Shown here piece after piece: positions 1 through 64,000 of a DNA stretch of 64,000 nt. Position 1 is the first letter of the stretch. Each line of letters begins with the position of its first letter. The translations under genes were made by a program, and so were the position numbers. Source of the stretch: Actinomycetota bacterium (lineage in GTDB: Bacteria > Actinomycetota > Acidimicrobiia > Acidimicrobiales > Ilumatobacteraceae); NCBI GenBank assembly GCA_016871395.1, contig VFYV01000008.1:1-64000 (forward strand), in the 5' to 3' direction. The notes under the pieces are model-generated. The model worked only from the letters and a program-made list of their open reading frames with translations, had not been told where the DNA came from and did not search any database.

Positions 1-506
1 GCGAAGCCGTCGAGACCGGCCTTGGTCGAGCCGTACACGAAATTGGCTTTGCGCACCCGTTGTCCGGCCACGCTCGAGAGCACGATCAACCGACCGTGAC
101 CCTGACGACGAAGTTGCTTGGCGACGTGCAATGACACCGATATCGCGCCGGTGAAATTCGTCTGCGCCACCCGCACCGCGGACTCGGGGTCGTCGTCGAA
201 GCGCGTCTGATCGCCCAGTTGTCCAAAAGCCACGATCACGACGTCGAGATCGCCGTGCTCGGCGATCAGTCGGTTCATGAAGGAGGCATGTGAACCCGTG
301 TCGGCGGCGTCGAAGGCCATGGCCCGCACGTCGACCCCTTCGCGCCGTAGCGATGCAACCTGCGAAGTGGCCTCGTCGGGTCGGCGACACGCGAGCACGA
401 CGGATCTCGTGGCCCGACCCATGAGTCGGCGCGCGATGGCTAATCCGATTTCGCTCATCCCACCGAGCACCACGATGTTCTGGGTTTCTCCGAACGCGTT
501 CTGCAT
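1..506 (-). CDS. dprE2: Decaprenylphosphoryl-2-keto-beta-D-erythro-pentose reductase DprE2 (C-terminus outside window)
   Basis: This is a short-chain dehydrogenase whose first 168 residues are inside the window; the rest runs off the left edge. Reading from the ATG at 506 gives an N-terminal strand followed by a glycine-rich nucleotide-binding turn (VVLGGMSEIGLAIA, residues 12-25). A strand ending VIVAFGQLGD, an SSVAG strand and a YGSTKAG segment with the SDR catalytic Tyr and Lys follow. The ATG is preceded by GGGAG, which overlaps the stop codon of dprE1 9 bases upstream. Known role: NADH-dependent reduction of the keto intermediate made by DprE1, giving decaprenylphosphoryl-arabinose for cell-wall arabinan. 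The pairing with dprE1 is the main reason for preferring DprE2 over a generic SDR. Confidence 0.85.
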   Translation of the reverse strand, partial: MQNAFGETQNIVVLGGMSEIGLAIARRLMGRATRSVVLACRRPDEATSQVASLRREGVDVRAMAFDAADTGSHASFMNRLIAEHGDLDVVIVAFGQLGDQTRFDDDPESAVRVAQTNFTGAISVSLHVAKQLRRQGHGRLIVLSSVAGQRVRKANFVYGSTKAGLDGF

Positions 507-515
507 TGCGACTCC

Positions 516-1895
516 CTATCCCAACAAGGCCAAACGACGTGACAGATCGCTTTGCCACACCCGACCGGGATCCACGGCGTCCCGTGTGCGACGCCACTCG
601 TCCAACCGGGGATACCCCCGTACGATCGATTCCGCTCGGGTGTGAGCGTCCTTGGCCAGATAATGACGACCGCCCGCCTCGAGGACCACGTCGTCGAGTC
701 GACGACACAAGGCGGATAGTCCCGCCGCCGCGGCCGGCATGTCGACGGTGAGAGTCCAGCCGGGCATCGGGAAACTCAACGGAGCCTCATTGGAAGGACC
801 GAAACGTTTGAGGACCACCAAAGGGCTGGCTAGTCGGGATTCCACGACCAACTCGACGCACCGCTGCAAGGAGTCCGCACGTTCGAAGGGAACGACGAAC
901 TGGTATTGAATGAACCCCCGAGGACCGTACAGACGGTTCCACGAACCGATGGAATCGAGTGGATGGAAGTAAGCGGGAATCGATTTGATCTGCCCGTCCT
1001 TGCGCCGGGGCTCCTTGCGCAGCCAGATCTCGTTGAAGAATCGTGAGGAAAACGGGTTCACGAGGCCGGGCGGCGGGATGATCGGGGGCACCGACGTCAC
1101 TCGTCGCGTTGTGTACCTCAGTGGTGCCGAGGCCTGCTTGGCATTCAGGTCCGACAACCGAGCATGATCGCCACGCCACAGCACACCACGCCCGAACGAC
1201 CGACCACGGGCCAACAAGTCGACCCACGACACCGAGTATCGGTGTTCCTCGTCCCCGACCGACATCTCCGACAGCAATTCTTCGAGGTTCGGGCAGCGCA
1301 CGGTACTGACGATGCAGCTGCTGGTCTCGATGGGTAGAACGGCGAAGGTCGCGTCGAGAATGATGCCGGTGAGACCCATGCCGCCGACCGTGGCCCAGAA
1401 AAGGTCCGCACCCGACGTGGGCGAAAGTTCCCGCACCGTGCCGTCGGCGAGCAACAAGGACAGTCGACGAACGTGCACCCCGAAGGATCCGTCGGCATGG
1501 TGATTCTTGCCGTGTATGTCGCTGGCGATGGCCCCACCCACCGTCACGAATCGGGTTCCCGGGCTGACCGGCACGAAGAAACCTTGGGGGACGATCACCG
1601 TGAGAAGTTCGTCCAAACTGACGGCTGCCGAGGCGGTCACGGTGGAGGACTCACGGTCGATCACCACCTCGGAGATCGACCCCGCCAGGCGCAGGACCGA
1701 CCCACCAGAGTTCTGAGCCGCGTCCCCGTACGAGCGACCGAGTCCCCGGGCGATGACCCCCCGAACACCGGAGTCCTTGACGCATTCGGGTAGATCTTCT
1801 GGGGCGACCGTGGCGACTCGCGCGACTGACGGCGCGGTGAGCCCCCACCCGGTGAGGCGCAGAGAAGCGAAATCGCGTGACATTGGTTCTGCCAT
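516..1895 (-). CDS. dprE1: Decaprenylphosphoryl-beta-D-ribose 2'-oxidase DprE1
   Basis: A 459-residue FAD-dependent oxidase of the vanillyl-alcohol-oxidase fold, the usual DprE1 length. GLGRSYGD (51-58) and the DIHGKNHH segment (126-133) form the FAD-binding region. His128 corresponds to His132 of the Mycobacterium tuberculosis enzyme, and Lys415 to its catalytic Lys418. The C-terminal block FGPSNEAPLSFPMPGW also matches DprE1 closely. The enzyme oxidises the 2'-hydroxyl of decaprenylphosphoryl-ribose and works with DprE2 downstream. The cysteine that benzothiazinone drugs modify (Cys387 in M. tuberculosis) is Thr383 here (codon at 747-749). A second ATG four codons in is an alternative start. 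The upstream UbiA-type gene lies 38 bases away, so all four wall genes probably share a transcript. Confidence 0.92.
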   Translation of the reverse strand: MAEPMSRDFASLRLTGWGLTAPSVARVATVAPEDLPECVKDSGVRGVIARGLGRSYGDAAQNSGGSVLRLAGSISEVVIDRESSTVTASAAVSLDELLTVIVPQGFFVPVSPGTRFVTVGGAIASDIHGKNHHADGSFGVHVRRLSLLLADGTVRELSPTSGADLFWATVGGMGLTGIILDATFAVLPIETSSCIVSTVRCPNLEELLSEMSVGDEEHRYSVSWVDLLARGRSFGRGVLWRGDHARLSDLNAKQASAPLRYTTRRVTSVPPIIPPPGLVNPFSSRFFNEIWLRKEPRRKDGQIKSIPAYFHPLDSIGSWNRLYGPRGFIQYQFVVPFERADSLQRCVELVVESRLASPLVVLKRFGPSNEAPLSFPMPGWTLTVDMPAAAAGLSALCRRLDDVVLEAGGRHYLAKDAHTRAESIVRGYPRLDEWRRTRDAVDPGRVWQSDLSRRLALLG

Positions 1896-1933
1896 GTTAC
1901 CGACGAGTCCAGATCATGACCGGCGGTCGGCAC

Positions 1934-2806
1934 TCAACCGACGTACACGCCGAGACCAAAGACGATCAACCACACCATTCCGAGACCTTGCAACAAGCGA
2001 TCGGCAACGAAAACGTCCTCGGGTGCGGCACCCTGGCCTTGCTCCAGCACCAGCAGATACCGCAGCAACGCTCCGAGCATGGGGACAATCGACAACTCGT
2101 AGAAGGGCCACGTCGAACCGGAGATCTCTTTGGTGGCGAAAGCCCAGATGCAATACGCGACCAACGTCGCGGCGAGGCTGACCGACAGCACGATACGCAG
2201 GTATCCGGGGCTGTACTCGGTGAGGGCCACACGAGTGACCTCGACGGTCTCGCCGCCCTCACGCAATTCGGCGTAACGCTTACCGGTGACGATGAACAGG
2301 GCCCCGAAACTCGCACACAGGAGGAACCACGTGCTCATGTCCACGCCCGCCGCCTCGGCCCCGGCAATGGCACGAAGAACGAACCCGGCGGCCACGACCA
2401 TCAGGTCGAGCACGGCCTCGTGCTTCAAGCGGGCCGAATAGGCGACGGTGAGCAACACGTAGACGATGACCGCCAAACCACTGCGCCAATCGGGGACGAA
2501 AGCCAGGGCCACGCCGCTGAACAACAGGAGAGTTCCCACCACCCGAGCGGCTCGGAGGGAGATCGCTCCCGAGGCGATTGGACGCGAGCGTTTGCGGGGA
2601 TGGGCGCGATCGGCCTCCACGTCGAGAACGTCGTTCCAATAGTACGTACCACTGGCCACCATGCACATCGCCAGAAAAACGACGAGGGACCGCCAAGCCG
2701 TCGGCCATTCGTTGAGCACTCCCGCCGCTCCGGGCGCGGCGAACACCAGAACATTCTTCACCCACTGTTTCGGACGGGCCTCGCGAAGATGACCGCCGAT
2801 GATCAT
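1934..2806 (-). CDS. ubiA: UbiA-family decaprenyl-phosphate phosphoribosyltransferase
   Basis: A 290-residue polytopic membrane protein of the UbiA superfamily. Near the N-terminus it has RPKQWVKNVLVFAAP, typical of the phosphoribosyltransferase branch (M. tuberculosis Rv3806c). The first aspartate-rich motif is NDVLDVEADRAHP, followed by KRSRPIASG; the rest consists of hydrophobic helices. Known reaction: transfer of phosphoribose from PRPP to decaprenyl phosphate, the step before DprE1. The ATG overlaps the stop of the upstream HAD gene (ATGA), so the two are translationally coupled. The dprE1-dprE2 neighbours support this substrate over a quinone or haem prenyltransferase role. Confidence 0.88.
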   Translation of the reverse strand: MIIGGHLREARPKQWVKNVLVFAAPGAAGVLNEWPTAWRSLVVFLAMCMVASGTYYWNDVLDVEADRAHPRKRSRPIASGAISLRAARVVGTLLLFSGVALAFVPDWRSGLAVIVYVLLTVAYSARLKHEAVLDLMVVAAGFVLRAIAGAEAAGVDMSTWFLLCASFGALFIVTGKRYAELREGGETVEVTRVALTEYSPGYLRIVLSVSLAATLVAYCIWAFATKEISGSTWPFYELSIVPMLGALLRYLLVLEQGQGAAPEDVFVADRLLQGLGMVWLIVFGLGVYVG

Positions 2807-3468
2807 GCCGCCACCGGAGCCGGGGCAATCGGATCACGACCCACGCGCACCGGCACGTGTGCCATGGCCAACATCTGATCGTCCCCCGAAGAGTCCCCAT
2901 AGGCGAAGACTCGGGCACCCATCAGTCCCCGGGCCGACATCCAATCGAGCAGTCGACGCTCCTTCTCCGTGCCCCGGCAATTCCGACCCCGAAGTCGACC
3001 AGTGCACCAACCTTCCGCACCCACTTCGATCTCGGTGGCGAGCACGTCGTCACATCCGAGCAGAAGAGCCAGGTGATCGAGGTATTCCCGATACGACGCC
3101 GAGACCAACACCACGCGATGCCCCTGCTCTCGGTGCCAGCGAAGGCGCTGAACGGTGTCGGTGCGTAACCACGCCGGAAACACTCGCCCGGCGAAGCGCG
3201 CCGCCGAGGACTGAACATTCGTCAGGGGACGCCCGGCCATCGCCGCCGACGTCACCAGATTCCGCACCTCGTCGCGATCACGACGCACGATGGCCATCGA
3301 CAGCGGAAACACTCGCCGCAACAATCCGAGATACCACCGCCAACCGGCCAATTCACGCAGGAACGGCACCACGCAATCGCGTCGAGTGAGGGTGCGATCG
3401 ACATCGAAGGCCGCCACGGTGGGCCCGGCGGATCGCGGACCACCGTCTGACACCGAGGTCGCGTCCAT
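2803..3468 (-). CDS. HAD-IB family phosphatase, candidate decaprenylphosphoryl-5-phosphoribose phosphatase
   Basis: A 221-residue HAD hydrolase. It has the motif I nucleophile DVDRT (Asp22, Asp24), a motif II serine in VSAS, a motif III lysine in the GTEKER region, and motif IV GDSSGDDQMLAMA near the C-terminus, all as in SerB-like HAD-IB phosphatases. I chose the ATG at 3468, which starts 11 bases after the aroA stop; the longer frame to 3534 would run into aroA. Its stop overlaps the start of the UbiA-type gene. Because that enzyme makes a 5-phosphorylated lipid whose phosphate must be removed before DprE1, the coupling suggests this protein is that phosphatase. That role is inference. Confidence 0.75.
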   Translation of the reverse strand: MDATSVSDGGPRSAGPTVAAFDVDRTLTRRDCVVPFLRELAGWRWYLGLLRRVFPLSMAIVRRDRDEVRNLVTSAAMAGRPLTNVQSSAARFAGRVFPAWLRTDTVQRLRWHREQGHRVVLVSASYREYLDHLALLLGCDDVLATEIEVGAEGWCTGRLRGRNCRGTEKERRLLDWMSARGLMGARVFAYGDSSGDDQMLAMAHVPVRVGRDPIAPAPVAA

Positions 3469-3479
3469 GACCCGACAGA

Positions 3480-4766
3480 TTACCGACGGGCACCCTGGAG
3501 AAGGGCCCTTCTCACCGACCACCACTCGGGCCAACTTTTACCCACCACGGCGGGATCGTCCACCGAGACCCCCGGAACGGTCAAGGCCAACAAAGACCAT
3601 GACATGGCCAAACGGTGATCATCGTGCACCGACAGGCGAGCCCCGTGATATCCCGATATCGACATCGGTTCTATGCGCAGACCGTCCTCTTCCTCGACCG
3701 CGGTGCACCCGATCGCCGACAGGCCTCGAACCAGATCACCGAGTCGATCACTTTCCTTGCGTCGGATGAAGCCCACTCCGGTGATGCGGGTCGGCGACGA
3801 CGCGAAGGCCGCCACGGCCGCCACCGTCGGCACCAGGTCGGACAGGTCGGACATGTCGATGACGACCCCGTGCAAGGAGCCGGTTCCGATGACCGTGGTC
3901 GATGTGGTCGTTCGCTCCACACGACAGCCCATTGCCTCCATGATGTCGGCGAATTGCGCGTCTCCCTGCAACGCCCCTTCGCCAAGACCCTCGACCCGCA
4001 CCGATCCGTTCGTGATGGCCGCAACGGCCAACGGATAGGAGGCGGACGACGCGTCAGCTTCGATCGTGTAATCACATCCCGTGTACGAGCCGGCTTCGAC
4101 GCTGATCCGGTGGTCCCCCACCGTGACTCCCGAAGCCCCGAACGATGCCATCACCGTGGCCGTGATCGCCACATAGGGCCTCGACACGAGTGACGTGGTG
4201 AGATCGATTTGCAGGCCGTCGGGCAACAATGGTCCGATCATCATCAACGCCGATACGAACTGACTCGAGACATCACCTCGCATCTCGATTCGTCCTCCGG
4301 ACAATCCACCTCGGGCCACTCTCACCGGCAGACATCCGTCGGATGACACCACGTTGGCGCCCAGTTCGCGGAGGGCGTCGTGCAACTCACCCATCGGTCG
4401 ACGCCGAAGCGCGGCCCCACCATCCACCGTCGTGGCGTCGCCACCGAGAGCCGATACTGCCGTAACGAATCGTGACGTGGTTCCCGCCAATCGGGCGTCG
4501 ACGGTCGCACCACCCCGGATGTCGCCATCACGGCCCTCGACTCGCGTCCGCTCGGCGATCATCTCGATGCCCACCCCGAGCGAGCGCAGACAGTCGACCA
4601 TCGCCATCGTGTCGTCACCGGGTGCCATGTTCGACAGGTTCGTCGTCCCCCGAGCCAGAGCGGCGCACACCAAGGCACGATTCGCGATACTTTTCGAACC
4701 GGGTACCACCACGTCGGCCACGACCGGACCGGCCGCGACGGGTATCGATATGGTCGGGTCCTCCAT
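3480..4766 (-). CDS. aroA: 3-phosphoshikimate 1-carboxyvinyltransferase (EPSP synthase)
   Basis: A 428-residue EPSP synthase, the normal length, catalysing the sixth step of the shikimate pathway from shikimate-3-phosphate and PEP. Visible motifs are PGSKSIANR (22-30, active-site Lys25), RLAGTTSRF (92-100), SSQFVSAL, SDLSDLVPT, the RRKESDRLG block, HDDHRLAMS and a C-terminal VGKSWPEWW. The residue after the conserved Arg (Pro101 in E. coli AroA) is Phe100, which is usual in actinobacteria. Its ATG overlaps the tyrA stop by one base (TGATG), so the two aromatic amino-acid genes are coupled. Confidence 0.95.
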   Translation of the reverse strand: MEDPTISIPVAAGPVVADVVVPGSKSIANRALVCAALARGTTNLSNMAPGDDTMAMVDCLRSLGVGIEMIAERTRVEGRDGDIRGGATVDARLAGTTSRFVTAVSALGGDATTVDGGAALRRRPMGELHDALRELGANVVSSDGCLPVRVARGGLSGGRIEMRGDVSSQFVSALMMIGPLLPDGLQIDLTTSLVSRPYVAITATVMASFGASGVTVGDHRISVEAGSYTGCDYTIEADASSASYPLAVAAITNGSVRVEGLGEGALQGDAQFADIMEAMGCRVERTTTSTTVIGTGSLHGVVIDMSDLSDLVPTVAAVAAFASSPTRITGVGFIRRKESDRLGDLVRGLSAIGCTAVEEEDGLRIEPMSISGYHGARLSVHDDHRLAMSWSLLALTVPGVSVDDPAVVGKSWPEWWSVRRALLQGARR

Positions 4767-5845
4767 CAGCCCAACCGTTGGATCGCCGGCCGGAATCCTC
4801 GCGCCAACAATCCGCCTCGGAACACCTCCGTGCTCGCGACATCCACGAGAACAACCACCACGCCTCGATCACCCTCGACGGAGTGCACCACTTCGAAATT
4901 CGCGATGTTCACGCCGATCTCGGCCGCCAAGGTGAACACCTCGGCCGCGGCACCGGGACGATCGGGAATGGGAATGCGGAATTCGGTGAGCTCCGAGGGT
5001 GCCTTGATACGACCCGGCAGATTGGATCGCGCCTCTCGCGCGGTCGACAACCGCGCCAAGAGTCGTTCTCGATCACCCTCGGCCACGATCGATCGCATCG
5101 AGGACAAATTGTCGATGAGAGTCGAGAGGGTGGACACGATCGCATCCCGGTTCTCGCCGCAGATGTCGAGCCAAATGGCCGGATGGCCCGACGCGATGCG
5201 CGTCATGTCCCGGAAACCACCTGCGGCCAAACGCAACAAAGCCGCATGCTCGGTGGCGCGCGAACTGGCCACCCCCATCAGTGCGGCGGCCGTGAGATGG
5301 GGGACGTGGCTGACCACCGCCACCAATTCGTCGTGGCGCTCGGGTGCCAGACCCACCACCTCGGCCCCGAGATCGCCGACGATTCCGGCCACGGTGGCGA
5401 AGGCCGCGTCGGACGTCTCCGGAATGGGCGTCAACACCCATACCGCGCCGGCGAACAGGTCCGGATCGGCACCGTCGAGGCCCTCCAATTCACTTCCCGC
5501 CATCGGGTGACCGCCGATGAATCGGGCGTCACGAACAGCCTCGCACACCGCCGCTTTCACGCTGCCCACGTCGGTGACGAAACCGGTCGTCTCCCGTAGA
5601 GCGCGACGCACCTGATGGCCAACGGCCATCACGGGCACCGCCACGAAGGTCACCTCGGCATCACGATCCACTCCGGCGGCCGCCACGATGCCGCGGGACA
5701 CCGCCTCTCTCACGCGCTCGGGGTCGGTGTCGTCACCGGTGACGACCCAACCACGGTCCCGCAAGGCGACACAAATCGAACCCCCGATGAGGCCGAGTCC
5801 GAGCACGTTGGCTCGTCGGGGTTCGGCCTGCGGACTCTGGCTCAT
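4766..5845 (-). CDS. tyrA: Prephenate dehydrogenase with C-terminal ACT domain
   Basis: A 359-residue protein. A Rossmann NAD(P) loop GLGLIGGS lies near residue 16, the catalytic-histidine segment GGHPMAGSELEG follows, and a C-terminal ACT regulatory domain (FRIPIPDRPGAAAEVFTLA onwards) is present. It converts prephenate to 4-hydroxyphenylpyruvate for tyrosine; the ACT domain suggests feedback by tyrosine. I use the ATG at 5845, which overlaps the rluB stop as ATGA. A further upstream start at 5926 would overlap rluB by about 80 bases and adds only a non-conserved basic stretch. Confidence 0.93.
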   Translation of the reverse strand: MSQSPQAEPRRANVLGLGLIGGSICVALRDRGWVVTGDDTDPERVREAVSRGIVAAAGVDRDAEVTFVAVPVMAVGHQVRRALRETTGFVTDVGSVKAAVCEAVRDARFIGGHPMAGSELEGLDGADPDLFAGAVWVLTPIPETSDAAFATVAGIVGDLGAEVVGLAPERHDELVAVVSHVPHLTAAALMGVASSRATEHAALLRLAAGGFRDMTRIASGHPAIWLDICGENRDAIVSTLSTLIDNLSSMRSIVAEGDRERLLARLSTAREARSNLPGRIKAPSELTEFRIPIPDRPGAAAEVFTLAAEIGVNIANFEVVHSVEGDRGVVVVLVDVASTEVFRGGLLARGFRPAIQRLG

Positions 5846-6642
5846 CGATCTCGATCGTACTTGCGTGCCTCGGTGGCGACCGCCTCGGTTAGCGCGCGTA
5901 ATTCCTCCCGTGTCAACGCTCGCCACTGCCCGGGGCGCAGGGTGCGATCACTGAGCGGGCCGATTCGCACGCGAACGAGGCGACGGACCGGGTGACCAAT
6001 GGCGTCGCACATGCGTCGCACCTGCCGGTTACGACCCTCGTGTATGGTGATGCGCAGCACACCGGGCTCGGGCTGGGACACCTTGGCCGGAGCGGTGATG
6101 CCGTCGTCCAACTCGACTCCGTCGCGAAGTCGCCTCAGTCGATTGCCGCCCACCTCGCCACCTTCGACCTCGACCAGGTACTCCTTTTCCACCCCGTGAC
6201 TCGGATGCGCCACGAGATTCGCCAGATCACCGTCGTTCGTGAGCAGAATCAGCCCTTCAGTGTCCACGTCGAGACGGCCCACCGCGAACACGCGTGGGGC
6301 CGGGGGCACGAGGTCGGTGACGATCGGTCGTCCGTGGGTGTCGCTCGACGTCGTCACCACGCCCGCGGGCTTGTTGACCAGATAGTGAACGAGGCCGGGT
6401 CGTACTCCCACCGATGTACCGTCGACTTCGATGCGATCGGTATCGACATCGACGCGACGACCCAACACGGCGACGACCCCGTTGACTTCGACCCGACCCT
6501 GAGCGATCAGGTCCTCGCACGTCCGCCGCGACCCGAACCCGTGTCGAGCCAGCACTTTTTGCAAGCGTTCACCTTGGGGTAACAACCTCGACGCGGCCGC
6601 CAGTTGCTCCCACAACGGGGGTTCGGGGCGACGCTCGGTCAT
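5842..6642 (-). CDS. rluB: Pseudouridine synthase of the RluB/RsuA family
   Basis: A 266-residue protein. A short N-terminal extension is followed by an S4 RNA-binding domain (LQKVLARHGFGSRRTCEDLI, residues 27-46). The catalytic domain carries VNKPAGVVTT and GRLDVDTEGL, with catalytic Asp125. The GRNRQVRRMCDAIGHPV block is diagnostic for the RsuA/RluB/RluE/RluF branch. Next to scpA/scpB in actinobacteria this gene is usually rluB, which modifies 23S rRNA helix 89. The gene starts 3 bases after the scpB stop and overlaps tyrA downstream. Confidence 0.92.
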   Translation of the reverse strand: MTERRPEPPLWEQLAAASRLLPQGERLQKVLARHGFGSRRTCEDLIAQGRVEVNGVVAVLGRRVDVDTDRIEVDGTSVGVRPGLVHYLVNKPAGVVTTSSDTHGRPIVTDLVPPAPRVFAVGRLDVDTEGLILLTNDGDLANLVAHPSHGVEKEYLVEVEGGEVGGNRLRRLRDGVELDDGITAPAKVSQPEPGVLRITIHEGRNRQVRRMCDAIGHPVRRLVRVRIGPLSDRTLRPGQWRALTREELRALTEAVATEARKYDRDR

Positions 6643-6645
6643 GAG

Positions 6646-7284
6646 TCAACGTTCGGGATCGGACGGCTTCGGTTCGGCACCGTTCAGGTCTTCCACCTGA
6701 GGGATGCGCAGTCCCTCCTCGAGCGCCTCGACCACGTCGGCACCGGGCACGAACTCGGCGATCGCGGGAAGGTCGCCGATGGAGTTGACACCCAACTTCT
6801 CGAGGAACGCCGCGGTCGTTCCCCACATCACCGCTTGTCCCGGTCCCGGGTCGCGTCCGATCTGGTCGATGTAGCCCCGACCTTGCAACGTGCGCATCAC
6901 CGCGTCGGGATCGACCCCGCGAATCGCGGCCACTTGAGCCCGCGAGATGGGTTGTTTGTAGGCGATGATCGCCAATGTCTCCAGGGCTGCGCCGGACAAT
7001 CGAGCACGTTGACCGTCGAGGATGTACCGCTCGACGAAGGCGGCGACATCAGGGTGACTTTGGTAGCGGTAGCCGCCAGCCACCTGCACCAACTGGAATC
7101 CGTGACCAGCCTCGTCGTAGGCGGCGGCGAGAGAGTCGCACAGTGAGGCGACGACCTCGGCGGGATGTCCGAGGATCTGGGCGAGCAACTCGGCCGGGAC
7201 CGGTTCGGTCGCCACGAGGATCACGGCCTCGAGGGCACGCACCAGTTCGGCGTCGATGGCTCCACCGCGGGTCCGCTCATTCAC
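6646..7284 (-). CDS. scpB: Segregation and condensation protein B
   Basis: A 212-residue ScpB made of two winged-helix domains, seen in VRALEAVILVATEPVPAELL and in LSGAALETLAIIAYKQPISR followed by IRGVDPDAVMRTLQGRGYI. ScpB pairs with ScpA and SMC in the bacterial condensin. I place the start at the GTG at 7284 because AAAGGAG (7291-7297 on the minus strand) sits six bases upstream, an almost ideal Shine-Dalgarno. The upstream ATG (7305) and TTG (7317) have poorly spaced sites. Confidence 0.92.
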   Translation of the reverse strand: MNERTRGGAIDAELVRALEAVILVATEPVPAELLAQILGHPAEVVASLCDSLAAAYDEAGHGFQLVQVAGGYRYQSHPDVAAFVERYILDGQRARLSGAALETLAIIAYKQPISRAQVAAIRGVDPDAVMRTLQGRGYIDQIGRDPGPGQAVMWGTTAAFLEKLGVNSIGDLPAIAEFVPGADVVEALEEGLRIPQVEDLNGAEPKPSDPER

Positions 7285-7313
7285 GTTCTGCTCCTTTGGG
7301 GCCATGTTCCTCG

Positions 7314-8093
7314 TCAACCCTCGTAGTCATCGATCGGAATGGATCCGACCACCACGGACGCCTCTTGGCCGATCCACACGATGTCGATATCGCCAAAACG
7401 CTCGCCCTGAGCCAGTTCGACGTAGCCCTGCTTGAACAACTCGAGAAGCGCCAAGAAGCGGACGATGACTTCCATGCGATCAGCGAGGTCAGAGGTCAAA
7501 CGACGGAAACTGATGCGCCGGACGCGCGGCAACTCGTCGACCAATTCGACCAGCGCGTCGCTGACCGACGCCTTGATGACGCCCAAATGGAACAGATCGA
7601 CCTTGGGCACCGCCTTGGGGGTGGAGGCCCGCACGAAAGCCGCATGTATCTGGGTGGGCTTCACACCTTCGAGCAGATCGGGCATGAGTGCGGCGTAGCG
7701 TTCGTCGGGTCCGCACCGACGGGCATACGTGCGATCAGCAGCGTCGGCCAGACGACCAAAAACCTGACCCACGTCCTTGAACGTCTTGCACTCGAGCAAC
7801 CGGGACAGCAACAGATCCCGCTCCTCCCACAACGCCAACTCCTCGTCGAGATCCACGTCTTCGCGACCCGGCAACAAGCGACGGGCCTTCAGTTCGACCA
7901 AGGTGGCGGCAATCAACAAGAACTCGGTGGCCACCTCGAGGTCCAACGACTGCATGGTCCTCAGTTCGCTCAGATACGCGTCCACGATGACCGACAGGCT
8001 GACCTCGTGGATGTCCACCTGCTCCTTGAGGATCAGGTGCAACAGGAGATCGAACGGCCCCTCGAACACCGGGGTGGAAACGTCGACGGCCAT
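7314..8093 (-). CDS. scpA: Segregation and condensation protein A
   Basis: A 259-residue kleisin. It begins at the ATG at 8093 with VFEGPFDLLLHLILKEQVDI, the conserved ScpA N-terminal helix, then DAYLSELRTM and LEVATEFLLIAATLVELKAR. The C-terminal winged-helix part (VIVRFLALLELFKQGYVEL) contacts the SMC head. The open frame continues upstream to 8753, but that part is antisense to trpS and is not coding. It is the first gene of the scpA-scpB-rluB-tyrA-aroA run. The promoter should lie in the 93-base gap shared with the divergent trpS. Confidence 0.94.
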   Translation of the reverse strand: MAVDVSTPVFEGPFDLLLHLILKEQVDIHEVSLSVIVDAYLSELRTMQSLDLEVATEFLLIAATLVELKARRLLPGREDVDLDEELALWEERDLLLSRLLECKTFKDVGQVFGRLADAADRTYARRCGPDERYAALMPDLLEGVKPTQIHAAFVRASTPKAVPKVDLFHLGVIKASVSDALVELVDELPRVRRISFRRLTSDLADRMEVIVRFLALLELFKQGYVELAQGERFGDIDIVWIGQEASVVVGSIPIDDYEG

Positions 8094-8186
8094 GTAGCCG
8101 AGGCTAATCGGCGCGATCAGGACCGAACCCCTTTCTCGACCCAATACACCTTCGTCGCACGGGTCATCACCGTTAGCCTGACTGGC

Positions 8187-9176
8187 GTGACCCGGGTCCT
8201 GTCCTGCATTCAGCCCACCGGCGGTGTTCACCTCGGCAACTACCTGGGTGCGCTTCGCAACTGGGTCATCGGGCAGCACGAATGCGACGCCTTCCACGGC
8301 ATCGTCGATCTGCACGCGCTCACCGTGACCGATCGCCCCGGCCTGGTCGGACCGAGCACGCTCGAACTGGCCGCCACATTGTTCGCCGGGGGTCTCGACC
8401 CCGAGGTCGCCACGGTGTTCGTACAGAGTCACGTTCCCGAACACTCCCAGCTGAGCTGGATCACCGAGTGCACGGTCTCGTACGGCGAACTCAGTCGCAT
8501 GACACAATTCAAGGACAAGGCCGCCAAGCGTGAGGCCGATTTCGTGTCGGCCGGACTTTTCACCTACCCGGCCCTGCAGGCGGCCGACATCCTCTTGTAC
8601 GACGCCGACGAGGTGCCCGTGGGCGAGGATCAGCGTCAACACGTCGAGATCACCCGCGACATCGCCATGCGATTCAACTCCCGTTTCGGCGAGACGTTCG
8701 TCGTCCCCAAAGTGGTCACACCCAAGGCGGGGGCGAAGGTGACCGACCTGCAAGAGCCAACCGCGAAAATGTCGAAGTCGTCCAACAGCGATGCCGGGAT
8801 CGTCTATCTACTCGACGAACCGGCCGCCATCATGAAGAAGTTCAAGCGCGCGGTCACCGACTCCGATGGCGAGGTGCGATTCGATCGCGCCACCAAGCCC
8901 GGGGTGTCGAACCTGCTCGAGATCCTGGCCGCTTGCACCGGCCGCTCCCCCGCCGAGGTCGCCGGTTCGTACTCCCAGTACGGACCGCTCAAGAACGACG
9001 CCGGGCAAGCGGTCGTCGAGTTGTTGACCCCGATCCAGCACCGCTATCGCGAGCTCATGGGGGACCGTGCCGAGCTGTCGCGATTGCTCCGTCGCGGAGC
9101 CGACAAGGCCCGCGAGGTCGCCTCGCGCACCCTGCAACGCACCTACGACAACATCGGACTTCTTCCCCCGAACTGA
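8187..9176 (+). CDS. trpS: Tryptophanyl-tRNA synthetase
   Basis: A 329-residue class I aminoacyl-tRNA synthetase. The HIGH-type motif is GGVHLGN near residue 13, and the KMSKS loop appears as AKMSKSSN. Typical TrpS blocks are present (MTQFKDKAAK, ALQAADILLYDADEVPVGEDQ). I use the GTG at 8187, directly before the conserved TRVLSCIQPTG; longer frames reach back into the antisense of scpA. No clear Shine-Dalgarno is visible, and the gap to scpA is only 93 bases, too short for a T-box leader. The gene ends 25 bases before the convergent sortase gene. Confidence 0.94.
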   Translation: MTRVLSCIQPTGGVHLGNYLGALRNWVIGQHECDAFHGIVDLHALTVTDRPGLVGPSTLELAATLFAGGLDPEVATVFVQSHVPEHSQLSWITECTVSYGELSRMTQFKDKAAKREADFVSAGLFTYPALQAADILLYDADEVPVGEDQRQHVEITRDIAMRFNSRFGETFVVPKVVTPKAGAKVTDLQEPTAKMSKSSNSDAGIVYLLDEPAAIMKKFKRAVTDSDGEVRFDRATKPGVSNLLEILAACTGRSPAEVAGSYSQYGPLKNDAGQAVVELLTPIQHRYRELMGDRAELSRLLRRGADKAREVASRTLQRTYDNIGLLPPN

Positions 9177-9201
9177 CCGCTCCGCGTCGATTCGGTCGCC
9201 G

Positions 9202-10917
9202 TCAGAGTTCGTCGACCGACACCAGGTCGCCGTGCGCCACGATCCGGTACTTCACGCTCCCGGGTGGATGGCAGGCGACCAACGAGATGGTCTGGTCGTT
9301 CGACGAAGTCATGTACAGAAGAGGATCAGTTGGAACACGAACATCAATTGACGTGGTCCGATACGTGTAGATCTTCCCCTCCACCGCGAGGTAGATGAGT
9401 GTGCCGACCTTCATCCGATCGAGATTGCGGAACTCGCGCCCGTAGGACGTGCGATGGCCGAAGATGGCCACGTTTCCGGGTTGATTGGGGGTTCGGGATT
9501 CGATGAGGTGCGAGGGATCCTTGTCGACAAAGGCCACATTCTCGCGCACGAGGGTCTTCACCTTGATGTCCGGGATCGACAGTTGGGCGGGGAACATCTG
9601 CGCCGGGGGCAACGAATTCACCGGAGAGAGATACGACGACGCCGGGGTGCCCACGAACCAACCGAAGATGTCGACGATGAGATCCGCCCCGCCGAATGAA
9701 TAGAGCGCCACTCCGCGCGAGGCGTTCTGCACCTGCACGTGATTGGGTGCGGTCACGCCCGACCGATCGGCGTTGATGTTGGACGCGTCGGGACGGGGTC
9801 GACCGGCGGGGTACACGGTGACGTACCCGTCATCCAGCGAGCGCGTCATGGTGACGTTCAGGGCCACCGCCGACGCCCCACCGACGGGCACACCGGCCAC
9901 GCCGCCCGTTCCCACCTCGACCGACCACCCGTGGTGGACCGTTACGCCCCGCCCCAACGGGTTCGGCGAGGAGCGGGTGTCGAGAAGTCGCGCCGGCGTC
10001 ACCGGGACGTACAAGCCGACGTCGGAGTTGGCCGCCGAGGGACCGGTGTAGTAGCCGAGGAAGTCGACGATGATGTCACCTCCGGCGTAGGAGTAAAAGT
10101 CGACTCCCGTCGACGAGGGCTTCACGATCACCTGATTCGCGATGGTCTGGCCAGACCGGATGATGTTCAGGTTCGACGTGTTGGGTAACGTCGAGCCAGC
10201 GGGCAATGCCGTCCAATACGCGAACCCGTCGGGGCGCACTCCCGAGTTCACCGCCGTGACGTTGAAAACCATGCCCTCGGTGTCGGGCGAGACCTCGCTC
10301 GGTCGCGGAACGGTGACCCGACCATCGGGTGCCACGCGGGAGGTGTGCCTCGTGTCCAACAGCCGACGGGGTGCGACGGAAATGAACCGCCCTTCCCGCG
10401 AGGAGTTGGCCGGCACGTAGTAGCCGAAGACGTCGACGATGATGTGCGTGGCCACGGAGGTGTACAACACCACGTTGCCCCCGGTGCCCACCTTGGTCGT
10501 CACGAGATTCGGAACGATCGTTCGTGAGTCGCGCATGTTCACGTTGGAGGTGTTGGGCAGACCCTCTCCCCACGGGTGAACGGTTATGAAGCCCTCACGA
10601 TCCGGCTGGTAGGCGGTGACATTCAAGACGACGGAGATGGCGTTGGCCGGCACACCGTTGACTCCGGCCACCGTGAGCACCGTCGACGATGTGGCTCCCG
10701 GTCTTTCACCATTGCGGGTGTCGAGAATTCGCACCGGGTCGAGACCCCGGAACGCCGACGCGCCCACCGGGGCGGCCGAGACCGTCTCGACTTTCGCTGC
10801 CGACAGGGTCACCGACGTCACGAGGGCCACCACGACCGCGACCGACGCCCTTGTCGACACCCTCCGACGCCACCGCCGAACCCTTCCACGCACGAAAACC
10901 GATCGTAGACGAGACAC
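9202..10917 (-). CDS. Exported protein with three LDTR repeats and a C-terminal class E-like sortase domain
   Basis: About 571 residues from a GTG at 10917. A basic N-terminus and a hydrophobic helix (ASVAVVVALVTSVTLSA) indicate export or membrane anchoring. Three repeats follow, each opening with R(I/L)LDTR and closing with VD(V/F/I)(F/L)G(Y/W)(Y/F). The C-terminal 150 residues look like a sortase: GHRT with His488, VACHPPG with Cys549 and KYR with Arg558, the His-Cys-Arg arrangement. Sortases cleave sorting signals and join proteins to the wall; class E enzymes are actinobacterial. The start is uncertain, since the frame is open to 11058, but that would overlap the upstream gene by about 100 bases. 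Confidence 0.75.
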   Translation of the reverse strand: MSRLRSVFVRGRVRRWRRRVSTRASVAVVVALVTSVTLSAAKVETVSAAPVGASAFRGLDPVRILDTRNGERPGATSSTVLTVAGVNGVPANAISVVLNVTAYQPDREGFITVHPWGEGLPNTSNVNMRDSRTIVPNLVTTKVGTGGNVVLYTSVATHIIVDVFGYYVPANSSREGRFISVAPRRLLDTRHTSRVAPDGRVTVPRPSEVSPDTEGMVFNVTAVNSGVRPDGFAYWTALPAGSTLPNTSNLNIIRSGQTIANQVIVKPSSTGVDFYSYAGGDIIVDFLGYYTGPSAANSDVGLYVPVTPARLLDTRSSPNPLGRGVTVHHGWSVEVGTGGVAGVPVGGASAVALNVTMTRSLDDGYVTVYPAGRPRPDASNINADRSGVTAPNHVQVQNASRGVALYSFGGADLIVDIFGWFVGTPASSYLSPVNSLPPAQMFPAQLSIPDIKVKTLVRENVAFVDKDPSHLIESRTPNQPGNVAIFGHRTSYGREFRNLDRMKVGTLIYLAVEGKIYTYRTTSIDVRVPTDPLLYMTSSNDQTISLVACHPPGSVKYRIVAHGDLVSVDEL

Positions 10918-10958
10918 CCCGTTCGCGCGGTGGCGACCGGGTGAATTCGCGTGGAGTC

Positions 10959-11414
10959 TCAAATATCGTCGGCTCGGCGCAACGCGTCCACGATCTCGGC
11001 TCGATCGTCTCCTCGCAGAAGAGCCAGGGTTTGCTCGCTCGACCCCGCTCCCCGACACATCTCGAGGCCGAGGGCCTCATGGTCGTGGTACTGACGCAAA
11101 CGTCGGGTTCGACCTCCCACCAATGTGGCCACCACCCGTTCGAATGTCGACAAATCACTGACCGTCTTGCCGACGTCGTGAAGAAGCGCTGCAGCTAGTT
11201 GGTCGCGCGACGCATCGGGGAGCAACATCTCGAATCGGCGGGCCACGGTGATGGCGTGACGGCGGTCCGGAGCCGACATCGTCGCGAACAGGACGATCTC
11301 GCCAGAAGTCAATCGCTCCTCCGCCCAACGCTGGTCGGTCGCCGTCGGAGGCGCTGACGACAGCGAGCCCCACCAACGTCGCACCAAATGCACGAAACGG
11401 CGAGCGGTCGGCAT
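10959..11414 (-). CDS. HD-domain protein, probable metal-dependent phosphohydrolase
   Basis: A 151-residue protein from the ATG at 11414, 8 bases after xerD. RRHAITVARR supplies a first histidine (His53), AALLHDVGKT the HD pair (His79, Asp80), and YHDHEALG later histidines. Together they fit a short HD phosphohydrolase. Its substrate cannot be read from the sequence. The open frame continues upstream into xerD antisense and should be trimmed. Between xerD and the sortase gene it may only be co-transcribed, without a shared function. Confidence 0.7.
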   Translation of the reverse strand: MPTARRFVHLVRRWWGSLSSAPPTATDQRWAEERLTSGEIVLFATMSAPDRRHAITVARRFEMLLPDASRDQLAAALLHDVGKTVSDLSTFERVVATLVGGRTRRLRQYHDHEALGLEMCRGAGSSEQTLALLRGDDRAEIVDALRRADDI

Positions 11415-11422
11415 CGTGACGA

Positions 11423-12363
11423 TCAGGTACCGCGACCGACCGTGGCCCGGGGGTGGGCCGCCGAGTACTGATCGAGAAGGTGCTCCTGAGACACCCTCGT
11501 GTACACCTGCGTGGTCGAAATCGACGCGTGACCGAGCATCTCCTGCACGATGCGCAAGTCGGCACCATGATCGAGCATGTGGGTCGCACACGAATGGCGC
11601 AAGACGTGTGGTGAGAGGTGACTGGTCAGGCCGGCCCGCTCTCCATGACGCACGACGATCGCATAGGCCGCCTGCCGACCGAGGCGTCCGCCCCGATTGT
11701 TCAGGAAAACGGCGTCAGCATCACCACGTCGCGCCCACCGAACGGGCGACAGTGCCTCGCGGCCATCGATCAGCCACCGGTGAACGGCCGCGCGAGCGAG
11801 ACCACCAACCGGCACCAACCGCTCCTTGGAACCCTTGCCGTACAGACGAACCATTCCGGCCTCGAGGTCGATGTCCCCGAGGGACATTCCACACAACTCC
11901 GAGATACGAGCGCCCGTGGCGTACAACAACTCCAACAAGGCACGGTCGCGCAAAGCCACCGGCTCGTCTCCGACGACGGCGGCCAACAGCGACTCCACCT
12001 CGTCTTCGCTCAGCGGCTTGGGAATTCCTGCGGGCACTCTCACTCCCTCGAAATCCGCGGTGGGGTCGTCGGCGCGGTGACCCTCGGTCACCATGAATCG
12101 ATGAAAGGTTCGCACGGCGGCCATCTGTCGGGCCAGGCTGCTGGCCGCCATTCCGGTGCTTCGCCGATGATTCACGAACCGATCCACGTCGGCGGGGCCG
12201 ACTCGATGAACATCGATCGTTTGAGCCACCAACCACTCGCAGTAGGCGGTCAAGTCCCGTCGATAGGCCGACAGCGTGTTAACAGAACGACCCCGTTCGG
12301 CCGCCAACCAACTCAGGAACTCCTCCACCTCCAACGGTACGACAAGGGGGATCATCGTCGTCA

Positions 12364-12364
<1 letters not shown>
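11423..12364 (-). CDS. xerD: Site-specific tyrosine recombinase XerD
   Basis: A 313-residue recombinase of normal XerD length. The N-terminal SAM-like domain starts VEEFLSWLAAERGRS. The catalytic domain contains Arg153 (GARISEL), Lys177 (KGSKERLVP), His253 and Arg256 (HVLRH), His279 (LGHASISTT) and the nucleophile Tyr288 (VYTR). XerC/D resolve chromosome dimers at dif. Its start overlaps the stop of the NUDIX gene as TGATGA; a second ATG lies three codons in. The xerD-NUDIX-pyrG-recN neighbourhood is the standard one, so this is the chromosomal recombinase and not a phage integrase. Confidence 0.93.
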
Positions 12365-14630
<2,266 letters not shown>

Positions 14631-14678
14631 TCATCATACCGAGTCACCGGCATCAGCCCCACCATCCCCGCCGAAGTT

Positions 14679-16262
14679 TCAGCCCGCCAACAGTTCGCGA
14701 GCGTGGCGCCGCGCCGCGGTACTGTCGGGTCGACCGGACAACATGCGGGCGATCTCGTCGACCCGGTCGTCACCCGACACCGCATCGGCGGTGGCGCGGG
14801 TGCGCTCGGCGCCATCGGTCGTGACGATGTCCTTGCGCACGACGATTTGCTGGTGGGCGACGGCGGCCACCTGCGCCAGATGGGTGACCACGAGCACCTG
14901 ATGCGACTCGGCGAGGCGCGCCAGGCACTGGGCGACTGCCGTGGCGGCCTGACCACCGATGCCCGCGTCGACTTCGTCGAAGATCAACACGGGCGGACCG
15001 GCGGAGAGAACCATGCGAATGGCCAACATGGTGCGAGCCAGTTCACCTCCCGAGGCCACCTTGGCCAAGGGAGCCGCCGGGCTACCGGGGTTGGCGGCCA
15101 ACAAGAAGGTCACCTCGTCGGCGGGATCCTCGCCCGACACTTCGATGCGGACCACGGCCCGCTCCATGGCCAGTTCGCCGAGGTGAGTGGTGATCCGGCG
15201 ACCAAGCGTGGTAGCAGCACCACGACGGGTGGCGGCCACCGCGGCGGCGGCGTGTCGTTCGGCGGTGACGGCGGCGACGCGTTGGACCTCCAGTTCGGCC
15301 ACCCGCACCTCGTGAGACTCCAATTCGTCCAGCCGACGGACGCTCTCGTCTCGAAAGGCCAACACTTCGACCAAGGAGTCACCGTACTTGCGCTGGAGTT
15401 CGCGCAGGTCTTGACGTCGCGTGCGGATCTCGGCCAGACGCTCCGGGTCGTCCTCGCACGACTCGGTGACCGCGCGCAACTCCGATGCGATGTCGGCCAC
15501 CTCGGCGGCCACGTCACGTAAGCGACCCACCAATGCGGCAAAGGGGGCTCGGTTGGCCAAGCGGGCGATGGCGGATCCCAGAGCCTCGGCGGCGACCCCG
15601 TCGGCGTCGAGCGCCCTGATGGCCGTGTCACCGGCTTCGCGATGGGCCGTGGCATCGGCCAACACGTCCTCGTCGACCTCGAGTCGTTGATCCTCGTCGG
15701 GGTCGCTGATACCCAAGCCCGAGATCTCCTCGACCTGGAATCGCAACAGGTCGATCTCACGGGCCCGGGATTTGACGTCACCGCCCAAGGTGGCCAGGGC
15801 CGCGTCGATCTCGGTGATGCGACCACGGGCCGCCCTCAAAGGTTCGAGGTCGCTGCCGGCGAACTGGTCGAGCGATGCCCGCTGCACGGCGGCCGACAAC
15901 AGGCTCTGGTGGGTGTGCTGGCCGTGCAGGTCGACCAAGGTGGCCCCCAGATCAGCCAACTGCGACACGGTGGCCAGGCGACCGTCGATGTAGGCCCGCG
16001 ACCGACCGTCGAGGGGCACCACCCGGGCCACGACGTGCTCGGTCTCGCCGACCACGAAACGACCCTCCACGCGAGCCTCACCGGCGCCCGAGCGCACCCG
16101 CGCGGCGTCCGCACGACCACCCACCAACAATGAGATGGCCTCCACCAGCATCGTTTTTCCGGCCCCCGTTTCGCCGGTGAGCACCACCAACCCCTCGGCC
16201 AAGACCAGGTCGAGCCGATCGATGATGCCGAGATCCTCGACATGAAGCTCGGTCAACACCAC
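14679..16262 (-). CDS. recN: DNA repair ATPase RecN
   Basis: A 527-residue SMC-like ATPase. Walker A is GETGAGKT near residue 29, a central coiled coil covers roughly 150-370, the signature is VASGGELARTML, and Walker B is PVLIFDEVDAGIGG. RecN acts in double-strand-break repair. It starts at a GTG one base after the nadK stop. The nadK-recN pairing is common in bacteria. Confidence 0.95.
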   Translation of the reverse strand: MVLTELHVEDLGIIDRLDLVLAEGLVVLTGETGAGKTMLVEAISLLVGGRADAARVRSGAGEARVEGRFVVGETEHVVARVVPLDGRSRAYIDGRLATVSQLADLGATLVDLHGQHTHQSLLSAAVQRASLDQFAGSDLEPLRAARGRITEIDAALATLGGDVKSRAREIDLLRFQVEEISGLGISDPDEDQRLEVDEDVLADATAHREAGDTAIRALDADGVAAEALGSAIARLANRAPFAALVGRLRDVAAEVADIASELRAVTESCEDDPERLAEIRTRRQDLRELQRKYGDSLVEVLAFRDESVRRLDELESHEVRVAELEVQRVAAVTAERHAAAAVAATRRGAATTLGRRITTHLGELAMERAVVRIEVSGEDPADEVTFLLAANPGSPAAPLAKVASGGELARTMLAIRMVLSAGPPVLIFDEVDAGIGGQAATAVAQCLARLAESHQVLVVTHLAQVAAVAHQQIVVRKDIVTTDGAERTRATADAVSGDDRVDEIARMLSGRPDSTAARRHARELLAG

Positions 16263-16263
16263 G

Positions 16264-17115
16264 TCACCGATCCGACAAACCGAATTTGGCCTTCAACGTT
16301 TGATGGAATCGTCGTGACTCGAGACGCACGAACAATGCGGGGCGATCACTGGCCGAGCACGACACCGTGTCACCCGGCTGCAGGGACAACGCCTCTTGTC
16401 CATCGACCGTCAACCCCACCGGACGCTGGCCCACCACCTCCACCTCGACGGCCTCGTCGGCCCGCAACACGAGCGATCGATCGAACAACATGTGCGGAGC
16501 CAAAGGCGTGATGAGGATGGCCTCGTGCCCGGGCGAGATGACCGGTCCACGCGCCGACATGGAGTACGCGGTCGAACCAGTGGGCGTGGCCACCAGGATG
16601 CCGTCCGCCTGGTAGGTGGTGAAGGGAACACCATCGATGTGCAAGCGCAGGCGCACCGTCTGACCGGCGTGTTGTTTTTCCAACGATGCTTCGTTCAGCG
16701 AGCGCCACTGCCGGGAACCCGATGCGGTGCGGGCCACGACATCGAGCACCAGACGCCGCTCTATCTCGACATTGTGGGCGAAGAAGCGGGTCAGCGCGGT
16801 CTCGAGGTTGGACGGTTCGACCTCGGCCAGATAGCCGAGCAGACCCACGTTCACACCCAGCACCGGAGCCGGTACACCGTCGAGCAACGTGACCGCACGC
16901 AACATGGTGCCATCACCCCCGATGCTGACCACCAAGCCCAGATCGTCGACCTCGCCGACAGAGTCGACGGTCTCGATGTTGTCGGGGTGCAGCATCGCGG
17001 CGTCGGCGGCCACCGCCATCGGACGGTGTCCGTGGGCGACCAGCCAACGGACCGCCCGAGCGGCGACGTCAGCGGACTCGGAGCGCTCGGAGTTCCCGAC
17101 GATCAAAACATTCAC
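16264..17115 (-). CDS. nadK: NAD kinase
   Basis: A 283-residue NAD kinase making NADP from NAD. Motifs are SIGGDGTML (catalytic Asp68), GVNVGLLGYLAE, NEASLEK, and the C-terminal GDTVSC followed by FVRLESRRFHQTLKAKF. It starts with a GTG overlapping the tlyA stop (GTGA). Confidence 0.95.
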   Translation of the reverse strand: MNVLIVGNSERSESADVAARAVRWLVAHGHRPMAVAADAAMLHPDNIETVDSVGEVDDLGLVVSIGGDGTMLRAVTLLDGVPAPVLGVNVGLLGYLAEVEPSNLETALTRFFAHNVEIERRLVLDVVARTASGSRQWRSLNEASLEKQHAGQTVRLRLHIDGVPFTTYQADGILVATPTGSTAYSMSARGPVISPGHEAILITPLAPHMLFDRSLVLRADEAVEVEVVGQRPVGLTVDGQEALSLQPGDTVSCSASDRPALFVRLESRRFHQTLKAKFGLSDR

Positions 17116-17876
17116 GGCGCCATCTTCTCACGCGGGTGCGGTAGGACCGCGTGCAGAAGAAACTCGCGGTTACCCTCGGCACCCGTGATCGGTGAAGGGA
17201 TCACGTCAATCACCCGCAATCCGGCGGTTTGGCAGGATGTTCGTACCGTCGCCACCGCCTCGTCGTGCAGAACCGGATCGTCGATCACCCCACGACCCCG
17301 GGACACATCGCGCTTGCCCACCTCGAATTGGGGCTTGACGAGGAGCACCAAAATCGCCCCCGGCTTGCACACGCGGACCATGGCCGTGACGACCAACGTC
17401 AAGGAGATGAATGAAAGGTCGGCGACCACCATGTCCACCTCGCCCCCGATGACGTCGGGCTGCACCTCGCGGACGTTGAAGCGCTCGATCACCGTGACGC
17501 GCCTGTCAGCCCGGATACGCGGGTGCAACTGGCCGTGTCCGACGTCGAGAGCCACCACCTGTGAGGCACCGCGTTGCAACAAACAATCAGTGAATCCACC
17601 CGTCGATGCGCCCACGTCGAGCACCCGTGACCTGGTCACGTCGATGTTCCACGTCGTGAGGGCGCCGTCCAACTTTTCACCACCCCGACTCACGAAGCGT
17701 GCCGGAGGCCCCTCGATGAGCACCGCATCGGCGGGATCGACTTGTCGTGCCGCCTTGCCGGCCACCGCGCCGTTGACCAACACGCGACCAGCCTCGATCA
17801 ACTCGACGGCGTCACGTCGACTGGAGACCAAGCCCCGGCGAACGAGATCGGCATCGAGCCGCTGGCGACGAGACAC
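17112..17876 (-). CDS. tlyA: TlyA-type rRNA 2'-O-methyltransferase
   Basis: A 254-residue protein with an N-terminal S4 RNA-binding domain (RLDADLVRRGLVSSRRDAVE) and a C-terminal RrmJ-like methyltransferase. The SAM loop is LDVGASTGGFTDCLLQRGA, and VLLVKPQFEVGK carries the catalytic Lys. In mycobacteria TlyA methylates 16S C1409 and 23S C1920 and confers capreomycin sensitivity. It starts at a GTG (17876), 14 bases after the upstream gene, and overlaps nadK. Confidence 0.93.
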   Translation of the reverse strand: MSRRQRLDADLVRRGLVSSRRDAVELIEAGRVLVNGAVAGKAARQVDPADAVLIEGPPARFVSRGGEKLDGALTTWNIDVTRSRVLDVGASTGGFTDCLLQRGASQVVALDVGHGQLHPRIRADRRVTVIERFNVREVQPDVIGGEVDMVVADLSFISLTLVVTAMVRVCKPGAILVLLVKPQFEVGKRDVSRGRGVIDDPVLHDEAVATVRTSCQTAGLRVIDVIPSPITGAEGNREFLLHAVLPHPREKMAP

Positions 17877-17890
17877 GTTGGCAGACGACC

Positions 17891-18439
17891 TCAGGACGAG
17901 GGAGCGACGTTCTTCGTGGCGGCAGGCTTCTTCGTGGCGGCAGGCTTCTTCGCGGCCGGCTTCTTCGCGGCCGCCTTCTTCACGGCCGGCTTCTTCGCGG
18001 CCGGCTTCTTGGCGGCGGGCTTCTTCGCGGTGGTGCTCTTGGTCGTGGTGCTCTTGGTCGTGGTGGACGTCTTCGTGGCGGCCGTTTTCGTGGACCCGGT
18101 CTTCTTCGACAAGCCTCTGGTGGCCGCCGCCACCAACAACGTCCGCGATGTCTCGAGGTTCTTGCTCAACGTCTCGACTTGCTTTTCCACCTGATCGACG
18201 CGGGCGACCAAGCGACCGAGTTGCTTGGCCACCTCCCTTTGCACCGAGGTCGAGAATTGCTCGGCCGAGCGACGCGCAACCGCGGCCACCTCGGCGACGA
18301 CCTTCTCAGCGTCACGACGTCGCTCGACACCGGCCTTCAACAGTTCGCGCACGAATTTCTCCGCCGCGTCGGGAGCCATCGGCGTCACCGAGTCGATCAA
18401 CTTCTTCAACGACTTCTTGTAGGTCTCGTTTTTTGCCAT
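17891..18439 (-). CDS. Phasin-like helical protein with a histone-H1-like Lys/Ala/Pro tail
   Basis: A 182-residue protein in two parts. Residues 1-110 are charged and helical (AEKFVRELLKAG, RRDAEKVVAEVAAVARR, VDQVEKQVETLSKN), probably a coiled coil like phasins or polyhydroxyalkanoate-granule regulators. Residues 110-182 are a low-complexity tail of TTKS and AKKPA repeats, resembling histone-H1-like tails of PhaF and AlgP, which bind DNA. A dual granule/nucleoid role is possible, but no PHA synthase is visible here. The RNA-helical part could equally be a general nucleoid protein. Confidence 0.6.
   Translation of the reverse strand: MAKNETYKKSLKKLIDSVTPMAPDAAEKFVRELLKAGVERRRDAEKVVAEVAAVARRSAEQFSTSVQREVAKQLGRLVARVDQVEKQVETLSKNLETSRTLLVAAATRGLSKKTGSTKTAATKTSTTTKSTTTKSTTAKKPAAKKPAAKKPAVKKAAAKKPAAKKPAATKKPAATKNVAPSS
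17911..18030. repeat. Imperfect 15-18 bp tandem repeats encoding the AKKPA tail
   Basis: The + strand shows repeated GGCTTCTTCG-type units (for example gcggccggcttcttc) of 15 or 18 bases. All are in frame with the lysine-rich tail of the overlapping gene. Such repeats can expand or contract, so tail length may vary between strains. Confidence 0.8.
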
Positions 18440-18491
18440 GTAATAACGCTACCGGCGTCGCGACCGCCGAATCGCCGATGTGTCGACCGAC

Positions 18492-19292
18492 TCATTCTCC
18501 CAGTACCGCGCGGGCCACGGCCGCCAGATCGGCCACGTCCACCCAGGCCGTGGCACCGGCGAACCACGTCGGTTCGTCGGCCGCGCTCAAATGTGGAGCG
18601 GTGACCCCGGATCGCACCAAGGCGTACCGGCAACCCAAGGTCGCAGCGAAAACTCCGTCGGTACTGGGCCGGTCCCCCACCACGACCGCTGACCGGTTCA
18701 CGCCGGGTTCCATCGCTCGTACCAGTTCGGCCATTGGGGGGTACGGCTTGCCGGTCACCAACGGGAGGCGGCCCGACGCCGTGCTGATGGCCGCCAGGAT
18801 GCTGCCCCCTCCGGGAATCGGGCCCTCCGGCGTCGGATAGGTGGGATCGTCGTTGGTTCCGACCAACCGTGCTCCGGACCGCACCGCCGACGACGCCCGT
18901 CGCATGATCTCGTAGTCGAAGTCACGATGGAACCCCACCAGCACCGAGTCGACTCGGGCACCACGATCCGCGTCGTCGTGCGACACCACCTCGGCGCCCA
19001 CCCGTCCCACGGCCTCGTGGATGCCCGGTCCGCCACAGACGAGCACCCGTTCACCAAAGGACAACACGTGCGCTGCCGACAGGGCCGAGGTCACCACGTC
19101 CCCGTGAGCATCGATACCCACGAACGCCAACGCCTGTTCCTGCGCGCCCACCGTGGCCGAGGAATTGTTGGTCACGAACAGCACTCGATGCCCGGCAGCG
19201 CGCAAGTCGGCCACCGCCTCCGCCGAACCGGGTATGGGACGATGAGCCAGCCACACCACACCGTCGAGGTCGCAAAGAATCACCGGCTTCAT
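18492..19292 (-). CDS. HAD-IIA family phosphatase (NagD/phosphoglycolate phosphatase-like)
   Basis: A 266-residue HAD hydrolase starting at the ATG at 19292. Motif I is CDLDGVVW (Asp8, Asp10), motif II FVTNNSS, motif III GKPYPPM and motif IV VVGDRPSTDG. The C2-type cap between motifs II and III is typical of HAD-IIA enzymes such as NagD and phosphoglycolate or 4-nitrophenyl phosphatases. The true substrate is not evident. It is divergent from the DUF1015 gene with only 40 bases between starts. Confidence 0.82.
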   Translation of the reverse strand: MKPVILCDLDGVVWLAHRPIPGSAEAVADLRAAGHRVLFVTNNSSATVGAQEQALAFVGIDAHGDVVTSALSAAHVLSFGERVLVCGGPGIHEAVGRVGAEVVSHDDADRGARVDSVLVGFHRDFDYEIMRRASSAVRSGARLVGTNDDPTYPTPEGPIPGGGSILAAISTASGRLPLVTGKPYPPMAELVRAMEPGVNRSAVVVGDRPSTDGVFAATLGCRYALVRSGVTAPHLSAADEPTWFAGATAWVDVADLAAVARAVLGE

Positions 19293-19332
19293 CGAGTAGT
19301 GATTCTGCCACCGCAAGTGACAACCTAGAGGG

Positions 19333-20517
19333 GTGCCCCGCTTCGAACCTTTCTCTGCTTTGCGGTACGCCACCTTCGACCAAAGCGCCGTGGCCGCTCC
19401 CCCCTACGACGTTCTCTCCGAGGCCGACCGTCAGGAATTGGCGAATCGGCACCCGAACAACATCGTGCACGTCGATGTTCCCCGCGAATCCGATGGGCCG
19501 GATCGGTATCAGGTCGCCAACTCGATCCTTCGTGCCTGGATCGACACCGGCGTTCTGGTGCGCGACCCCCGGCCATCGTTTTCCATCTACCGCATGTCGT
19601 TCCGCGACGGGGCGGGCCGACGTCGTAGCACCAGTGGCGTCATCGGTGCCCTCGAGGTGGTCGACGAGGGTGCCGGCGGTGTGTTGCCCCACGAGCGCAC
19701 CACCCCCAAGGCCAAGACGGACCGCTTGGACCTGACCCGGGCCACCCTCACCAATCTGTCACCGGTGTGGGGCCTGTCGTTGGCGAACGGACTGACCGAA
19801 CTGCTCATCGAGCCGGGCGAGGTGGTGGGCGTGGTGGAGGCCGAGGGCGTCGTGCACACCATCGAACGCGTCGACGACCCCGCGCGGGTGGCCGCCATCT
19901 CGGCCGTGGTGGGTTCGGCCGAGGTGGTGATCGCCGACGGTCACCACCGCTACGCCATCAGTCGCACGTACCGCGACGAGCGACGCTCGGTGGACACCAG
20001 CACCGGTGGCTCGGCGGAACTGACCATGACGTACATCGGCGAACTCATCGAGGAGCAACTGAGCGTGGACGCGATCCATCGGCTGTACACCGATACCGAT
20101 CCCGCGAAGCTACTCGAGGCGCTCGAGAGGTTCTTCGAAACGTCGCCGGCGGGCCCCGTCGAGGCTTCCATCACTCACGACATGCGCGATCGTGGAGCGT
20201 TGGTGTTCGTGAATGCTGACGGCACCGGCACCTACCTGTCCCCCCGTTCCGACAAGTTCGCCGACGTCCGTGATCTCGATGGCGCGCGACTGGAGCACGC
20301 TTTGGCCGACGTCGACCACGAGGTGTCGTACCAGCATGGCGTCGATCTGGTGCGGGACATCGTGACGTCCGGTGGGGCCGCGGCCGGAGTGTTGATTCGC
20401 CCGGTCACCGTGCGCGAGATACAGCGCACCGCCGACGAGGGCCTGCTCATGCCGCCGAAGTCGACGTTCTTCACACCCAAGTTGCGCACCGGTCCGGTGA
20501 TCCGACCGCTCGATTGA
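19333..20517 (+). CDS. DUF1015 family protein
   Basis: A 394-residue member of DUF1015 from a GTG. Hallmarks are an N-terminal AAPPYDVLSEADR block, LSPVWGLSLANG, IADGHHRYAISRTY (DGHHR at 202-206) and a C-terminal MPPKSTFFTPKLRTG. The family is widespread. Some members have been reported as free-serine kinases, but I cannot confirm that activity here. It is convergent with the aldolase gene, 9 bases apart. Confidence 0.85.
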   Translation: MPRFEPFSALRYATFDQSAVAAPPYDVLSEADRQELANRHPNNIVHVDVPRESDGPDRYQVANSILRAWIDTGVLVRDPRPSFSIYRMSFRDGAGRRRSTSGVIGALEVVDEGAGGVLPHERTTPKAKTDRLDLTRATLTNLSPVWGLSLANGLTELLIEPGEVVGVVEAEGVVHTIERVDDPARVAAISAVVGSAEVVIADGHHRYAISRTYRDERRSVDTSTGGSAELTMTYIGELIEEQLSVDAIHRLYTDTDPAKLLEALERFFETSPAGPVEASITHDMRDRGALVFVNADGTGTYLSPRSDKFADVRDLDGARLEHALADVDHEVSYQHGVDLVRDIVTSGGAAAGVLIRPVTVREIQRTADEGLLMPPKSTFFTPKLRTGPVIRPLD

Positions 20518-20526
20518 CGACTCGGG

Positions 20527-21414
20527 TCAGGTACGTGAGGCCGCATAGATGCCGGCGATGGCACCGTCGAGCGTGGCGTTGAACTCGGCCTCGCTCTGCT
20601 GAGCCGACAGACCCTCGGTGAGCGCGCGCGAAAAACTGGCGATGACGCCCTTGTTACGAGACAAGCGAGAATTGGACTCCTCGCGGCTGTATCCGCCCGA
20701 CAACGCCACCACCCGCAACACGCTGGGATGCTTGACCAATTCGCTGTAATGGTTGTCGATCTCGGGGAGCGTGAGCTTCAACATGACCGGCTGATCCGAC
20801 GGCTGGCGATTCAATTCGTCGAGCAACTCCGCCTTCAGCAGAGCCTCGGCCGCGGCCTTGTTGGGACAGTGGATGTCGACCTCGGGTTCGATGATGGGCA
20901 CCAAACCAGCGGCCAGGATCTGACGACCCACCTCGAACTGCTGCTTCACCACGGCGGTGACACCGGCGGCGTTGGCGTCTTTGATGACCGACCGCATTTT
21001 GGTCCCGAAAATGCCCTTGGTGCGGCCCTTGGCCAGCAGGGCGTCGAGGTCGGGCATGGGTTTCATCACCTGCACACCGTTCGCGTCGTCGGCCAAACCC
21101 TTGTCGACTTTGAGGATGGGCACGATGCGCTTGGCGTTCCACAGATAGATGGCGCTACCGACACCTTCGATCTCGCGATCCATGGTGCCTTCGAAGAGTA
21201 TGGCCGCCAGCACGCGTTCACCGTTGAAGGCCGGACTGGTGATCATGCGGGTACGCATCTGGTGGATCAAGTCGAACATCTGCTCGTCGCCGGAGTAACT
21301 CGAGTCCTCGATGCCGTACAAGCGCAGGGCCTTGGGGGTGCTACCGCCACTTTGGTCGAGGGCGGCGATGAAACCCGCGTCGTGCCGCAGTCGTTCGAGT
21401 TGGTCCGTGTTCAT
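20527..21414 (-). CDS. Class I fructose-bisphosphate aldolase
   Basis: A 295-residue class I aldolase of the short bacterial type. It opens [20 protein letters not shown] and has [28 protein letters not shown] and VMLKLTLPE, with Schiff-base Lys213. It interconverts fructose-1,6-bisphosphate with dihydroxyacetone phosphate and glyceraldehyde-3-phosphate, without metal. It stands alone between DUF1015 and the OB-fold gene. Confidence 0.93.
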
Positions 21415-21491
21415 GGGATGTTCGCATTCGGTTCGAGAAGAGACGTGCGAACCTTAGTTCTCGGACCCCGAGGGACCCCGCACTTCGCCCG

Positions 21492-21866
21492 TCATGGGAC
21501 GTCGACATCGGACACCACCCGGGCCACCTCCGCCAACAGTTTGTCCACCCGGGCCGCCTGCGACCCCCGCACCACCCGGGCCGCCACCACCTCGGTGCGG
21601 CTGGCCGTTCCTCCCCCGCTGCGGAAGAAACGTCGCACCACCGATCCCACCACCACGACCTCGGTTCCCGACTCCCAAGAGGTGAAGTCATCCTTACCGA
21701 GGGGCTCGTGCACGATCACCGGCACGCTGCGCGCCACCCCGGCGCAGTCCCGGGAGGTCACTTCGATCTGTACGAGATCGGAGCCGTTGGGCAGGGTGCG
21801 CCGTACCGGCATGCTGCTGAGGGTGCCTCGCACCAGCGCGAGGTTGTTCGCGTCGATCCTCTTCAT
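21492..21866 (-). CDS. SSB-like OB-fold protein
   Basis: A 124-residue protein whose strand pattern resembles single-stranded-DNA-binding proteins: NLALVRGTLSSMPVRRTLPNG, LVQIEVTSRD, VPVIVHEP, GTEVVVVGSVVRRFFR. It lacks the acidic SSB C-terminal tip and is shorter than replicative SSB. It is therefore more likely a secondary ssDNA-binding or SSB-like protein of unknown partner. The ATG at 21866 has AAAGGA five bases upstream. Confidence 0.6.
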   Translation of the reverse strand: MKRIDANNLALVRGTLSSMPVRRTLPNGSDLVQIEVTSRDCAGVARSVPVIVHEPLGKDDFTSWESGTEVVVVGSVVRRFFRSGGGTASRTEVVAARVVRGSQAARVDKLLAEVARVVSDVDVP

Positions 21867-21920
21867 GTCGTCCTTTCGTGACGACACGGGTGTACCGGGA
21901 CTCCACGGATGCGGAGACGG

Positions 21921-22715
21921 TCAAAGGGCCCCGATGCGGTCGGCGACGTCGGCAAAGTCCGGATCGTGAAGGGCGACACGCTTGAAGAACTCTCGGGCTT
22001 TTTGCACGTTGCCCGCCTTGTCGTACAGATCGGCGATGACGTACCACTGACGAAGATGGTGCTCGCGCACGCGGCGCGGGATCTCGGCGGCTTTGGCCAT
22101 CAGCTGCAGCGCACCCCTCAGGTCGCCGCGATCGGCCATCGCTCCGGCCACCACCATGCGACCCTCGGCCATCACATCGTGCGCCGGTGACGCCTCTTTG
22201 AGGATGGCCCAGATTTCGTCGACGGAATCCCAACGCTTCAGCGCACGGTAGCAATCGGCCAGCACCGGTAGATCCTCCACGCGTTCGCGCAACGAGCGAG
22301 CCAGTTCCAGTGCCGTGGCGGCGTCGCGGTACTGGCCGAGGCGATAGCTGGCCAAACCCACCACTTCGTGGACGGCGGCCACGGCGGACAACTCTTTCAT
22401 GAGGGATTTGGCTCGCCGCTTGGCCTCGGCGTATCGCTCACGCTCGAGGGCATTTTGTGCGTCCCGCAAACGGTCGCCCAACTGCGCCGCGCGCTTGGAG
22501 TCGAGCACCTTGGCGACATCGGCCTTCACCTCGGGATCGAGTTCGCCGTCCTCGCGCACCTTGCGGGCCGCCCGACTGACGGCCGCCTCGGCCGTGAGGC
22601 GCAACCCAGAGACATCCACCGGTCCCTCGTCGATCCACTGCTCGGCCGCCCGCTCCTCGCGCGTTTGCTCGCGATCCTTGCGAGCGGAACCGCCTCCTTT
22701 GGCCCGCACCGCCAA
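21921..22715 (-). CDS. TPR-repeat protein (C-terminal part of a frameshifted Arg/Gly-rich gene)
   Basis: As read, the frame codes 264 residues from a TTG at 22715. The helical region (about 60-260) has TPR-like units, for example VVGLASYRLGQYRDAATALE and YVIADLYDKAGNVQKAREFF. TPR arrays mediate protein contacts. The same frame is open upstream to a stop at 22986-22988 and encodes RRGDGDRGP repeats there. The frame starting at the ATG at 23323 encodes a matching Arg/Gly-rich segment and leaves this frame at a run of seven C (22978-22984). One extra base there would join both into one gene of 467 residues (21921-23323). I therefore read this as the C-terminal portion of that gene. Confidence 0.7.
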   Translation of the reverse strand: MAVRAKGGGSARKDREQTREERAAEQWIDEGPVDVSGLRLTAEAAVSRAARKVREDGELDPEVKADVAKVLDSKRAAQLGDRLRDAQNALERERYAEAKRRAKSLMKELSAVAAVHEVVGLASYRLGQYRDAATALELARSLRERVEDLPVLADCYRALKRWDSVDEIWAILKEASPAHDVMAEGRMVVAGAMADRGDLRGALQLMAKAAEIPRRVREHHLRQWYVIADLYDKAGNVQKAREFFKRVALHDPDFADVADRIGAL

Positions 22716-22753
22716 ACGGCGCCGCTCGGCCTCGTTGCGCGGCTCGCGCGCTC

Positions 22754-22915
22754 GACGCCCATCACCATCACGACCGGGGCGACGCCCATCACCATCACGA
22801 CCCGGGCGACGCCCATCACCATCACGACCCGGGCGACGCCCATCACCATCACGACCCGGGCGACGCCCATCACCATCACGACCGGGGCGACGCCCATCAC
22901 CATCACGACCGGGGC
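22754..22915. repeat. Six tandem 27-bp repeats encoding RRGDGDRGP units
   Basis: Six adjacent copies of a 27-base unit beginning gacgcccatcaccatcacga, differing at one or two positions, start at 22754, 22781, 22808, 22835, 22862 and 22889. Translated on the minus strand in the TPR frame they give nine-residue Arg/Gly/Asp repeats, an RGG-like disordered segment that often binds RNA. There are no spacers, so this is not a CRISPR array. Confidence 0.92.
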
Positions 22916-22928
22916 GACGATCACCGCC

Positions 22929-23035
22929 GTCAGCACGAGCCTGACGCGACTGACCATCGCGTGGACCAGCACCGGCACCCCCCCGTCAGCACGAGCCTGA
23001 CGCGACTGACCATCGCGTGGACCAGCACCGGCACC
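22929..23035. repeat. 51-bp direct repeat with 56-bp period
   Basis: Identical 51-base copies lie at 22929-22979 and 22985-23035. The period is 56 bases, not a multiple of three, because a run of seven C sits at the junction. With one more base the copies would be in frame and encode the peptide AGAGPRDGQSRQARADGG twice. Confidence 0.9.
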
Positions 23036-23323
23036 ACCAGCCCGCGTTCCGTAACGACGCGGGCGCTGATCATCACCGTCGTCACGCCTCCTCGGACGCG
23101 ATGTCGAGCCATCAGCGGAACGACGTGGACGACGAGGCGTGTCCTCACGTCGTGCACGTGAAGCGTCATCATCGGAGCGGCGCCCGGCGCCATCTGATCC
23201 ACCCGACGGCCGACCCGCGACACTCGGGCGCCCACCACGGGGACGACCAGCGGCACGCGGACGGCCCGCCAAAGGATCACCACCACGGGGGCGACCACCA
23301 CGAGGACGAGGGGACGAATTCAT
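22985..23323 (-). CDS. Arg/Gly-rich N-terminal segment, separated by a frameshift from the TPR gene
   Basis: From the ATG at 23323 this frame gives 113 residues that are almost wholly Arg, Gly, Pro, Ser and Asp (for example RPRGGRPRGGDPLAG order patterns and RRPRRSADGS). This is an intrinsically disordered RGG-type tail like those of RNA-binding proteins. Downstream of 22985 the frame turns into a run of Val/Met (VMVMGV) that is plainly the wrong reading of the 27-bp repeats. The natural continuation is the TPR frame. The shift may be a sequencing slip in the C run or a real mutation. Confidence 0.6.
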
Positions 23324-23348
23324 GAGTTCGCCCAGCCTAGGAGGCGGA

Positions 23349-24386
23349 TCAGCTGATGAGGCCGAACTCGCGAGCGATCAATTCGGTTGCGTCGATGTCT
23401 CGAGCGACCGCGCCGATCGACGACGTCGCATCAGTCGGGAATGGTGCACCGGGGTGGGTGTGCCCCGCACCATCGCTCAGGTACAACACGACCCTGGTGC
23501 CGTCAGCGCAGTCGACCCACTCGTATCGCTCGGTCTCGGGTCCCATCGTCGTGATCGTGGCCTCGCCCGCGCACCCGTTACGCCTCGACCACGACTCGAC
23601 GATACCAAACAGGTCACCCCGAAAGAATTTGCGTTCATCGACGAATTCCGCGGTGTCCCATCCTTGGAGACCCTCGATCGGCACGTACTTGTCGAGTGTG
23701 CCATGGAACGCGACGAGCGACACCGACGGTGAATCCTCACAACCCCGCACCAGATTCACACCCGCCACCGGCGCGACACCGGCGAAGAGAGAGCTCTGGC
23801 AGCCGAGATACGTACTCATGGCGCCGCCCGACGATTGACCGGTGGCGAAAATCCGCTGGGGATCGATGCACGCCGCATCCACGATCGAGACGATCGCGTC
23901 CTCGATGAACCCGATGTCGTCACCCGGAACCGTCCCCGGCACCGCCCACGCAGTTATCGCGCCCAGGGCCAAAGGCGTCAGCGTGACCCAGGCTCCGCTC
24001 TCGATCCCCCGGGCCCCGAAACGCGAGAGCACCTCTTGAATCTCCGGCGTGCCGGTGGCGCCGTGCAAATCGACCACCAACGGCAAACGCCCACCATCGG
24101 TGGCCGCGGGACGGTGCAACACGAATTCGCGACGCCCCTCCTCGCGCTCGATCGTCTGGTCGCTGCGACCAGACACGATCGTTGGGGTGCACGGTCCGGG
24201 CGCGACGACGAGTTCGGGTGATTGGTGAGCCGGCGTCTCGTCCGCCGATGGCGAATCCGTGGCGGGGGCGAGAGTCGAACGAATCACCGTCGCCGTAACC
24301 GATGCACCTGACGTCGCCGGTTCGGCTTCATCCGACGAACAGGCCGCCAACATGACGGCGGCAACGAGGAAAGGCCCTGCTCGCAT
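23349..24386 (-). CDS. Secreted lipoprotein esterase of the PHB-depolymerase/LpqC-like alpha/beta fold
   Basis: A 345-residue protein with a lipoprotein signal ending LAAC (Cys16) and a Ser/Thr/Pro-rich linker to about residue 65. The alpha/beta hydrolase domain has LPLVVDLHGATGTPE as oxyanion region, GQSSGGAM with nucleophile Ser185, and GAGHTHPG as the probable catalytic histidine. Such enzymes hydrolyse polyester or feruloyl-type esters outside the cell. Its ATG overlaps the stop of the upstream decarboxylase-like gene (TGATG), making it the last gene of the 23.3-32.4 kb minus-strand operon. Substrate unknown. Confidence 0.8.
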   Translation of the reverse strand: MRAGPFLVAAVMLAACSSDEAEPATSGASVTATVIRSTLAPATDSPSADETPAHQSPELVVAPGPCTPTIVSGRSDQTIEREEGRREFVLHRPAATDGGRLPLVVDLHGATGTPEIQEVLSRFGARGIESGAWVTLTPLALGAITAWAVPGTVPGDDIGFIEDAIVSIVDAACIDPQRIFATGQSSGGAMSTYLGCQSSLFAGVAPVAGVNLVRGCEDSPSVSLVAFHGTLDKYVPIEGLQGWDTAEFVDERKFFRGDLFGIVESWSRRNGCAGEATITTMGPETERYEWVDCADGTRVVLYLSDGAGHTHPGAPFPTDATSSIGAVARDIDATELIAREFGLIS

Positions 24387-25168
24387 CAGTACTCACGCAA
24401 CAGGGTGCCGAACCCGTGCAGGTGATCTCCGACTCCGTTGTCACGCAACGCCATCCACCACGTGGCGGCATTGATGGCGATCACGGGCTTGTCGACGATG
24501 CGCTCCATCTCGTCAGCGAGACGGATCATGCTCAAATTCGTTCCCACCTGCACGAGCGCGTCCACTTCGGGTCCGTTGACTTTGTGCAGAGCGGCCCGCA
24601 GCTCGGTCTCTGGCACGTGAGCAATGGCGACCGCGGTCGGACACTTCAGACCCTCGATGGCCGCGACGTCGAAGCCGAGTTCACTGAAAAACTTGACGAC
24701 GTTCGTGTCACCGATCGGTTGATACGGCGTCACCACCCCGATCTTTTTCACTCCGAACAACTTCAATGCCCGCTCACAGGCCTCCGCACCGGTGGCCACC
24801 GACAGACCACCCGAGCGCTCATTGATCTGCTTGATGAACTTGCGGTTTCCCTCCACGCCGTCCCAGAACGTCTCGGCCGACATTCCCATGACCATGTAGT
24901 CGGGTTCGGCCGTCATGATCCGGTCGACGGTGTAGCCGATCTCCTCTCGGATCTGCAGCAGAAGGTTCTGGAACGCCTCGTCGGAGTCGAGTGCCTGATT
25001 GCGGATGTGAATGCGACCGGTATGGGCGGTGATACCCGGCACCGACATCGCGTGGAACTCGGGTTCGACGATGGTGTTGGTGCTCGGGATGATCACGCCG
25101 AACTTGCGGCGCCACCCCAATTGATCGCATCCGCCGTGATGCGCGTTGGTCACGTTCACGAATCCCAT
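24386..25168 (-). CDS. Arylmalonate decarboxylase/maleate isomerase-like protein, copy 1
   Basis: A 260-residue member of the Asp/Glu racemase superfamily: FGVIIPSTNT, MVMGMSAETFW, GVVTPYQPIGD, EGLKCPTAV. Maleate isomerases and racemases use two cysteines. Here the first position is Gly95 (GMS) and only Cys176 remains, as in Bordetella arylmalonate decarboxylase with Gly74 and Cys188. Tyr149 matches a decarboxylase oxyanion residue. I infer a malonate- or maleate-type acid as substrate. I take the ATG at 25168, which has AGAGGAG at good spacing. A paralogue lies at 30396. Confidence 0.78.
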   Translation of the reverse strand: MGFVNVTNAHHGGCDQLGWRRKFGVIIPSTNTIVEPEFHAMSVPGITAHTGRIHIRNQALDSDEAFQNLLLQIREEIGYTVDRIMTAEPDYMVMGMSAETFWDGVEGNRKFIKQINERSGGLSVATGAEACERALKLFGVKKIGVVTPYQPIGDTNVVKFFSELGFDVAAIEGLKCPTAVAIAHVPETELRAALHKVNGPEVDALVQVGTNLSMIRLADEMERIVDKPVIAINAATWWMALRDNGVGDHLHGFGTLLREY

Positions 25169-25200
25169 CGATACTCCTCTCACTTTGTTTCGTCATCACC

Positions 25201-26646
25201 TCAGCCGAGGCTGTTCTCGACTCCGAGCACTTGATTCCCGCCGAAAAACCGAATGCTTTCAGCCGTTCCCTCCTCGTGCAGTCCAGAGACCCCGAACGCT
25301 GGGCGTGGGGCCATGAGATGCAGCGAGACCGGACTCACTCCATTCACCTTCACTCCCCCGGCCCGGACGCGCCGCGCCGCGGCCATCGCCGCCTCCTCGT
25401 CGCTGCCCACCACGTAGGCCTCCAAGCCGTAGTCGGTGCCGTTGGCCAAGGCCAGCGCTTCGTCGAGATTCCGATAACCATGAACCGCGGCCACCGGGCC
25501 GAAGATCTCGTCGACGGTTCGACTCGGATCCACGCCGTCCACGAGCGTGGGGGCGAACCAGTTGCCCGAGCGATCAGGCAGAGGCGTGGTACTCACGATC
25601 CGACCGTCGCTGAACTCGTCGAGGCGGCGCTGCAAATACGCGCGGTGCGCCGAGTGGACGAGCGGGCCCATCTCGGTGGACGGATCGATCGGGTCGCCTA
25701 CCACCACCGAGGACAGTGCGCCGGCTACGGCGTCGACGATCTCGGCTCGTCGTCGCTCGGGTACGAGCAAACGACCTAGAGCACGACACCACTGCCCATT
25801 GAGAGTGAGTAGCAAGCCGAGGGCCCCGGCCACCACGTGCTCGAGAGACGCATCATCGAGGACCAACAACGGTGCGTGTCCCCCCAGTTCGAGTTGAGCG
25901 GGTTTCAGGTCCTCGGCACAGGCGTGAGCGACCGCCCGGCCCCCCACGATGCCGCCGGTGAACGACACGGCGCGCACCCGTCGATCGGTCATCAACGCGG
26001 ACGCGGTGGACGGTCCACCATGCAACAACTGCACGGTCCCCGGCGGGAACAAGTCGGCGATCGCACGAACCATCGAGGTTGTGCCGTGCGGAGCCCGCTC
26101 GGGAGGCTTCACGATGACCGGACAACCTGCGGCCAACGCCGACGCCATCTTGTGCGCCGCCATCGGTGCGGGTGCGTTCCACGGACACAACAACAAAGCC
26201 GGTCCCCACGGCAGGCGACGTACTTCGACGGCGCGACCCGTCGGTCCGTCGAAACGTGCATCCAGCACTCCCGAGCGGAGTTGCTCGGCGGCCATGCGGA
26301 AAGAACCGTGCACGATGAACCCGAGCATGCTCGTGGTTCCGATAACGGCACCGGTCGTCGCCGACTCCAGAGCCGCGATGTCGGGCACAGCCGCGGCCAG
26401 ACGATCGGCAGCCGCCTCGAGAACACCGGCTCGTTCGTGGTCGGTTCGACTCGACCAGGCGGCACTGGTGTGCGCACTCCACGCCGTCGCCAGAGCACGC
26501 TCGATGGACACCGCCGATGCCTCACGTTGCACTTGCTCGGCTCGGCCGTCACTCGAATGCTCGATCCACTCGGTGCGCTCGGCCCCCTCCGAGATCCAAT
26601 CACCGGCGACCAGGTCTGTCTGATCGGGAAGCACGACGCGGGTCAT
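25201..26646 (-). CDS. NAD(P)-dependent aldehyde dehydrogenase
   Basis: A 481-residue ALDH from the ATG at 26646, which overlaps the upstream stop (ATGA). The key residues are Asn157 (CPWNAP), the cofactor loop FTGGIVGG, Glu253 (LELGGHAPL) and the nucleophile Cys287 (GQWCRALGR). It oxidises an aldehyde to an acid or semialdehyde product. The position in the operon suggests a catabolic aldehyde. The frame upstream of 26646 overlaps the neighbouring gene and is not real. Confidence 0.92.
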   Translation of the reverse strand: MTRVVLPDQTDLVAGDWISEGAERTEWIEHSSDGRAEQVQREASAVSIERALATAWSAHTSAAWSSRTDHERAGVLEAAADRLAAAVPDIAALESATTGAVIGTTSMLGFIVHGSFRMAAEQLRSGVLDARFDGPTGRAVEVRRLPWGPALLLCPWNAPAPMAAHKMASALAAGCPVIVKPPERAPHGTTSMVRAIADLFPPGTVQLLHGGPSTASALMTDRRVRAVSFTGGIVGGRAVAHACAEDLKPAQLELGGHAPLLVLDDASLEHVVAGALGLLLTLNGQWCRALGRLLVPERRRAEIVDAVAGALSSVVVGDPIDPSTEMGPLVHSAHRAYLQRRLDEFSDGRIVSTTPLPDRSGNWFAPTLVDGVDPSRTVDEIFGPVAAVHGYRNLDEALALANGTDYGLEAYVVGSDEEAAMAAARRVRAGGVKVNGVSPVSLHLMAPRPAFGVSGLHEEGTAESIRFFGGNQVLGVENSLG

Positions 26647-27218
26647 GAGGGCTTCATCTTCGCTGAGTAGATGTCGACCACGGAGCGCAGATCGTGAACG
26701 GGCCCGTCGACACCCCGCGGATCGAGGTCGTGGCGCACCGAGGTATCGGGTGAGATGCGATGACCTTTCACCATCAAAAGACGGCGCAGTGCACCGTTGC
26801 GCCACAACACCGTGTGACGCCAGCGGCGATCACCGTCGATACGGATGAAGTCGGGCTCGGCGTAGCGTTGGATCGCCTCGGCGGCCACGGTGTCGGCCAC
26901 GAACCACAACGCCCCCGGTCCTTGCGACACACCCACGATGCGCGGGGCCCCCGGCCCGAGGGGCACGAATTCGAGCACGTCAGCCTTCACTGAGGCTTCG
27001 AATGTACGAACGGCTGGCTCGCGCCCCGAAAGAACCACGGTCGTCTGTGCGAAGCGAGCACCGTCGAAGTCGATGTACACCAAAACCTGGTACGGAAACG
27101 CACCCGGCACACCACCGTACGGATCATGACTGATCGTGTCGCCGTTTTCGTCGACGGCTGACAATTCTTCGCGCCACACTCCTCGCAGGGAGAACAGATT
27201 GTCGATCAGCGTCGACAC
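26643..27218 (-). CDS. Conserved hypothetical, possible lipocalin-like barrel
   Basis: A 191-residue protein with a GTG start, coupled to both neighbours (2 bases after the acyl-CoA dehydrogenase, overlap with ALDH). It is rich in beta strands. The opening LRGVWREELSAVDENGD resembles the N-terminus of calycin/lipocalin-like barrels, and later strands (YQVLVYIDFDG, RWRHTVLWRNGALRRLLMV) fit a ligand-binding or catalytic barrel. I do not recognise a family with certainty. Confidence 0.6.
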   Translation of the reverse strand: MSTLIDNLFSLRGVWREELSAVDENGDTISHDPYGGVPGAFPYQVLVYIDFDGARFAQTTVVLSGREPAVRTFEASVKADVLEFVPLGPGAPRIVGVSQGPGALWFVADTVAAEAIQRYAEPDFIRIDGDRRWRHTVLWRNGALRRLLMVKGHRISPDTSVRHDLDPRGVDGPVHDLRSVVDIYSAKMKPS

Positions 27219-27219
27219 G

Positions 27220-28497
27220 TCAGGCCTTGGCCCCGAACTGGGTCGATTCGGCGCCGCTCACGAGGAGTGACGCCGCTTCGAGACGACCCTTCTCCGCCGG
27301 AAAGGCCTGAACAAGGCCCATCGACAGATCACGCAGACCACGCGCCACCACACCGCTGTTACCGGTGTTCGACGTGCCACAGGCCTTCATCGCGCACACT
27401 CCCACCGCGAAGGCCGAGTCGACCACGGTGCCCTTGGCCAAACGCCATTGGCGAACGACATCGGGCTTGGGCAGGATCGGCGGTTCACTCGTCTCGAGGT
27501 CGACCTGGCGACGTAGCCAGAGCGTGGCCGTGTCGAGATGCATACGCATCTCACCGATCAGTTGCTGCTGGAAGGGAGCGCTGCCGATCGGAGCCCCCGT
27601 GTCGGAGAATGTCGTGCTGGTGAGGTGCTTCATCGTCCAGTCGTACACGGCGCAGGCCGCACCGAGATAAACCGCGGTGCCCGCTACTTGGCTGCCGACG
27701 AAGCTGCCTCGACTCATCTGCATCATCCGCACGAAGGCCCCCGGAATGGCCAACGAGTCGATGGCCGGAACGAACACGTCGTTCAGCACGATGCCGTGCG
27801 TCGCGGTGGCCCGCATCCCGATCGCGTCCCACCTACTTCGCTCACGCACGCCGGGCGACTTCGGATCGACGATGAACACCGCGAGTGAATCGGCCGTCAC
27901 ACCGCCGCCGAGCGAGGCCGTGACCAGGTAGCGGCCCGCCACGCCGGTCGCACAACCGAACGACTTGACCCCGTTGAGCACCCAACCCTTCTCACCAGCG
28001 AGGGTGGTCGGCTCGGCCGTGGTGGAGATCAAGATGTTGGCGCTCGACGATTTCACCGACTCCGACGCGAAGTTGGCCATCCACACTCGGTCTCGTCCCA
28101 TCAGTTCGAGTACTCGTTCGGCGAATGCCGCCACCGTGCCACGTTCGTCGGCGTCGAAGAGCCCGGCCTCGAGCGCTTCGAGGGCGAGCAGTCCGCGAGA
28201 TGCCGAACTGCAGTGAAAGAAGTACGACAAAGCGGTGGAAGGACAAGCGGTCCCCATGGCGAAGGTCGCGCCCACGAGGTCGCGCAAACCGCCGCCGAGT
28301 CCGCCGAATCTCTCCGGCACCACCAGGCCCATGAGTCCGGCCTCGGCCAAGGTGGTCACGTGGGCCATCGGGAACTCGGCGATCCGGTCGGCTTCTTCGG
28401 CGGCGAGAGCCAGTGCCGGCAGGACCGAGTCGACGCGGCGAGCACGGGCTTCTTCGGCCTCGGTGAGTGAATCGAACAAGCGGGTGGCCACGATCAT
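27220..28497 (-). CDS. Acyl-CoA dehydrogenase family flavoprotein
   Basis: A 425-residue acyl-CoA-dehydrogenase-fold protein: an N-terminal helical domain with LMGLVVPERFGGLGGG, a middle strand domain with WVLNGVKSFGCATGVA and FIVDPKSPGV, and a C-terminal four-helix domain. The position where the base Glu is often found cannot be assigned with certainty. Related flavin monooxygenases (DszC/HpaB-like) also have this fold. The ATG overlaps the isochorismatase-fold gene stop (ATGA). Confidence 0.82.
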   Translation of the reverse strand: MIVATRLFDSLTEAEEARARRVDSVLPALALAAEEADRIAEFPMAHVTTLAEAGLMGLVVPERFGGLGGGLRDLVGATFAMGTACPSTALSYFFHCSSASRGLLALEALEAGLFDADERGTVAAFAERVLELMGRDRVWMANFASESVKSSSANILISTTAEPTTLAGEKGWVLNGVKSFGCATGVAGRYLVTASLGGGVTADSLAVFIVDPKSPGVRERSRWDAIGMRATATHGIVLNDVFVPAIDSLAIPGAFVRMMQMSRGSFVGSQVAGTAVYLGAACAVYDWTMKHLTSTTFSDTGAPIGSAPFQQQLIGEMRMHLDTATLWLRRQVDLETSEPPILPKPDVVRQWRLAKGTVVDSAFAVGVCAMKACGTSNTGNSGVVARGLRDLSMGLVQAFPAEKGRLEAASLLVSGAESTQFGAKA

Positions 28498-29123
28498 GTC
28501 GTTCCTCCCAGGTGAGTGAGCGCATCGTCCAACGTCACGACGTCGGCGTACTTCGCCTGTAGATCGAACAAGCTGGAGTCATGAGGCCGCGGATCGCGGT
28601 CGGCACAGGCATCGGCCACCACGATCGGAACGAATCCGTGCTGCAGGGCATCCAGAGCCGACGCCCGCACACACCCGCTGGTCGACACACCGGCGATCAC
28701 GAGCGTGTCGACGTCCAACGCATTGAGCGAGGCGGCGAGCGACGTACCGAAGAAAGCGGAGGCGTACTGCTTGGTGACGATCACATCGTGCGAACTCGGG
28801 CGCACCAGATCGGTGAATTCGGCCAAAGGGTTGCCCTTTTCGAAGCACCGCAAAGCCGGAACCTTACGAAAAAAATGACCACCGTCGGCGCCTCCGACGA
28901 CGTACTCGACACGCGTGAAGAACACCGGCCGACCTCGGCGACGAGCGACGACAGCGAGACGATCGGCATTGCGGTACGCGTCGGCGGCGTCCGCCGCGTA
29001 CAGCGGCGCCTGCTCGTCGACGTAAGCCCGACACATGTCGACGACCAGGAGCGCGGGTCGTGAACCCCAACCGAGTCGAGTACCGAACCCGGCTCGCAAG
29101 TAGTCAGCCTGCAGATCGCTCAT
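28494..29123 (-). CDS. Isochorismatase-fold cysteine amidohydrolase
   Basis: A 209-residue cysteine hydrolase with the full triad Asp29 (LLVVDMC), Lys118 (VTKQYASAFFGT) and Cys151 (VSTSGCVRAS). The family contains N-carbamoylsarcosine amidase, nicotinamidase and maleamate amidohydrolase. The adjacent maleate-isomerase-like and flavin monooxygenase genes resemble the nicotinate (nic) pathway layout, so an amide such as a maleamate derivative is a reasonable guess. The stop overlaps the acyl-CoA dehydrogenase start. Confidence 0.85.
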   Translation of the reverse strand: MSDLQADYLRAGFGTRLGWGSRPALLVVDMCRAYVDEQAPLYAADAADAYRNADRLAVVARRRGRPVFFTRVEYVVGGADGGHFFRKVPALRCFEKGNPLAEFTDLVRPSSHDVIVTKQYASAFFGTSLAASLNALDVDTLVIAGVSTSGCVRASALDALQHGFVPIVVADACADRDPRPHDSSLFDLQAKYADVVTLDDALTHLGGTT

Positions 29124-29133
29124 GACGACACCT

Positions 29134-30396
29134 TCACAAGTGGCTCCTCACGGCGTCCAGCATGGCCGTTCGGCGCACCCGCTCACGATGACGATCGGGA
29201 TCGGCGGCGGCTGCCGCCAGGTCGGCGTGCATCGCCGCTCGTTTGACCGGATCGGGTTCTCGCAACACGAGCCAGTTCGCGTGACTGTCCGCTTGCACGT
29301 ACTGCACCGCCACCTCACGTCGTAGGCGATCGAACTCGTCGAGCACGGTCTCAGAGCCACCACGCCACACCTCGGCCAGACGGCGCCCAGCCGACAAGGC
29401 GTCCTGCACACCCGAGTTCATGCCCATGCCCCCGAGCGGCGAGTTCTGATGAGCGGCGTCACCGATGATAAGGAGCCGACCGCGTCGCATGGCGTCGACT
29501 ACTGCTCGCTTCACGGTGTACACCGACGTGGCCAAGATCGTCCACGAGCGATCGTCACCGGTGATTCCGCGCATGCACTCGGCCACGAGCTCGTCCGATG
29601 CCGCACCTTCGGGGTGCGGATGATCGGCCGCCAACGGGAAAAGGATTCGCCAATGATCCGGAGTGCGCAACAGGACGAGCCACTGCTCGGGATCGGCCAC
29701 ATAGTTGACGTTCTCGATGTCGGGGAAGATCGCCGATAGATCGTCGGCGATGGAGACCACCAGGAACTTCTCGGGGTACACGTCCTCGAGCAGTGGCACA
29801 CCGGCGGAGCGACGAACCGCCGAGTGAGCGCCGTCGGCGGCGATGAGCCACGGGCATTCGATGTCGACGATGCCCTCGGCGGTTCCCACCACCACGATCA
29901 TCGCCGAATCATCGAGGGCGCGCACCCCGTGCACCCGATGATCCATCCTGATCTCACAGTCCCAGAGATTGTGCCGATGCCCTTCGCGAATGTGATCGGC
30001 GATGATCGCCGCGACCTTGTTCTGCTCGAGTTGGATACGAAACGGGAAGGCGGTCTCCTCGTCGAGATGCGAGAGATCGAAGGTGGCCACCGGACCATGT
30101 CGTCGATCGCGGAACTGCGTTCGGGGTGCCTTCAGGCCCCGCGCGAGAATCGGTTCGATCACACCGAGTGACGCCAGGATCTCGAGCGTCGGCGGATGAA
30201 GGGTGGAGGCGCGAGATTCGACCGCCAATTCGGCACCTTTTTCCAACACCGTGACCGGAACACCTTCGCGGGCCAGAGCCAGGGCGGCGACCAGGCCGCT
30301 CGGCCCACCACCGGCGACGACCACGCGTTCGAGCCGCTCGATGCGCATCGGCGACAAATCGTCCAGCGACCCGTCGTACCGGCGCAAGGCGTCCAT
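29134..30396 (-). CDS. FAD-dependent monooxygenase of the p-hydroxybenzoate hydroxylase class
   Basis: A 420-residue flavoprotein from the ATG at 30396, coupled to the upstream gene by TGATG. The FAD fingerprint is VVVAGGGPSGLVAALALA, WLIAADGAHSAVR carries the DG motif, and LLIIGDAAHQNSPLGGMGMN the GD motif. These enzymes hydroxylate or decarboxylate aromatic or N-heteroaromatic rings with NAD(P)H and oxygen. No N-terminal signal. The substrate is unknown. Confidence 0.88.
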   Translation of the reverse strand: MDALRRYDGSLDDLSPMRIERLERVVVAGGGPSGLVAALALAREGVPVTVLEKGAELAVESRASTLHPPTLEILASLGVIEPILARGLKAPRTQFRDRRHGPVATFDLSHLDEETAFPFRIQLEQNKVAAIIADHIREGHRHNLWDCEIRMDHRVHGVRALDDSAMIVVVGTAEGIVDIECPWLIAADGAHSAVRRSAGVPLLEDVYPEKFLVVSIADDLSAIFPDIENVNYVADPEQWLVLLRTPDHWRILFPLAADHPHPEGAASDELVAECMRGITGDDRSWTILATSVYTVKRAVVDAMRRGRLLIIGDAAHQNSPLGGMGMNSGVQDALSAGRRLAEVWRGGSETVLDEFDRLRREVAVQYVQADSHANWLVLREPDPVKRAAMHADLAAAAADPDRHRERVRRTAMLDAVRSHL

Positions 30397-31166
30397 CAGA
30401 ACTCTTCCAGCAAACGACCGAAACCGTCGAAGCGATCCTCGATGCCGTTGGCCCGCAGGGCATGCCACAACGTGGCCGCATTGATCGCCACGACGGGCTT
30501 GCCGAGTTCACGCTCGAGAGCCGCGGCCTGGTGAACGAACGACAAGTTCGTTCCAACCTGCACGATCGCGTCCACCTCCGATGAATCGATCGCCGCCACG
30601 GTGTCGGCGATTTGTGCGACACCCACCTCGGCGATCGCGGTGGCGGTCACACAGCGCAGGCCCGTGATGGCGCGCACGTCGAAACCGGCTTCGCGGAAGA
30701 ACGATCCCACCTGTTCATCGGCAATGGGCTGGTAGGGGCTGAACACCGCAATGCGCTTGGCCCCGAACCTGTCGAGAGCGGCCCGACACGAAGCCGCTCC
30801 GGTGCTGACCCTCAACCCGCCGGTCTGATCGGAGATGCGCTTCTCGAAGGCCGAGTTGCCGGCCAAGCCGCCCCAAAAGGTCTCGGCCGACATTCCCATG
30901 AGCATGTACGACGGCTTGCACGTGATCACGTCGCGCACCGCCGTCGCGATGGACGCCCGGATCTGCAGGATCAACTCGGAGAATTTCTCGTTGGAGTCCA
31001 TACCGGGGTTCTCGATGTACATACGCCCGTAATGAAACGACACTCCCTCGGGGCGCACCCAGGTGAGGTCTTGTTCCACCGTGGTGTTGGTGCTCGGGAT
31101 GATCACGCCGAAACGGGCGCGGGGACCCACGACGTGTGGTTCGTACCGCTTCGATGAGTTGGTCAT
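30396..31166 (-). CDS. Arylmalonate decarboxylase/maleate isomerase-like protein, copy 2
   Basis: A 256-residue paralogue of the gene at 24386. It shares FGVIIPSTNT, the GMSAETFW block (Gly91 at the first cysteine position), SPYQPIAD with Tyr145, and ITGLRCVTATAIA with the single Cys172. Each copy therefore keeps one cysteine only, as in arylmalonate decarboxylase. The ATG at 31166 (GAGGTGA upstream) overlaps the CoA-transferase stop. Two copies in one operon suggest either two substrates or two stereochemical forms. Confidence 0.78.
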   Translation of the reverse strand: MTNSSKRYEPHVVGPRARFGVIIPSTNTTVEQDLTWVRPEGVSFHYGRMYIENPGMDSNEKFSELILQIRASIATAVRDVITCKPSYMLMGMSAETFWGGLAGNSAFEKRISDQTGGLRVSTGAASCRAALDRFGAKRIAVFSPYQPIADEQVGSFFREAGFDVRAITGLRCVTATAIAEVGVAQIADTVAAIDSSEVDAIVQVGTNLSFVHQAAALERELGKPVVAINAATLWHALRANGIEDRFDGFGRLLEEF

Positions 31167-32356
31167 CAAATCACCTCACGCCCACGAAGATCGGCCAGGG
31201 TCTGGTCGTCGTACCCGAGCACCTCGTGCAACACCTCGTCGGTGTGTTGGCCCAATTCAGGACCGACCCATCGCACCCGACCGGGTGTGTCGCTCAATTT
31301 CGGTACGACATTCTGCATCGGGAACTCACCCAACTTCGGATGCATGAGCGTCACGATGGCCTCACGAGCCTCGAAGTGCGCATCAGCCAACATGTCGGGT
31401 GCGGTGAAGATACGACCATTGGGCACCGCGTGCTCGTTGAGCAGGGCCTCCAAATCTTCGGCTGAAAGCGTCTTGGTCCATTCGGCGATCAGTCGATCCA
31501 GCTCGATTTGATGGCGTCCCCGGGCCTCGTGAGTGGCGAAGCGTTCGTCGTCACCCCATTCGGGTCGTCCCATCGCCACGGCCAACCGCCGCCAAACCGT
31601 GTCCTGGTTACCCGAGATGAGATGCTCCTTGCCGTCCTTGGTGGGGTAGGCGTTGGCTGGTGCGACGTTGGGGAGTATGGACCCGGTACGCGGTCGCACG
31701 TAGTCGGCGATCACGTACTCGGGGATCAGTGATTCCATGATGCCGAGCACCGCCTCGTACAACGCCGAGTCGACCACTTGTCCGCGGCCGGTGCGCTCGC
31801 GAGCATGCAGTGCCATCAGTGCCCCGACACAGGCGAACGTGGCCGCCAAGGTGTCGCCGAGCGAGACGCCGGCGCGGGCCGGGGGACGATCGGGCTCACC
31901 GATCACCGCCCTGATGCCACCCATCGCTTCACCGATCGCGCCGTATCCCGGCCGATCGGAGTATGGGCCGGTCTGGCCGTAGCCCGATACTCGCACCACG
32001 ATCAACCCAGGGTTGTCACGTCGCAGAGAGTCGGGATCGAGACCCCACTTCTCGATGGTTCCGGGGCGGAAGTTCTCGATGAGGATGTCGGCTTTCCTGA
32101 TCAGATCACGAGCGATGCCCTGACCCTCGGGCGTGCGCAGGTCGAGCGTGACCGAGCGCTTGCCGCGGGCCACTACGGGCCACCACAACGAATAGCCCTC
32201 GGCCTTCTCGCGACCCCATTCGCGCATGGGATCACCAACCTTGGGAGGTTCGATCTTGATGACGTCGGCACCAAAGTCGGCCAGTAGTTGACCGCAGAAC
32301 GGCCCGGCCAAAAGCTGACCCATTTCGACCACACGGATGTCGTCCAAGGCCGCCAT
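31166..32356 (-). CDS. Class III CoA-transferase (CaiB/BaiF), copy 1
   Basis: A 396-residue family III CoA-transferase: VVEMGQLLAGPFCGQLLADF at the N-terminus, ILIENFRPGTIEKWGL, SGYGQTGPYSDRPGYG, and the catalytic Asp168 in GVSLGDTLAA, which forms the acyl-anhydride intermediate. It moves CoA between acids, activating an organic acid for breakdown. I start at the ATG at 32356, preceded by GAGGGG; the longer frame has no family residues. First gene of its minus-strand run, divergent from the HMG-CoA-lyase-type gene across about 100 bases. Confidence 0.9.
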   Translation of the reverse strand: MAALDDIRVVEMGQLLAGPFCGQLLADFGADVIKIEPPKVGDPMREWGREKAEGYSLWWPVVARGKRSVTLDLRTPEGQGIARDLIRKADILIENFRPGTIEKWGLDPDSLRRDNPGLIVVRVSGYGQTGPYSDRPGYGAIGEAMGGIRAVIGEPDRPPARAGVSLGDTLAATFACVGALMALHARERTGRGQVVDSALYEAVLGIMESLIPEYVIADYVRPRTGSILPNVAPANAYPTKDGKEHLISGNQDTVWRRLAVAMGRPEWGDDERFATHEARGRHQIELDRLIAEWTKTLSAEDLEALLNEHAVPNGRIFTAPDMLADAHFEAREAIVTLMHPKLGEFPMQNVVPKLSDTPGRVRWVGPELGQHTDEVLHEVLGYDDQTLADLRGREVI

Positions 32357-32457
32357 CTGACAGCATCCCCTCCCCGGTCGCCGTTTCGCTAGGCGCAACA
32401 GCGTTACCATCCAAAGCGTAGCCCACCGGCACCGCCACCGGGCAAGGATCGACACCC

Positions 32458-33393
32458 GTGAGCATGCCCATCACCCGCGATCTCGACATCTCCATCGTTG
32501 ATGTCGCCGCCCGTGACGGCCTGCAATCCGAGGACCTCATCGTTACCACGGCCGACAAGGTCGAACTAGTACAACGCTTGGTCGCAGCCGGAGTTCGACG
32601 CGTCGAAGTGGTGTCCTTCGTCGACCCGAAGCGTGTTCCGCAAATGGCTGACGGCTTCGACGTGATGGCCACCCTCAACTCCCCCGGATCGCTACCCGAC
32701 CGCTCCGCAGTGTCACTCGCCGGATTGGTCCTCAACGCCCGTGGTCTCGACGGCGCGATCGAATCAGGGGTCGACGAAATCAACGTAGTGGTCGTCAGCA
32801 CCGACACGTACGCAACTCGCAACCAAGGACGCACCACTGCCGAGCTCGTCGGTGCGTGGCACCAGATCGGCGAACGAGCTCGCGGTCACGGTCTGCGCAC
32901 GACCGTCACCCTCGCCGCCGCCTTCGGATGTCCGTTCGAGGGCGAATTGCCCGGCGAGCGCATACGCGACGTCGCCCGCGCAATTCTCGAGGTTCGACCC
33001 GACGAGTTCGCGCTCGCCGATTCCATCGGTGTCGCCGCTCCCACCGACGTCGTTCGCGGTGTTGCCACGGTTCGCGATCTCGACCCCGATCTCCCACTGC
33101 GTTGCCACTTCCACAACACTCGCAACACCGGACTGGCCAACATCGCGGCGGCTGTCGGCGAAGGTGTCCGCACTTTCGATGCGTCTCTGGGTGGCATCGG
33201 TGGTTGTCCCTTCGCACCCGACGCCACGGGCAACGTGCCCACCGAAGACGTGCTTTACATGCTCCACCGCATGGGCCGGTCCACCGGAATCGATCTCGAC
33301 GCGCTCATCACGTCGGTTTCGTGGTTGCAGTCGGTAATCGGTCATCCGACTCCGGCCTTGGTGTCACGGGCCGGCAATTTCCCGCCGCGATGA
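32458..33393 (+). CDS. HMG-CoA lyase family enzyme
   Basis: A 311-residue TIM-barrel lyase of the HMG-CoA lyase type: VAARDGLQ with catalytic Arg19 and Asp20, VVSFVDPKRVPQMAD, the metal-binding HFHNTRNTGLAN, and the C-terminal signature loop GGCPFAPDATGN with its cysteine. Known chemistry is cleavage of 3-hydroxy-3-methylglutaryl-CoA into acetyl-CoA and acetoacetate; relatives cleave other 3-hydroxy-3-alkyl CoA esters. GTG start with AAGGA nine bases upstream. The stop overlaps the nitrilase-like gene (ATGA). Confidence 0.87.
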   Translation: MSMPITRDLDISIVDVAARDGLQSEDLIVTTADKVELVQRLVAAGVRRVEVVSFVDPKRVPQMADGFDVMATLNSPGSLPDRSAVSLAGLVLNARGLDGAIESGVDEINVVVVSTDTYATRNQGRTTAELVGAWHQIGERARGHGLRTTVTLAAAFGCPFEGELPGERIRDVARAILEVRPDEFALADSIGVAAPTDVVRGVATVRDLDPDLPLRCHFHNTRNTGLANIAAAVGEGVRTFDASLGGIGGCPFAPDATGNVPTEDVLYMLHRMGRSTGIDLDALITSVSWLQSVIGHPTPALVSRAGNFPPR

Positions 33394-34988
33394 TCGTCCG
33401 TCTGGCTGCTGCGCAGTACGCCACCGGCTCCGATGTCGACGAAAATCTGGATACTGCATTGCGCATGATCGACGAGGCAGCGCGAGAAAATCCGACCGTT
33501 CTCGTTCTTCCCGAGTTCGGAAACCATCTCTCCGTCTATGAGTCGGCCGAACACTGTTGGGACGTCGCCATCGATCTCGATTCGGCCTGGACCCAACGCA
33601 TCGGTGCCGCGGCCGCGCGCCATGCGATGTGGATCCAATTCAACTGCACGGTGCGTCGAGGGGTCGGACGCATCACGAACACCAACCTCCTCGTCGCCCC
33701 GTCGGGTCGACTCGCGGCGGCCAACGACAAGACGGTGCTCATGGGCGCCGAGGGCATCCATCTGTCACCGGCCGACCAGCCCGCCGAGGTCGTCGACGCC
33801 GGTTTCGCCCGTCTGGGCACCTATGCGTGCATGGACGGTGTGGTCCCCGAGGTCCCGCGCTCCCTGGTGATTCGTGGCGCGAACATCCTGCTGAATTCTC
33901 TCAACTCGTTCGCCCTCGACGAGGCGTCCACGCACATTCCGGTGCGAGCGGCTGAGAACCGCGCTTGGTTGGTGGCCTGCTGCAAGATCGGTCCGCTCTT
34001 GCCACCCGATCGATTGGCTGAATTCGCCCAGAACTTGGGTGTACCGTCCGCGATGCTACGAGGCGCCGGCGAGAGCCAGATCGTGCGACCTGACGGCGTC
34101 GTCGTGGCCCGCGGTCCCCGCGACGACGAGGCCGTCGTGGTGGCCGATGCCGATCTCTCGATGTGCGGGCGACCACGTCCCGACGGGACCGACGTGCGCC
34201 GCAATCGCCGACCTGCCGTGTACGCCGCCCTGGCGCAACCGACCCCCGGCGCCGACGACCACCGCCGAGCCGATCATGTCCGGGCGAGCGCCACAGCGAA
34301 CGTTCACGATGTTGCCGCCCTCGTGCGCAACGGATCGACACTGGTTGTGCTACCCGAGCTCGCGCTCGACGACGAGTCGATCGATTCGATCTCGGCCGCC
34401 TTGGTGGGCACCGACGCCATCGTCGTGTCGTCACGTCGACGTTCGAGCCCCGAAGGCACGAGCCACTGCGGGGTGGCGATCGGTGCCCGCGGTGTCGTCT
34501 TGCATCAGCGGCAAATCCATCGCGTCGCACGACACGGGTGGGTCGACGTCCTCGGCGACGCCGTCGTCACGCTCGATGCCGCATTTGGTCGCCTGGCCAT
34601 CGTGGTCGGCGATGATGTCCTGTATCCGGAGATTCCACGCTTGGCGGCTCTGGCCGCCGTCGACGTGGTCGCCGTGCCGTGGGCACCGGGAGGCGAACCG
34701 TGGGACGTCGAACTGTGCCTGCCCGAGCGGGCCGCGGAGAACCGAATGAACCTGGTCGCGGCCGGCCCCGAGAACGTCGTCATCTCGTTGCCCCCCGACT
34801 TCACTCTTTGGGCTCCCGAGCGGCAACGACCCTTCGACGGAACCATCAACTTGCCGGACATCGCGCGCGCTCGTCGAACAGTGACGGCCGACATTCATCC
34901 GATCCGATCGCTGAATCGCCGCATCAGCCGCGACACCGATCTTGTCGACGGTCGACCGTGGCGGCTGTGTCAGTGCCTGACCGAATGA
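33390..34988 (+). CDS. Tandem carbon-nitrogen hydrolase (nitrilase superfamily), second domain degenerate
   Basis: A 532-residue protein with two nitrilase-type domains. Domain 1 (1-260) has the complete triad Glu42 (VLPEFGN), Lys114 (NDKTVLMG) and Cys147 (YACMDGVVPEVPR). Domain 2 (about 298-520) keeps Glu323 (VLPELALD), but the Lys is not conserved (HQRQIHR) and the Cys position is Gly407 (VGDDVLYPEIPR). Only the first half should be catalytic, hydrolysing an amide, carbamoyl group or nitrile. The second may serve dimer-like packing, since nitrilases act as dimers. Coupled to the upstream lyase. Confidence 0.82.
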   Translation: MIVRLAAAQYATGSDVDENLDTALRMIDEAARENPTVLVLPEFGNHLSVYESAEHCWDVAIDLDSAWTQRIGAAAARHAMWIQFNCTVRRGVGRITNTNLLVAPSGRLAAANDKTVLMGAEGIHLSPADQPAEVVDAGFARLGTYACMDGVVPEVPRSLVIRGANILLNSLNSFALDEASTHIPVRAAENRAWLVACCKIGPLLPPDRLAEFAQNLGVPSAMLRGAGESQIVRPDGVVVARGPRDDEAVVVADADLSMCGRPRPDGTDVRRNRRPAVYAALAQPTPGADDHRRADHVRASATANVHDVAALVRNGSTLVVLPELALDDESIDSISAALVGTDAIVVSSRRRSSPEGTSHCGVAIGARGVVLHQRQIHRVARHGWVDVLGDAVVTLDAAFGRLAIVVGDDVLYPEIPRLAALAAVDVVAVPWAPGGEPWDVELCLPERAAENRMNLVAAGPENVVISLPPDFTLWAPERQRPFDGTINLPDIARARRTVTADIHPIRSLNRRISRDTDLVDGRPWRLCQCLTE

Positions 34989-35120
34989 GGCGTCAGAGTC
35001 GATACGAAGTTGTCCAGCCGACGGTCGGATCTCTGAACGACGACACCGACGCATCGAGCAGTCCCGAAGACGAGGAGTCGCCGGCGAGTCCGACGACGAG
35101 CGGGCGTGTTCGCCGTGGTC

Positions 35121-35780
35121 TCAGCTCTTACGCCGCTTGGCGAGGGCTGCTCCGCCGCCACCGATCACGACCACCGCAGCAACAACGGCGATGATGATGC
35201 CGGCCGAGCCACCACCCGAGTCGTCACCCGAGTCGTCACCCGAGTCATCTGCTTCAGCGGATTCCTCCAACGATATCTCTGGCGCCTCGATCGGAGCCGG
35301 TGCGTCCGTCGCGGCCGGCGCCTCGGTGGGCGGAGTGGTTGCCGCGGCCGGATCGGCGAACGACACCGGCAGACCGGCGGTGTACGAATCGAAACCCATT
35401 CCCTGGAAGACCACGACGTGACACTGAATCTCGAGGCAGTTGTACGTGCCGTGATCGATTTTCACCGCGTAATCGAATGTTCCCGTTCCGTCGGGGTTGA
35501 TGGTCACGGTCGGCGCTTCACCGAACTCGGCCAGGTTGAACGCATCGGGGCCAACGACCGGCCAGGTGTTCGCCATCATGATCTGGGCCGTACTCATGCC
35601 GGGCATCAACATATTGGTCACCGAGATCGTGATCGTTTGACCGTCGGTGAGACCCTCGGTGGTGTCAGATGTGGCGGTCTCCCCGGCGTGATCGGCCGAG
35701 ACGCCCGCTGTACCGGCGAGAAATCCGATCGACACACCGACGGCCGCCAAGACAACGCGAGTCGCTCGCAACATAACCAT
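35121..35780 (-). CDS. Exported protein with C-terminal membrane anchor, neocarzinostatin-like domain
   Basis: A 219-residue protein with a signal peptide (LRATRVVLAAVGVSIGFLAG) and an Ig-like domain with DGQTITISVTNMLMPG and TYNCLEIQCHVVVFQGMGF. A Pro/Thr/Ala linker, an acidic DDSGDDSG stretch, a hydrophobic helix and a KRRKS tail follow. The domain resembles the strand pattern and paired cysteines of the neocarzinostatin family, though weakly. It is not an LPxTG protein. ATGs at 35780 and 35774 are both possible, with AAAGGGG upstream. Surface-displayed protein of unknown role. Confidence 0.6.
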   Translation of the reverse strand: MVMLRATRVVLAAVGVSIGFLAGTAGVSADHAGETATSDTTEGLTDGQTITISVTNMLMPGMSTAQIMMANTWPVVGPDAFNLAEFGEAPTVTINPDGTGTFDYAVKIDHGTYNCLEIQCHVVVFQGMGFDSYTAGLPVSFADPAAATTPPTEAPAATDAPAPIEAPEISLEESAEADDSGDDSGDDSGGGSAGIIIAVVAAVVVIGGGGAALAKRRKS

Positions 35781-35884
35781 CCCCCCTTTGTCGACGGGCC
35801 CCTCACCCGTCGCCTCATCGAGCGTAAGGCGCGAGTCCTCTCCGTGCAAGCATTTTTACGGGGCCGAGGCGACGCGAACCCGGG

Positions 35885-36535
35885 TTACACACTCGGCTGG
35901 GCGATCGCCATGGCCGCCGCAACCAGCAACGACGCCCATATCACCACCACGAAGGGCTGGGCTCGCCGGATTGATCGGGCCACGATTGCCTCGCGTTCGG
36001 GCGTCGAACCGTCGCTTAGGATCTGCCCGAATGCGACCGAGAACGGTCGCAGGATGAGTCGGATCACGATGCCCGACGTGACGATGACCGCGAAGCACAC
36101 GAGTTTGACCGCCAGCCACCGAACTCCGATCGGAACGTCGCTTGCCAACGACGCCAGGGCCGCGACCCACACACCTACTGCCACCGCCGAACGCCACCAC
36201 AAGTCGACACGAGCCAACATGGTCGATCCACGATGGATGAGCCAGACGGCGATGCTCCAGAGAGGCGCGACCACACCGATCACAGCGGCGACCCAACCCC
36301 AGTCGATCCAGCCACGCTCTTCGGCGGTGAGAACGCCCGTGCCAAAAGCCAACGGCAGACAGAGTCGCGCGAAGATCTCGACTGACATCATCGCCCCCGC
36401 GATGGCAGCCCGACTGACCGGTGCTGTCGACGACGACACGACTCGGCGTGACAGGGTGAAAGTGGCCAGATCCGACCCGAACCAGGTCGCGAACACGATG
36501 ATGTGCGCGATTAACAGCCATTCGGACCGATCCAT
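35885..36535 (-). CDS. Multi-pass membrane protein
   Basis: A 216-residue integral membrane protein with about five or six hydrophobic helices: WLLIAHIIVFATWFG, LCLPLAFGTG, WVAAVIGVVAPLWSIAVWLI, VAVGVWVAALASLA, LAVKLVCFAVIVTSGI and FVVVIWASLLVAAAMA. A His in the first helix might bind haem, as in some DUF2269/CopD-like proteins, but I cannot assign a family. It starts with GGGGGA upstream of the ATG and diverges from the CitE-type gene across 26 bases. Confidence 0.65.
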   Translation of the reverse strand: MDRSEWLLIAHIIVFATWFGSDLATFTLSRRVVSSSTAPVSRAAIAGAMMSVEIFARLCLPLAFGTGVLTAEERGWIDWGWVAAVIGVVAPLWSIAVWLIHRGSTMLARVDLWWRSAVAVGVWVAALASLASDVPIGVRWLAVKLVCFAVIVTSGIVIRLILRPFSVAFGQILSDGSTPEREAIVARSIRRAQPFVVVIWASLLVAAAMAIAQPSV

Positions 36536-36561
36536 CAGTTCCCCCGTCGTAGTATGACTCC

Positions 36562-37368
36562 GTGTGGCGAAGTCTGCTGTATGTGCCGGCTGACCGGGCC
36601 GAACAATTCGTGCCCCGGGCCGAAGCGACGGCGGTGGACGCGATCATCGTCGACCTCGAGGACGGCGTCGCCCCCGTAGCCAAAGCGGCGGCTCGGGCGT
36701 GCGCCGCCGACGTGATTCGTTCGATCGATCGGCCGGTGGTCGTGCGCGTGAACAGTGGCGACGCGCTGGATTACGACATAAAGGCCATCGCGTTGGCGAA
36801 TCCGTCGGCCATCATGCTTCCGAAGGCCACCGCTCTCTCGCTCGACGATGCCGAGCGCAGCCTCGCTCGCCATCGATTGGCGGTCCCGTTGATTGCCCTC
36901 GTCGAATCGGCCCGAGGTTTGCTCGACCTCGAGGCGATGGCCCGCCACCGACGGGTGTCGCGCTTCGCGTTGGGTGAGGCCGACCTGCGCGCCGATCTCG
37001 GGCTCGGCACGCACGCCGACCATGCGCTCTGGCCGCTGCGCACGTCGGTCGTGGTGGCCTCGGCTGCTCACGGGCTCGAACCACCCATCGGACCGGTATC
37101 CACCGACTGGCGCGATCTCGACGATTTGCGCCGCACCAGCACCTTGCTCAGAAATGCCGGTTTTGGCGGCCGCTCGGCGATCCATCCAGATCAGGTGGCC
37201 ACGCTCATCGAGACCTTCCGCCCCAGCACCGACGATGTGAGGGTCGCCGAACGGATCGTGGCGCTCTTCGATGCCGCCCTGGCCGAAGGTCGGGGCGTCG
37301 CGGTCGATGACAACGGTCGCATGATTGACGAGGCGGTCGTTCGGTCGGCGCGTCACGTTCTGTCCTGA
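36562..37368 (+). CDS. HpcH/HpaI-type lyase (CitE-like, citramalyl/malyl-CoA lyase family)
   Basis: A 268-residue TIM-barrel lyase: LLYVPADRAEQF, VDLEDGVAP, LPKATA, LIALVESARGLLDLEAMA with the metal-binding Glu, GEADLRADLG and FGGRSAIHPDQV. CitE-like relatives cleave citryl-, malyl- or citramalyl-CoA to acetyl-CoA plus an oxoacid. GTG start. It lies beside the catabolic operons and its 3' end overlaps the convergent alpha/beta hydrolase by 16 bases. Confidence 0.85.
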   Translation: MWRSLLYVPADRAEQFVPRAEATAVDAIIVDLEDGVAPVAKAAARACAADVIRSIDRPVVVRVNSGDALDYDIKAIALANPSAIMLPKATALSLDDAERSLARHRLAVPLIALVESARGLLDLEAMARHRRVSRFALGEADLRADLGLGTHADHALWPLRTSVVVASAAHGLEPPIGPVSTDWRDLDDLRRTSTLLRNAGFGGRSAIHPDQVATLIETFRPSTDDVRVAERIVALFDAALAEGRGVAVDDNGRMIDEAVVRSARHVLS

Positions 37369-38000
37369 CTCGCGGCTCGCACGATGAAGTCGGCCACGGT
37401 AATCGGTGTGAGCAGCGGTGCGTCGTGATGACTGGCGATCATTTCGTACTCGCGGCCCTCAACCTCGAAGCGACGACGACTGGCGACTGACGGAAAGAAC
37501 TCCGGCGTGAGCGAACAGAACGCGACGGAGAGGGGAACACGTTCGTCCACCTCCACGGCGTCGAGACTCGGACCCATGGGAGTCGGTGACAATCGCTCGT
37601 TGACCCAGGCCGCCAGTGGCGCGTCGAAGCCGTTGGTCTCGCTCACGAACGTGGCCGCGATGTTGGTGTTTCGTGGTGGCAACGATGAAGGCAAGGGACC
37701 TGACACGTCGACGGCCCGCTGCCCGGACTCGATGACCGGGGCGTCGATCAGTACCACCCGCGACACCTGCGGCCAGCGTGCGGCGGCCCGCGCCACCACC
37801 CCGCCCATCGAATGACCGACCACGATGTCGCCGGGTTCGACCACACGGAGCACGTCGTCGATCCACTCGCTCATCGACGGCTCACCACCCCGCAGATCCA
37901 CTGCCACGGCGCTCAGGCCATGCGAAGACAATACGGGGATCACCCGATCCCACGCCCACGAACCACGGAAGGCGCCGTGCACCAGAACGCACTTGCTCAT
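37353..38000 (-). CDS. Alpha/beta hydrolase
   Basis: A 215-residue alpha/beta hydrolase: VLVHGAFRGSWAW as oxyanion region, GHSMGGVVA with nucleophile Ser64, VVLIDAPV with a candidate Asp, and ASHHDAPLL for the histidine. The fold includes esterases and the plant MES family that demethylates pheophorbide-related compounds, so a methylesterase role is possible but unproven. Last gene of the long minus-strand operon, coupled by ATGA to the small barrel gene. Confidence 0.82.
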   Translation of the reverse strand: MSKCVLVHGAFRGSWAWDRVIPVLSSHGLSAVAVDLRGGEPSMSEWIDDVLRVVEPGDIVVGHSMGGVVARAAARWPQVSRVVLIDAPVIESGQRAVDVSGPLPSSLPPRNTNIAATFVSETNGFDAPLAAWVNERLSPTPMGPSLDAVEVDERVPLSVAFCSLTPEFFPSVASRRRFEVEGREYEMIASHHDAPLLTPITVADFIVRAASQDRT

Positions 38001-38311
38001 CGATCGGTGGCGAGAAGCACGGAAAGGATCTCCCTTTGGGGATCATGGGGCTCGAGGTGTTCGCTCAAGCGCGCGATCCAGGTCGCGTAATCCGGATGAG
38101 CGATCAGTCGGTCGTAGTCGTCGGCGTGATCGAAGAAACGAATGTTCACAACATGACGGGGATCGTCGTTGCCATGGAGGAGGCGACGACCGCGGTAGCC
38201 GGTGATGGTCTCATGGACCTCCTCGAACTCCGCCGTGATGCGCACATACGCGTCGGCTCGAGCCGTCGGATTGTCGTTGCGCAACCAGGCGTGGGAGACG
38301 ATCGCGATCAC
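37997..38311 (-). CDS. Small dimeric alpha/beta-barrel protein (ABM/EthD-like)
   Basis: A 104-residue protein with a GTG start, coupled on both sides. FEEVHETITGYRGRRLLHGND and RHVVNIRFFDHADDYDRLI fit the ferredoxin-like dimeric barrel found in antibiotic-biosynthesis monooxygenases and haem-degrading IsdG-type proteins. No catalytic residues can be read, so a helper or small isomerase/oxygenase role is left open. Confidence 0.6.
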   Translation of the reverse strand: MIAIVSHAWLRNDNPTARADAYVRITAEFEEVHETITGYRGRRLLHGNDDPRHVVNIRFFDHADDYDRLIAHPDYATWIARLSEHLEPHDPQREILSVLLATDR

Positions 38312-39009
38312 GACACGACCTCGCTTCCTTCAGGTGGCGCTCCACCGAACCGCAGCCCGGTCACCCCAGCATCACGAGACATCGGCGAAGAGACGTGACC
38401 GGGAAAGGCAAGTAGCTCGAGTCGCGTCGATGCACCGTCTTCGGATGCCAGCGTGATCATACGCAAAGGCGCATCGGCCACCGGTAAATCGAGATAGGCA
38501 CCGAGTGACGGATCGGCGAACTCGAGGGGTGGGCCAGCGGTGGCCCCGACCGCGGTCCAGAGCGATGCCTCGACATCGCGATCACGCACGCACCAGACCA
38601 CGCTGTAGATCTCCGAGCACCAGTGCGATTCGCTGTCGAGTAGTGACGGCCGGCGGTGCGAACTCTCGACCATCACGATCGGCACCCCGTCCGGTCCGGC
38701 CACCAGGGCCTGGCGCATACGAACCGGCCCGAGAGCGATCGCTCCGATCGCGCCCGCCCGCCAGCCAGCCTCCAGGATGCGAGTCAATGCCTCGTCGAGA
38801 TCGTGCACGTACACGTCGAGGCCGCGCGGTCCGAGATCCCAACCCCGGCGCAAGACTCCCCGCGTGTCCGAACGGGAGACCTGTACGGTTGCTCCCGCCG
38901 AACGGGACAACACGTCATCACCACGATCGACGAAACCGAAAATCGCGAAAAAATCACGAGTCGCCGCCGGATCCGACGCCGCGACATCGATCCGGCGGAT
39001 GGGCAGCAT
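38308..39009 (-). CDS. VOC-superfamily protein (two glyoxalase-like halves)
   Basis: A 233-residue protein from the ATG at 39009 with AAGGAG upstream. The N-half begins RIDVAASDPAATRDFFAIFGF, typical of the vicinal-oxygen-chelate fold; the C-half repeats the pattern at YSVVWCVRDRDVEASLW. The metal ligands are not complete, so the role could be binding or an isomerase/dioxygenase step. Confidence 0.72.
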   Translation of the reverse strand: MLPIRRIDVAASDPAATRDFFAIFGFVDRGDDVLSRSAGATVQVSRSDTRGVLRRGWDLGPRGLDVYVHDLDEALTRILEAGWRAGAIGAIALGPVRMRQALVAGPDGVPIVMVESSHRRPSLLDSESHWCSEIYSVVWCVRDRDVEASLWTAVGATAGPPLEFADPSLGAYLDLPVADAPLRMITLASEDGASTRLELLAFPGHVSSPMSRDAGVTGLRFGGAPPEGSEVVS

Positions 39010-39941
39010 CAGTCTCCTTGCCAGGCAAGTGCGCCATAGAGCAGGTAGCGCATCCGGTCGCCCTCGATCCACTTCCAACATGCAGACATCGAAAGTTGGT
39101 CGTCATAGAGGAACTCTCGGCCTTGAATCTTGATGGCCTCCCCGAAGATGTGCTGCGCCGTGTACAGGGCCCGTCCGTAGGCCCGACCGTTGCCGTAGAG
39201 ACCGGGTCCGTCGAAGGTGTGCAGGTTCCCGTCGTGATATCGATCGAATGTGTACTGCCTGTCGATCAGGCCGGAGAGTTTCACCGTTTGGTGCGCTCGC
39301 AAGAGGCTGGTGGGCTCGTGACGGATGGAGACATTCACTTCACCCGCCGGTTGCTGATCAGAGCCGTATGCGCGCATGGTCCCCGACCAGGTGCCCCTCT
39401 GCTTGGGCGGCAGGGTGTGTGGCATGCGACCGGCTTGAGCCTCGGAATCACAGAAGGCGTCGATGCGCTGGCGCGTCGCAGCGTTCGTCTCGTAATCGAA
39501 GGCAACCTTGTACACGCCGTTCATGACCGCGACGATCGTCTGGCCTTCGAACAACAGCGACGAATACACTTGGGTTTCACCGTCGTCGAGTATGTGGACC
39601 ATGGTTCGCAGGTCGGCCTGCCACGCCGGCGAGTAGTAATTGGCATCCACCAACATCCCGTACGGATGACCCGCCCCGACGAAGTCAGGACCGAGATAGA
39701 TGCGATCGCGATCGCTGTCGAGCAGTTCGAAGGCGAACTCGCTGAACTCCATTCGATTGCGTAATGGGCCGTCATTGTCGAATTTGGTGTGCATGTAGTA
39801 GATGGTCTTGTCGCCTTCTTTGCGCGACGACCGCGACACCTTGATCCAGCCGGTGTGGTTGCCGTGCGGATCCCAGACCGACGGACGGCCGTACCACTCA
39901 CCTTCGATCGTCTGTTGCCAATTACTCGTGTCGCCCGACAT
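39009..39941 (-). CDS. Conserved hypothetical with two lipocalin-like halves
   Basis: A 310-residue, strand-rich protein. Each half opens with a Gly-x-Trp motif followed by a Tyr or Asp and Gly turn: EGEWYGRPSVWDPHGNHTGW in the first half and RGTWSGTMRAYGSDQQ around residue 183. This pattern is typical of calycin/lipocalin-like barrels such as nitrobindin or DUF3598-type proteins. No signal peptide. In this operon a barrel that holds a hydrophobic pigment or intermediate is plausible. I cannot name the family. Confidence 0.6.
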   Translation of the reverse strand: MSGDTSNWQQTIEGEWYGRPSVWDPHGNHTGWIKVSRSSRKEGDKTIYYMHTKFDNDGPLRNRMEFSEFAFELLDSDRDRIYLGPDFVGAGHPYGMLVDANYYSPAWQADLRTMVHILDDGETQVYSSLLFEGQTIVAVMNGVYKVAFDYETNAATRQRIDAFCDSEAQAGRMPHTLPPKQRGTWSGTMRAYGSDQQPAGEVNVSIRHEPTSLLRAHQTVKLSGLIDRQYTFDRYHDGNLHTFDGPGLYGNGRAYGRALYTAQHIFGEAIKIQGREFLYDDQLSMSACWKWIEGDRMRYLLYGALAWQGD

Positions 39942-39956
39942 ATCCCCTCGCTTTTG

Positions 39957-40706
39957 TCACCTCGCCGGCGTCGCCAGCTTCGATCTGAGAACTTCAGCCC
40001 GCTCGGTTCCTATCAACTGACCGACGCGTCCCCACACGGGGTCGACCGTTGCATCGAACACGATCGCTCGATTGCGGCGGTCCCGGTCGGCGATCTGATC
40101 AGGACCCACGCCATCGAGAACGTCGCTCGGAACACCGTTCGTCACCAGCGACAACCAGTGATCGCGATACGCGGTTACCGCGGTTTCCACGTTCCGGAAC
40201 GCCGACTCGTCGGCCCGGTGCACCAGCATCCACGCTGACATCACGGCGTACTGGGTCGGGCTCAAATGAGCTGGCTCGAGTCCGGCGATGGTCTGGGCCT
40301 CGGCGCGAATGGCGGTGAGAGGCTCGAAACAATGGCGAAGGTAACCGAGGTGCGCACCGAGATCGAGTTTCGGTATGAGGTCGAGGTGAAAGGCGAAAGC
40401 CGCCTGCGCACCTGGTTGGCCGCCACCGGCCACCGAGTCGACCGTGAAGTGCGGAACCGCCGATGCGACCGGCGAGAAGGCGAACATCATGTGGCTGTCG
40501 AGGCCGATGGGCGGAACCGACAAACCGATGTAGACGAGATCGACCGCTCCGATCCACCACCGCATCCGACCCACCGGAGCGTCCGGCATCATCGGACTGG
40601 TGAGCACGTGCAGGGCGTCGGGTGCCTCACCCGCTGTCTCCACCAATCCGAGTCGATCGACGATCGTCTGTACCGAGCGCCAGCACAGGTCGAACGACAC
40701 GCTCAC
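39957..40706 (-). CDS. Divergent bilin-reductase/RCCR-like protein
   Basis: A 249-residue protein with a GTG start overlapping the Rieske oxygenase stop. It shares the layout of the neighbour at 41906: VPHFTVDSV then FHLDLIPKLDL and a Tyr-x-x-x-Phe-Glu-Pro (YLRHCFEPL), a LSPTQYAVMSAWML block where RCC reductases have a Ser-Pro/Tyr-Val-Arg block, and a C-terminal DRRNRAIVF followed by VDPVWGRVGQLIG. I assign it tentatively to the ferredoxin-dependent bilin reductase/RCC reductase superfamily. Catalytic residues cannot be confirmed by eye. Confidence 0.45.
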   Translation of the reverse strand: MSVSFDLCWRSVQTIVDRLGLVETAGEAPDALHVLTSPMMPDAPVGRMRWWIGAVDLVYIGLSVPPIGLDSHMMFAFSPVASAVPHFTVDSVAGGGQPGAQAAFAFHLDLIPKLDLGAHLGYLRHCFEPLTAIRAEAQTIAGLEPAHLSPTQYAVMSAWMLVHRADESAFRNVETAVTAYRDHWLSLVTNGVPSDVLDGVGPDQIADRDRRNRAIVFDATVDPVWGRVGQLIGTERAEVLRSKLATPAR

Positions 40707-41893
40707 GCGCGCTCGACCTCTCGCCGTTCACGCAGGGCTTCCTTTGCTTCGAGTTCCTTGAGCACCCAGGCGTTGGCCAATTCGGGATTGGCGCGGCGCG
40801 CCGGTGATGGCACGACCTTGGCACCCTCGTAACGGCCCGTTCCCACGACGTGCTCGTCGATGAGCCAACCACGATCGATGTTGCCCTGACGCCATCGGCG
40901 ATACGCCACTTGGACGGCATCACTCTTCACCTGCAACTCAGCCGAGAGGTCGAAGGGCACCAGTTCAGGACGCTGACCTTCAACGGTGGCGCGATCCTCG
41001 TAGAAGATCTTCATGGTGCGCTTGTACGAGTCCTTGTCGGCACGAAGCAACGTGATGGCCCACGGTTGGGTGAAAAATGTCCGCATCATCGTCCACTTCG
41101 AAATCGAGTGATTCTCGTCGACCGGAACGACCGCCGTGAAGATGGTCATCACCCCGATCGGCAGGTTGACCTGCAGGAACGTGATGTTGGGAAAGAACAC
41201 GCCGTTCCCGGTGGCGACCGGCGGGCGCTCCTTGCCGCGACGCAACACCTTCCAGATGCCCTTGGGATCGGGGGGTTCGAGGTGCACGACATACGTGGCG
41301 CCCATCAGGTGGTCGCCGACTCGGTGCTCCACCAGATCGAAGTCCTCGATCTCGGGTTTGTTCGGGTTGCCGAAACTGGTGGAGTGCACGAATGGCGCGT
41401 GGGCGGCATCGGCACCGTTCTCGATCACGCGCTCGTAGTTGGCGTTCCAGGCGAACTCACCCTGCACGACGCGGTTGCCTTCGGCGCGCGCCTCGCGGTC
41501 GTCGGCCATCCCGGGTAATTCGGCCAGCGGCGGCCGCTCGTTCTCCGGAAGGTCACCGAAGAACACGAATACGTACCCGTACTTCTCGACGCAGGGGTAA
41601 TTATCGACGCGGGCTTTCTTCGGAACGGGAGATCCCGCTTTGTTGGCCGGGATCTTCACGCAGACGCCGTCGGTGTCGTATTGCCAGCCGTGGTAGGGGC
41701 ACTGGATGCAGTCACCCACGACCTTGCCGCCGGCCAGCGACGCACCGCGGTGGATGCAGATGTCGCTGTGGCACACCATTTCTCCCTTGGTGTCGCGGTA
41801 CAGAACGAGGTCCTGTCCGAACAGCCGAACCTGATGCGGCGTCGAGCCGATCACGTGACCAAACTCCACCGCGTACCACTGGTTCTTGATCAT
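40703..41893 (-). CDS. Rieske non-haem iron oxygenase, alpha-subunit type
   Basis: A 396-residue oxygenase. The Rieske [2Fe-2S] cluster ligands are Cys46, His48, Cys65 and His68 (CIHRGASLAGG and CPYHGW). The mononuclear iron site is ENGADAAHAPFVH with Asp162, His165 and His170. The ATG has AAGGAG at ideal spacing. The general class includes vanillate demethylase, ring-hydroxylating dioxygenases and plant pheophorbide a oxygenase (PaO). It lacks the C-terminal CxxC and membrane helices of plant PaO, so it is a soluble relative. It needs an electron-transfer partner not seen here. It sits 12 bases after the RCCR-like gene. Confidence 0.9.
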   Translation of the reverse strand: MIKNQWYAVEFGHVIGSTPHQVRLFGQDLVLYRDTKGEMVCHSDICIHRGASLAGGKVVGDCIQCPYHGWQYDTDGVCVKIPANKAGSPVPKKARVDNYPCVEKYGYVFVFFGDLPENERPPLAELPGMADDREARAEGNRVVQGEFAWNANYERVIENGADAAHAPFVHSTSFGNPNKPEIEDFDLVEHRVGDHLMGATYVVHLEPPDPKGIWKVLRRGKERPPVATGNGVFFPNITFLQVNLPIGVMTIFTAVVPVDENHSISKWTMMRTFFTQPWAITLLRADKDSYKRTMKIFYEDRATVEGQRPELVPFDLSAELQVKSDAVQVAYRRWRQGNIDRGWLIDEHVVGTGRYEGAKVVPSPARRANPELANAWVLKELEAKEALRERREVERA

Positions 41894-41905
41894 GCCATCT
41901 CCTTG

Positions 41906-42739
41906 TCAGCCGATCCGGGCCCGGGATCCATCAGGGCGTGCGATCCGGCGGTCGCCACCCCACAACGCGCGCACGAGTCGTTCGGTCATCTCCTCACCGA
42001 AGAATCGCACACCGATCACATTGGCGGGATCACGGTCGGCCACCGTGCGGCGAACGAGAAGATCGCGTTCGGCCAAGGAACGTCGCTCGGCTGATGGCAC
42101 CGGATCGCCCTCTCTCAGATGGTCGAGCCACGCATCCACGCGACCCTGTGCCAGTTTCAACATCTTGTCGACCGCGTCATCGGTACGTTTGACGACACAA
42201 CACAAAGCGGTGTTCGACACCGCCTGACGGACGTAAAGCGTCTGGCTGACGAACGGCGAGAAGTTGGGGTCTTCACGAATGGCCATGAACTCGGCGTTCT
42301 GCGGCTCGTAATACCGATCGAGGTAATCGGGACGGGCGAGCAAATCGACGCGAGGCACGTAGTCGACGAAGTACCAGTAATCGGGGATGGTCCCGAGCGC
42401 GATACCGAGATGAGGCACGTAGGTGTGTGGTCCGAGGTACCCGGTGAGGTGCAGGTTGGTGAAGCCGATCGATGGATTACCAATCCACGAATGGATCATC
42501 CAATCGACTTCGGGTCCGACGAATGCATTGAGGCTGCCCTTGGGCCCATCCTCCACTCCGTAGGAAGCAAACTCCTTGGTCGAAGGATCGGGTTCGACCG
42601 TCAGCACCGCGGTTATCTGATCGAACATCTTCTGTAGGCCCGCCTGCAGCACGGCGAATTCGCGCGTGACGTCGAGCGGTCCGGATTCATCATGGATGTC
42701 GACGATCGACTTCGTCGTTTCGGTGGCTCCTACGGACAT
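41906..42739 (-). CDS. Red chlorophyll catabolite reductase (RCCR)-like protein
   Basis: A 277-residue protein that closely follows plant RCC reductase (ACD2) as I remember it. Shared elements, in order, are a GS near 68 and 'IHSWIG' at 82-87; TGYL (99-102); a proline-Arg-x-Asp-Leu (129-133) then PDYLDRYYEP (137-146); FVSQTLYVRQAVSNTA (163-178) where ACD2 has YVSPSLFVRSAFSPTA; an ERD/RR pair; and FFGEE (246-250) near the C-terminus. RCC reductase is a ferredoxin-dependent enzyme that reduces a linear tetrapyrrole in chlorophyll breakdown. The ATG has GGGAGGGG upstream. It is the gene just upstream of the Rieske oxygenase in the operon. Confidence 0.72.
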   Translation of the reverse strand: MSVGATETTKSIVDIHDESGPLDVTREFAVLQAGLQKMFDQITAVLTVEPDPSTKEFASYGVEDGPKGSLNAFVGPEVDWMIHSWIGNPSIGFTNLHLTGYLGPHTYVPHLGIALGTIPDYWYFVDYVPRVDLLARPDYLDRYYEPQNAEFMAIREDPNFSPFVSQTLYVRQAVSNTALCCVVKRTDDAVDKMLKLAQGRVDAWLDHLREGDPVPSAERRSLAERDLLVRRTVADRDPANVIGVRFFGEEMTERLVRALWGGDRRIARPDGSRARIG

Positions 42740-42787
42740 GTCCCCTCCCTTCGTACGAGTGCGTGGAACGTCCTTGCGCCCTCGACC

Positions 42788-43801
42788 CTAGCCCACGATC
42801 AGACCGCACTCCTTCAACGCTGGTGCGACGGCGGCTGGCCCATTCGGATCGGCCGCGTGCGCCGGCAACATGAAGGACAGTCCGTCGAGTCCTGAAACAC
42901 CACAGAGTCCACCGAGGCGCTCGGCCACCTCAGCGTGAGTACCGACGATCATGCGCGCGGTGAGCCCGGCCCGAAAGCCCGCGTCGTCGAGTTGGGCTGG
43001 ATCCATACCCCGTCCGGCAACCATGCGACGCAACAAGTCGTCCACCTCTTTCTCCGTCGGTGCGGTCACCAACGATGCCAGCAGCGTCACATTGATGGAG
43101 TCTCGCGACCGATTCTCGGCGTCGAGCGCGCGTTGGAGCACGGCGAGTTTGTGCGGAACCTCTTCGACCGTGCAGTTGAAGTTGATCGCATCGGCGACTC
43201 GCGCCGCCAAGGGAATGGTCTTGCGCTCCCCCGATCCTCCGATGATGATCGGCGGACCACCCGCGCGCAACGGCGCCGGAACGTTCACGAGACTTTCGGT
43301 CCGGAAATGCCTCCCGGAAACGCTGGTTTCGGCCCGGGTGAACATTCCGCGCAGAATCTGCACGCCCTCGTCCAACATCTCGAATCGTCGCGACACGGAC
43401 GGGAAGTCGAAGCCGAAGGCTCGGTGTTCTTCCTCGTACCACGCCGCACCGATGCCGCAGATGGCTCGACCGCGCGATACGACGTCGAGGGTCGTGATCA
43501 TCTTCCCGAGCAACGCCGGATTGCGGTAGGTCACACCGGTGACGAGGGTTCCGAGATTCACGCGCTCGGTGCGCGCCGCCAACGCTGATAAGAGCATGTA
43601 GCCCTCGAGCATCGGTTGACGCGAACCACCCAGGAAGATGAGTTGGTAGAAGTGGTCCATGACGAAGACGGTGTCGAATCCGGCTTTCTCGGCCGACTGT
43701 GTGTAGTTGGACAGGTGTTCGAAAATGCCGTCGTCCGGAACACCAAGGCCGTGGAAGGTGGGCATTTGCAGCGCCGCGCGAACCAGTTCGCGATTCGTCA
43801 T
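42788..43801 (-). CDS. Luciferase-like, F420-dependent oxidoreductase
   Basis: A 337-residue TIM-barrel LLM-class protein: LSNYTQSAEKAGFDTVFVMDH, LSALAARTERVNLGTLVTG, TTLDVVSRGRAICGIGAAWY and PPIIIGGSGERKTIPLAARVADAIN. These are the hallmarks of the actinobacterial F420-dependent group; flavin use is also possible. The stop of the neighbour overlaps its start (ATGA). It probably oxidises or reduces an intermediate of the pathway. Confidence 0.86.
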   Translation of the reverse strand: MTNRELVRAALQMPTFHGLGVPDDGIFEHLSNYTQSAEKAGFDTVFVMDHFYQLIFLGGSRQPMLEGYMLLSALAARTERVNLGTLVTGVTYRNPALLGKMITTLDVVSRGRAICGIGAAWYEEEHRAFGFDFPSVSRRFEMLDEGVQILRGMFTRAETSVSGRHFRTESLVNVPAPLRAGGPPIIIGGSGERKTIPLAARVADAINFNCTVEEVPHKLAVLQRALDAENRSRDSINVTLLASLVTAPTEKEVDDLLRRMVAGRGMDPAQLDDAGFRAGLTARMIVGTHAEVAERLGGLCGVSGLDGLSFMLPAHAADPNGPAAVAPALKECGLIVG

Positions 43802-44382
43802 GACAGTCCCTTCGTGTAGTCGTTCACGGTGACCACGTCGGCCACGCCGGACAAACTAACCAACGTCGCGTCGTGAACTCGGGGGTCGAAAGCCGCGCAA
43901 CCGTCGGAGAGCAACCGAACGTGGAAACCGCGTGCGTGAGCGTCACGGACCGTCGACGCCACCCCGCCATTGGTCACGATACCCGCCACGGTGACGTGGT
44001 CGACGTTCCACTGCCGCAACAGCCATTCGAGGCGCGTGTGCAGAAAGGCTGAGTAGGCGACCTTTTCCACCACCGAGTCGACGGGTCGCAGTTCGTCGAC
44101 CACCGCATGGCCCCACGAGCCGGCAGCGAAATCACCGCGGCGCAGGAACGGCCGCAACGCACGCAGGTGTTCGGCGACCATCGGATCACCGTTTCGATCA
44201 GGTACGAGGGTGAAACAAGCGGCGATCACGGGAACACCCTGGCGACGTGCGGTGGCGACCACTGGCGCCAGACGAGCGCCGAGAGTCCCCAGGGCTTGGC
44301 TCACCACTCCCCCTCGTGCGTACGCACCATCGGGATGCAGAAAGTCATTTTGCAAATCGACAAGAAGAAGGGCCGCGGTCAT
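43798..44382 (-). CDS. Isochorismatase-fold protein lacking the catalytic cysteine
   Basis: A 194-residue isochorismatase-fold protein from the ATG at 44382. Asp9 (LLLVDLQNDFL) and Lys107 (VEKVAYSAF) are present. The cysteine of amidohydrolases is Gly140 (VTNGGVASTVRDA, codon at 43963-43965). True isochorismatases such as PhzD also carry Gly here, so this may act on a vinyl-ether or other non-amide bond, or be inactive. It is the second member of the family in the window and is coupled to HyuA. Confidence 0.82.
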   Translation of the reverse strand: MTAALLLVDLQNDFLHPDGAYARGGVVSQALGTLGARLAPVVATARRQGVPVIAACFTLVPDRNGDPMVAEHLRALRPFLRRGDFAAGSWGHAVVDELRPVDSVVEKVAYSAFLHTRLEWLLRQWNVDHVTVAGIVTNGGVASTVRDAHARGFHVRLLSDGCAAFDPRVHDATLVSLSGVADVVTVNDYTKGLS

Positions 44383-46418
44383 GGCTCCCGCACCACCTCG
44401 AGGTTGCCGAGCGGGTCGACCGTGACTCGGAAGCCCGGCTCGATGAGCGTCGTTGCGTCGGGTTGTTCGAGAACGATCGGCCCGACGATGGTCGCACCGA
44501 TCGGGAGTTGCAGTCGGCTCCACACCTCGGCGTCGTGCCACTGCCCTCCCACGTACACGGGGCGACGACCGAGGCGAGCGGCCTCCAGAGTGGTCGTTCC
44601 GGTCACCAGACGGGTCAGGTCGAATTCGGGCCGCCGACCGATCACGCTGGTACGAACGGCGAGGACGCGAACGGCCACACCGCTCAGCAGTCGCCCGAAT
44701 TGTGCACGGTAAGCGCTTTCGAAAGCCGCCGTAATCACGGATGAATCGAGCTGCTCGGGGTCATCGACGGGGAGCGAAACCGCGACGGCGTGGGTCTGAC
44801 CGACGTACGACATGTCGAGAACCATCTCGACGTTGATTCCATCGAACACCACCGCCGACGATTCGATCGCACGACGAGACTCGTCGATCGACGCCCTCAT
44901 CGATTCTCGGACGGCCTCGATGTCGAGTGAAGCAAGAGGAGACTGCCACGTGCGGACCGAGTCGTAACGCATGTCGGCCAACACACAGCCGAGGGCGGAG
45001 ATCACCCCCGGCAGGCGCGGCACTAGCGCCCCGGCCAGACCCAGATCGCGAACGAACGCGCAGGTGTGCAGCGCACCGGCTCCCCCGAACGGCACCATCC
45101 AGAAATTGGACGGGTCGTGACCGCGTTCGATCGACACGATTCGCAAAGCTCCCGACATCCGAGTTTCGGCAACGGTGATAATGGCTTCGGCTGCATCCTC
45201 GATCGACAATCCGAGCAAACGACCCACGTGCTCGTCGATCGCACGGCGGGCCGCCGCCACATCGAGGGCCACACGTCCACCGATGGGACGCTCGGCGTTT
45301 ATGCGACCGAGAACGACGTTGGCGTCGGTGACCGTGGGCCGATCATTCCCCAGGCCGTAGCACACCGGTCCGGGGACGCCGCCGGCTGACTCGGGGCCGA
45401 TCTGCAACAGACCGCCACGATCGACCCAGGCAATCGACCCACCACCAGCTCCTATCGTGCTCATTTCGATCATCGGAGTGCGCACCACCAGACCGAAGTC
45501 GATGGTGGTCTGCGCGGCTTGAACGGAACGCCCACCGACGACGACGGCGACGTCGAAACTCGTCCCCCCCATGTCACCGGTCAGGACATTCGGGTGCCCG
45601 GCCGCCACCGCGATCCGACTGGCCGCGCTGACGCCAGCGGCCGGACCCGACAACGCGGTACGGATCGGCATCGAGCGGGCGCGTTCCACGGTCATCACAC
45701 CGCCGTTCGACTGCACGACGAGGAATCGACCCGAAAACCCGTTTTCGGCCAGACCCTTCTCCAGTTGTTCGAGGTAGTCGCCGACGATCGGCTGCAGGTA
45801 GGCGTTCAGCGTGGTGGTGGACGTGCGCTCGAACTCGCGAATCTCCGGCAAGATCTCACTGCTGACCGAGACGTGCGCATTGGGCCACAACCCTCGGACG
45901 ACTCGTGCCGCTGTCTGCTCGTTGCTCGGATCGAGGTACGAATGAAGGAAACAGATCGCGATCGATTGCGCACCGCGGTCGAGTAGATCGTGAGCGACCC
46001 GTCGCACCTCATCAGCGTCGACTGGCTCGATCACCGTCCCGTCGGCCAGTGTTCGCTCGGCCACCTCGGCCCGCATATCGCGTTCGACCACCGGACGGAA
46101 ATCTCCCCAAAGCCCCCACGTGCGCGGCCGATCACGACGGCGCATCTCCAACACATCGGCGAAACCGGCCGTGGTGAGTACGGCGGTGTGCGCACCCTTG
46201 CGCTCGAGCAGGGCATTGGTTCCGACCGTTGTCCCGTGGATGATGGCATTCAGATCACCGAGGGACCGCTCCCCCGCCACGCTTCGAACTCCGTGTAGGA
46301 ACCCCTCGGCTTCGTTGGTGCGGGTGGACGGGACCTTGCCCACCGAGACTTCGCCCGACGACTCGTCGAGAGCGAACCCGTCCGTGAACGTTCCTCCGAC
46401 GTCGATGCCGACGATCAC
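44379..46418 (-). CDS. hyuA: Hydantoinase/5-oxoprolinase subunit A (ATP-dependent)
   Basis: A 679-residue HyuA-type protein of the actin-like ATPase fold: IVGIDVGGTFTDGFALDE (phosphate 1), HGTTVGTNALLERKGA, TGDMGGTSFDVAVVVGG, MIEMSTIGAGGGSIAWVD, and WMVPFGGAGALH near 480. The family includes N-methylhydantoinase, 5-oxoprolinase and acetone carboxylase, which use ATP to open cyclic amides or imides or to phosphorylate a ketone. GTG start overlapping HyuB (GTGA). Confidence 0.9.
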   Translation of the reverse strand: MIVGIDVGGTFTDGFALDESSGEVSVGKVPSTRTNEAEGFLHGVRSVAGERSLGDLNAIIHGTTVGTNALLERKGAHTAVLTTAGFADVLEMRRRDRPRTWGLWGDFRPVVERDMRAEVAERTLADGTVIEPVDADEVRRVAHDLLDRGAQSIAICFLHSYLDPSNEQTAARVVRGLWPNAHVSVSSEILPEIREFERTSTTTLNAYLQPIVGDYLEQLEKGLAENGFSGRFLVVQSNGGVMTVERARSMPIRTALSGPAAGVSAASRIAVAAGHPNVLTGDMGGTSFDVAVVVGGRSVQAAQTTIDFGLVVRTPMIEMSTIGAGGGSIAWVDRGGLLQIGPESAGGVPGPVCYGLGNDRPTVTDANVVLGRINAERPIGGRVALDVAAARRAIDEHVGRLLGLSIEDAAEAIITVAETRMSGALRIVSIERGHDPSNFWMVPFGGAGALHTCAFVRDLGLAGALVPRLPGVISALGCVLADMRYDSVRTWQSPLASLDIEAVRESMRASIDESRRAIESSAVVFDGINVEMVLDMSYVGQTHAVAVSLPVDDPEQLDSSVITAAFESAYRAQFGRLLSGVAVRVLAVRTSVIGRRPEFDLTRLVTGTTTLEAARLGRRPVYVGGQWHDAEVWSRLQLPIGATIVGPIVLEQPDATTLIEPGFRVTVDPLGNLEVVREP

Positions 46419-48112
46419 GAATCGCCCCGCGTGACGTACCCGAGACGGCGATCGCGCTCGACAGCCACAGGATCACGATCGCCGGGCGGACCGTATCCGC
46501 CGCCACCGGGCGATTGGATGCGAACGCGATCGCCGCGCGACATCTTCACCCCGAGCACCTTGGCTCCCAGTTCGGGTTCGATCACGTCACCGGCCACCAC
46601 GAAACTCACTTCGTTGGTGGCGGCTGCACCCCCACCGGCGATTCCCAGGGGTGGACGCCATGCTCGATCACCGAAGGTGAATGCCTCGGCCGACTCGGCC
46701 AACAATTCGATGTCGTACGAGGCACCCAAACCGCCCCGGAACTTACCGTCACCACCCGAGTCGGGTCGCAACGACCAACGACGGAACCGAACCGGGTATT
46801 GCGCTTCGAGGATCTCGACTGGTGGAATCGTGGCCGTCGACAACGGTGCGTTCCCGTGATTGAGACCGTCGGAGACCGGCGAGCCACCCAACCCGCCTCC
46901 ATAGAACGTGAACATGACCCAAGGCGAGCCATCAGCACGTTGACCCGCGAGTGACAAGGCGTTGATGGTTCCGTAACTGCACCCGTTCGACGCCGTGGGG
47001 TCGGCCTCAGCGACGCAACGAAAAATCAGATCCATCACGCGCAGGATGGTCTCGGTGTAACCACCCACCGGTCGGGGACGCGTAGCCGCCAGCAGACTGC
47101 CCGCCGGGATCACGATGTCGACCGGTTCCAGACAACCGAAGTTGGCCGGCACGTCGCGAAAGACGTGCTTGAGTCCGACGTAGCATGCCGCGACCGCGGT
47201 GGAGCGCGAGATGTTGATCGGTCCGCAGACGGCACCCGAGGTGCCGCCGAAGTCGAGTCGCAGACGATCTCCTTCGACCGTCATCGCGAGGGCGACCTCC
47301 ACCAACTCGGACGACGAACCGTCATTGTCGAGATAGTCGACGGCACGGTAGACACCATCGGGCAACTTGTCGATACTCGACCGCATGAGTGTCGCTGCGC
47401 GGCGGGTGAGTTCGTCGAGGGCCTCGGCGACCACCCCATCGCCGTACTCGTCGAGGAGTTCGCCGAGGCGACGCGCCCCGAGATCAAGGGCGTTCAACTG
47501 CGCCTGAAGGTCGCCGTAAGCATTGACCGGTTGTCGGGATATCGAACACACCAAATCGACCACCCGTTCGTCGGTCTCGCCAGCGCGACGAATGAGCACC
47601 GGCGGAATGAGGGTTCCCTCTTGCTGAATGTCGCGCGCGGCCGGGTTGTAGTTGCCCGGCACGTTGCCACCCACGTCGGTGAAGTGACCAACCGATGCGA
47701 GATGACACCAGATTCGGCCACCGCGAAAGAAAGGGCGGATCATTTTGAGGTCGTTGAGGTGGGTTCCACCCTCGTACGGGTCGTTGAAGCAGTACACGTC
47801 GCCGTCCTGCACCGCACCCGACTCGACAGCACCATCGACGTCTGCTCGTCCCCCTCGGCGTTGACTGTCGGCCGACATCGTCGCAATAGCCAACCGCGCG
47901 GCACCGGCCATCGAACCGACGAACACCGGGAGACCGTTGGATCCCTGGACGAGCGTCGCTCCGGTGTGCGCGTGATAGATGCCGTGCGACGCGTCGTGCG
48001 CCTCGGCGATGATCGGATTGAATGCCGAGCGGAACAACGTCGCGTCCATCTCATTGGCGATTTGCTCGAGGCGACCGTTGATGACCGCGAGGAGCACGGG
48101 GTTGAGGCTCAC
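46415..48112 (-). CDS. hyuB: Hydantoinase/5-oxoprolinase subunit B
   Basis: A 565-residue HyuB protein: VLLAVINGRLEQIANEMDATLFRSAF, then SHGIYHAHTGATLVQG, DVYCFNDPYEGGTHLNDL, and a C-terminal RVRIQSPGGGGYGPPGDRDP. I start at the GTG at 48112, directly before the conserved block and overlapping the MmgE/PrpD stop (GTGA). The frame further upstream is antisense to that gene. It forms the functional partner of HyuA. Confidence 0.9.
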   Translation of the reverse strand: MSLNPVLLAVINGRLEQIANEMDATLFRSAFNPIIAEAHDASHGIYHAHTGATLVQGSNGLPVFVGSMAGAARLAIATMSADSQRRGGRADVDGAVESGAVQDGDVYCFNDPYEGGTHLNDLKMIRPFFRGGRIWCHLASVGHFTDVGGNVPGNYNPAARDIQQEGTLIPPVLIRRAGETDERVVDLVCSISRQPVNAYGDLQAQLNALDLGARRLGELLDEYGDGVVAEALDELTRRAATLMRSSIDKLPDGVYRAVDYLDNDGSSSELVEVALAMTVEGDRLRLDFGGTSGAVCGPINISRSTAVAACYVGLKHVFRDVPANFGCLEPVDIVIPAGSLLAATRPRPVGGYTETILRVMDLIFRCVAEADPTASNGCSYGTINALSLAGQRADGSPWVMFTFYGGGLGGSPVSDGLNHGNAPLSTATIPPVEILEAQYPVRFRRWSLRPDSGGDGKFRGGLGASYDIELLAESAEAFTFGDRAWRPPLGIAGGGAAATNEVSFVVAGDVIEPELGAKVLGVKMSRGDRVRIQSPGGGGYGPPGDRDPVAVERDRRLGYVTRGDS

Positions 48113-49521
48113 TCTCGCGCGCTCCCGATCGACCCCAGGTGCGTCATGACGGCGCGAACGTCGGGGGTTGCGCTGGTGAGTACGTCGGCCACCAGAGTCG
48201 CCGCCTCGGGCTTCAGCAAACCATCCACGTTTTGATCGAACTTGCCCCGTAGCTCGGCGTGAGACAACGGTCGGCGGGGACCACCCCGGTTCTCCATGAC
48301 CGCGCACTTCAACTCTCGACCGTCGATCGTGTCGACGGTGAGGACAGCCGGGAACTCGTACGGGTACACGGCGTCACAAGCGGCGTCACCAACCACCGTG
48401 ATCTTCTTCATGAGTTCGCGTCGACGCGGATCATTGGCCAGGGCGTCGGTGAAGTCGTCGAGGCCCAATCCGAGTCCGCCGCCACCGATCAGCGCGGCGG
48501 CCACCGTGTACGGGCCGGAGAACTGTGCGGCATAACCCGTCGGCGGGGAGCGCTTCACGTCGATCGGATCTCCGATCGTGCGCACTGTTGCCGTGGCGAC
48601 TGCCAAGGTCGCCGAGGCGACCTGCTCGGAACGCAGACCCTGACTGCGCAAGGCGATCGCCGCATCGATGCCGGCGTGGGTGAAATGGTTGGCGGGGTAG
48701 GGCTTGTAAAAGATGTCAGCCACGTTCCACTCGGTGCCAAGACCGTCGAGCAACGGATCGGGAGACCACTTGTCGCGCAATGTCGCGCCGTAAAAACCGA
48801 ATCGTCCCTCCAGTGCGGTGGGAGCACCAGTCAGGCCGGCCACGGCCAGTTGTGCCGCGGTCACGGCGGCCTGGGCGGCCCAACCGCAGTGGATCCGTTT
48901 GACGGTACCGCCGGTGCGATTGGCCTCGATGATCCCCGAGGCCATCGAGCACGCCACGGCCATGGCGTGCGCGCATTCTTCCGCCGTACCCCGGGCCAAG
49001 GCGGCCACCGCACCGGCGGCGCCGATGGCTCCGCACATCGACGTGGCGTGCCAACCGTGCTCGAAGAACTCGGATTGCTGCGTCGCCTGGTCGTAGCCGG
49101 CCATTCCGAGGCGCACCACCAACTCGAGGCCGATGGCGACCGCATTCATGACGTCATGGGGCGCGCAGTCGTACTCCTCGGCCGCGGCCAACACTGCCGG
49201 AACCACGCTCGCCGATGGATGAAGGATGGACGGCAGATGCGTGTCGTCATAATCGAGCGAATGGGCGAGAACCCCGTTCACGAACGCTGCGGTGGTGGCC
49301 GGCATTCCCGAGGCGAATCCCACCGCCGTGCAACGACCGCTGCCTCGCTGGCGCTGAATGAACGTTCGGATCACGTCGGTCGAGTCGACTTCGGTCGCCC
49401 GAACGCAGATGCCGAGGATGTCGAGCACGCGACCGGGTACCGAGGCGGCAACATCGGCCGGTAGGGGACGGTGTATCGAATCGGCGGCGAAGCGCCCGAG
49501 GCGCTCGAGAAGCGTGGTCAT
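48109..49521 (-). CDS. MmgE/PrpD family protein
   Basis: A 470-residue MmgE/PrpD-fold protein from the ATG at 49521: ILGICVRATE, AAFVNGVLAHSLDYDDTH, LHPSASVVPAVLAAAE, FEHGWHATSMCGAIGAA, KRIHCGWAAQAAV and YKPYPANHFTHAGIDAA. The family contains 2-methylcitrate dehydratase and cis-aconitate decarboxylase, both acting on branched C6-C7 tricarboxylates. Here a dehydration/hydration or decarboxylation of a branched acid is plausible. Coupled to the cyclase upstream. Confidence 0.9.
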   Translation of the reverse strand: MTTLLERLGRFAADSIHRPLPADVAASVPGRVLDILGICVRATEVDSTDVIRTFIQRQRGSGRCTAVGFASGMPATTAAFVNGVLAHSLDYDDTHLPSILHPSASVVPAVLAAAEEYDCAPHDVMNAVAIGLELVVRLGMAGYDQATQQSEFFEHGWHATSMCGAIGAAGAVAALARGTAEECAHAMAVACSMASGIIEANRTGGTVKRIHCGWAAQAAVTAAQLAVAGLTGAPTALEGRFGFYGATLRDKWSPDPLLDGLGTEWNVADIFYKPYPANHFTHAGIDAAIALRSQGLRSEQVASATLAVATATVRTIGDPIDVKRSPPTGYAAQFSGPYTVAAALIGGGGLGLGLDDFTDALANDPRRRELMKKITVVGDAACDAVYPYEFPAVLTVDTIDGRELKCAVMENRGGPRRPLSHAELRGKFDQNVDGLLKPEAATLVADVLTSATPDVRAVMTHLGSIGSARE

Positions 49522-50339
49522 GGATTCACCAACGCCAGAGGGCGAACCGGCGAACCGGTGGCCCCGACGAGAGACAAAGGGGCCAACACGAAGACGAACT
49601 CGTGCACTCGGCGTTCGGAGAGGACTTCCAAGTCGAGTGTTTCGATGATGTTGACACCACGTTCGACGAGCAATACGCGGTGGGCCGGTAGCAAGGCGTG
49701 GCCTCGACCCGGAGGCAAACACTCGAACGCAACGGTGTCGGCCCCAACGGCGCGCGGAGACCGATCGGCCAGCCATCGTGCGCCGGCCTCGCCCACACCC
49801 GGAACACCCGTTTCCCTGCCGATGAAGGCCGCGCCCTCGCTCCACTTCGATCCCCAACCGGAACGAACGAGGATCACGTCGCCCGGCCCGGGTTCGACTC
49901 CACTCCACGTGACGGCGTCTTCGAGATGATGCGGGGTGATCTCGACGCCACCGTCGAGCGACCGAAGTTGCAGTGACGCCGCCACGTCGATCAGGACCCC
50001 GCGCGTGACGATCGGTTCGATCTGATCGACCCCCAGGGTCGACAACCGGCCGCCGCGCTGGGCGTCATCGGCCTTGACGCCCCCGTAGAGATCACCGCAA
50101 TGCGAAACGTGACCAAGGGCGTCGATGTGGGTGCCGACATGAGTTCCCGTGACGAGCAGATCGTTGGCGGCCGAACCGCCGTCGTCGCGAATCATGTCTC
50201 CGTGACGACGCGGCATGCTCAGCCGGAATTCGGGATGGTTCGGCGACTGTGGCATACCGACGACCATGGGCCGAGCCAGGTCGATGATGGAAACACCGCG
50301 ACTCACAACCTCGAGCAAGGACTGAATGTTCGAGTTCAC
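49518..50339 (-). CDS. Metal-dependent cyclase/kynurenine-formamidase-like hydrolase
   Basis: A 273-residue cyclase-family protein: SIIDLARPMVVGMP and the metal site GTHVGTHIDALGH with His67, His71, Asp73 and His77. This is the HxGTHxD pattern of KynB-type amidohydrolases and related cyclases. A role in opening or closing an amide ring is therefore likely. GTG start overlapping the CoA-transferase stop. Confidence 0.85.
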   Translation of the reverse strand: MNSNIQSLLEVVSRGVSIIDLARPMVVGMPQSPNHPEFRLSMPRRHGDMIRDDGGSAANDLLVTGTHVGTHIDALGHVSHCGDLYGGVKADDAQRGGRLSTLGVDQIEPIVTRGVLIDVAASLQLRSLDGGVEITPHHLEDAVTWSGVEPGPGDVILVRSGWGSKWSEGAAFIGRETGVPGVGEAGARWLADRSPRAVGADTVAFECLPPGRGHALLPAHRVLLVERGVNIIETLDLEVLSERRVHEFVFVLAPLSLVGATGSPVRPLALVNP

Positions 50340-51535
50340 GCGAGGATTCCCCGCTCTCGTAACTTCGAGATGGTCTCGGCGTCGATACCGAGTTCTCCCA
50401 ACACCTCGTCGGTGTCGGCCCCCAATTCGCGACCGGTGAAACGAATCGACCCGGGCGTATCGGACATTCGGAACAACACGTTGCCCATGAGCATCGAACC
50501 GAAGTGCTCGTCGACCACCTCGGTGATCATCCCGGTCGAACGAACGTGCGGGTCGGCGCAGAGATCGGCGGCGGTGTAGACCGGAGCCACTGCGGCTTCA
50601 GCGGCTTCGAACGCCGCGATTACATCGTCGAACGAGCGGGCGGCGATCCAGTCGGCCACCGCACCATCGAGCAGATCGGCATGGGCCACTCGACCCGAAG
50701 CCGATGAGAACCACGGTTCGCTCACCACGTCGGCGCGGCCCACCAGGCACATCACCCGCTCGGCAATGGGTGTGGCCGAGGTGGAGATGGCGACCCAACG
50801 CCCATCGGCCGTGCGGTACGTGTTGCGTGGCGCGTTGGCCACCGAACGATTGCCGACGCGAGGTGGAATCTGACCGGTGAGCGAATACACCGACGGCCCC
50901 GGCCCGACCGCCGTCATCATGGGTTCGAGCAACGAGAGGTCGATCACCTGACCTCGACCGCTCACGGTGTCGCGGTGGTACAGCGCCATCATCACCGCCG
51001 AAACCGCCGCGTACCCCGTGAGGGTGTCAGCCAGTCCCATGGGTGGCAACGTGGGCGGACCGTCGGGTTCACCGGTCGCCGCGGCGAATCCCGACATCGC
51101 CTCGGCCAGGGTCCCGAAGCCGGCCCGCGACGCATACGGACCGCTCTGCCCGAATCCGGTGATGCGGGCAATCACCAGCCGTGGATTGATCTCGTGCAGC
51201 ACCTCGGGGCCGAGTCCCCACTTCTCGAGCGTGCCGGGCCGGAAGTTCTCGACCAAAACGTCGGCGACTCGCACAATGCTCTTGAAGATCTCGGCCCCCG
51301 CCGGATCACCGAGATAGAGGCCGACGGTTCGTTTGTTCCGTCCGACCGTTTTCCACCACACACCATGGCCGTCGACCACGGCGCCGTGATAACGGAACGA
51401 GTCGCCCGCCTTCGGGTGTTCGATCTTGACAACATCGGCTCCGAAGTCACCGAGGATCTGCGCGGTCAGTGGTCCGGCCAGGACCGTGCTGGCGTCGATC
51501 ACGCGCACGCCCGACAACGACCCACTACCCGTCAT
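50336..51535 (-). CDS. Class III CoA-transferase (CaiB/BaiF), copy 2
   Basis: A 399-residue family III CoA-transferase: VIDASTVLAGPLTAQILGDF, VLVENFRPGTLEKWGL, GFGQSGPYASRAGFG, and catalytic Asp170 in PPMGLADTLTGY. It is the first gene of the long minus-strand operon. The ATG at 51535 has GGAGGGGAC upstream, the same leader pattern as the RCCR-like gene; the longer frame to 51739 has no family residues. It is not a near duplicate of copy 1, so the two probably serve different acids. Confidence 0.9.
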   Translation of the reverse strand: MTGSGSLSGVRVIDASTVLAGPLTAQILGDFGADVVKIEHPKAGDSFRYHGAVVDGHGVWWKTVGRNKRTVGLYLGDPAGAEIFKSIVRVADVLVENFRPGTLEKWGLGPEVLHEINPRLVIARITGFGQSGPYASRAGFGTLAEAMSGFAAATGEPDGPPTLPPMGLADTLTGYAAVSAVMMALYHRDTVSGRGQVIDLSLLEPMMTAVGPGPSVYSLTGQIPPRVGNRSVANAPRNTYRTADGRWVAISTSATPIAERVMCLVGRADVVSEPWFSSASGRVAHADLLDGAVADWIAARSFDDVIAAFEAAEAAVAPVYTAADLCADPHVRSTGMITEVVDEHFGSMLMGNVLFRMSDTPGSIRFTGRELGADTDEVLGELGIDAETISKLRERGILA

Positions 51536-51811
51536 GTCCCCTCCATCCGGTTTGTTCCCGTAGCGGAAGCAGAAGTCCGTTGGTTTCCGTTCTATCAGAC
51601 AAGCGCCGAAACGAGCACCGGACGCTCGACCCGCGAACCAGGCCGTACGACATCTCCGAGCAACCCCTCCCGCGTCGAAGTGACCTCTCCCGAGTCGGCA
51701 ATCTGGCCCGCTGTCTCCTCGAGACGACGACCGGGCCATGAGCCGGTCTCGGTTATGCTCCGACGGAGAGGAGCAGCATTCCGAAAGTCAGAACCGCACG
51801 GAGGAGGGGCC
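51536..51811. promoter_or_regulatory. Divergent intergenic control region between the two catabolic operons
   Basis: 276 bases separate the outward-facing starts at 51535 (-) and 51812 (+), one of the longest gene-free gaps outside the rRNA region. For the plus side, TATGCT at 51754-51759 is a reasonable -10 hexamer about 50 bases before the cupin ATG, and GGAGGAGG precedes that ATG. An inverted repeat GCGGAA...TTCCGT spans 51563-51590, centred on the minus-side leader, and could be an operator. No regulator gene is adjacent. Promoter calls are by eye only. Confidence 0.4.
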
Positions 51812-52705
51812 ATGCGACCGCACGTCGAAATCGTCGACGAATGTGACTACATCTGGCATGTGGGCGAATTCGTCCACGCCAACGGCACCGCCCGGCAACG
51901 TAACCTCGCCTATGACGAAGAGGACGGCTCACTATCGGCCAAGGTTCAGTTCGTCACCGACTGGCACCGACCCGCCGGGGTGCACCACGCCGAGACCGAG
52001 TGGTTCGTCTTATCGGGCGAAATGACCATCGGCGACGAACGACTGGGACCGGGCGGCTATTTGATGGCCCCCACCGGTGTTCTCACCCCGGCCATCTCCG
52101 TGAAAGCCGGTACCGAGATCCTGTTCTTTCGCGAGTACGGCGACTGGGGTTTCGATCTCGCATCGGCTGATCGCGCCGGAGTTCGTGACGATCAAGTGCT
52201 CGTCATCCATCACAGTGCCGAAGCGGAGTGGTTGCCCGTCGAGATCGGTAGCCCGATGCGCTTCGACCTCGGTGGCACGCCGGTTCCGGGACTGTTCATC
52301 AAGATGTTGCACCGTGACGCCGAGACCGGCTTTTATACCCGTCTCATCAAGGCCCAGCCGGGTTGGCGCGAGCACCCCCTGGCCCATCATCCGGTGTACG
52401 AAGAGGCCTACTGCCTCGAGGGGGGATTCGACTACAACTTCGGCAAGATGTGGCCCGGCACGTACTTCTTTCGCCCAGCCCTCGTGCGTCATGGCGACTT
52501 CACCGCGGCCGAGGAGGAAGGCTGCACCTGGCTATTGCGTTGCGACGGCGATCTCGTCGACTGGTACACCACCGAAGCGTCGATCGAAATGAAGGGCAAC
52601 GCGGTCAATTGGGGGCCTGAATTGAAGCACACGATCGCCCCAACCGTCGTCCAACCAGTTCGCTCGCGTTCGGTCGGGCCGATGCCCGACCCGCTCTACC
52701 AATAG
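51812..52705 (+). CDS. Double-cupin protein
   Basis: A 297-residue protein with two cupin-like barrels. The first half has DWHRPAGVHHAETEWFVLSGE and GGYLMAPTGV; the second has WREHPLAHHPVYEEAYCLEG and PGTYFFRPALVRHGDF. Histidines in both halves can hold a metal. Cupins of this kind act as dioxygenases, isomerases or sensors (ChrR-like). First gene of the transporter operon. The ATG has GGAGG upstream; the open frame further left is antisense to the CoA-transferase. Confidence 0.8.
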   Translation: MRPHVEIVDECDYIWHVGEFVHANGTARQRNLAYDEEDGSLSAKVQFVTDWHRPAGVHHAETEWFVLSGEMTIGDERLGPGGYLMAPTGVLTPAISVKAGTEILFFREYGDWGFDLASADRAGVRDDQVLVIHHSAEAEWLPVEIGSPMRFDLGGTPVPGLFIKMLHRDAETGFYTRLIKAQPGWREHPLAHHPVYEEAYCLEGGFDYNFGKMWPGTYFFRPALVRHGDFTAAEEEGCTWLLRCDGDLVDWYTTEASIEMKGNAVNWGPELKHTIAPTVVQPVRSRSVGPMPDPLYQ

Positions 52706-52742
52706 ACGGTCCATCACAGCCGGCGACACGAAAGAGGGGACG

Positions 52743-53015
52743 ATGTCGAGAACACCAGGCAGCCGTGGTGTGGTCCGCTTCGTCTGGCTCGGCCCTTTGG
52801 TCGGATTCCTCACCTACGTGACCGGCTTGATGGCCGAGGAGGTCTTCGATCCCGTGACATCGTGGTTGCGTGGTCGCTCCACCGGTGTCGTTTCGGCCGT
52901 CGTGAGTGCCCTCGGCGCCTTCGTCATCTGGCTCCTCGTGCGGCGTCAGAGACAACGCCGTCGCCGCATCCAATCCATACGGGCACGCGTCGCGACGGGA
53001 AGTTCGACGTCGTGA
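52743..53015 (+). CDS. Small two-helix membrane protein
   Basis: A 90-residue protein with two hydrophobic helices (FVWLGPLVGFLTYVTGL and VVSAVVSALGAFVIWLLV) and a very basic C-terminus (RRQRQRRRRIQSIRAR). GAGGGG precedes the ATG. Its stop overlaps the following hydrolase start (GTGA), which supports a real coupled gene. Function unknown; it may anchor or assist the neighbouring esterase or transporter. Confidence 0.72.
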   Translation: MSRTPGSRGVVRFVWLGPLVGFLTYVTGLMAEEVFDPVTSWLRGRSTGVVSAVVSALGAFVIWLLVRRQRQRRRRIQSIRARVATGSSTS

Positions 53016-54010
53016 ACGGCAAACCTCTCGTTCGCGCCCTACACGGTGCAGCCAAGGTCCATCAGGCCCACGCACCACACGACACGATTCTTTTCCGGTT
53101 GCACTACCCGGCCGAGTACACCGGCTCCGATGCCGAACGACTGTCGGGAATGTTGCCCGCACTCACCGAGCAGGCCCCTTGGCCACTGGCGATCATCATG
53201 CCCGGAATCAACGTCGGCTCCGATCAGTACCGCTGGCTCGCGGTGTCATTGGCCCAGGAAGGGATCGCCACGATCACTTTCGATTTCGTCGACGAGGTCA
53301 TGCCCAACAACATCGTGTTGTCGCCGGGCCTCGACTTAACCGCGGTCGCACCCGATACGTACGGCTCCCGGCCCAGCGCCACCGCCATCGCCCCCCTACT
53401 CGACGCACTCCGGCGCCTCGAGCGTGAGGGACCGATCACGGGTCTGATCGACGCCAGTCGATTCGTTCTCATCGGACACTCGGCGGGCGGCACCGTCGCG
53501 CTCGAGAACACCAAACGCGAATGGTTCCCCGGATTGTGCGGTGTCATCACGTACGGGGCGCACACCATGCCCGCACTCATGCTCGGTCATCCCGAAGACA
53601 CGGTGTTGCCGATCCTCGACGATCTTCCCGTACTTCTCATCTCCGGAACGCACGACGGTGTCATTCGCCAAAGTGCCGATCGTTACAAAGGTGGTGTCGA
53701 ACACGATCCGGTGAAGGCCACGTTCGATCGGGCGGTTTCGTCGCACGTGCTCAGCCGTCACGTGGTCATCGACGGTGGCTCCCACATGGTGATGAGTCAC
53801 CCGGGCGACAGCACCACGGCCCGCGGGTTCCTCGACGCCGACCCCTCTACCGAGTCGCAGGCTCTCGACGGCGAAGTTCGTTGCCTGATCGCCGGGCTCT
53901 CGATCGCTTTCACCAAGGCCGCGGTGTCGAAGGATCCCCAGCGCACGAACACCAAACCTCTCGAGGCGTTCGCCAAGAACCCGCGCGTGAGCGAGTGGGG
54001 ACGCAAGTGA
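53012..54010 (+). CDS. Alpha/beta hydrolase, chlorophyllase- or PAF-acetylhydrolase-like
   Basis: A 332-residue alpha/beta hydrolase with a GTG start: PLAIIMPGINVGSDQYRWLA, FVLIGHSAGGTVAL with Ser157, LLISGTHDGVIR for the acid, and DGGSHMVMSH for the histidine. The layout (long upstream strands, GHSxGG) fits the chlorophyllase/PAF-acetylhydrolase group; it lacks a signal peptide. In this operon it may remove an ester side group from the imported substrate, but that is inference. Coupled on both sides. Confidence 0.78.
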   Translation: MNGKPLVRALHGAAKVHQAHAPHDTILFRLHYPAEYTGSDAERLSGMLPALTEQAPWPLAIIMPGINVGSDQYRWLAVSLAQEGIATITFDFVDEVMPNNIVLSPGLDLTAVAPDTYGSRPSATAIAPLLDALRRLEREGPITGLIDASRFVLIGHSAGGTVALENTKREWFPGLCGVITYGAHTMPALMLGHPEDTVLPILDDLPVLLISGTHDGVIRQSADRYKGGVEHDPVKATFDRAVSSHVLSRHVVIDGGSHMVMSHPGDSTTARGFLDADPSTESQALDGEVRCLIAGLSIAFTKAAVSKDPQRTNTKPLEAFAKNPRVSEWGRK

Positions 54011-55371
54011 ATCGAACGAATCGTCTCATCATCGGTGTCGCCCTGCTCAGTCTGGCCGTCGGGGCCTGTGGACCCAAGCGCACCGAGCTCACACGCGAGG
54101 CCGCTCGGGCCAGTGTCGTGGTCGAGCCAGCCGAACCGTCGGGCGATGACCCATCGGGCGAACTCTCCGGGCCCGGTGTCACTGACACCACGGTCAAGAT
54201 CGGCTTCATCATCGTCGACCAGACACAGTTGAAGAAGTTGTTGCGCTTCGACTCACCCGAGGTGGGCGACGTCAAGGGTCAGATCGAGGCCTTGGTCGCC
54301 GACGCCAACTCGCGCGGCGGAATCGGTGGCCGGACCATCGAGCCGGTGATCGTCGTATTCGACGCCCTGCTCGACAGCCCCGACACCGAAGAGAAACTTT
54401 GCCGCACGTTCACCGAAGACGACCCGGTGTTCGCGGTCGTGCTCTACGGCCAGGTGCAGTCGAACGCCCGCCCGTGTTATGCCAATCGCCGGACACTCAT
54501 GATCGATCAGACCTTCTTTCCGGTCGATCAGCAGACACTCGAGGAGTTCTCGCCGTATCTGTGGCAGCCGCTCATGCCCGAGTACGGCAAGTTGCTGAGT
54601 GGCCTCGCGCTCGCGTTGTCGGCCAATCAATTCTTCGCCGATGGCGCCAAACTCGGCATCGTCGGTATCGACAGTCCCGAAAACCGGCGAGTGGTCGACG
54701 AGGATCTCTTCCCCACGCTCGCCTCGCTGAGTGTCGAGCCCTCCGGTATCCAATGGATCGACCCGACGTCCGGCGCCACGCTGCAGGCCGGTCAGGATCA
54801 GGCGGTTCTCGAGTTCAAGGATCAAGGTATCGACCGAGTGATCGTCGTGGGTGGCTCTCGACTCCTGGCCTTCCTCGTCACCACCGCCGTCCCGCAGGAG
54901 TACTTCCCCCGTTATGCAATCACCTCCTTCGACAATCCCGATTTCATCAAGCGCGAGATGCCGATGGCCCTCGAAGGCGCGATCGGTATCTCCATTCAGC
55001 CGGCGTTCGACGTCGCCGACTCCGAGTACCCACGACCCGGAAACGCGTCCGAGCAGCGTTGTATCGACGTCCTCTCCGCGGCCGGTCACGCGTTCGCCGA
55101 GCGCGCCAACATGCGCGAGGCTCTCGTGTACTGCGATGCGATTGCCTTGCTCGAGCAGGCAGGGCGCGGACTGAACGAACGCGCGCTCACCGCCTCGGCG
55201 ATGGCCGAACAGATTGGTTTACTCGGATCATCGTGGATGAGCGCATCGAATTACTCGTCATCGTTCTCCCCCGGCTCATTCGATGGCGTGGCCGGCTTCC
55301 GCGCGACCATTTGGAACGCCGTCTGCCAGTGTTTCACCCTCACCAAGGAAACGGTGGGATTCCCATCATGA
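54007..55371 (+). CDS. ABC-transporter substrate-binding lipoprotein (branched-chain amino-acid type)
   Basis: A 454-residue lipoprotein with a signal LLSLAVGACG (Cys21) and a periplasmic-binding-protein type I fold: TVKIGFIIVDQ, EALVADANSRGGIGGRTIEPVIV, FAVVLYGQVQS, LGIVGIDSPENRRV. Such proteins feed the Liv-type ABC transporter coded next; relatives bind amino acids, amides, aromatic acids or urea. GTG start overlapping the hydrolase stop. No ligand can be assigned. Confidence 0.86.
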   Translation: MNRTNRLIIGVALLSLAVGACGPKRTELTREAARASVVVEPAEPSGDDPSGELSGPGVTDTTVKIGFIIVDQTQLKKLLRFDSPEVGDVKGQIEALVADANSRGGIGGRTIEPVIVVFDALLDSPDTEEKLCRTFTEDDPVFAVVLYGQVQSNARPCYANRRTLMIDQTFFPVDQQTLEEFSPYLWQPLMPEYGKLLSGLALALSANQFFADGAKLGIVGIDSPENRRVVDEDLFPTLASLSVEPSGIQWIDPTSGATLQAGQDQAVLEFKDQGIDRVIVVGGSRLLAFLVTTAVPQEYFPRYAITSFDNPDFIKREMPMALEGAIGISIQPAFDVADSEYPRPGNASEQRCIDVLSAAGHAFAERANMREALVYCDAIALLEQAGRGLNERALTASAMAEQIGLLGSSWMSASNYSSSFSPGSFDGVAGFRATIWNAVCQCFTLTKETVGFPS

Positions 55372-57311
55372 CGAAGGACACCTGGTACCGGGATCCGGCT
55401 CAGTGGTGCGACCTGCTGGCGATTGCGGGCGCGGCGATTCCTCTTCCCCTCGTTCTCACGCGCATCGACGTGGTCGCCTTCGACGCTGACCGAGCAGTTC
55501 GTCCGCTCCTGGCGCTCATCGCAGTTGCGCTCGTAATTGGTGTCGGCATCGCGAACGCCGTGGCCGCGTCGCGGTCGCGACGCGTCGTCGCGCTGGCGAC
55601 CGGAGCTCTGGCGGTCGGATTCATCGACATCGGTGAACCCGGTTGGGTCACCCTCGGAGTCCTCGCCCTCATCACCTTGTCGGCGGCCTCGATACTCGCC
55701 CATGCGGTCGCCCTCGAGCGCGCGCAGTCACAACGCCTCGTCGGTTCGGCTCTGTCGGTCGGTGCCGCCGCCGTCGGCGTGGCCGGTGCGTTGGCCTACG
55801 GAACATGGTCACCGGTCGTCGACTGGGGCGTGGTCACCGCGGTGGGCGGCTTCGCCCTCATCGTCGCCGGCGCCCTCGGGTGGAGTCAGCCCGATTCGAA
55901 GGCCGTTTGGTCCGCCTTCGACCCGCGCCTGGTGGCTCGACAGGCCGACGGCCGGCCGGTCGCCGAGGTGACCCAACGTCCCATCGGGCTCATCGCGTTT
56001 CTCGCCGTCGGCCTGTGGCCACTCGCTGCGGCTCAGATTCAGAGTGACTCGTTGGTGGGTCCGCGTTACCCACTGCTCACTCTGGTCGGTGGTGCGCTCG
56101 GCGCCTTGGTCATCGGCGGACTCGGACATCTCATCGATTCACGTCGCTACGACACCACCAGTCGACTCGTGCAGACTCTGCACGCGACCGTCGCCATCGG
56201 GGCGTTGTCCGCGTTGGCCGGGGTCGCGTCACACACCCTCGTCGGTGCCGCTACCGGATGGGGCATCACAGTCGCGTGCCTCGGGGCCGCCATCGTGTTC
56301 GCCAGCGGCATCGTGTCGTGTGATCCCGAGCCACTTGGTCGCGCCGTCGCCGTCGGTCGAGTGATCGGACGTGCACTCCTCGGTACCGCCCTCGGTCTCC
56401 TCGCATCGAGTCTCGCCGAGCCGCGCCATCACACGTGGTGGCTCACGATCGTCGCGGTGATCGTTCTCCACCAATCTCTTCGCCGTCTGCGTCGCCTCAC
56501 GATCGTCGACCTCGAGCCTTCGTCCGAGCCGATGGTGAGTGCGGTCGGCTCCTCGCGCTCACGCGACAGGGCCCTGCTCGACGTGCGTCGCCTCGATTCC
56601 GGTTACGGCGCCCTGCAGGTTCTCTTCTCCGTTGACATGGTGGTGGCCCCCGGTGAAGTGGTCGCGCTCCTCGGACCGAACGGCGCCGGCAAGACGACGT
56701 TGCTGCGCACGATCGCCGGCTTACATCCCACGTGGTCCGGCCGCGTGCAGTACGGCGGTGTCGATCTGGCCGGACTCGACGCCGCCGGACGCGCGGGCGC
56801 CGGACTCATGCTCATCAGCCCCGAGGCTGCCATCGCCCGACCGCTCTCGGTCGACGACAACTTACGTCTTTTCGCCAACACCCTGTCCGTCGGTGAAATG
56901 CGAGCTGCTCGTGAGCGCGCGTTCGAGACCTTTCCCAAACTCAAGGAGCGTTTGCGCCAGTCGGCCGGAACACTCTCCGGCGGAGAACGCCAAATGCTCG
57001 CCCTGTCGCGAGCCGTGATGCTGCGTCCGCGCCTGCTGCTCATCGACGAACTCACTCTCGGGCTCTCCCCCGCCGTGATCGCCGATCTCGGACCGGCCAT
57101 CCGTCGGCTCAACGACGAGGGGGTCGCCATGGTGATCGTCGAGCAGTCGACTTCGGTGGCCTTGTCCTTGGCGCAACGCGCGGTGTGCATCGAGCGCGGG
57201 GCGATTGTGGCCGACTTCCCGGCCGACGAGTTGCAGGCACAACCCGACTTGATTCGCGCCATTCATCTCGACGGCATGAGCACGGTGTTGGCCAAGAAGG
57301 CGGCATCGTGA
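55368..57311 (+). CDS. Fusion of a large multi-helix membrane domain and a LivF-type ABC ATPase
   Basis: A 647-residue protein. Residues 1 to about 390 form many hydrophobic helices (PLLALIAVALVIGVG, LLTLVGGALGALVIGGLG, ATVAIGALSALAGVA and others), with no LivH/LivM signature that I can see. From about 402 comes a LivF-like ATPase: Walker A GPNGAGKTT near 437, signature LSGGERQM, Walker B RLLLIDE and the end of a LivF-type chain. A normal LivF has about 235 residues, so the N-terminal half is an addition. ATGA overlap with the binding protein. Confidence 0.8.
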   Translation: MTKDTWYRDPAQWCDLLAIAGAAIPLPLVLTRIDVVAFDADRAVRPLLALIAVALVIGVGIANAVAASRSRRVVALATGALAVGFIDIGEPGWVTLGVLALITLSAASILAHAVALERAQSQRLVGSALSVGAAAVGVAGALAYGTWSPVVDWGVVTAVGGFALIVAGALGWSQPDSKAVWSAFDPRLVARQADGRPVAEVTQRPIGLIAFLAVGLWPLAAAQIQSDSLVGPRYPLLTLVGGALGALVIGGLGHLIDSRRYDTTSRLVQTLHATVAIGALSALAGVASHTLVGAATGWGITVACLGAAIVFASGIVSCDPEPLGRAVAVGRVIGRALLGTALGLLASSLAEPRHHTWWLTIVAVIVLHQSLRRLRRLTIVDLEPSSEPMVSAVGSSRSRDRALLDVRRLDSGYGALQVLFSVDMVVAPGEVVALLGPNGAGKTTLLRTIAGLHPTWSGRVQYGGVDLAGLDAAGRAGAGLMLISPEAAIARPLSVDDNLRLFANTLSVGEMRAARERAFETFPKLKERLRQSAGTLSGGERQMLALSRAVMLRPRLLLIDELTLGLSPAVIADLGPAIRRLNDEGVAMVIVEQSTSVALSLAQRAVCIERGAIVADFPADELQAQPDLIRAIHLDGMSTVLAKKAAS

Positions 57312-59935
57312 TGTGGGCCATCGCCGTGGGCGACTTCGACATCACCGCCGGCGGTGTCGCGCTGGGTTTGTTCACTGGTAGCACCTATGCTCTACTCGCG
57401 GCGGGGCTCGTTCTGGTGTACCGCTCGTCGGGCGTCATCAACTTCGCCCACTCGTCCATCGGTCTCTTGGGTGCCGCTTTGATGTCGTTGGCCATTCAGC
57501 AGTACGGCATTCCGTATTGGTTGGCCTTCGCGGTCGGCGTGCTGGTGTCGGCCGGTGCCGGAGCGGCCACCGAAGTCGTGGTGGTCAAGCCGCTCTCGTC
57601 GTCACCCAAGGTCATCCCGATGGTGGCGATGCTCGGACTCTCCACGTTTTTCGTCGTCTTGTCGCTCGCCCTCAACCCCGACGGTCTGAGCGGTGAGGCA
57701 TTCCCCCAACCAGCGGGCATGCCCACCGGATCGATCGGTTCACTGCTCATCACCAAGCCCTACGCGGCCCAAGGGATCGTCGCGCCGTTGCTTCTTCTCG
57801 GTCTCGGTGTGTTCCTGTGGTTGTCGAAGACCGGCTTGGCCATTCGCGGTGCGGCGGCCAATCCCGATGTCGCATCGATGAGCGGAGTTCCACCGCGCAC
57901 GATGATGGTGTGGTCGTGGGCTCTGGCCGGCGCAGTGTCGGCCGTGGCTGCCATGTTCATCCTGCCGACCGTGGGAGTGGTGACACCCGAGGCCCTCGGC
58001 CCCGAATTGCTGTTGCGCGGCCTCGCCGCTGCCGCCATCGCCCGTTTCGCCAGCTTCGGTGTCGCGGTCGCAGTCGCCCTCGCCATTGGAGTCATCGAAC
58101 AGGTCATGACCACCAACGACGGGGCCAAGGGCTGGATCGAGATCGTCATTCTCGCCGCCGTCGCACTGGCCCTCGCTGCCGAACGACAACGCGGACGCAA
58201 GGCCGCCGAACCCTGGACCCAGGTCGGTGCCCCCCACCGAGCCCCCCTTCGACCGCTCACGATTGTCGCCGCGGTCATCGCCGTCGCGGCGGCGGCCACG
58301 GTGCCGATGTACGCCAACGCCAGCGATGCGGTCAACGCCACGCTCGTGATCGCGGTGGCGATCGTGGGCATTTCGGTCAATCTCGTCACTGGCCTCGGTG
58401 GTCAACTCACCCTCGCTCAGTTCGCCCTCGGCGGTCTGGCCGGTGCGGTGTCGATCCGCGCCGCCGCCGACAACATTCCGTTCCCTGTCGCCGTGGTGAG
58501 CGGCGCCGTGATCGCCGGTGCGGTGTCGACCCTCATCGCCATCCCGTCGCTACGGGTGCGCGGACCACAGTTGGCGGTGGCCACACTGTCGTTCGCTCTC
58601 GTCACATCGGCCTACCTCCTCGATCGTGACTGGCTGCTCGGTACTCGGCAGTCTCCAACGCGTCCGAGCGGTTCGATCGGCGGCATCGATCTCGCGTCCG
58701 GACGCGGCTACTACTGGGTCGCCCTGGCGGCACTGGTCGCGGTGCTGCTGCTCGTGCGTTGGATCCGTCGCACCGCTTTCGCCCGCAACGTGGTGGCCGT
58801 ACGCGACAACGAGGACGCCGCCCGGGCCATGGCCGTGTCGGCTGTTTCGACGAAATTGCAGTTGGCCTTCGCCGGTGGCTTGGTGGCCGGTATCGGCGGA
58901 GCGATCTATGCCCACGTCTACACCTCGCTGTCGTCAGCCAATTTCCCGGTGGCGCTGTCGATCGATGCCGTCACCGTGGCCGTCATCGGCGGACTCGGTT
59001 CGCTCATCGGTCCGGTGTTGGGCGCGGCCTACCTGGTGGGCCTGCCCTTGTTCCTGCAACCACCGGCCGAAGCGCGCGCTGGTATCGCAGGAATCTGGTT
59101 GATTCTCGTGACCCAGCAACCGCGCGGCATCACCGGCTTGTTCGACGCCATCCGCAACCGGATGCGCCCCGTCGAGGTGGCCGAGGGAGTTCACGTAACC
59201 CATCGGGAGCACGAGCGAGGCAGCGCACCACGTCCGAGCGGTCGTTTGCTCGACATCGAGACGGTCACCCGCCGATTCGGATCGATCACCGCGGTCGAGG
59301 ATGCATCGCTCACCGTCGATGCCGGCGAGATCGTGGGTCTCATCGGACCCAACGGAGCCGGTAAGACGACCCTTTTCGAGATCGTCTCGGGATTCACTCG
59401 TCCGCAGACGGGTCGCGTGATCTTCTGCGGCCGCGACGTGTCGCGACTCGGCCCCACCGCGCGAGCGCGACTCGGTATCGCCCGTTCGTTCCAATCGGCA
59501 CAGTTGTTCCCGAGCCTCACGGCTCTCGAGACCGTCATGGTGGCCCTCGATTCGAGCCACGACGAGAAGCGCGCCGGCCAACTCCTCGATGAATTCGGCA
59601 TCCTGCGGTACCGCCATGCTCAGGTCGGGTCGCTCCCCACCGGACTGCGACGCGTGTTGGAAATGACCTGCGCCTTCGCGTCGTCGCCCACTCTCGTGTT
59701 GCTCGACGAGCCGACCGCTGGATTGTCGAGCACCGAGCGGGAAATCTTCGGCGACAATGTGATGGCCTGGCGCGACCGCACCGGTGTGGGCATCGTGATC
59801 ATCGAACACGATCTGCCCGTTCTCACCCGAGTGTGCGACCGACTCGTCGCGATGAATCTCGGTCGGCTGATCGCCAACGGCACACCGGCCGAGGTGGTGA
59901 GCCATCCCGACGTGGTGGCCAGCTACACCGGCTGA
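57308..59935 (+). CDS. Fused LivH-LivM-LivG branched-chain-type ABC transporter
   Basis: An 875-residue single chain. Residues 1-300 are a LivH-like permease (TYALLAAGLVLVYRSSGVINF), about 310-620 a LivM-like permease (VGISVNLVTGLGGQLTLAQF, NVVAVRDNEDAARAMAVSA, AVIGGLGSLIGPVLGA), and from 647 a LivG-like ATPase (GPNGAGKTT near 680, LVLLDEPTAGL). The signature loop reads LPTGLRRVLEM, not LSGGQ/LSYGQ. The start is GTG 57308 (coupled) or ATG 57311. With the LivF fusion it makes a complete two-permease, two-ATPase importer. Confidence 0.85.
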   Translation: MMWAIAVGDFDITAGGVALGLFTGSTYALLAAGLVLVYRSSGVINFAHSSIGLLGAALMSLAIQQYGIPYWLAFAVGVLVSAGAGAATEVVVVKPLSSSPKVIPMVAMLGLSTFFVVLSLALNPDGLSGEAFPQPAGMPTGSIGSLLITKPYAAQGIVAPLLLLGLGVFLWLSKTGLAIRGAAANPDVASMSGVPPRTMMVWSWALAGAVSAVAAMFILPTVGVVTPEALGPELLLRGLAAAAIARFASFGVAVAVALAIGVIEQVMTTNDGAKGWIEIVILAAVALALAAERQRGRKAAEPWTQVGAPHRAPLRPLTIVAAVIAVAAAATVPMYANASDAVNATLVIAVAIVGISVNLVTGLGGQLTLAQFALGGLAGAVSIRAAADNIPFPVAVVSGAVIAGAVSTLIAIPSLRVRGPQLAVATLSFALVTSAYLLDRDWLLGTRQSPTRPSGSIGGIDLASGRGYYWVALAALVAVLLLVRWIRRTAFARNVVAVRDNEDAARAMAVSAVSTKLQLAFAGGLVAGIGGAIYAHVYTSLSSANFPVALSIDAVTVAVIGGLGSLIGPVLGAAYLVGLPLFLQPPAEARAGIAGIWLILVTQQPRGITGLFDAIRNRMRPVEVAEGVHVTHREHERGSAPRPSGRLLDIETVTRRFGSITAVEDASLTVDAGEIVGLIGPNGAGKTTLFEIVSGFTRPQTGRVIFCGRDVSRLGPTARARLGIARSFQSAQLFPSLTALETVMVALDSSHDEKRAGQLLDEFGILRYRHAQVGSLPTGLRRVLEMTCAFASSPTLVLLDEPTAGLSSTEREIFGDNVMAWRDRTGVGIVIIEHDLPVLTRVCDRLVAMNLGRLIANGTPAEVVSHPDVVASYTG

Positions 59936-60122
59936 CCAGTCGCCATCACCTTCGTCGGTGACATCGTCGACCCACACCGACCCGACGCTCCGCGTGACCG
60001 ACGTCGTCCATCGACCAACGGGAGAACGCCCCGTCGAGCAACCGGGCCACCGAAACCCGGGACCTCACCGGCCCCGGACCGAGAAGGCGAGGGCAGTCGC
60101 ACGAACCCGCGCCCTTGAATGC

Positions 60123-60158
60123 GAAGGACCCCTGACTGCGAACAGTCAGGGGTCCTTC
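60123..60158. terminator. Bidirectional hairpin terminator between the ABC operon and the rRNA operon
   Basis: A perfect 16-bp stem, gaaggacccctgactg and its complement cagtcaggggtccttc, encloses the loop CGAA. It lies 187 bases after the transporter stop and just beyond the 3' end of 5S rRNA on the minus strand. Only short T-rich flanks follow, but the stem strength and position support termination from both sides. Confidence 0.8.
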
Positions 60159-60167
60159 TTCGATGAA

Positions 60168-60284
60168 TCCCGGCAACGACCTACTCTCCCAGGAGGTCTA
60201 CCTCCAAGTACCATCGGCGCTGGCGGGCTTAACTGCCGTGTTCGGAATGGGAACGGGTGTGTCTCCGCCGCTATGGCCACCGGA
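60168..60284 (-). rRNA. rrf: 5S ribosomal RNA
   Basis: About 117 bases. On the minus strand the reading GTGGCCATAGCGGCGGAGAC and CCGAACACGGCAGTTAAGCC is characteristic of 5S rRNA, ending near GTAGGTCGTTGCCGGG. Ends are estimated to within a few bases. Confidence 0.93.
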
Positions 60285-60317
60285 AATCTCTTGTCGATGG
60301 GCTCTCCCCAAGGACTC

Positions 60318-60333
60318 CAGAGCAAGCACGAGC
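60318..60333. other. Left arm of the 23S rRNA processing stem
   Basis: cagagcaagcacgagc here is the exact reverse complement of 63418-63433. The two arms flank the mature 23S rRNA and would pair in the precursor to form the stem cut by RNase III. Confidence 0.8.
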
Positions 60334-60335
60334 TG

Positions 60336-63388
<3,053 letters not shown>

Positions 63389-63704
63389 AAAAACTATTCA
63401 AAATTGAATTTGAAGATGCTCGTGCTTGCTCTGCAGTTCTCAAGGATCACCAGACGATCCAAGGCCACCTCCTCGGTGGCCGATTCTCGTCGGGGGCGCC
63501 GCATCGCCGGCTCTCGAGCCGACGGTTCGCACCGAGGGAACAACTCCCTCAAAACGGAAGAGAAGACAAAACCAGACGTCGGTGTGGACCAGGGAGGCGA
63601 ACCTCGACCGGGAACCCACGACGACTGATCCGACAGTGCACCAACTAGGAATGGTCGATCTGGGAAGAACGGATGTCTTCCTACAGTCCGACGCAGACTC
63701 CTTA
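63389..63704 (-). other. 16S-23S internal transcribed spacer without tRNA
   Basis: About 316 bases between mature 16S and 23S. I see no tRNA-Ile or tRNA-Ala cloverleaf on either strand. It contains the right arm of the 23S processing stem (63418-63433), the sequence cttgagaactgcag on the minus strand as commonly seen before actinobacterial 23S, and a short hairpin GGCCACC...GGTGGCC at 63463-63481. Confidence 0.8.
63418..63433. other. Right arm of the 23S rRNA processing stem
   Basis: gctcgtgcttgctctg here pairs exactly with 60318-60333 to enclose the 23S rRNA in the precursor, as expected for RNase III processing. Confidence 0.8.

Positions 63705-64000
<296 letters not shown>

Follow-up and report, generated by a model that had tools for sequence, protein, structure and literature searches.

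Chlorophyll is destroyed yearly in huge amounts, and its breakdown pathway in plants ends at phyllobilins. To our knowledge, no bacterial genes are established for breaking linear tetrapyrroles down to central metabolites, and none appeared in the literature searched, so far as its accessible text goes. The described proteins closest to those reported here are the red chlorophyll catabolite reductase of plants (RCCR, or ACD2), the ferredoxin-dependent bilin reductases, and a small number of bacterial relatives. RCCR homologs in Nostoc (Npun_R3277 and Npun_R3279, encoded side by side) and in Anabaena were noted in 2009, according to the accessible text of PMC2716323. Sequences from Ca. Schekmanbacteria fall within the RCCR outgroup in the accessible text of PMC10151467, which also describes pre-PcyA bilin reductases from heterotrophic bacteria, in clusters that contain globin and V4R genes.

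The window analyzed here, 64,000 nucleotides of contig VFYV01000008.1, comes from an Acidimicrobiales genome assembly of 1.95 Mb in 43 contigs, whose single copy of a gene for an RCC_reductase-family protein, designated RCCR1, lies on the minus strand at 41906..42739 and encodes 277 residues from its ATG. We regard it as somewhat probable that RCCR1 and a second protein of the RCCR/bilin-reductase fold form a tandem pair within a conserved Acidimicrobiia catabolic cluster for a tetrapyrrole. The open reading frame is present as an initial annotation of this DNA had described it. A wrong strand or frame is rejected, the plus-strand reading of the interval being interrupted by two stops. Against Pfam-A, RCCR1 matches PF06405 (RCC_reductase) over residues 76-259, with an E-value of 6.7e-20 and 71.8 bits (cut-off 24.9), which bears out the claim of an RCCR-family protein in an actinobacterium. 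Searched by phmmer against the PDB, it returns Arabidopsis RCCR as the top three of seven rows (E-values 6.9e-14 to 3.8e-13) and a cryptophyte bilin reductase as the fourth (0.0086). These Pfam and PDB scores rule out chance similarity. All 11 members of the RCCR1 alignment match PF06405, and homologs with 47-95% identity share the same gene context elsewhere, so the gene is real. Plant contamination is likewise ruled out, because 20 further genomes of the class carry homologs among the same neighboring genes.

The initial annotation had read the protein as matching ACD2/RCCR across its whole length. The similarity stands, while its extent shrinks to residues 76-259 for the single sequence and, when a profile of 11 RCCR1 members is matched to Arabidopsis RCCR, to positions 31-259 of 272. 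The motifs it had picked out do align in order with Arabidopsis RCCR in the printed alignment: IHSWIG with IGSWIH, TGYL with SGFL, PDYLDRYYEP with PDYLKEYYQD, FVSQTLYVRQAVSNTA with YVSPSLFVRSAVSPTA, an RR/D stretch, and FFGEE with MFGEE. A profile match to bilin reductases, the other family suggested for comparison, did not materialize: RCCR1 gives no PF05996 row at an E-value of 1, 6 of the 11 alignment members match that model (best E-value 0.00075), and the NCBIfam phycoerythrobilin reductase model scores RCCR1 at 13.7 bits against a cut-off of 327. Judged by sequence, RCCR1 is clearly nearer to RCC reductase than to the bilin reductases.

RCCR1 is the first of four genes in a compact block, all on the minus strand. 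It is followed after a 12-base gap by a Rieske non-haem iron oxygenase (40703..41893), whose stop is overlapped by 4 bases by the start of a 249-residue protein, RCCR2 (39957..40706), and this in turn is followed after a 15-base gap by a 310-residue DUF3598-like calycin (39009..39941). The oxygenase is of the VanA_C type (Pfam Rieske 80.6 bits, VanA_C 90.4 bits), an assignment common to all 11 Rieske homologs. The PaO domain, PF08417, is absent from the Pfam rows of the same 11 homologs at E-values up to 1, and among the 21 genomes that carry RCCR loci it exceeds its cut-off in none, with one weak match elsewhere in the genome G435. Given the missing PF08417, we reject the neighbor as a pheophorbide a oxygenase. 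Its nearest solved relatives are NdmA, SxtDIOX and SxtT, enzymes that work on small molecules.

RCCR2 is a divergent protein with a predicted RCCR/bilin-reductase fold. The best structural match of its predicted model is GtPebB, tied with Arabidopsis RCCR (AtRCCR). Matches to the fold comprise bilin reductases, RCCR, coproporphyrinogen oxidases and two chains of the FtsHi complex; the named enzymes among them are tetrapyrrole enzymes. Pfam does not pick up this family: PF05996 is outside the five families listed for 11 RCCR2 members at E-values up to 1, and PF06405 appears for 3 of the 11 members of the alignment, with a best E-value of 0.033. A fold search of a viral library with RCCR2 gave two rows at an E-value of at most 0.001, the one with a name being phage PcyA. 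The calycin assignment rests on a Pfam match below cut-off and a weak model. The protein scores 12.3 bits against PF12204 (DUF3598; cut-off 22), a model seen in 2 of 10 members at E-values up to 1. Set against the two-barrel fold of 2o62 and BFA1, its C-terminal half is modeled, weakly (mean pLDDT 54.2), as a beta barrel like those of DUF3598, BFA1, nitrobindin and CpeS, and two phycobiliprotein lyases, CpeS and CpeT, are among the structural neighbors of this weak model.

The two RCCR-fold proteins differ at the active site. In the phmmer alignment, GtPEBB Asp-99 corresponds to Ala114 of RCCR1 and GtPEBB Asp-219 to Asp237, chain numbers in the PDB alignment being taken as two higher than those of the published description. 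The accessible text of that description (PMC6755814) identifies Asp-219 as catalytic. A joint MAFFT alignment places at the first acid position Glu in AtRCCR, Asp in GtPEBB, Ala114 in RCCR1 and Asp90 in RCCR2, and at the second position Asp in all four. The first site in AtRCCR was fixed by the titles of the F218V structure entries together with the alignment, and we take the two acids of Arabidopsis RCCR to be Glu154 and Asp291. Of 22 RCCR1 sequences, 21 have Ala at the first position; the remaining one, a lone copy at locus L039 described below, has Val. His83, His110, Asp126 and Asp237, the last being the second acidic residue, close to the C-terminal FGEE motif, are invariant in all 22. 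Asp90 of RCCR2 is kept in 23 of 23 sequences, and Asp222 in 22, the exception being a fusion protein (L049, below). Which Asp of AtRCCR pairs with GtPEBB Asp-219 is uncertain from these alignments. GtPEBB Arg-215 is paired by MAFFT with Val233 of RCCR1 and a Ser of AtRCCR, and the accessible text of PMC6755814 describes this Arg as conserved in RCCR, so the alignment near it may be off by at least one residue. According to the same text, vascular-plant HY2 provides a precedent for losing this Asp, with another residue substituting.

With its first acid lost, RCCR1 does not merit the name RCC reductase. That identity, put forward by the initial annotation for a possible signature enzyme of a new tetrapyrrole-degrading system, lacks support, given the replaced acid and the Rieske neighbor without a PaO domain; what survives is the role of the protein as marker of an apparent system of that kind. 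RCCR2 would be the better candidate for a catalyst, and RCCR1 may serve as its partner or rely on a different proton donor. The loss of the first acid also counts against the tetrapyrrole model itself, as do the VanA_C type of the Rieske protein and its small-molecule relatives; nor did a gene for a ferredoxin or a ferredoxin reductase come to notice in the clusters. The lost acid and the small-molecule type of the Rieske protein fit an alternative in which the RCCR fold serves a substrate other than a tetrapyrrole, the cluster degrading a different nitrogen-containing ring compound and RCCR1 and RCCR2 acting in a new way. We consider such recruitment improbable, given that the fold matches are tetrapyrrole enzymes apart from the two FtsHi-complex chains, that RCCR2 retains both acids, and that a calycin of the nitrobindin/CpeS type, on a weak model, belongs to the block.

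The flanks of RCCR1 were compared at 21 loci from 20 other genomes. The order RCCR1, Rieske oxygenase, 249-residue protein, 310-residue protein is found on one strand in 19 of the 21; L023 lacks the 310-residue gene, and RCCR1 stands alone in L039. In 20 of 21, the Rieske gene therefore stands between the genes for the two reductases. Beyond the genus, the block proteins are about 43-75% identical by tblastn, with the exception of L039 (32%), and the block is more constant than its surroundings. Because loci were picked for holding RCCR1, linkage is tested only by searches of whole genomes. Among 397 genomes of the order, RCCR2 occurs in 20: all 18 that are positive for RCCR1, together with G921, where the contig ends within the Rieske gene and RCCR1 would lie beyond it, and G1033, where the match is a contig-edge fragment (E-value 2.8e-10). 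The 310-residue calycin occurs in 9 of a smaller sample of 238 genomes of the order, and all 9 are positive for RCCR2. The genome G994 has, besides its block, one RCCR1-like and one RCCR2-like gene that each stand alone, which count against strict linkage of the four.

The lone RCCR1-like protein of G994 (L039:9267-10127, plus strand) scores 45.1 bits to PF06405 and is 32% identical to RCCR1; its gene adjoins a metal P-type ATPase and a MerR regulator, with no block around it. The lone RCCR2-like sequence (L049:9115-10821, minus strand) is the C-terminal domain, 37% identical over 235 residues, of a 568-residue frame that also holds an NAD(P)-binding domain of the Rossmann/epimerase type, possibly a reductase carrying its own NAD(P)H domain. 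That gene adjoins one for a carotenoid oxygenase (RPE65), and it too lacks a surrounding block.

Around the block lies a changing set of hydrolase, CoA-transferase, hydratase and lyase genes, whose frequency among the 21 loci was determined by tblastn at an E-value of 1e-8. Loci ran to about 11.5-20.8 kb, some ended by contig edges, so these counts are lower bounds; genes within loci were called by a simple ORF caller, and tblastn found genes that it missed. Best represented are a CitE-like (HpcH/HpaI) acyl-CoA C-C lyase (36562..37368, plus; 17 of 21), a carbon-nitrogen hydrolase of 530 residues from its aligned start (33396..34988, plus; 16 of 21), an MmgE/PrpD-family ORF (48109..49908, minus; 14 of 21) and, in 12 of 21 each, a cyclase-family hydrolase of PF04199 (49518..50339, minus), a class III CoA-transferase ORF (50336..51739, minus) and an HMG-CoA-lyase-type C-C lyase (32458..33393, plus; Pfam HMGL-like, NCBIfam PRK05692 at 278.6 bits with a cut-off of 246). 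The true starts of the PrpD-type and CoA-transferase ORFs are probably further in. Found in 9 of 21 are a second class III CoA-transferase (31166..32455, minus) and a conserved protein without a Pfam match that looks by eye like a vicinal oxygen chelate protein (38308..39081, minus). The NCBIfam models that score best for the class III CoA-transferases are those of succinate-glutarate, formyl-CoA and mesaconate CoA-transferases, none of which reaches its cut-off.

Other genes are more local. A small ABM-like protein, below its Pfam cut-off (37997..38311, minus), and an alpha/beta hydrolase whose two solved relatives found at an E-value of 1e-5 are hydroxynitrile lyases (37353..38000, minus) each occur at 4 of 21 loci. 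An F420-type luciferase-like (LLM) oxidoreductase lies upstream of RCCR1 (42788..43801, minus; 3 of 21, all in the same genus), and beyond it lie an isochorismatase-fold hydrolase (43798..44541, minus; 3 of 21) and the hydantoinase/oxoprolinase proteins A (44379..46418, minus; 3 of 21) and B (46415..48307, minus; 4 of 21). At the other end are an Amdase-family protein (30396..31169, minus; 3 of 21), an FAD-dependent monooxygenase (29134..30468, minus; 2 of 21) and a second isochorismatase-fold hydrolase (28494..29123, minus; 1 of 21). A maleamate-type route may be local, given the low counts for Amdase, for the two isochorismatases and for hydantoinase A. A further Amdase-family gene lies at 24386-25183 (minus); this and the gene at 30396-31169 resemble EutA/arylmalonate decarboxylase, lie on either side of a stretch that encodes aldehyde dehydrogenase, acyl-CoA dehydrogenase, isochorismatase and FAD monooxygenase, and could, we presume, encode maleate-isomerase-type enzymes. 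A DUF4437/ChrR-cupin protein at 51.8-52.7 kb (plus) adjoins the CoA-transferase end of the cluster.

Elsewhere the 21 loci add an IclR regulator (14), an unknown 244-residue protein (11), DUF3891 (10), an SDR (10), a second calycin (10) and an amidohydrolase (7), none of which has a match in the window by tblastn at an E-value of 1e-5; the remaining surrounding types sit between 28 and 52 kb of it. In other genera, opposite-strand genes for DUF3891, the 244-residue protein and the second calycin, a paralogue of the 310-residue protein, often come after the block (for example L017:3315-4334, L018:5912-6646 and L018:5013-5915, all plus). An alpha/beta hydrolase of the window (aligned range 53099..54007, plus) is 41% identical to a hydrolase that adjoins the block in relatives. 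Considered as a chlorophyllase, the alpha/beta hydrolase near the block has weak PETase-family scores, with 1 of 5 scanned members over cut-off, and the one member searched had no solved relative.

The Rieske, RCCR2 and calycin genes, and several of the hydrolase, CoA and lyase genes, are kept in other families of the order, and the same gene set is conserved in a single genome that belongs to the class though not to the order. Two RCCR-fold proteins together with a Rieske oxygenase, a calycin and hydrolase, CoA, hydratase and lyase genes are best explained by a catabolic pathway for a linear tetrapyrrole. The greater constancy of the four-gene block, and the presence of CpeS and CpeT among the structural neighbors of the calycin, would also suit a modifying role, in which the block synthesizes or modifies a bilin chromophore, or serves to detoxify a photosensitizer, and the catabolic neighbors are there by chance. 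We give little credence to that reading, against which stand the counts across families of the CitE (17), carbon-nitrogen hydrolase (16), PrpD (14), CoA-transferase (12) and HMGL (12) types among the 21 loci.

The PF06405 family is rare and patchy, to judge from low counts at every level sampled. Including the source genome, it was found in 6 of 100 relatives, 9 of 395 genomes of the class, 18 of 397 of the order, and 3 of 396 Actinomycetota, all three in Acidimicrobiales; within the genus it occurs in 4 of 24 listed genomes, many of them incomplete. Three relatives with RCCR1 proteins 92-95% identical are Actinomycetota MAGs, one being Acidimicrobiales bacterium mtb01 of the Acidimicrobiia. 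Origin from a phage or plasmid is rejected after searches of both: plasmids gave no match to RCCR1, RCCR2, the calycin or an Arabidopsis fragment, and viral contigs gave none, one search yielding 14 pattern matches of which none was confirmed.

Heme oxygenase (PF01126) was found in none of the 21 genomes with RCCR loci, in a search whose control was positive in 3 of 14, and a canonical heme-oxygenase route within the cell is rejected; either the Rieske protein opens the ring or open-chain pigments are imported. The Stay-Green Mg-dechelatase had no match in the 21 genomes, in a search where the control was silent too. Genes for a transporter adjoin the cluster: a branched-chain-amino-acid-type ABC system at 54399..59935 (plus) has two ATPase domains and permease domains within two long ORFs, and homologs of the second ORF (57185-59935) adjoin the cluster in 5 relative loci. 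Such a transporter would suit a substrate that is a bilin and not chlorophyll, that is, if imported biliverdin, bilirubin or phycobilins were reduced by the RCCR pair, with the Rieske protein acting later on a bridge or end ring. RCCR2, with Asp at both acid positions like the bilin reductases and unlike the Glu of RCCR, and with GtPebB level with AtRCCR as its best structural match, points the same way, as does the lack of a PaO domain over cut-off in the 21 genomes. Two features speak against it: the RCC reductase score of RCCR1 (71.8 bits), next to PF05996 matches in 6 of 11 members with a best E-value of 0.00075, and the Rieske gene, which in 20 of 21 loci is placed between the genes of the pair. 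We judge a bilin pathway of this kind unlikely.

For the catabolic pathway that we favor, the tetrapyrrole substrate, the order and direction of reactions, and all the chemistry are what we infer from gene families. The Rieske oxygenase would oxidize the tetrapyrrole, opening a chlorophyll-type ring or modifying one already open. RCCR2, both acids kept, would reduce the linear product, drawing electrons from a ferredoxin whose gene lies elsewhere, while RCCR1 would either carry out a different reduction with another proton donor, perhaps the invariant His83 or His110, or bind substrate as the partner of RCCR2; the calycin would bind the tetrapyrrole or pass it on. The carbon-nitrogen hydrolase and the PF04199 hydrolase, with the hydantoinase pair in this genus, would open the resulting fragments (pyrrolic lactams or maleimides). 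Class III CoA-transferases would then activate them, the PrpD-type enzyme hydrate them, and the CitE- and HMG-CoA-lyase-type lyases cleave them into central metabolites. If a maleimide such as hematinic acid were hydrolyzed, the product would be an alkylated maleate closely related, as a homologue, to methyl-aconitate, and PrpD-type hydration, CoA transfer and CitE/HMGL-type cleavage could take this to pyruvate and an acyl-CoA. Carried to its end, the scheme would amount to complete aerobic mineralization of chlorophyll-derived or bilin tetrapyrroles by a non-PaO Rieske oxygenase, a heteromeric RCCR-fold pair and an imide-to-CoA route to pyruvate and acyl-CoA, a reading we hold tentatively and with some doubt. 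If true, it would supply the missing organismal sink for phyllobilins and bilins. The conserved block in any case provides named, expressible proteins with which bacterial tetrapyrrole breakdown can be tested.

No account of an actinobacterial RCCR cluster appeared in the literature searched, in such text as was accessible and with subscription papers mostly outside it. Bacterial RCCR homologs as such were already known (PMC2716323 and PMC10151467, accessible text). The Nostoc, Anabaena and Ca. Schekmanbacteria proteins are bacterial and RCCR-like, two of them adjacent in Nostoc; the accessible text of their descriptions includes no Rieske-RCCR2-calycin context. From the ferredoxin-dependent bilin reductases (PebA, PebB, PcyA, HY2) and pre-PcyA, RCCR1 and RCCR2 differ in giving no PF05996 row at an E-value of 1, RCCR1 also in its NCBIfam score far below cut-off, and the genomes in that heme oxygenase was found in 0 of 21. 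Plant RCCR/ACD2 (PDB 2zxk, 3aga, 3agb, 3agc) and RCCR1 are alike in PF06405, motif order and the second acidic position, whereas the plant protein has Glu at the first catalytic position and RCCR1 has Ala, is bacterial, shares its block with a second RCCR-fold protein, and adjoins an oxygenase without the PaO domain. The plant PaO-RCCR pathway likewise combines a Rieske oxygenase with an RCCR-family protein; here the Rieske protein is of the VanA_C type, the RCCR-fold proteins are two, and CoA-dependent catabolic genes surround them. RCCR1 belongs to a known family in a new setting, and RCCR2 represents a sister family, unrecognized by Pfam, that adds a second branch to the RCCR/bilin-reductase superfamily.
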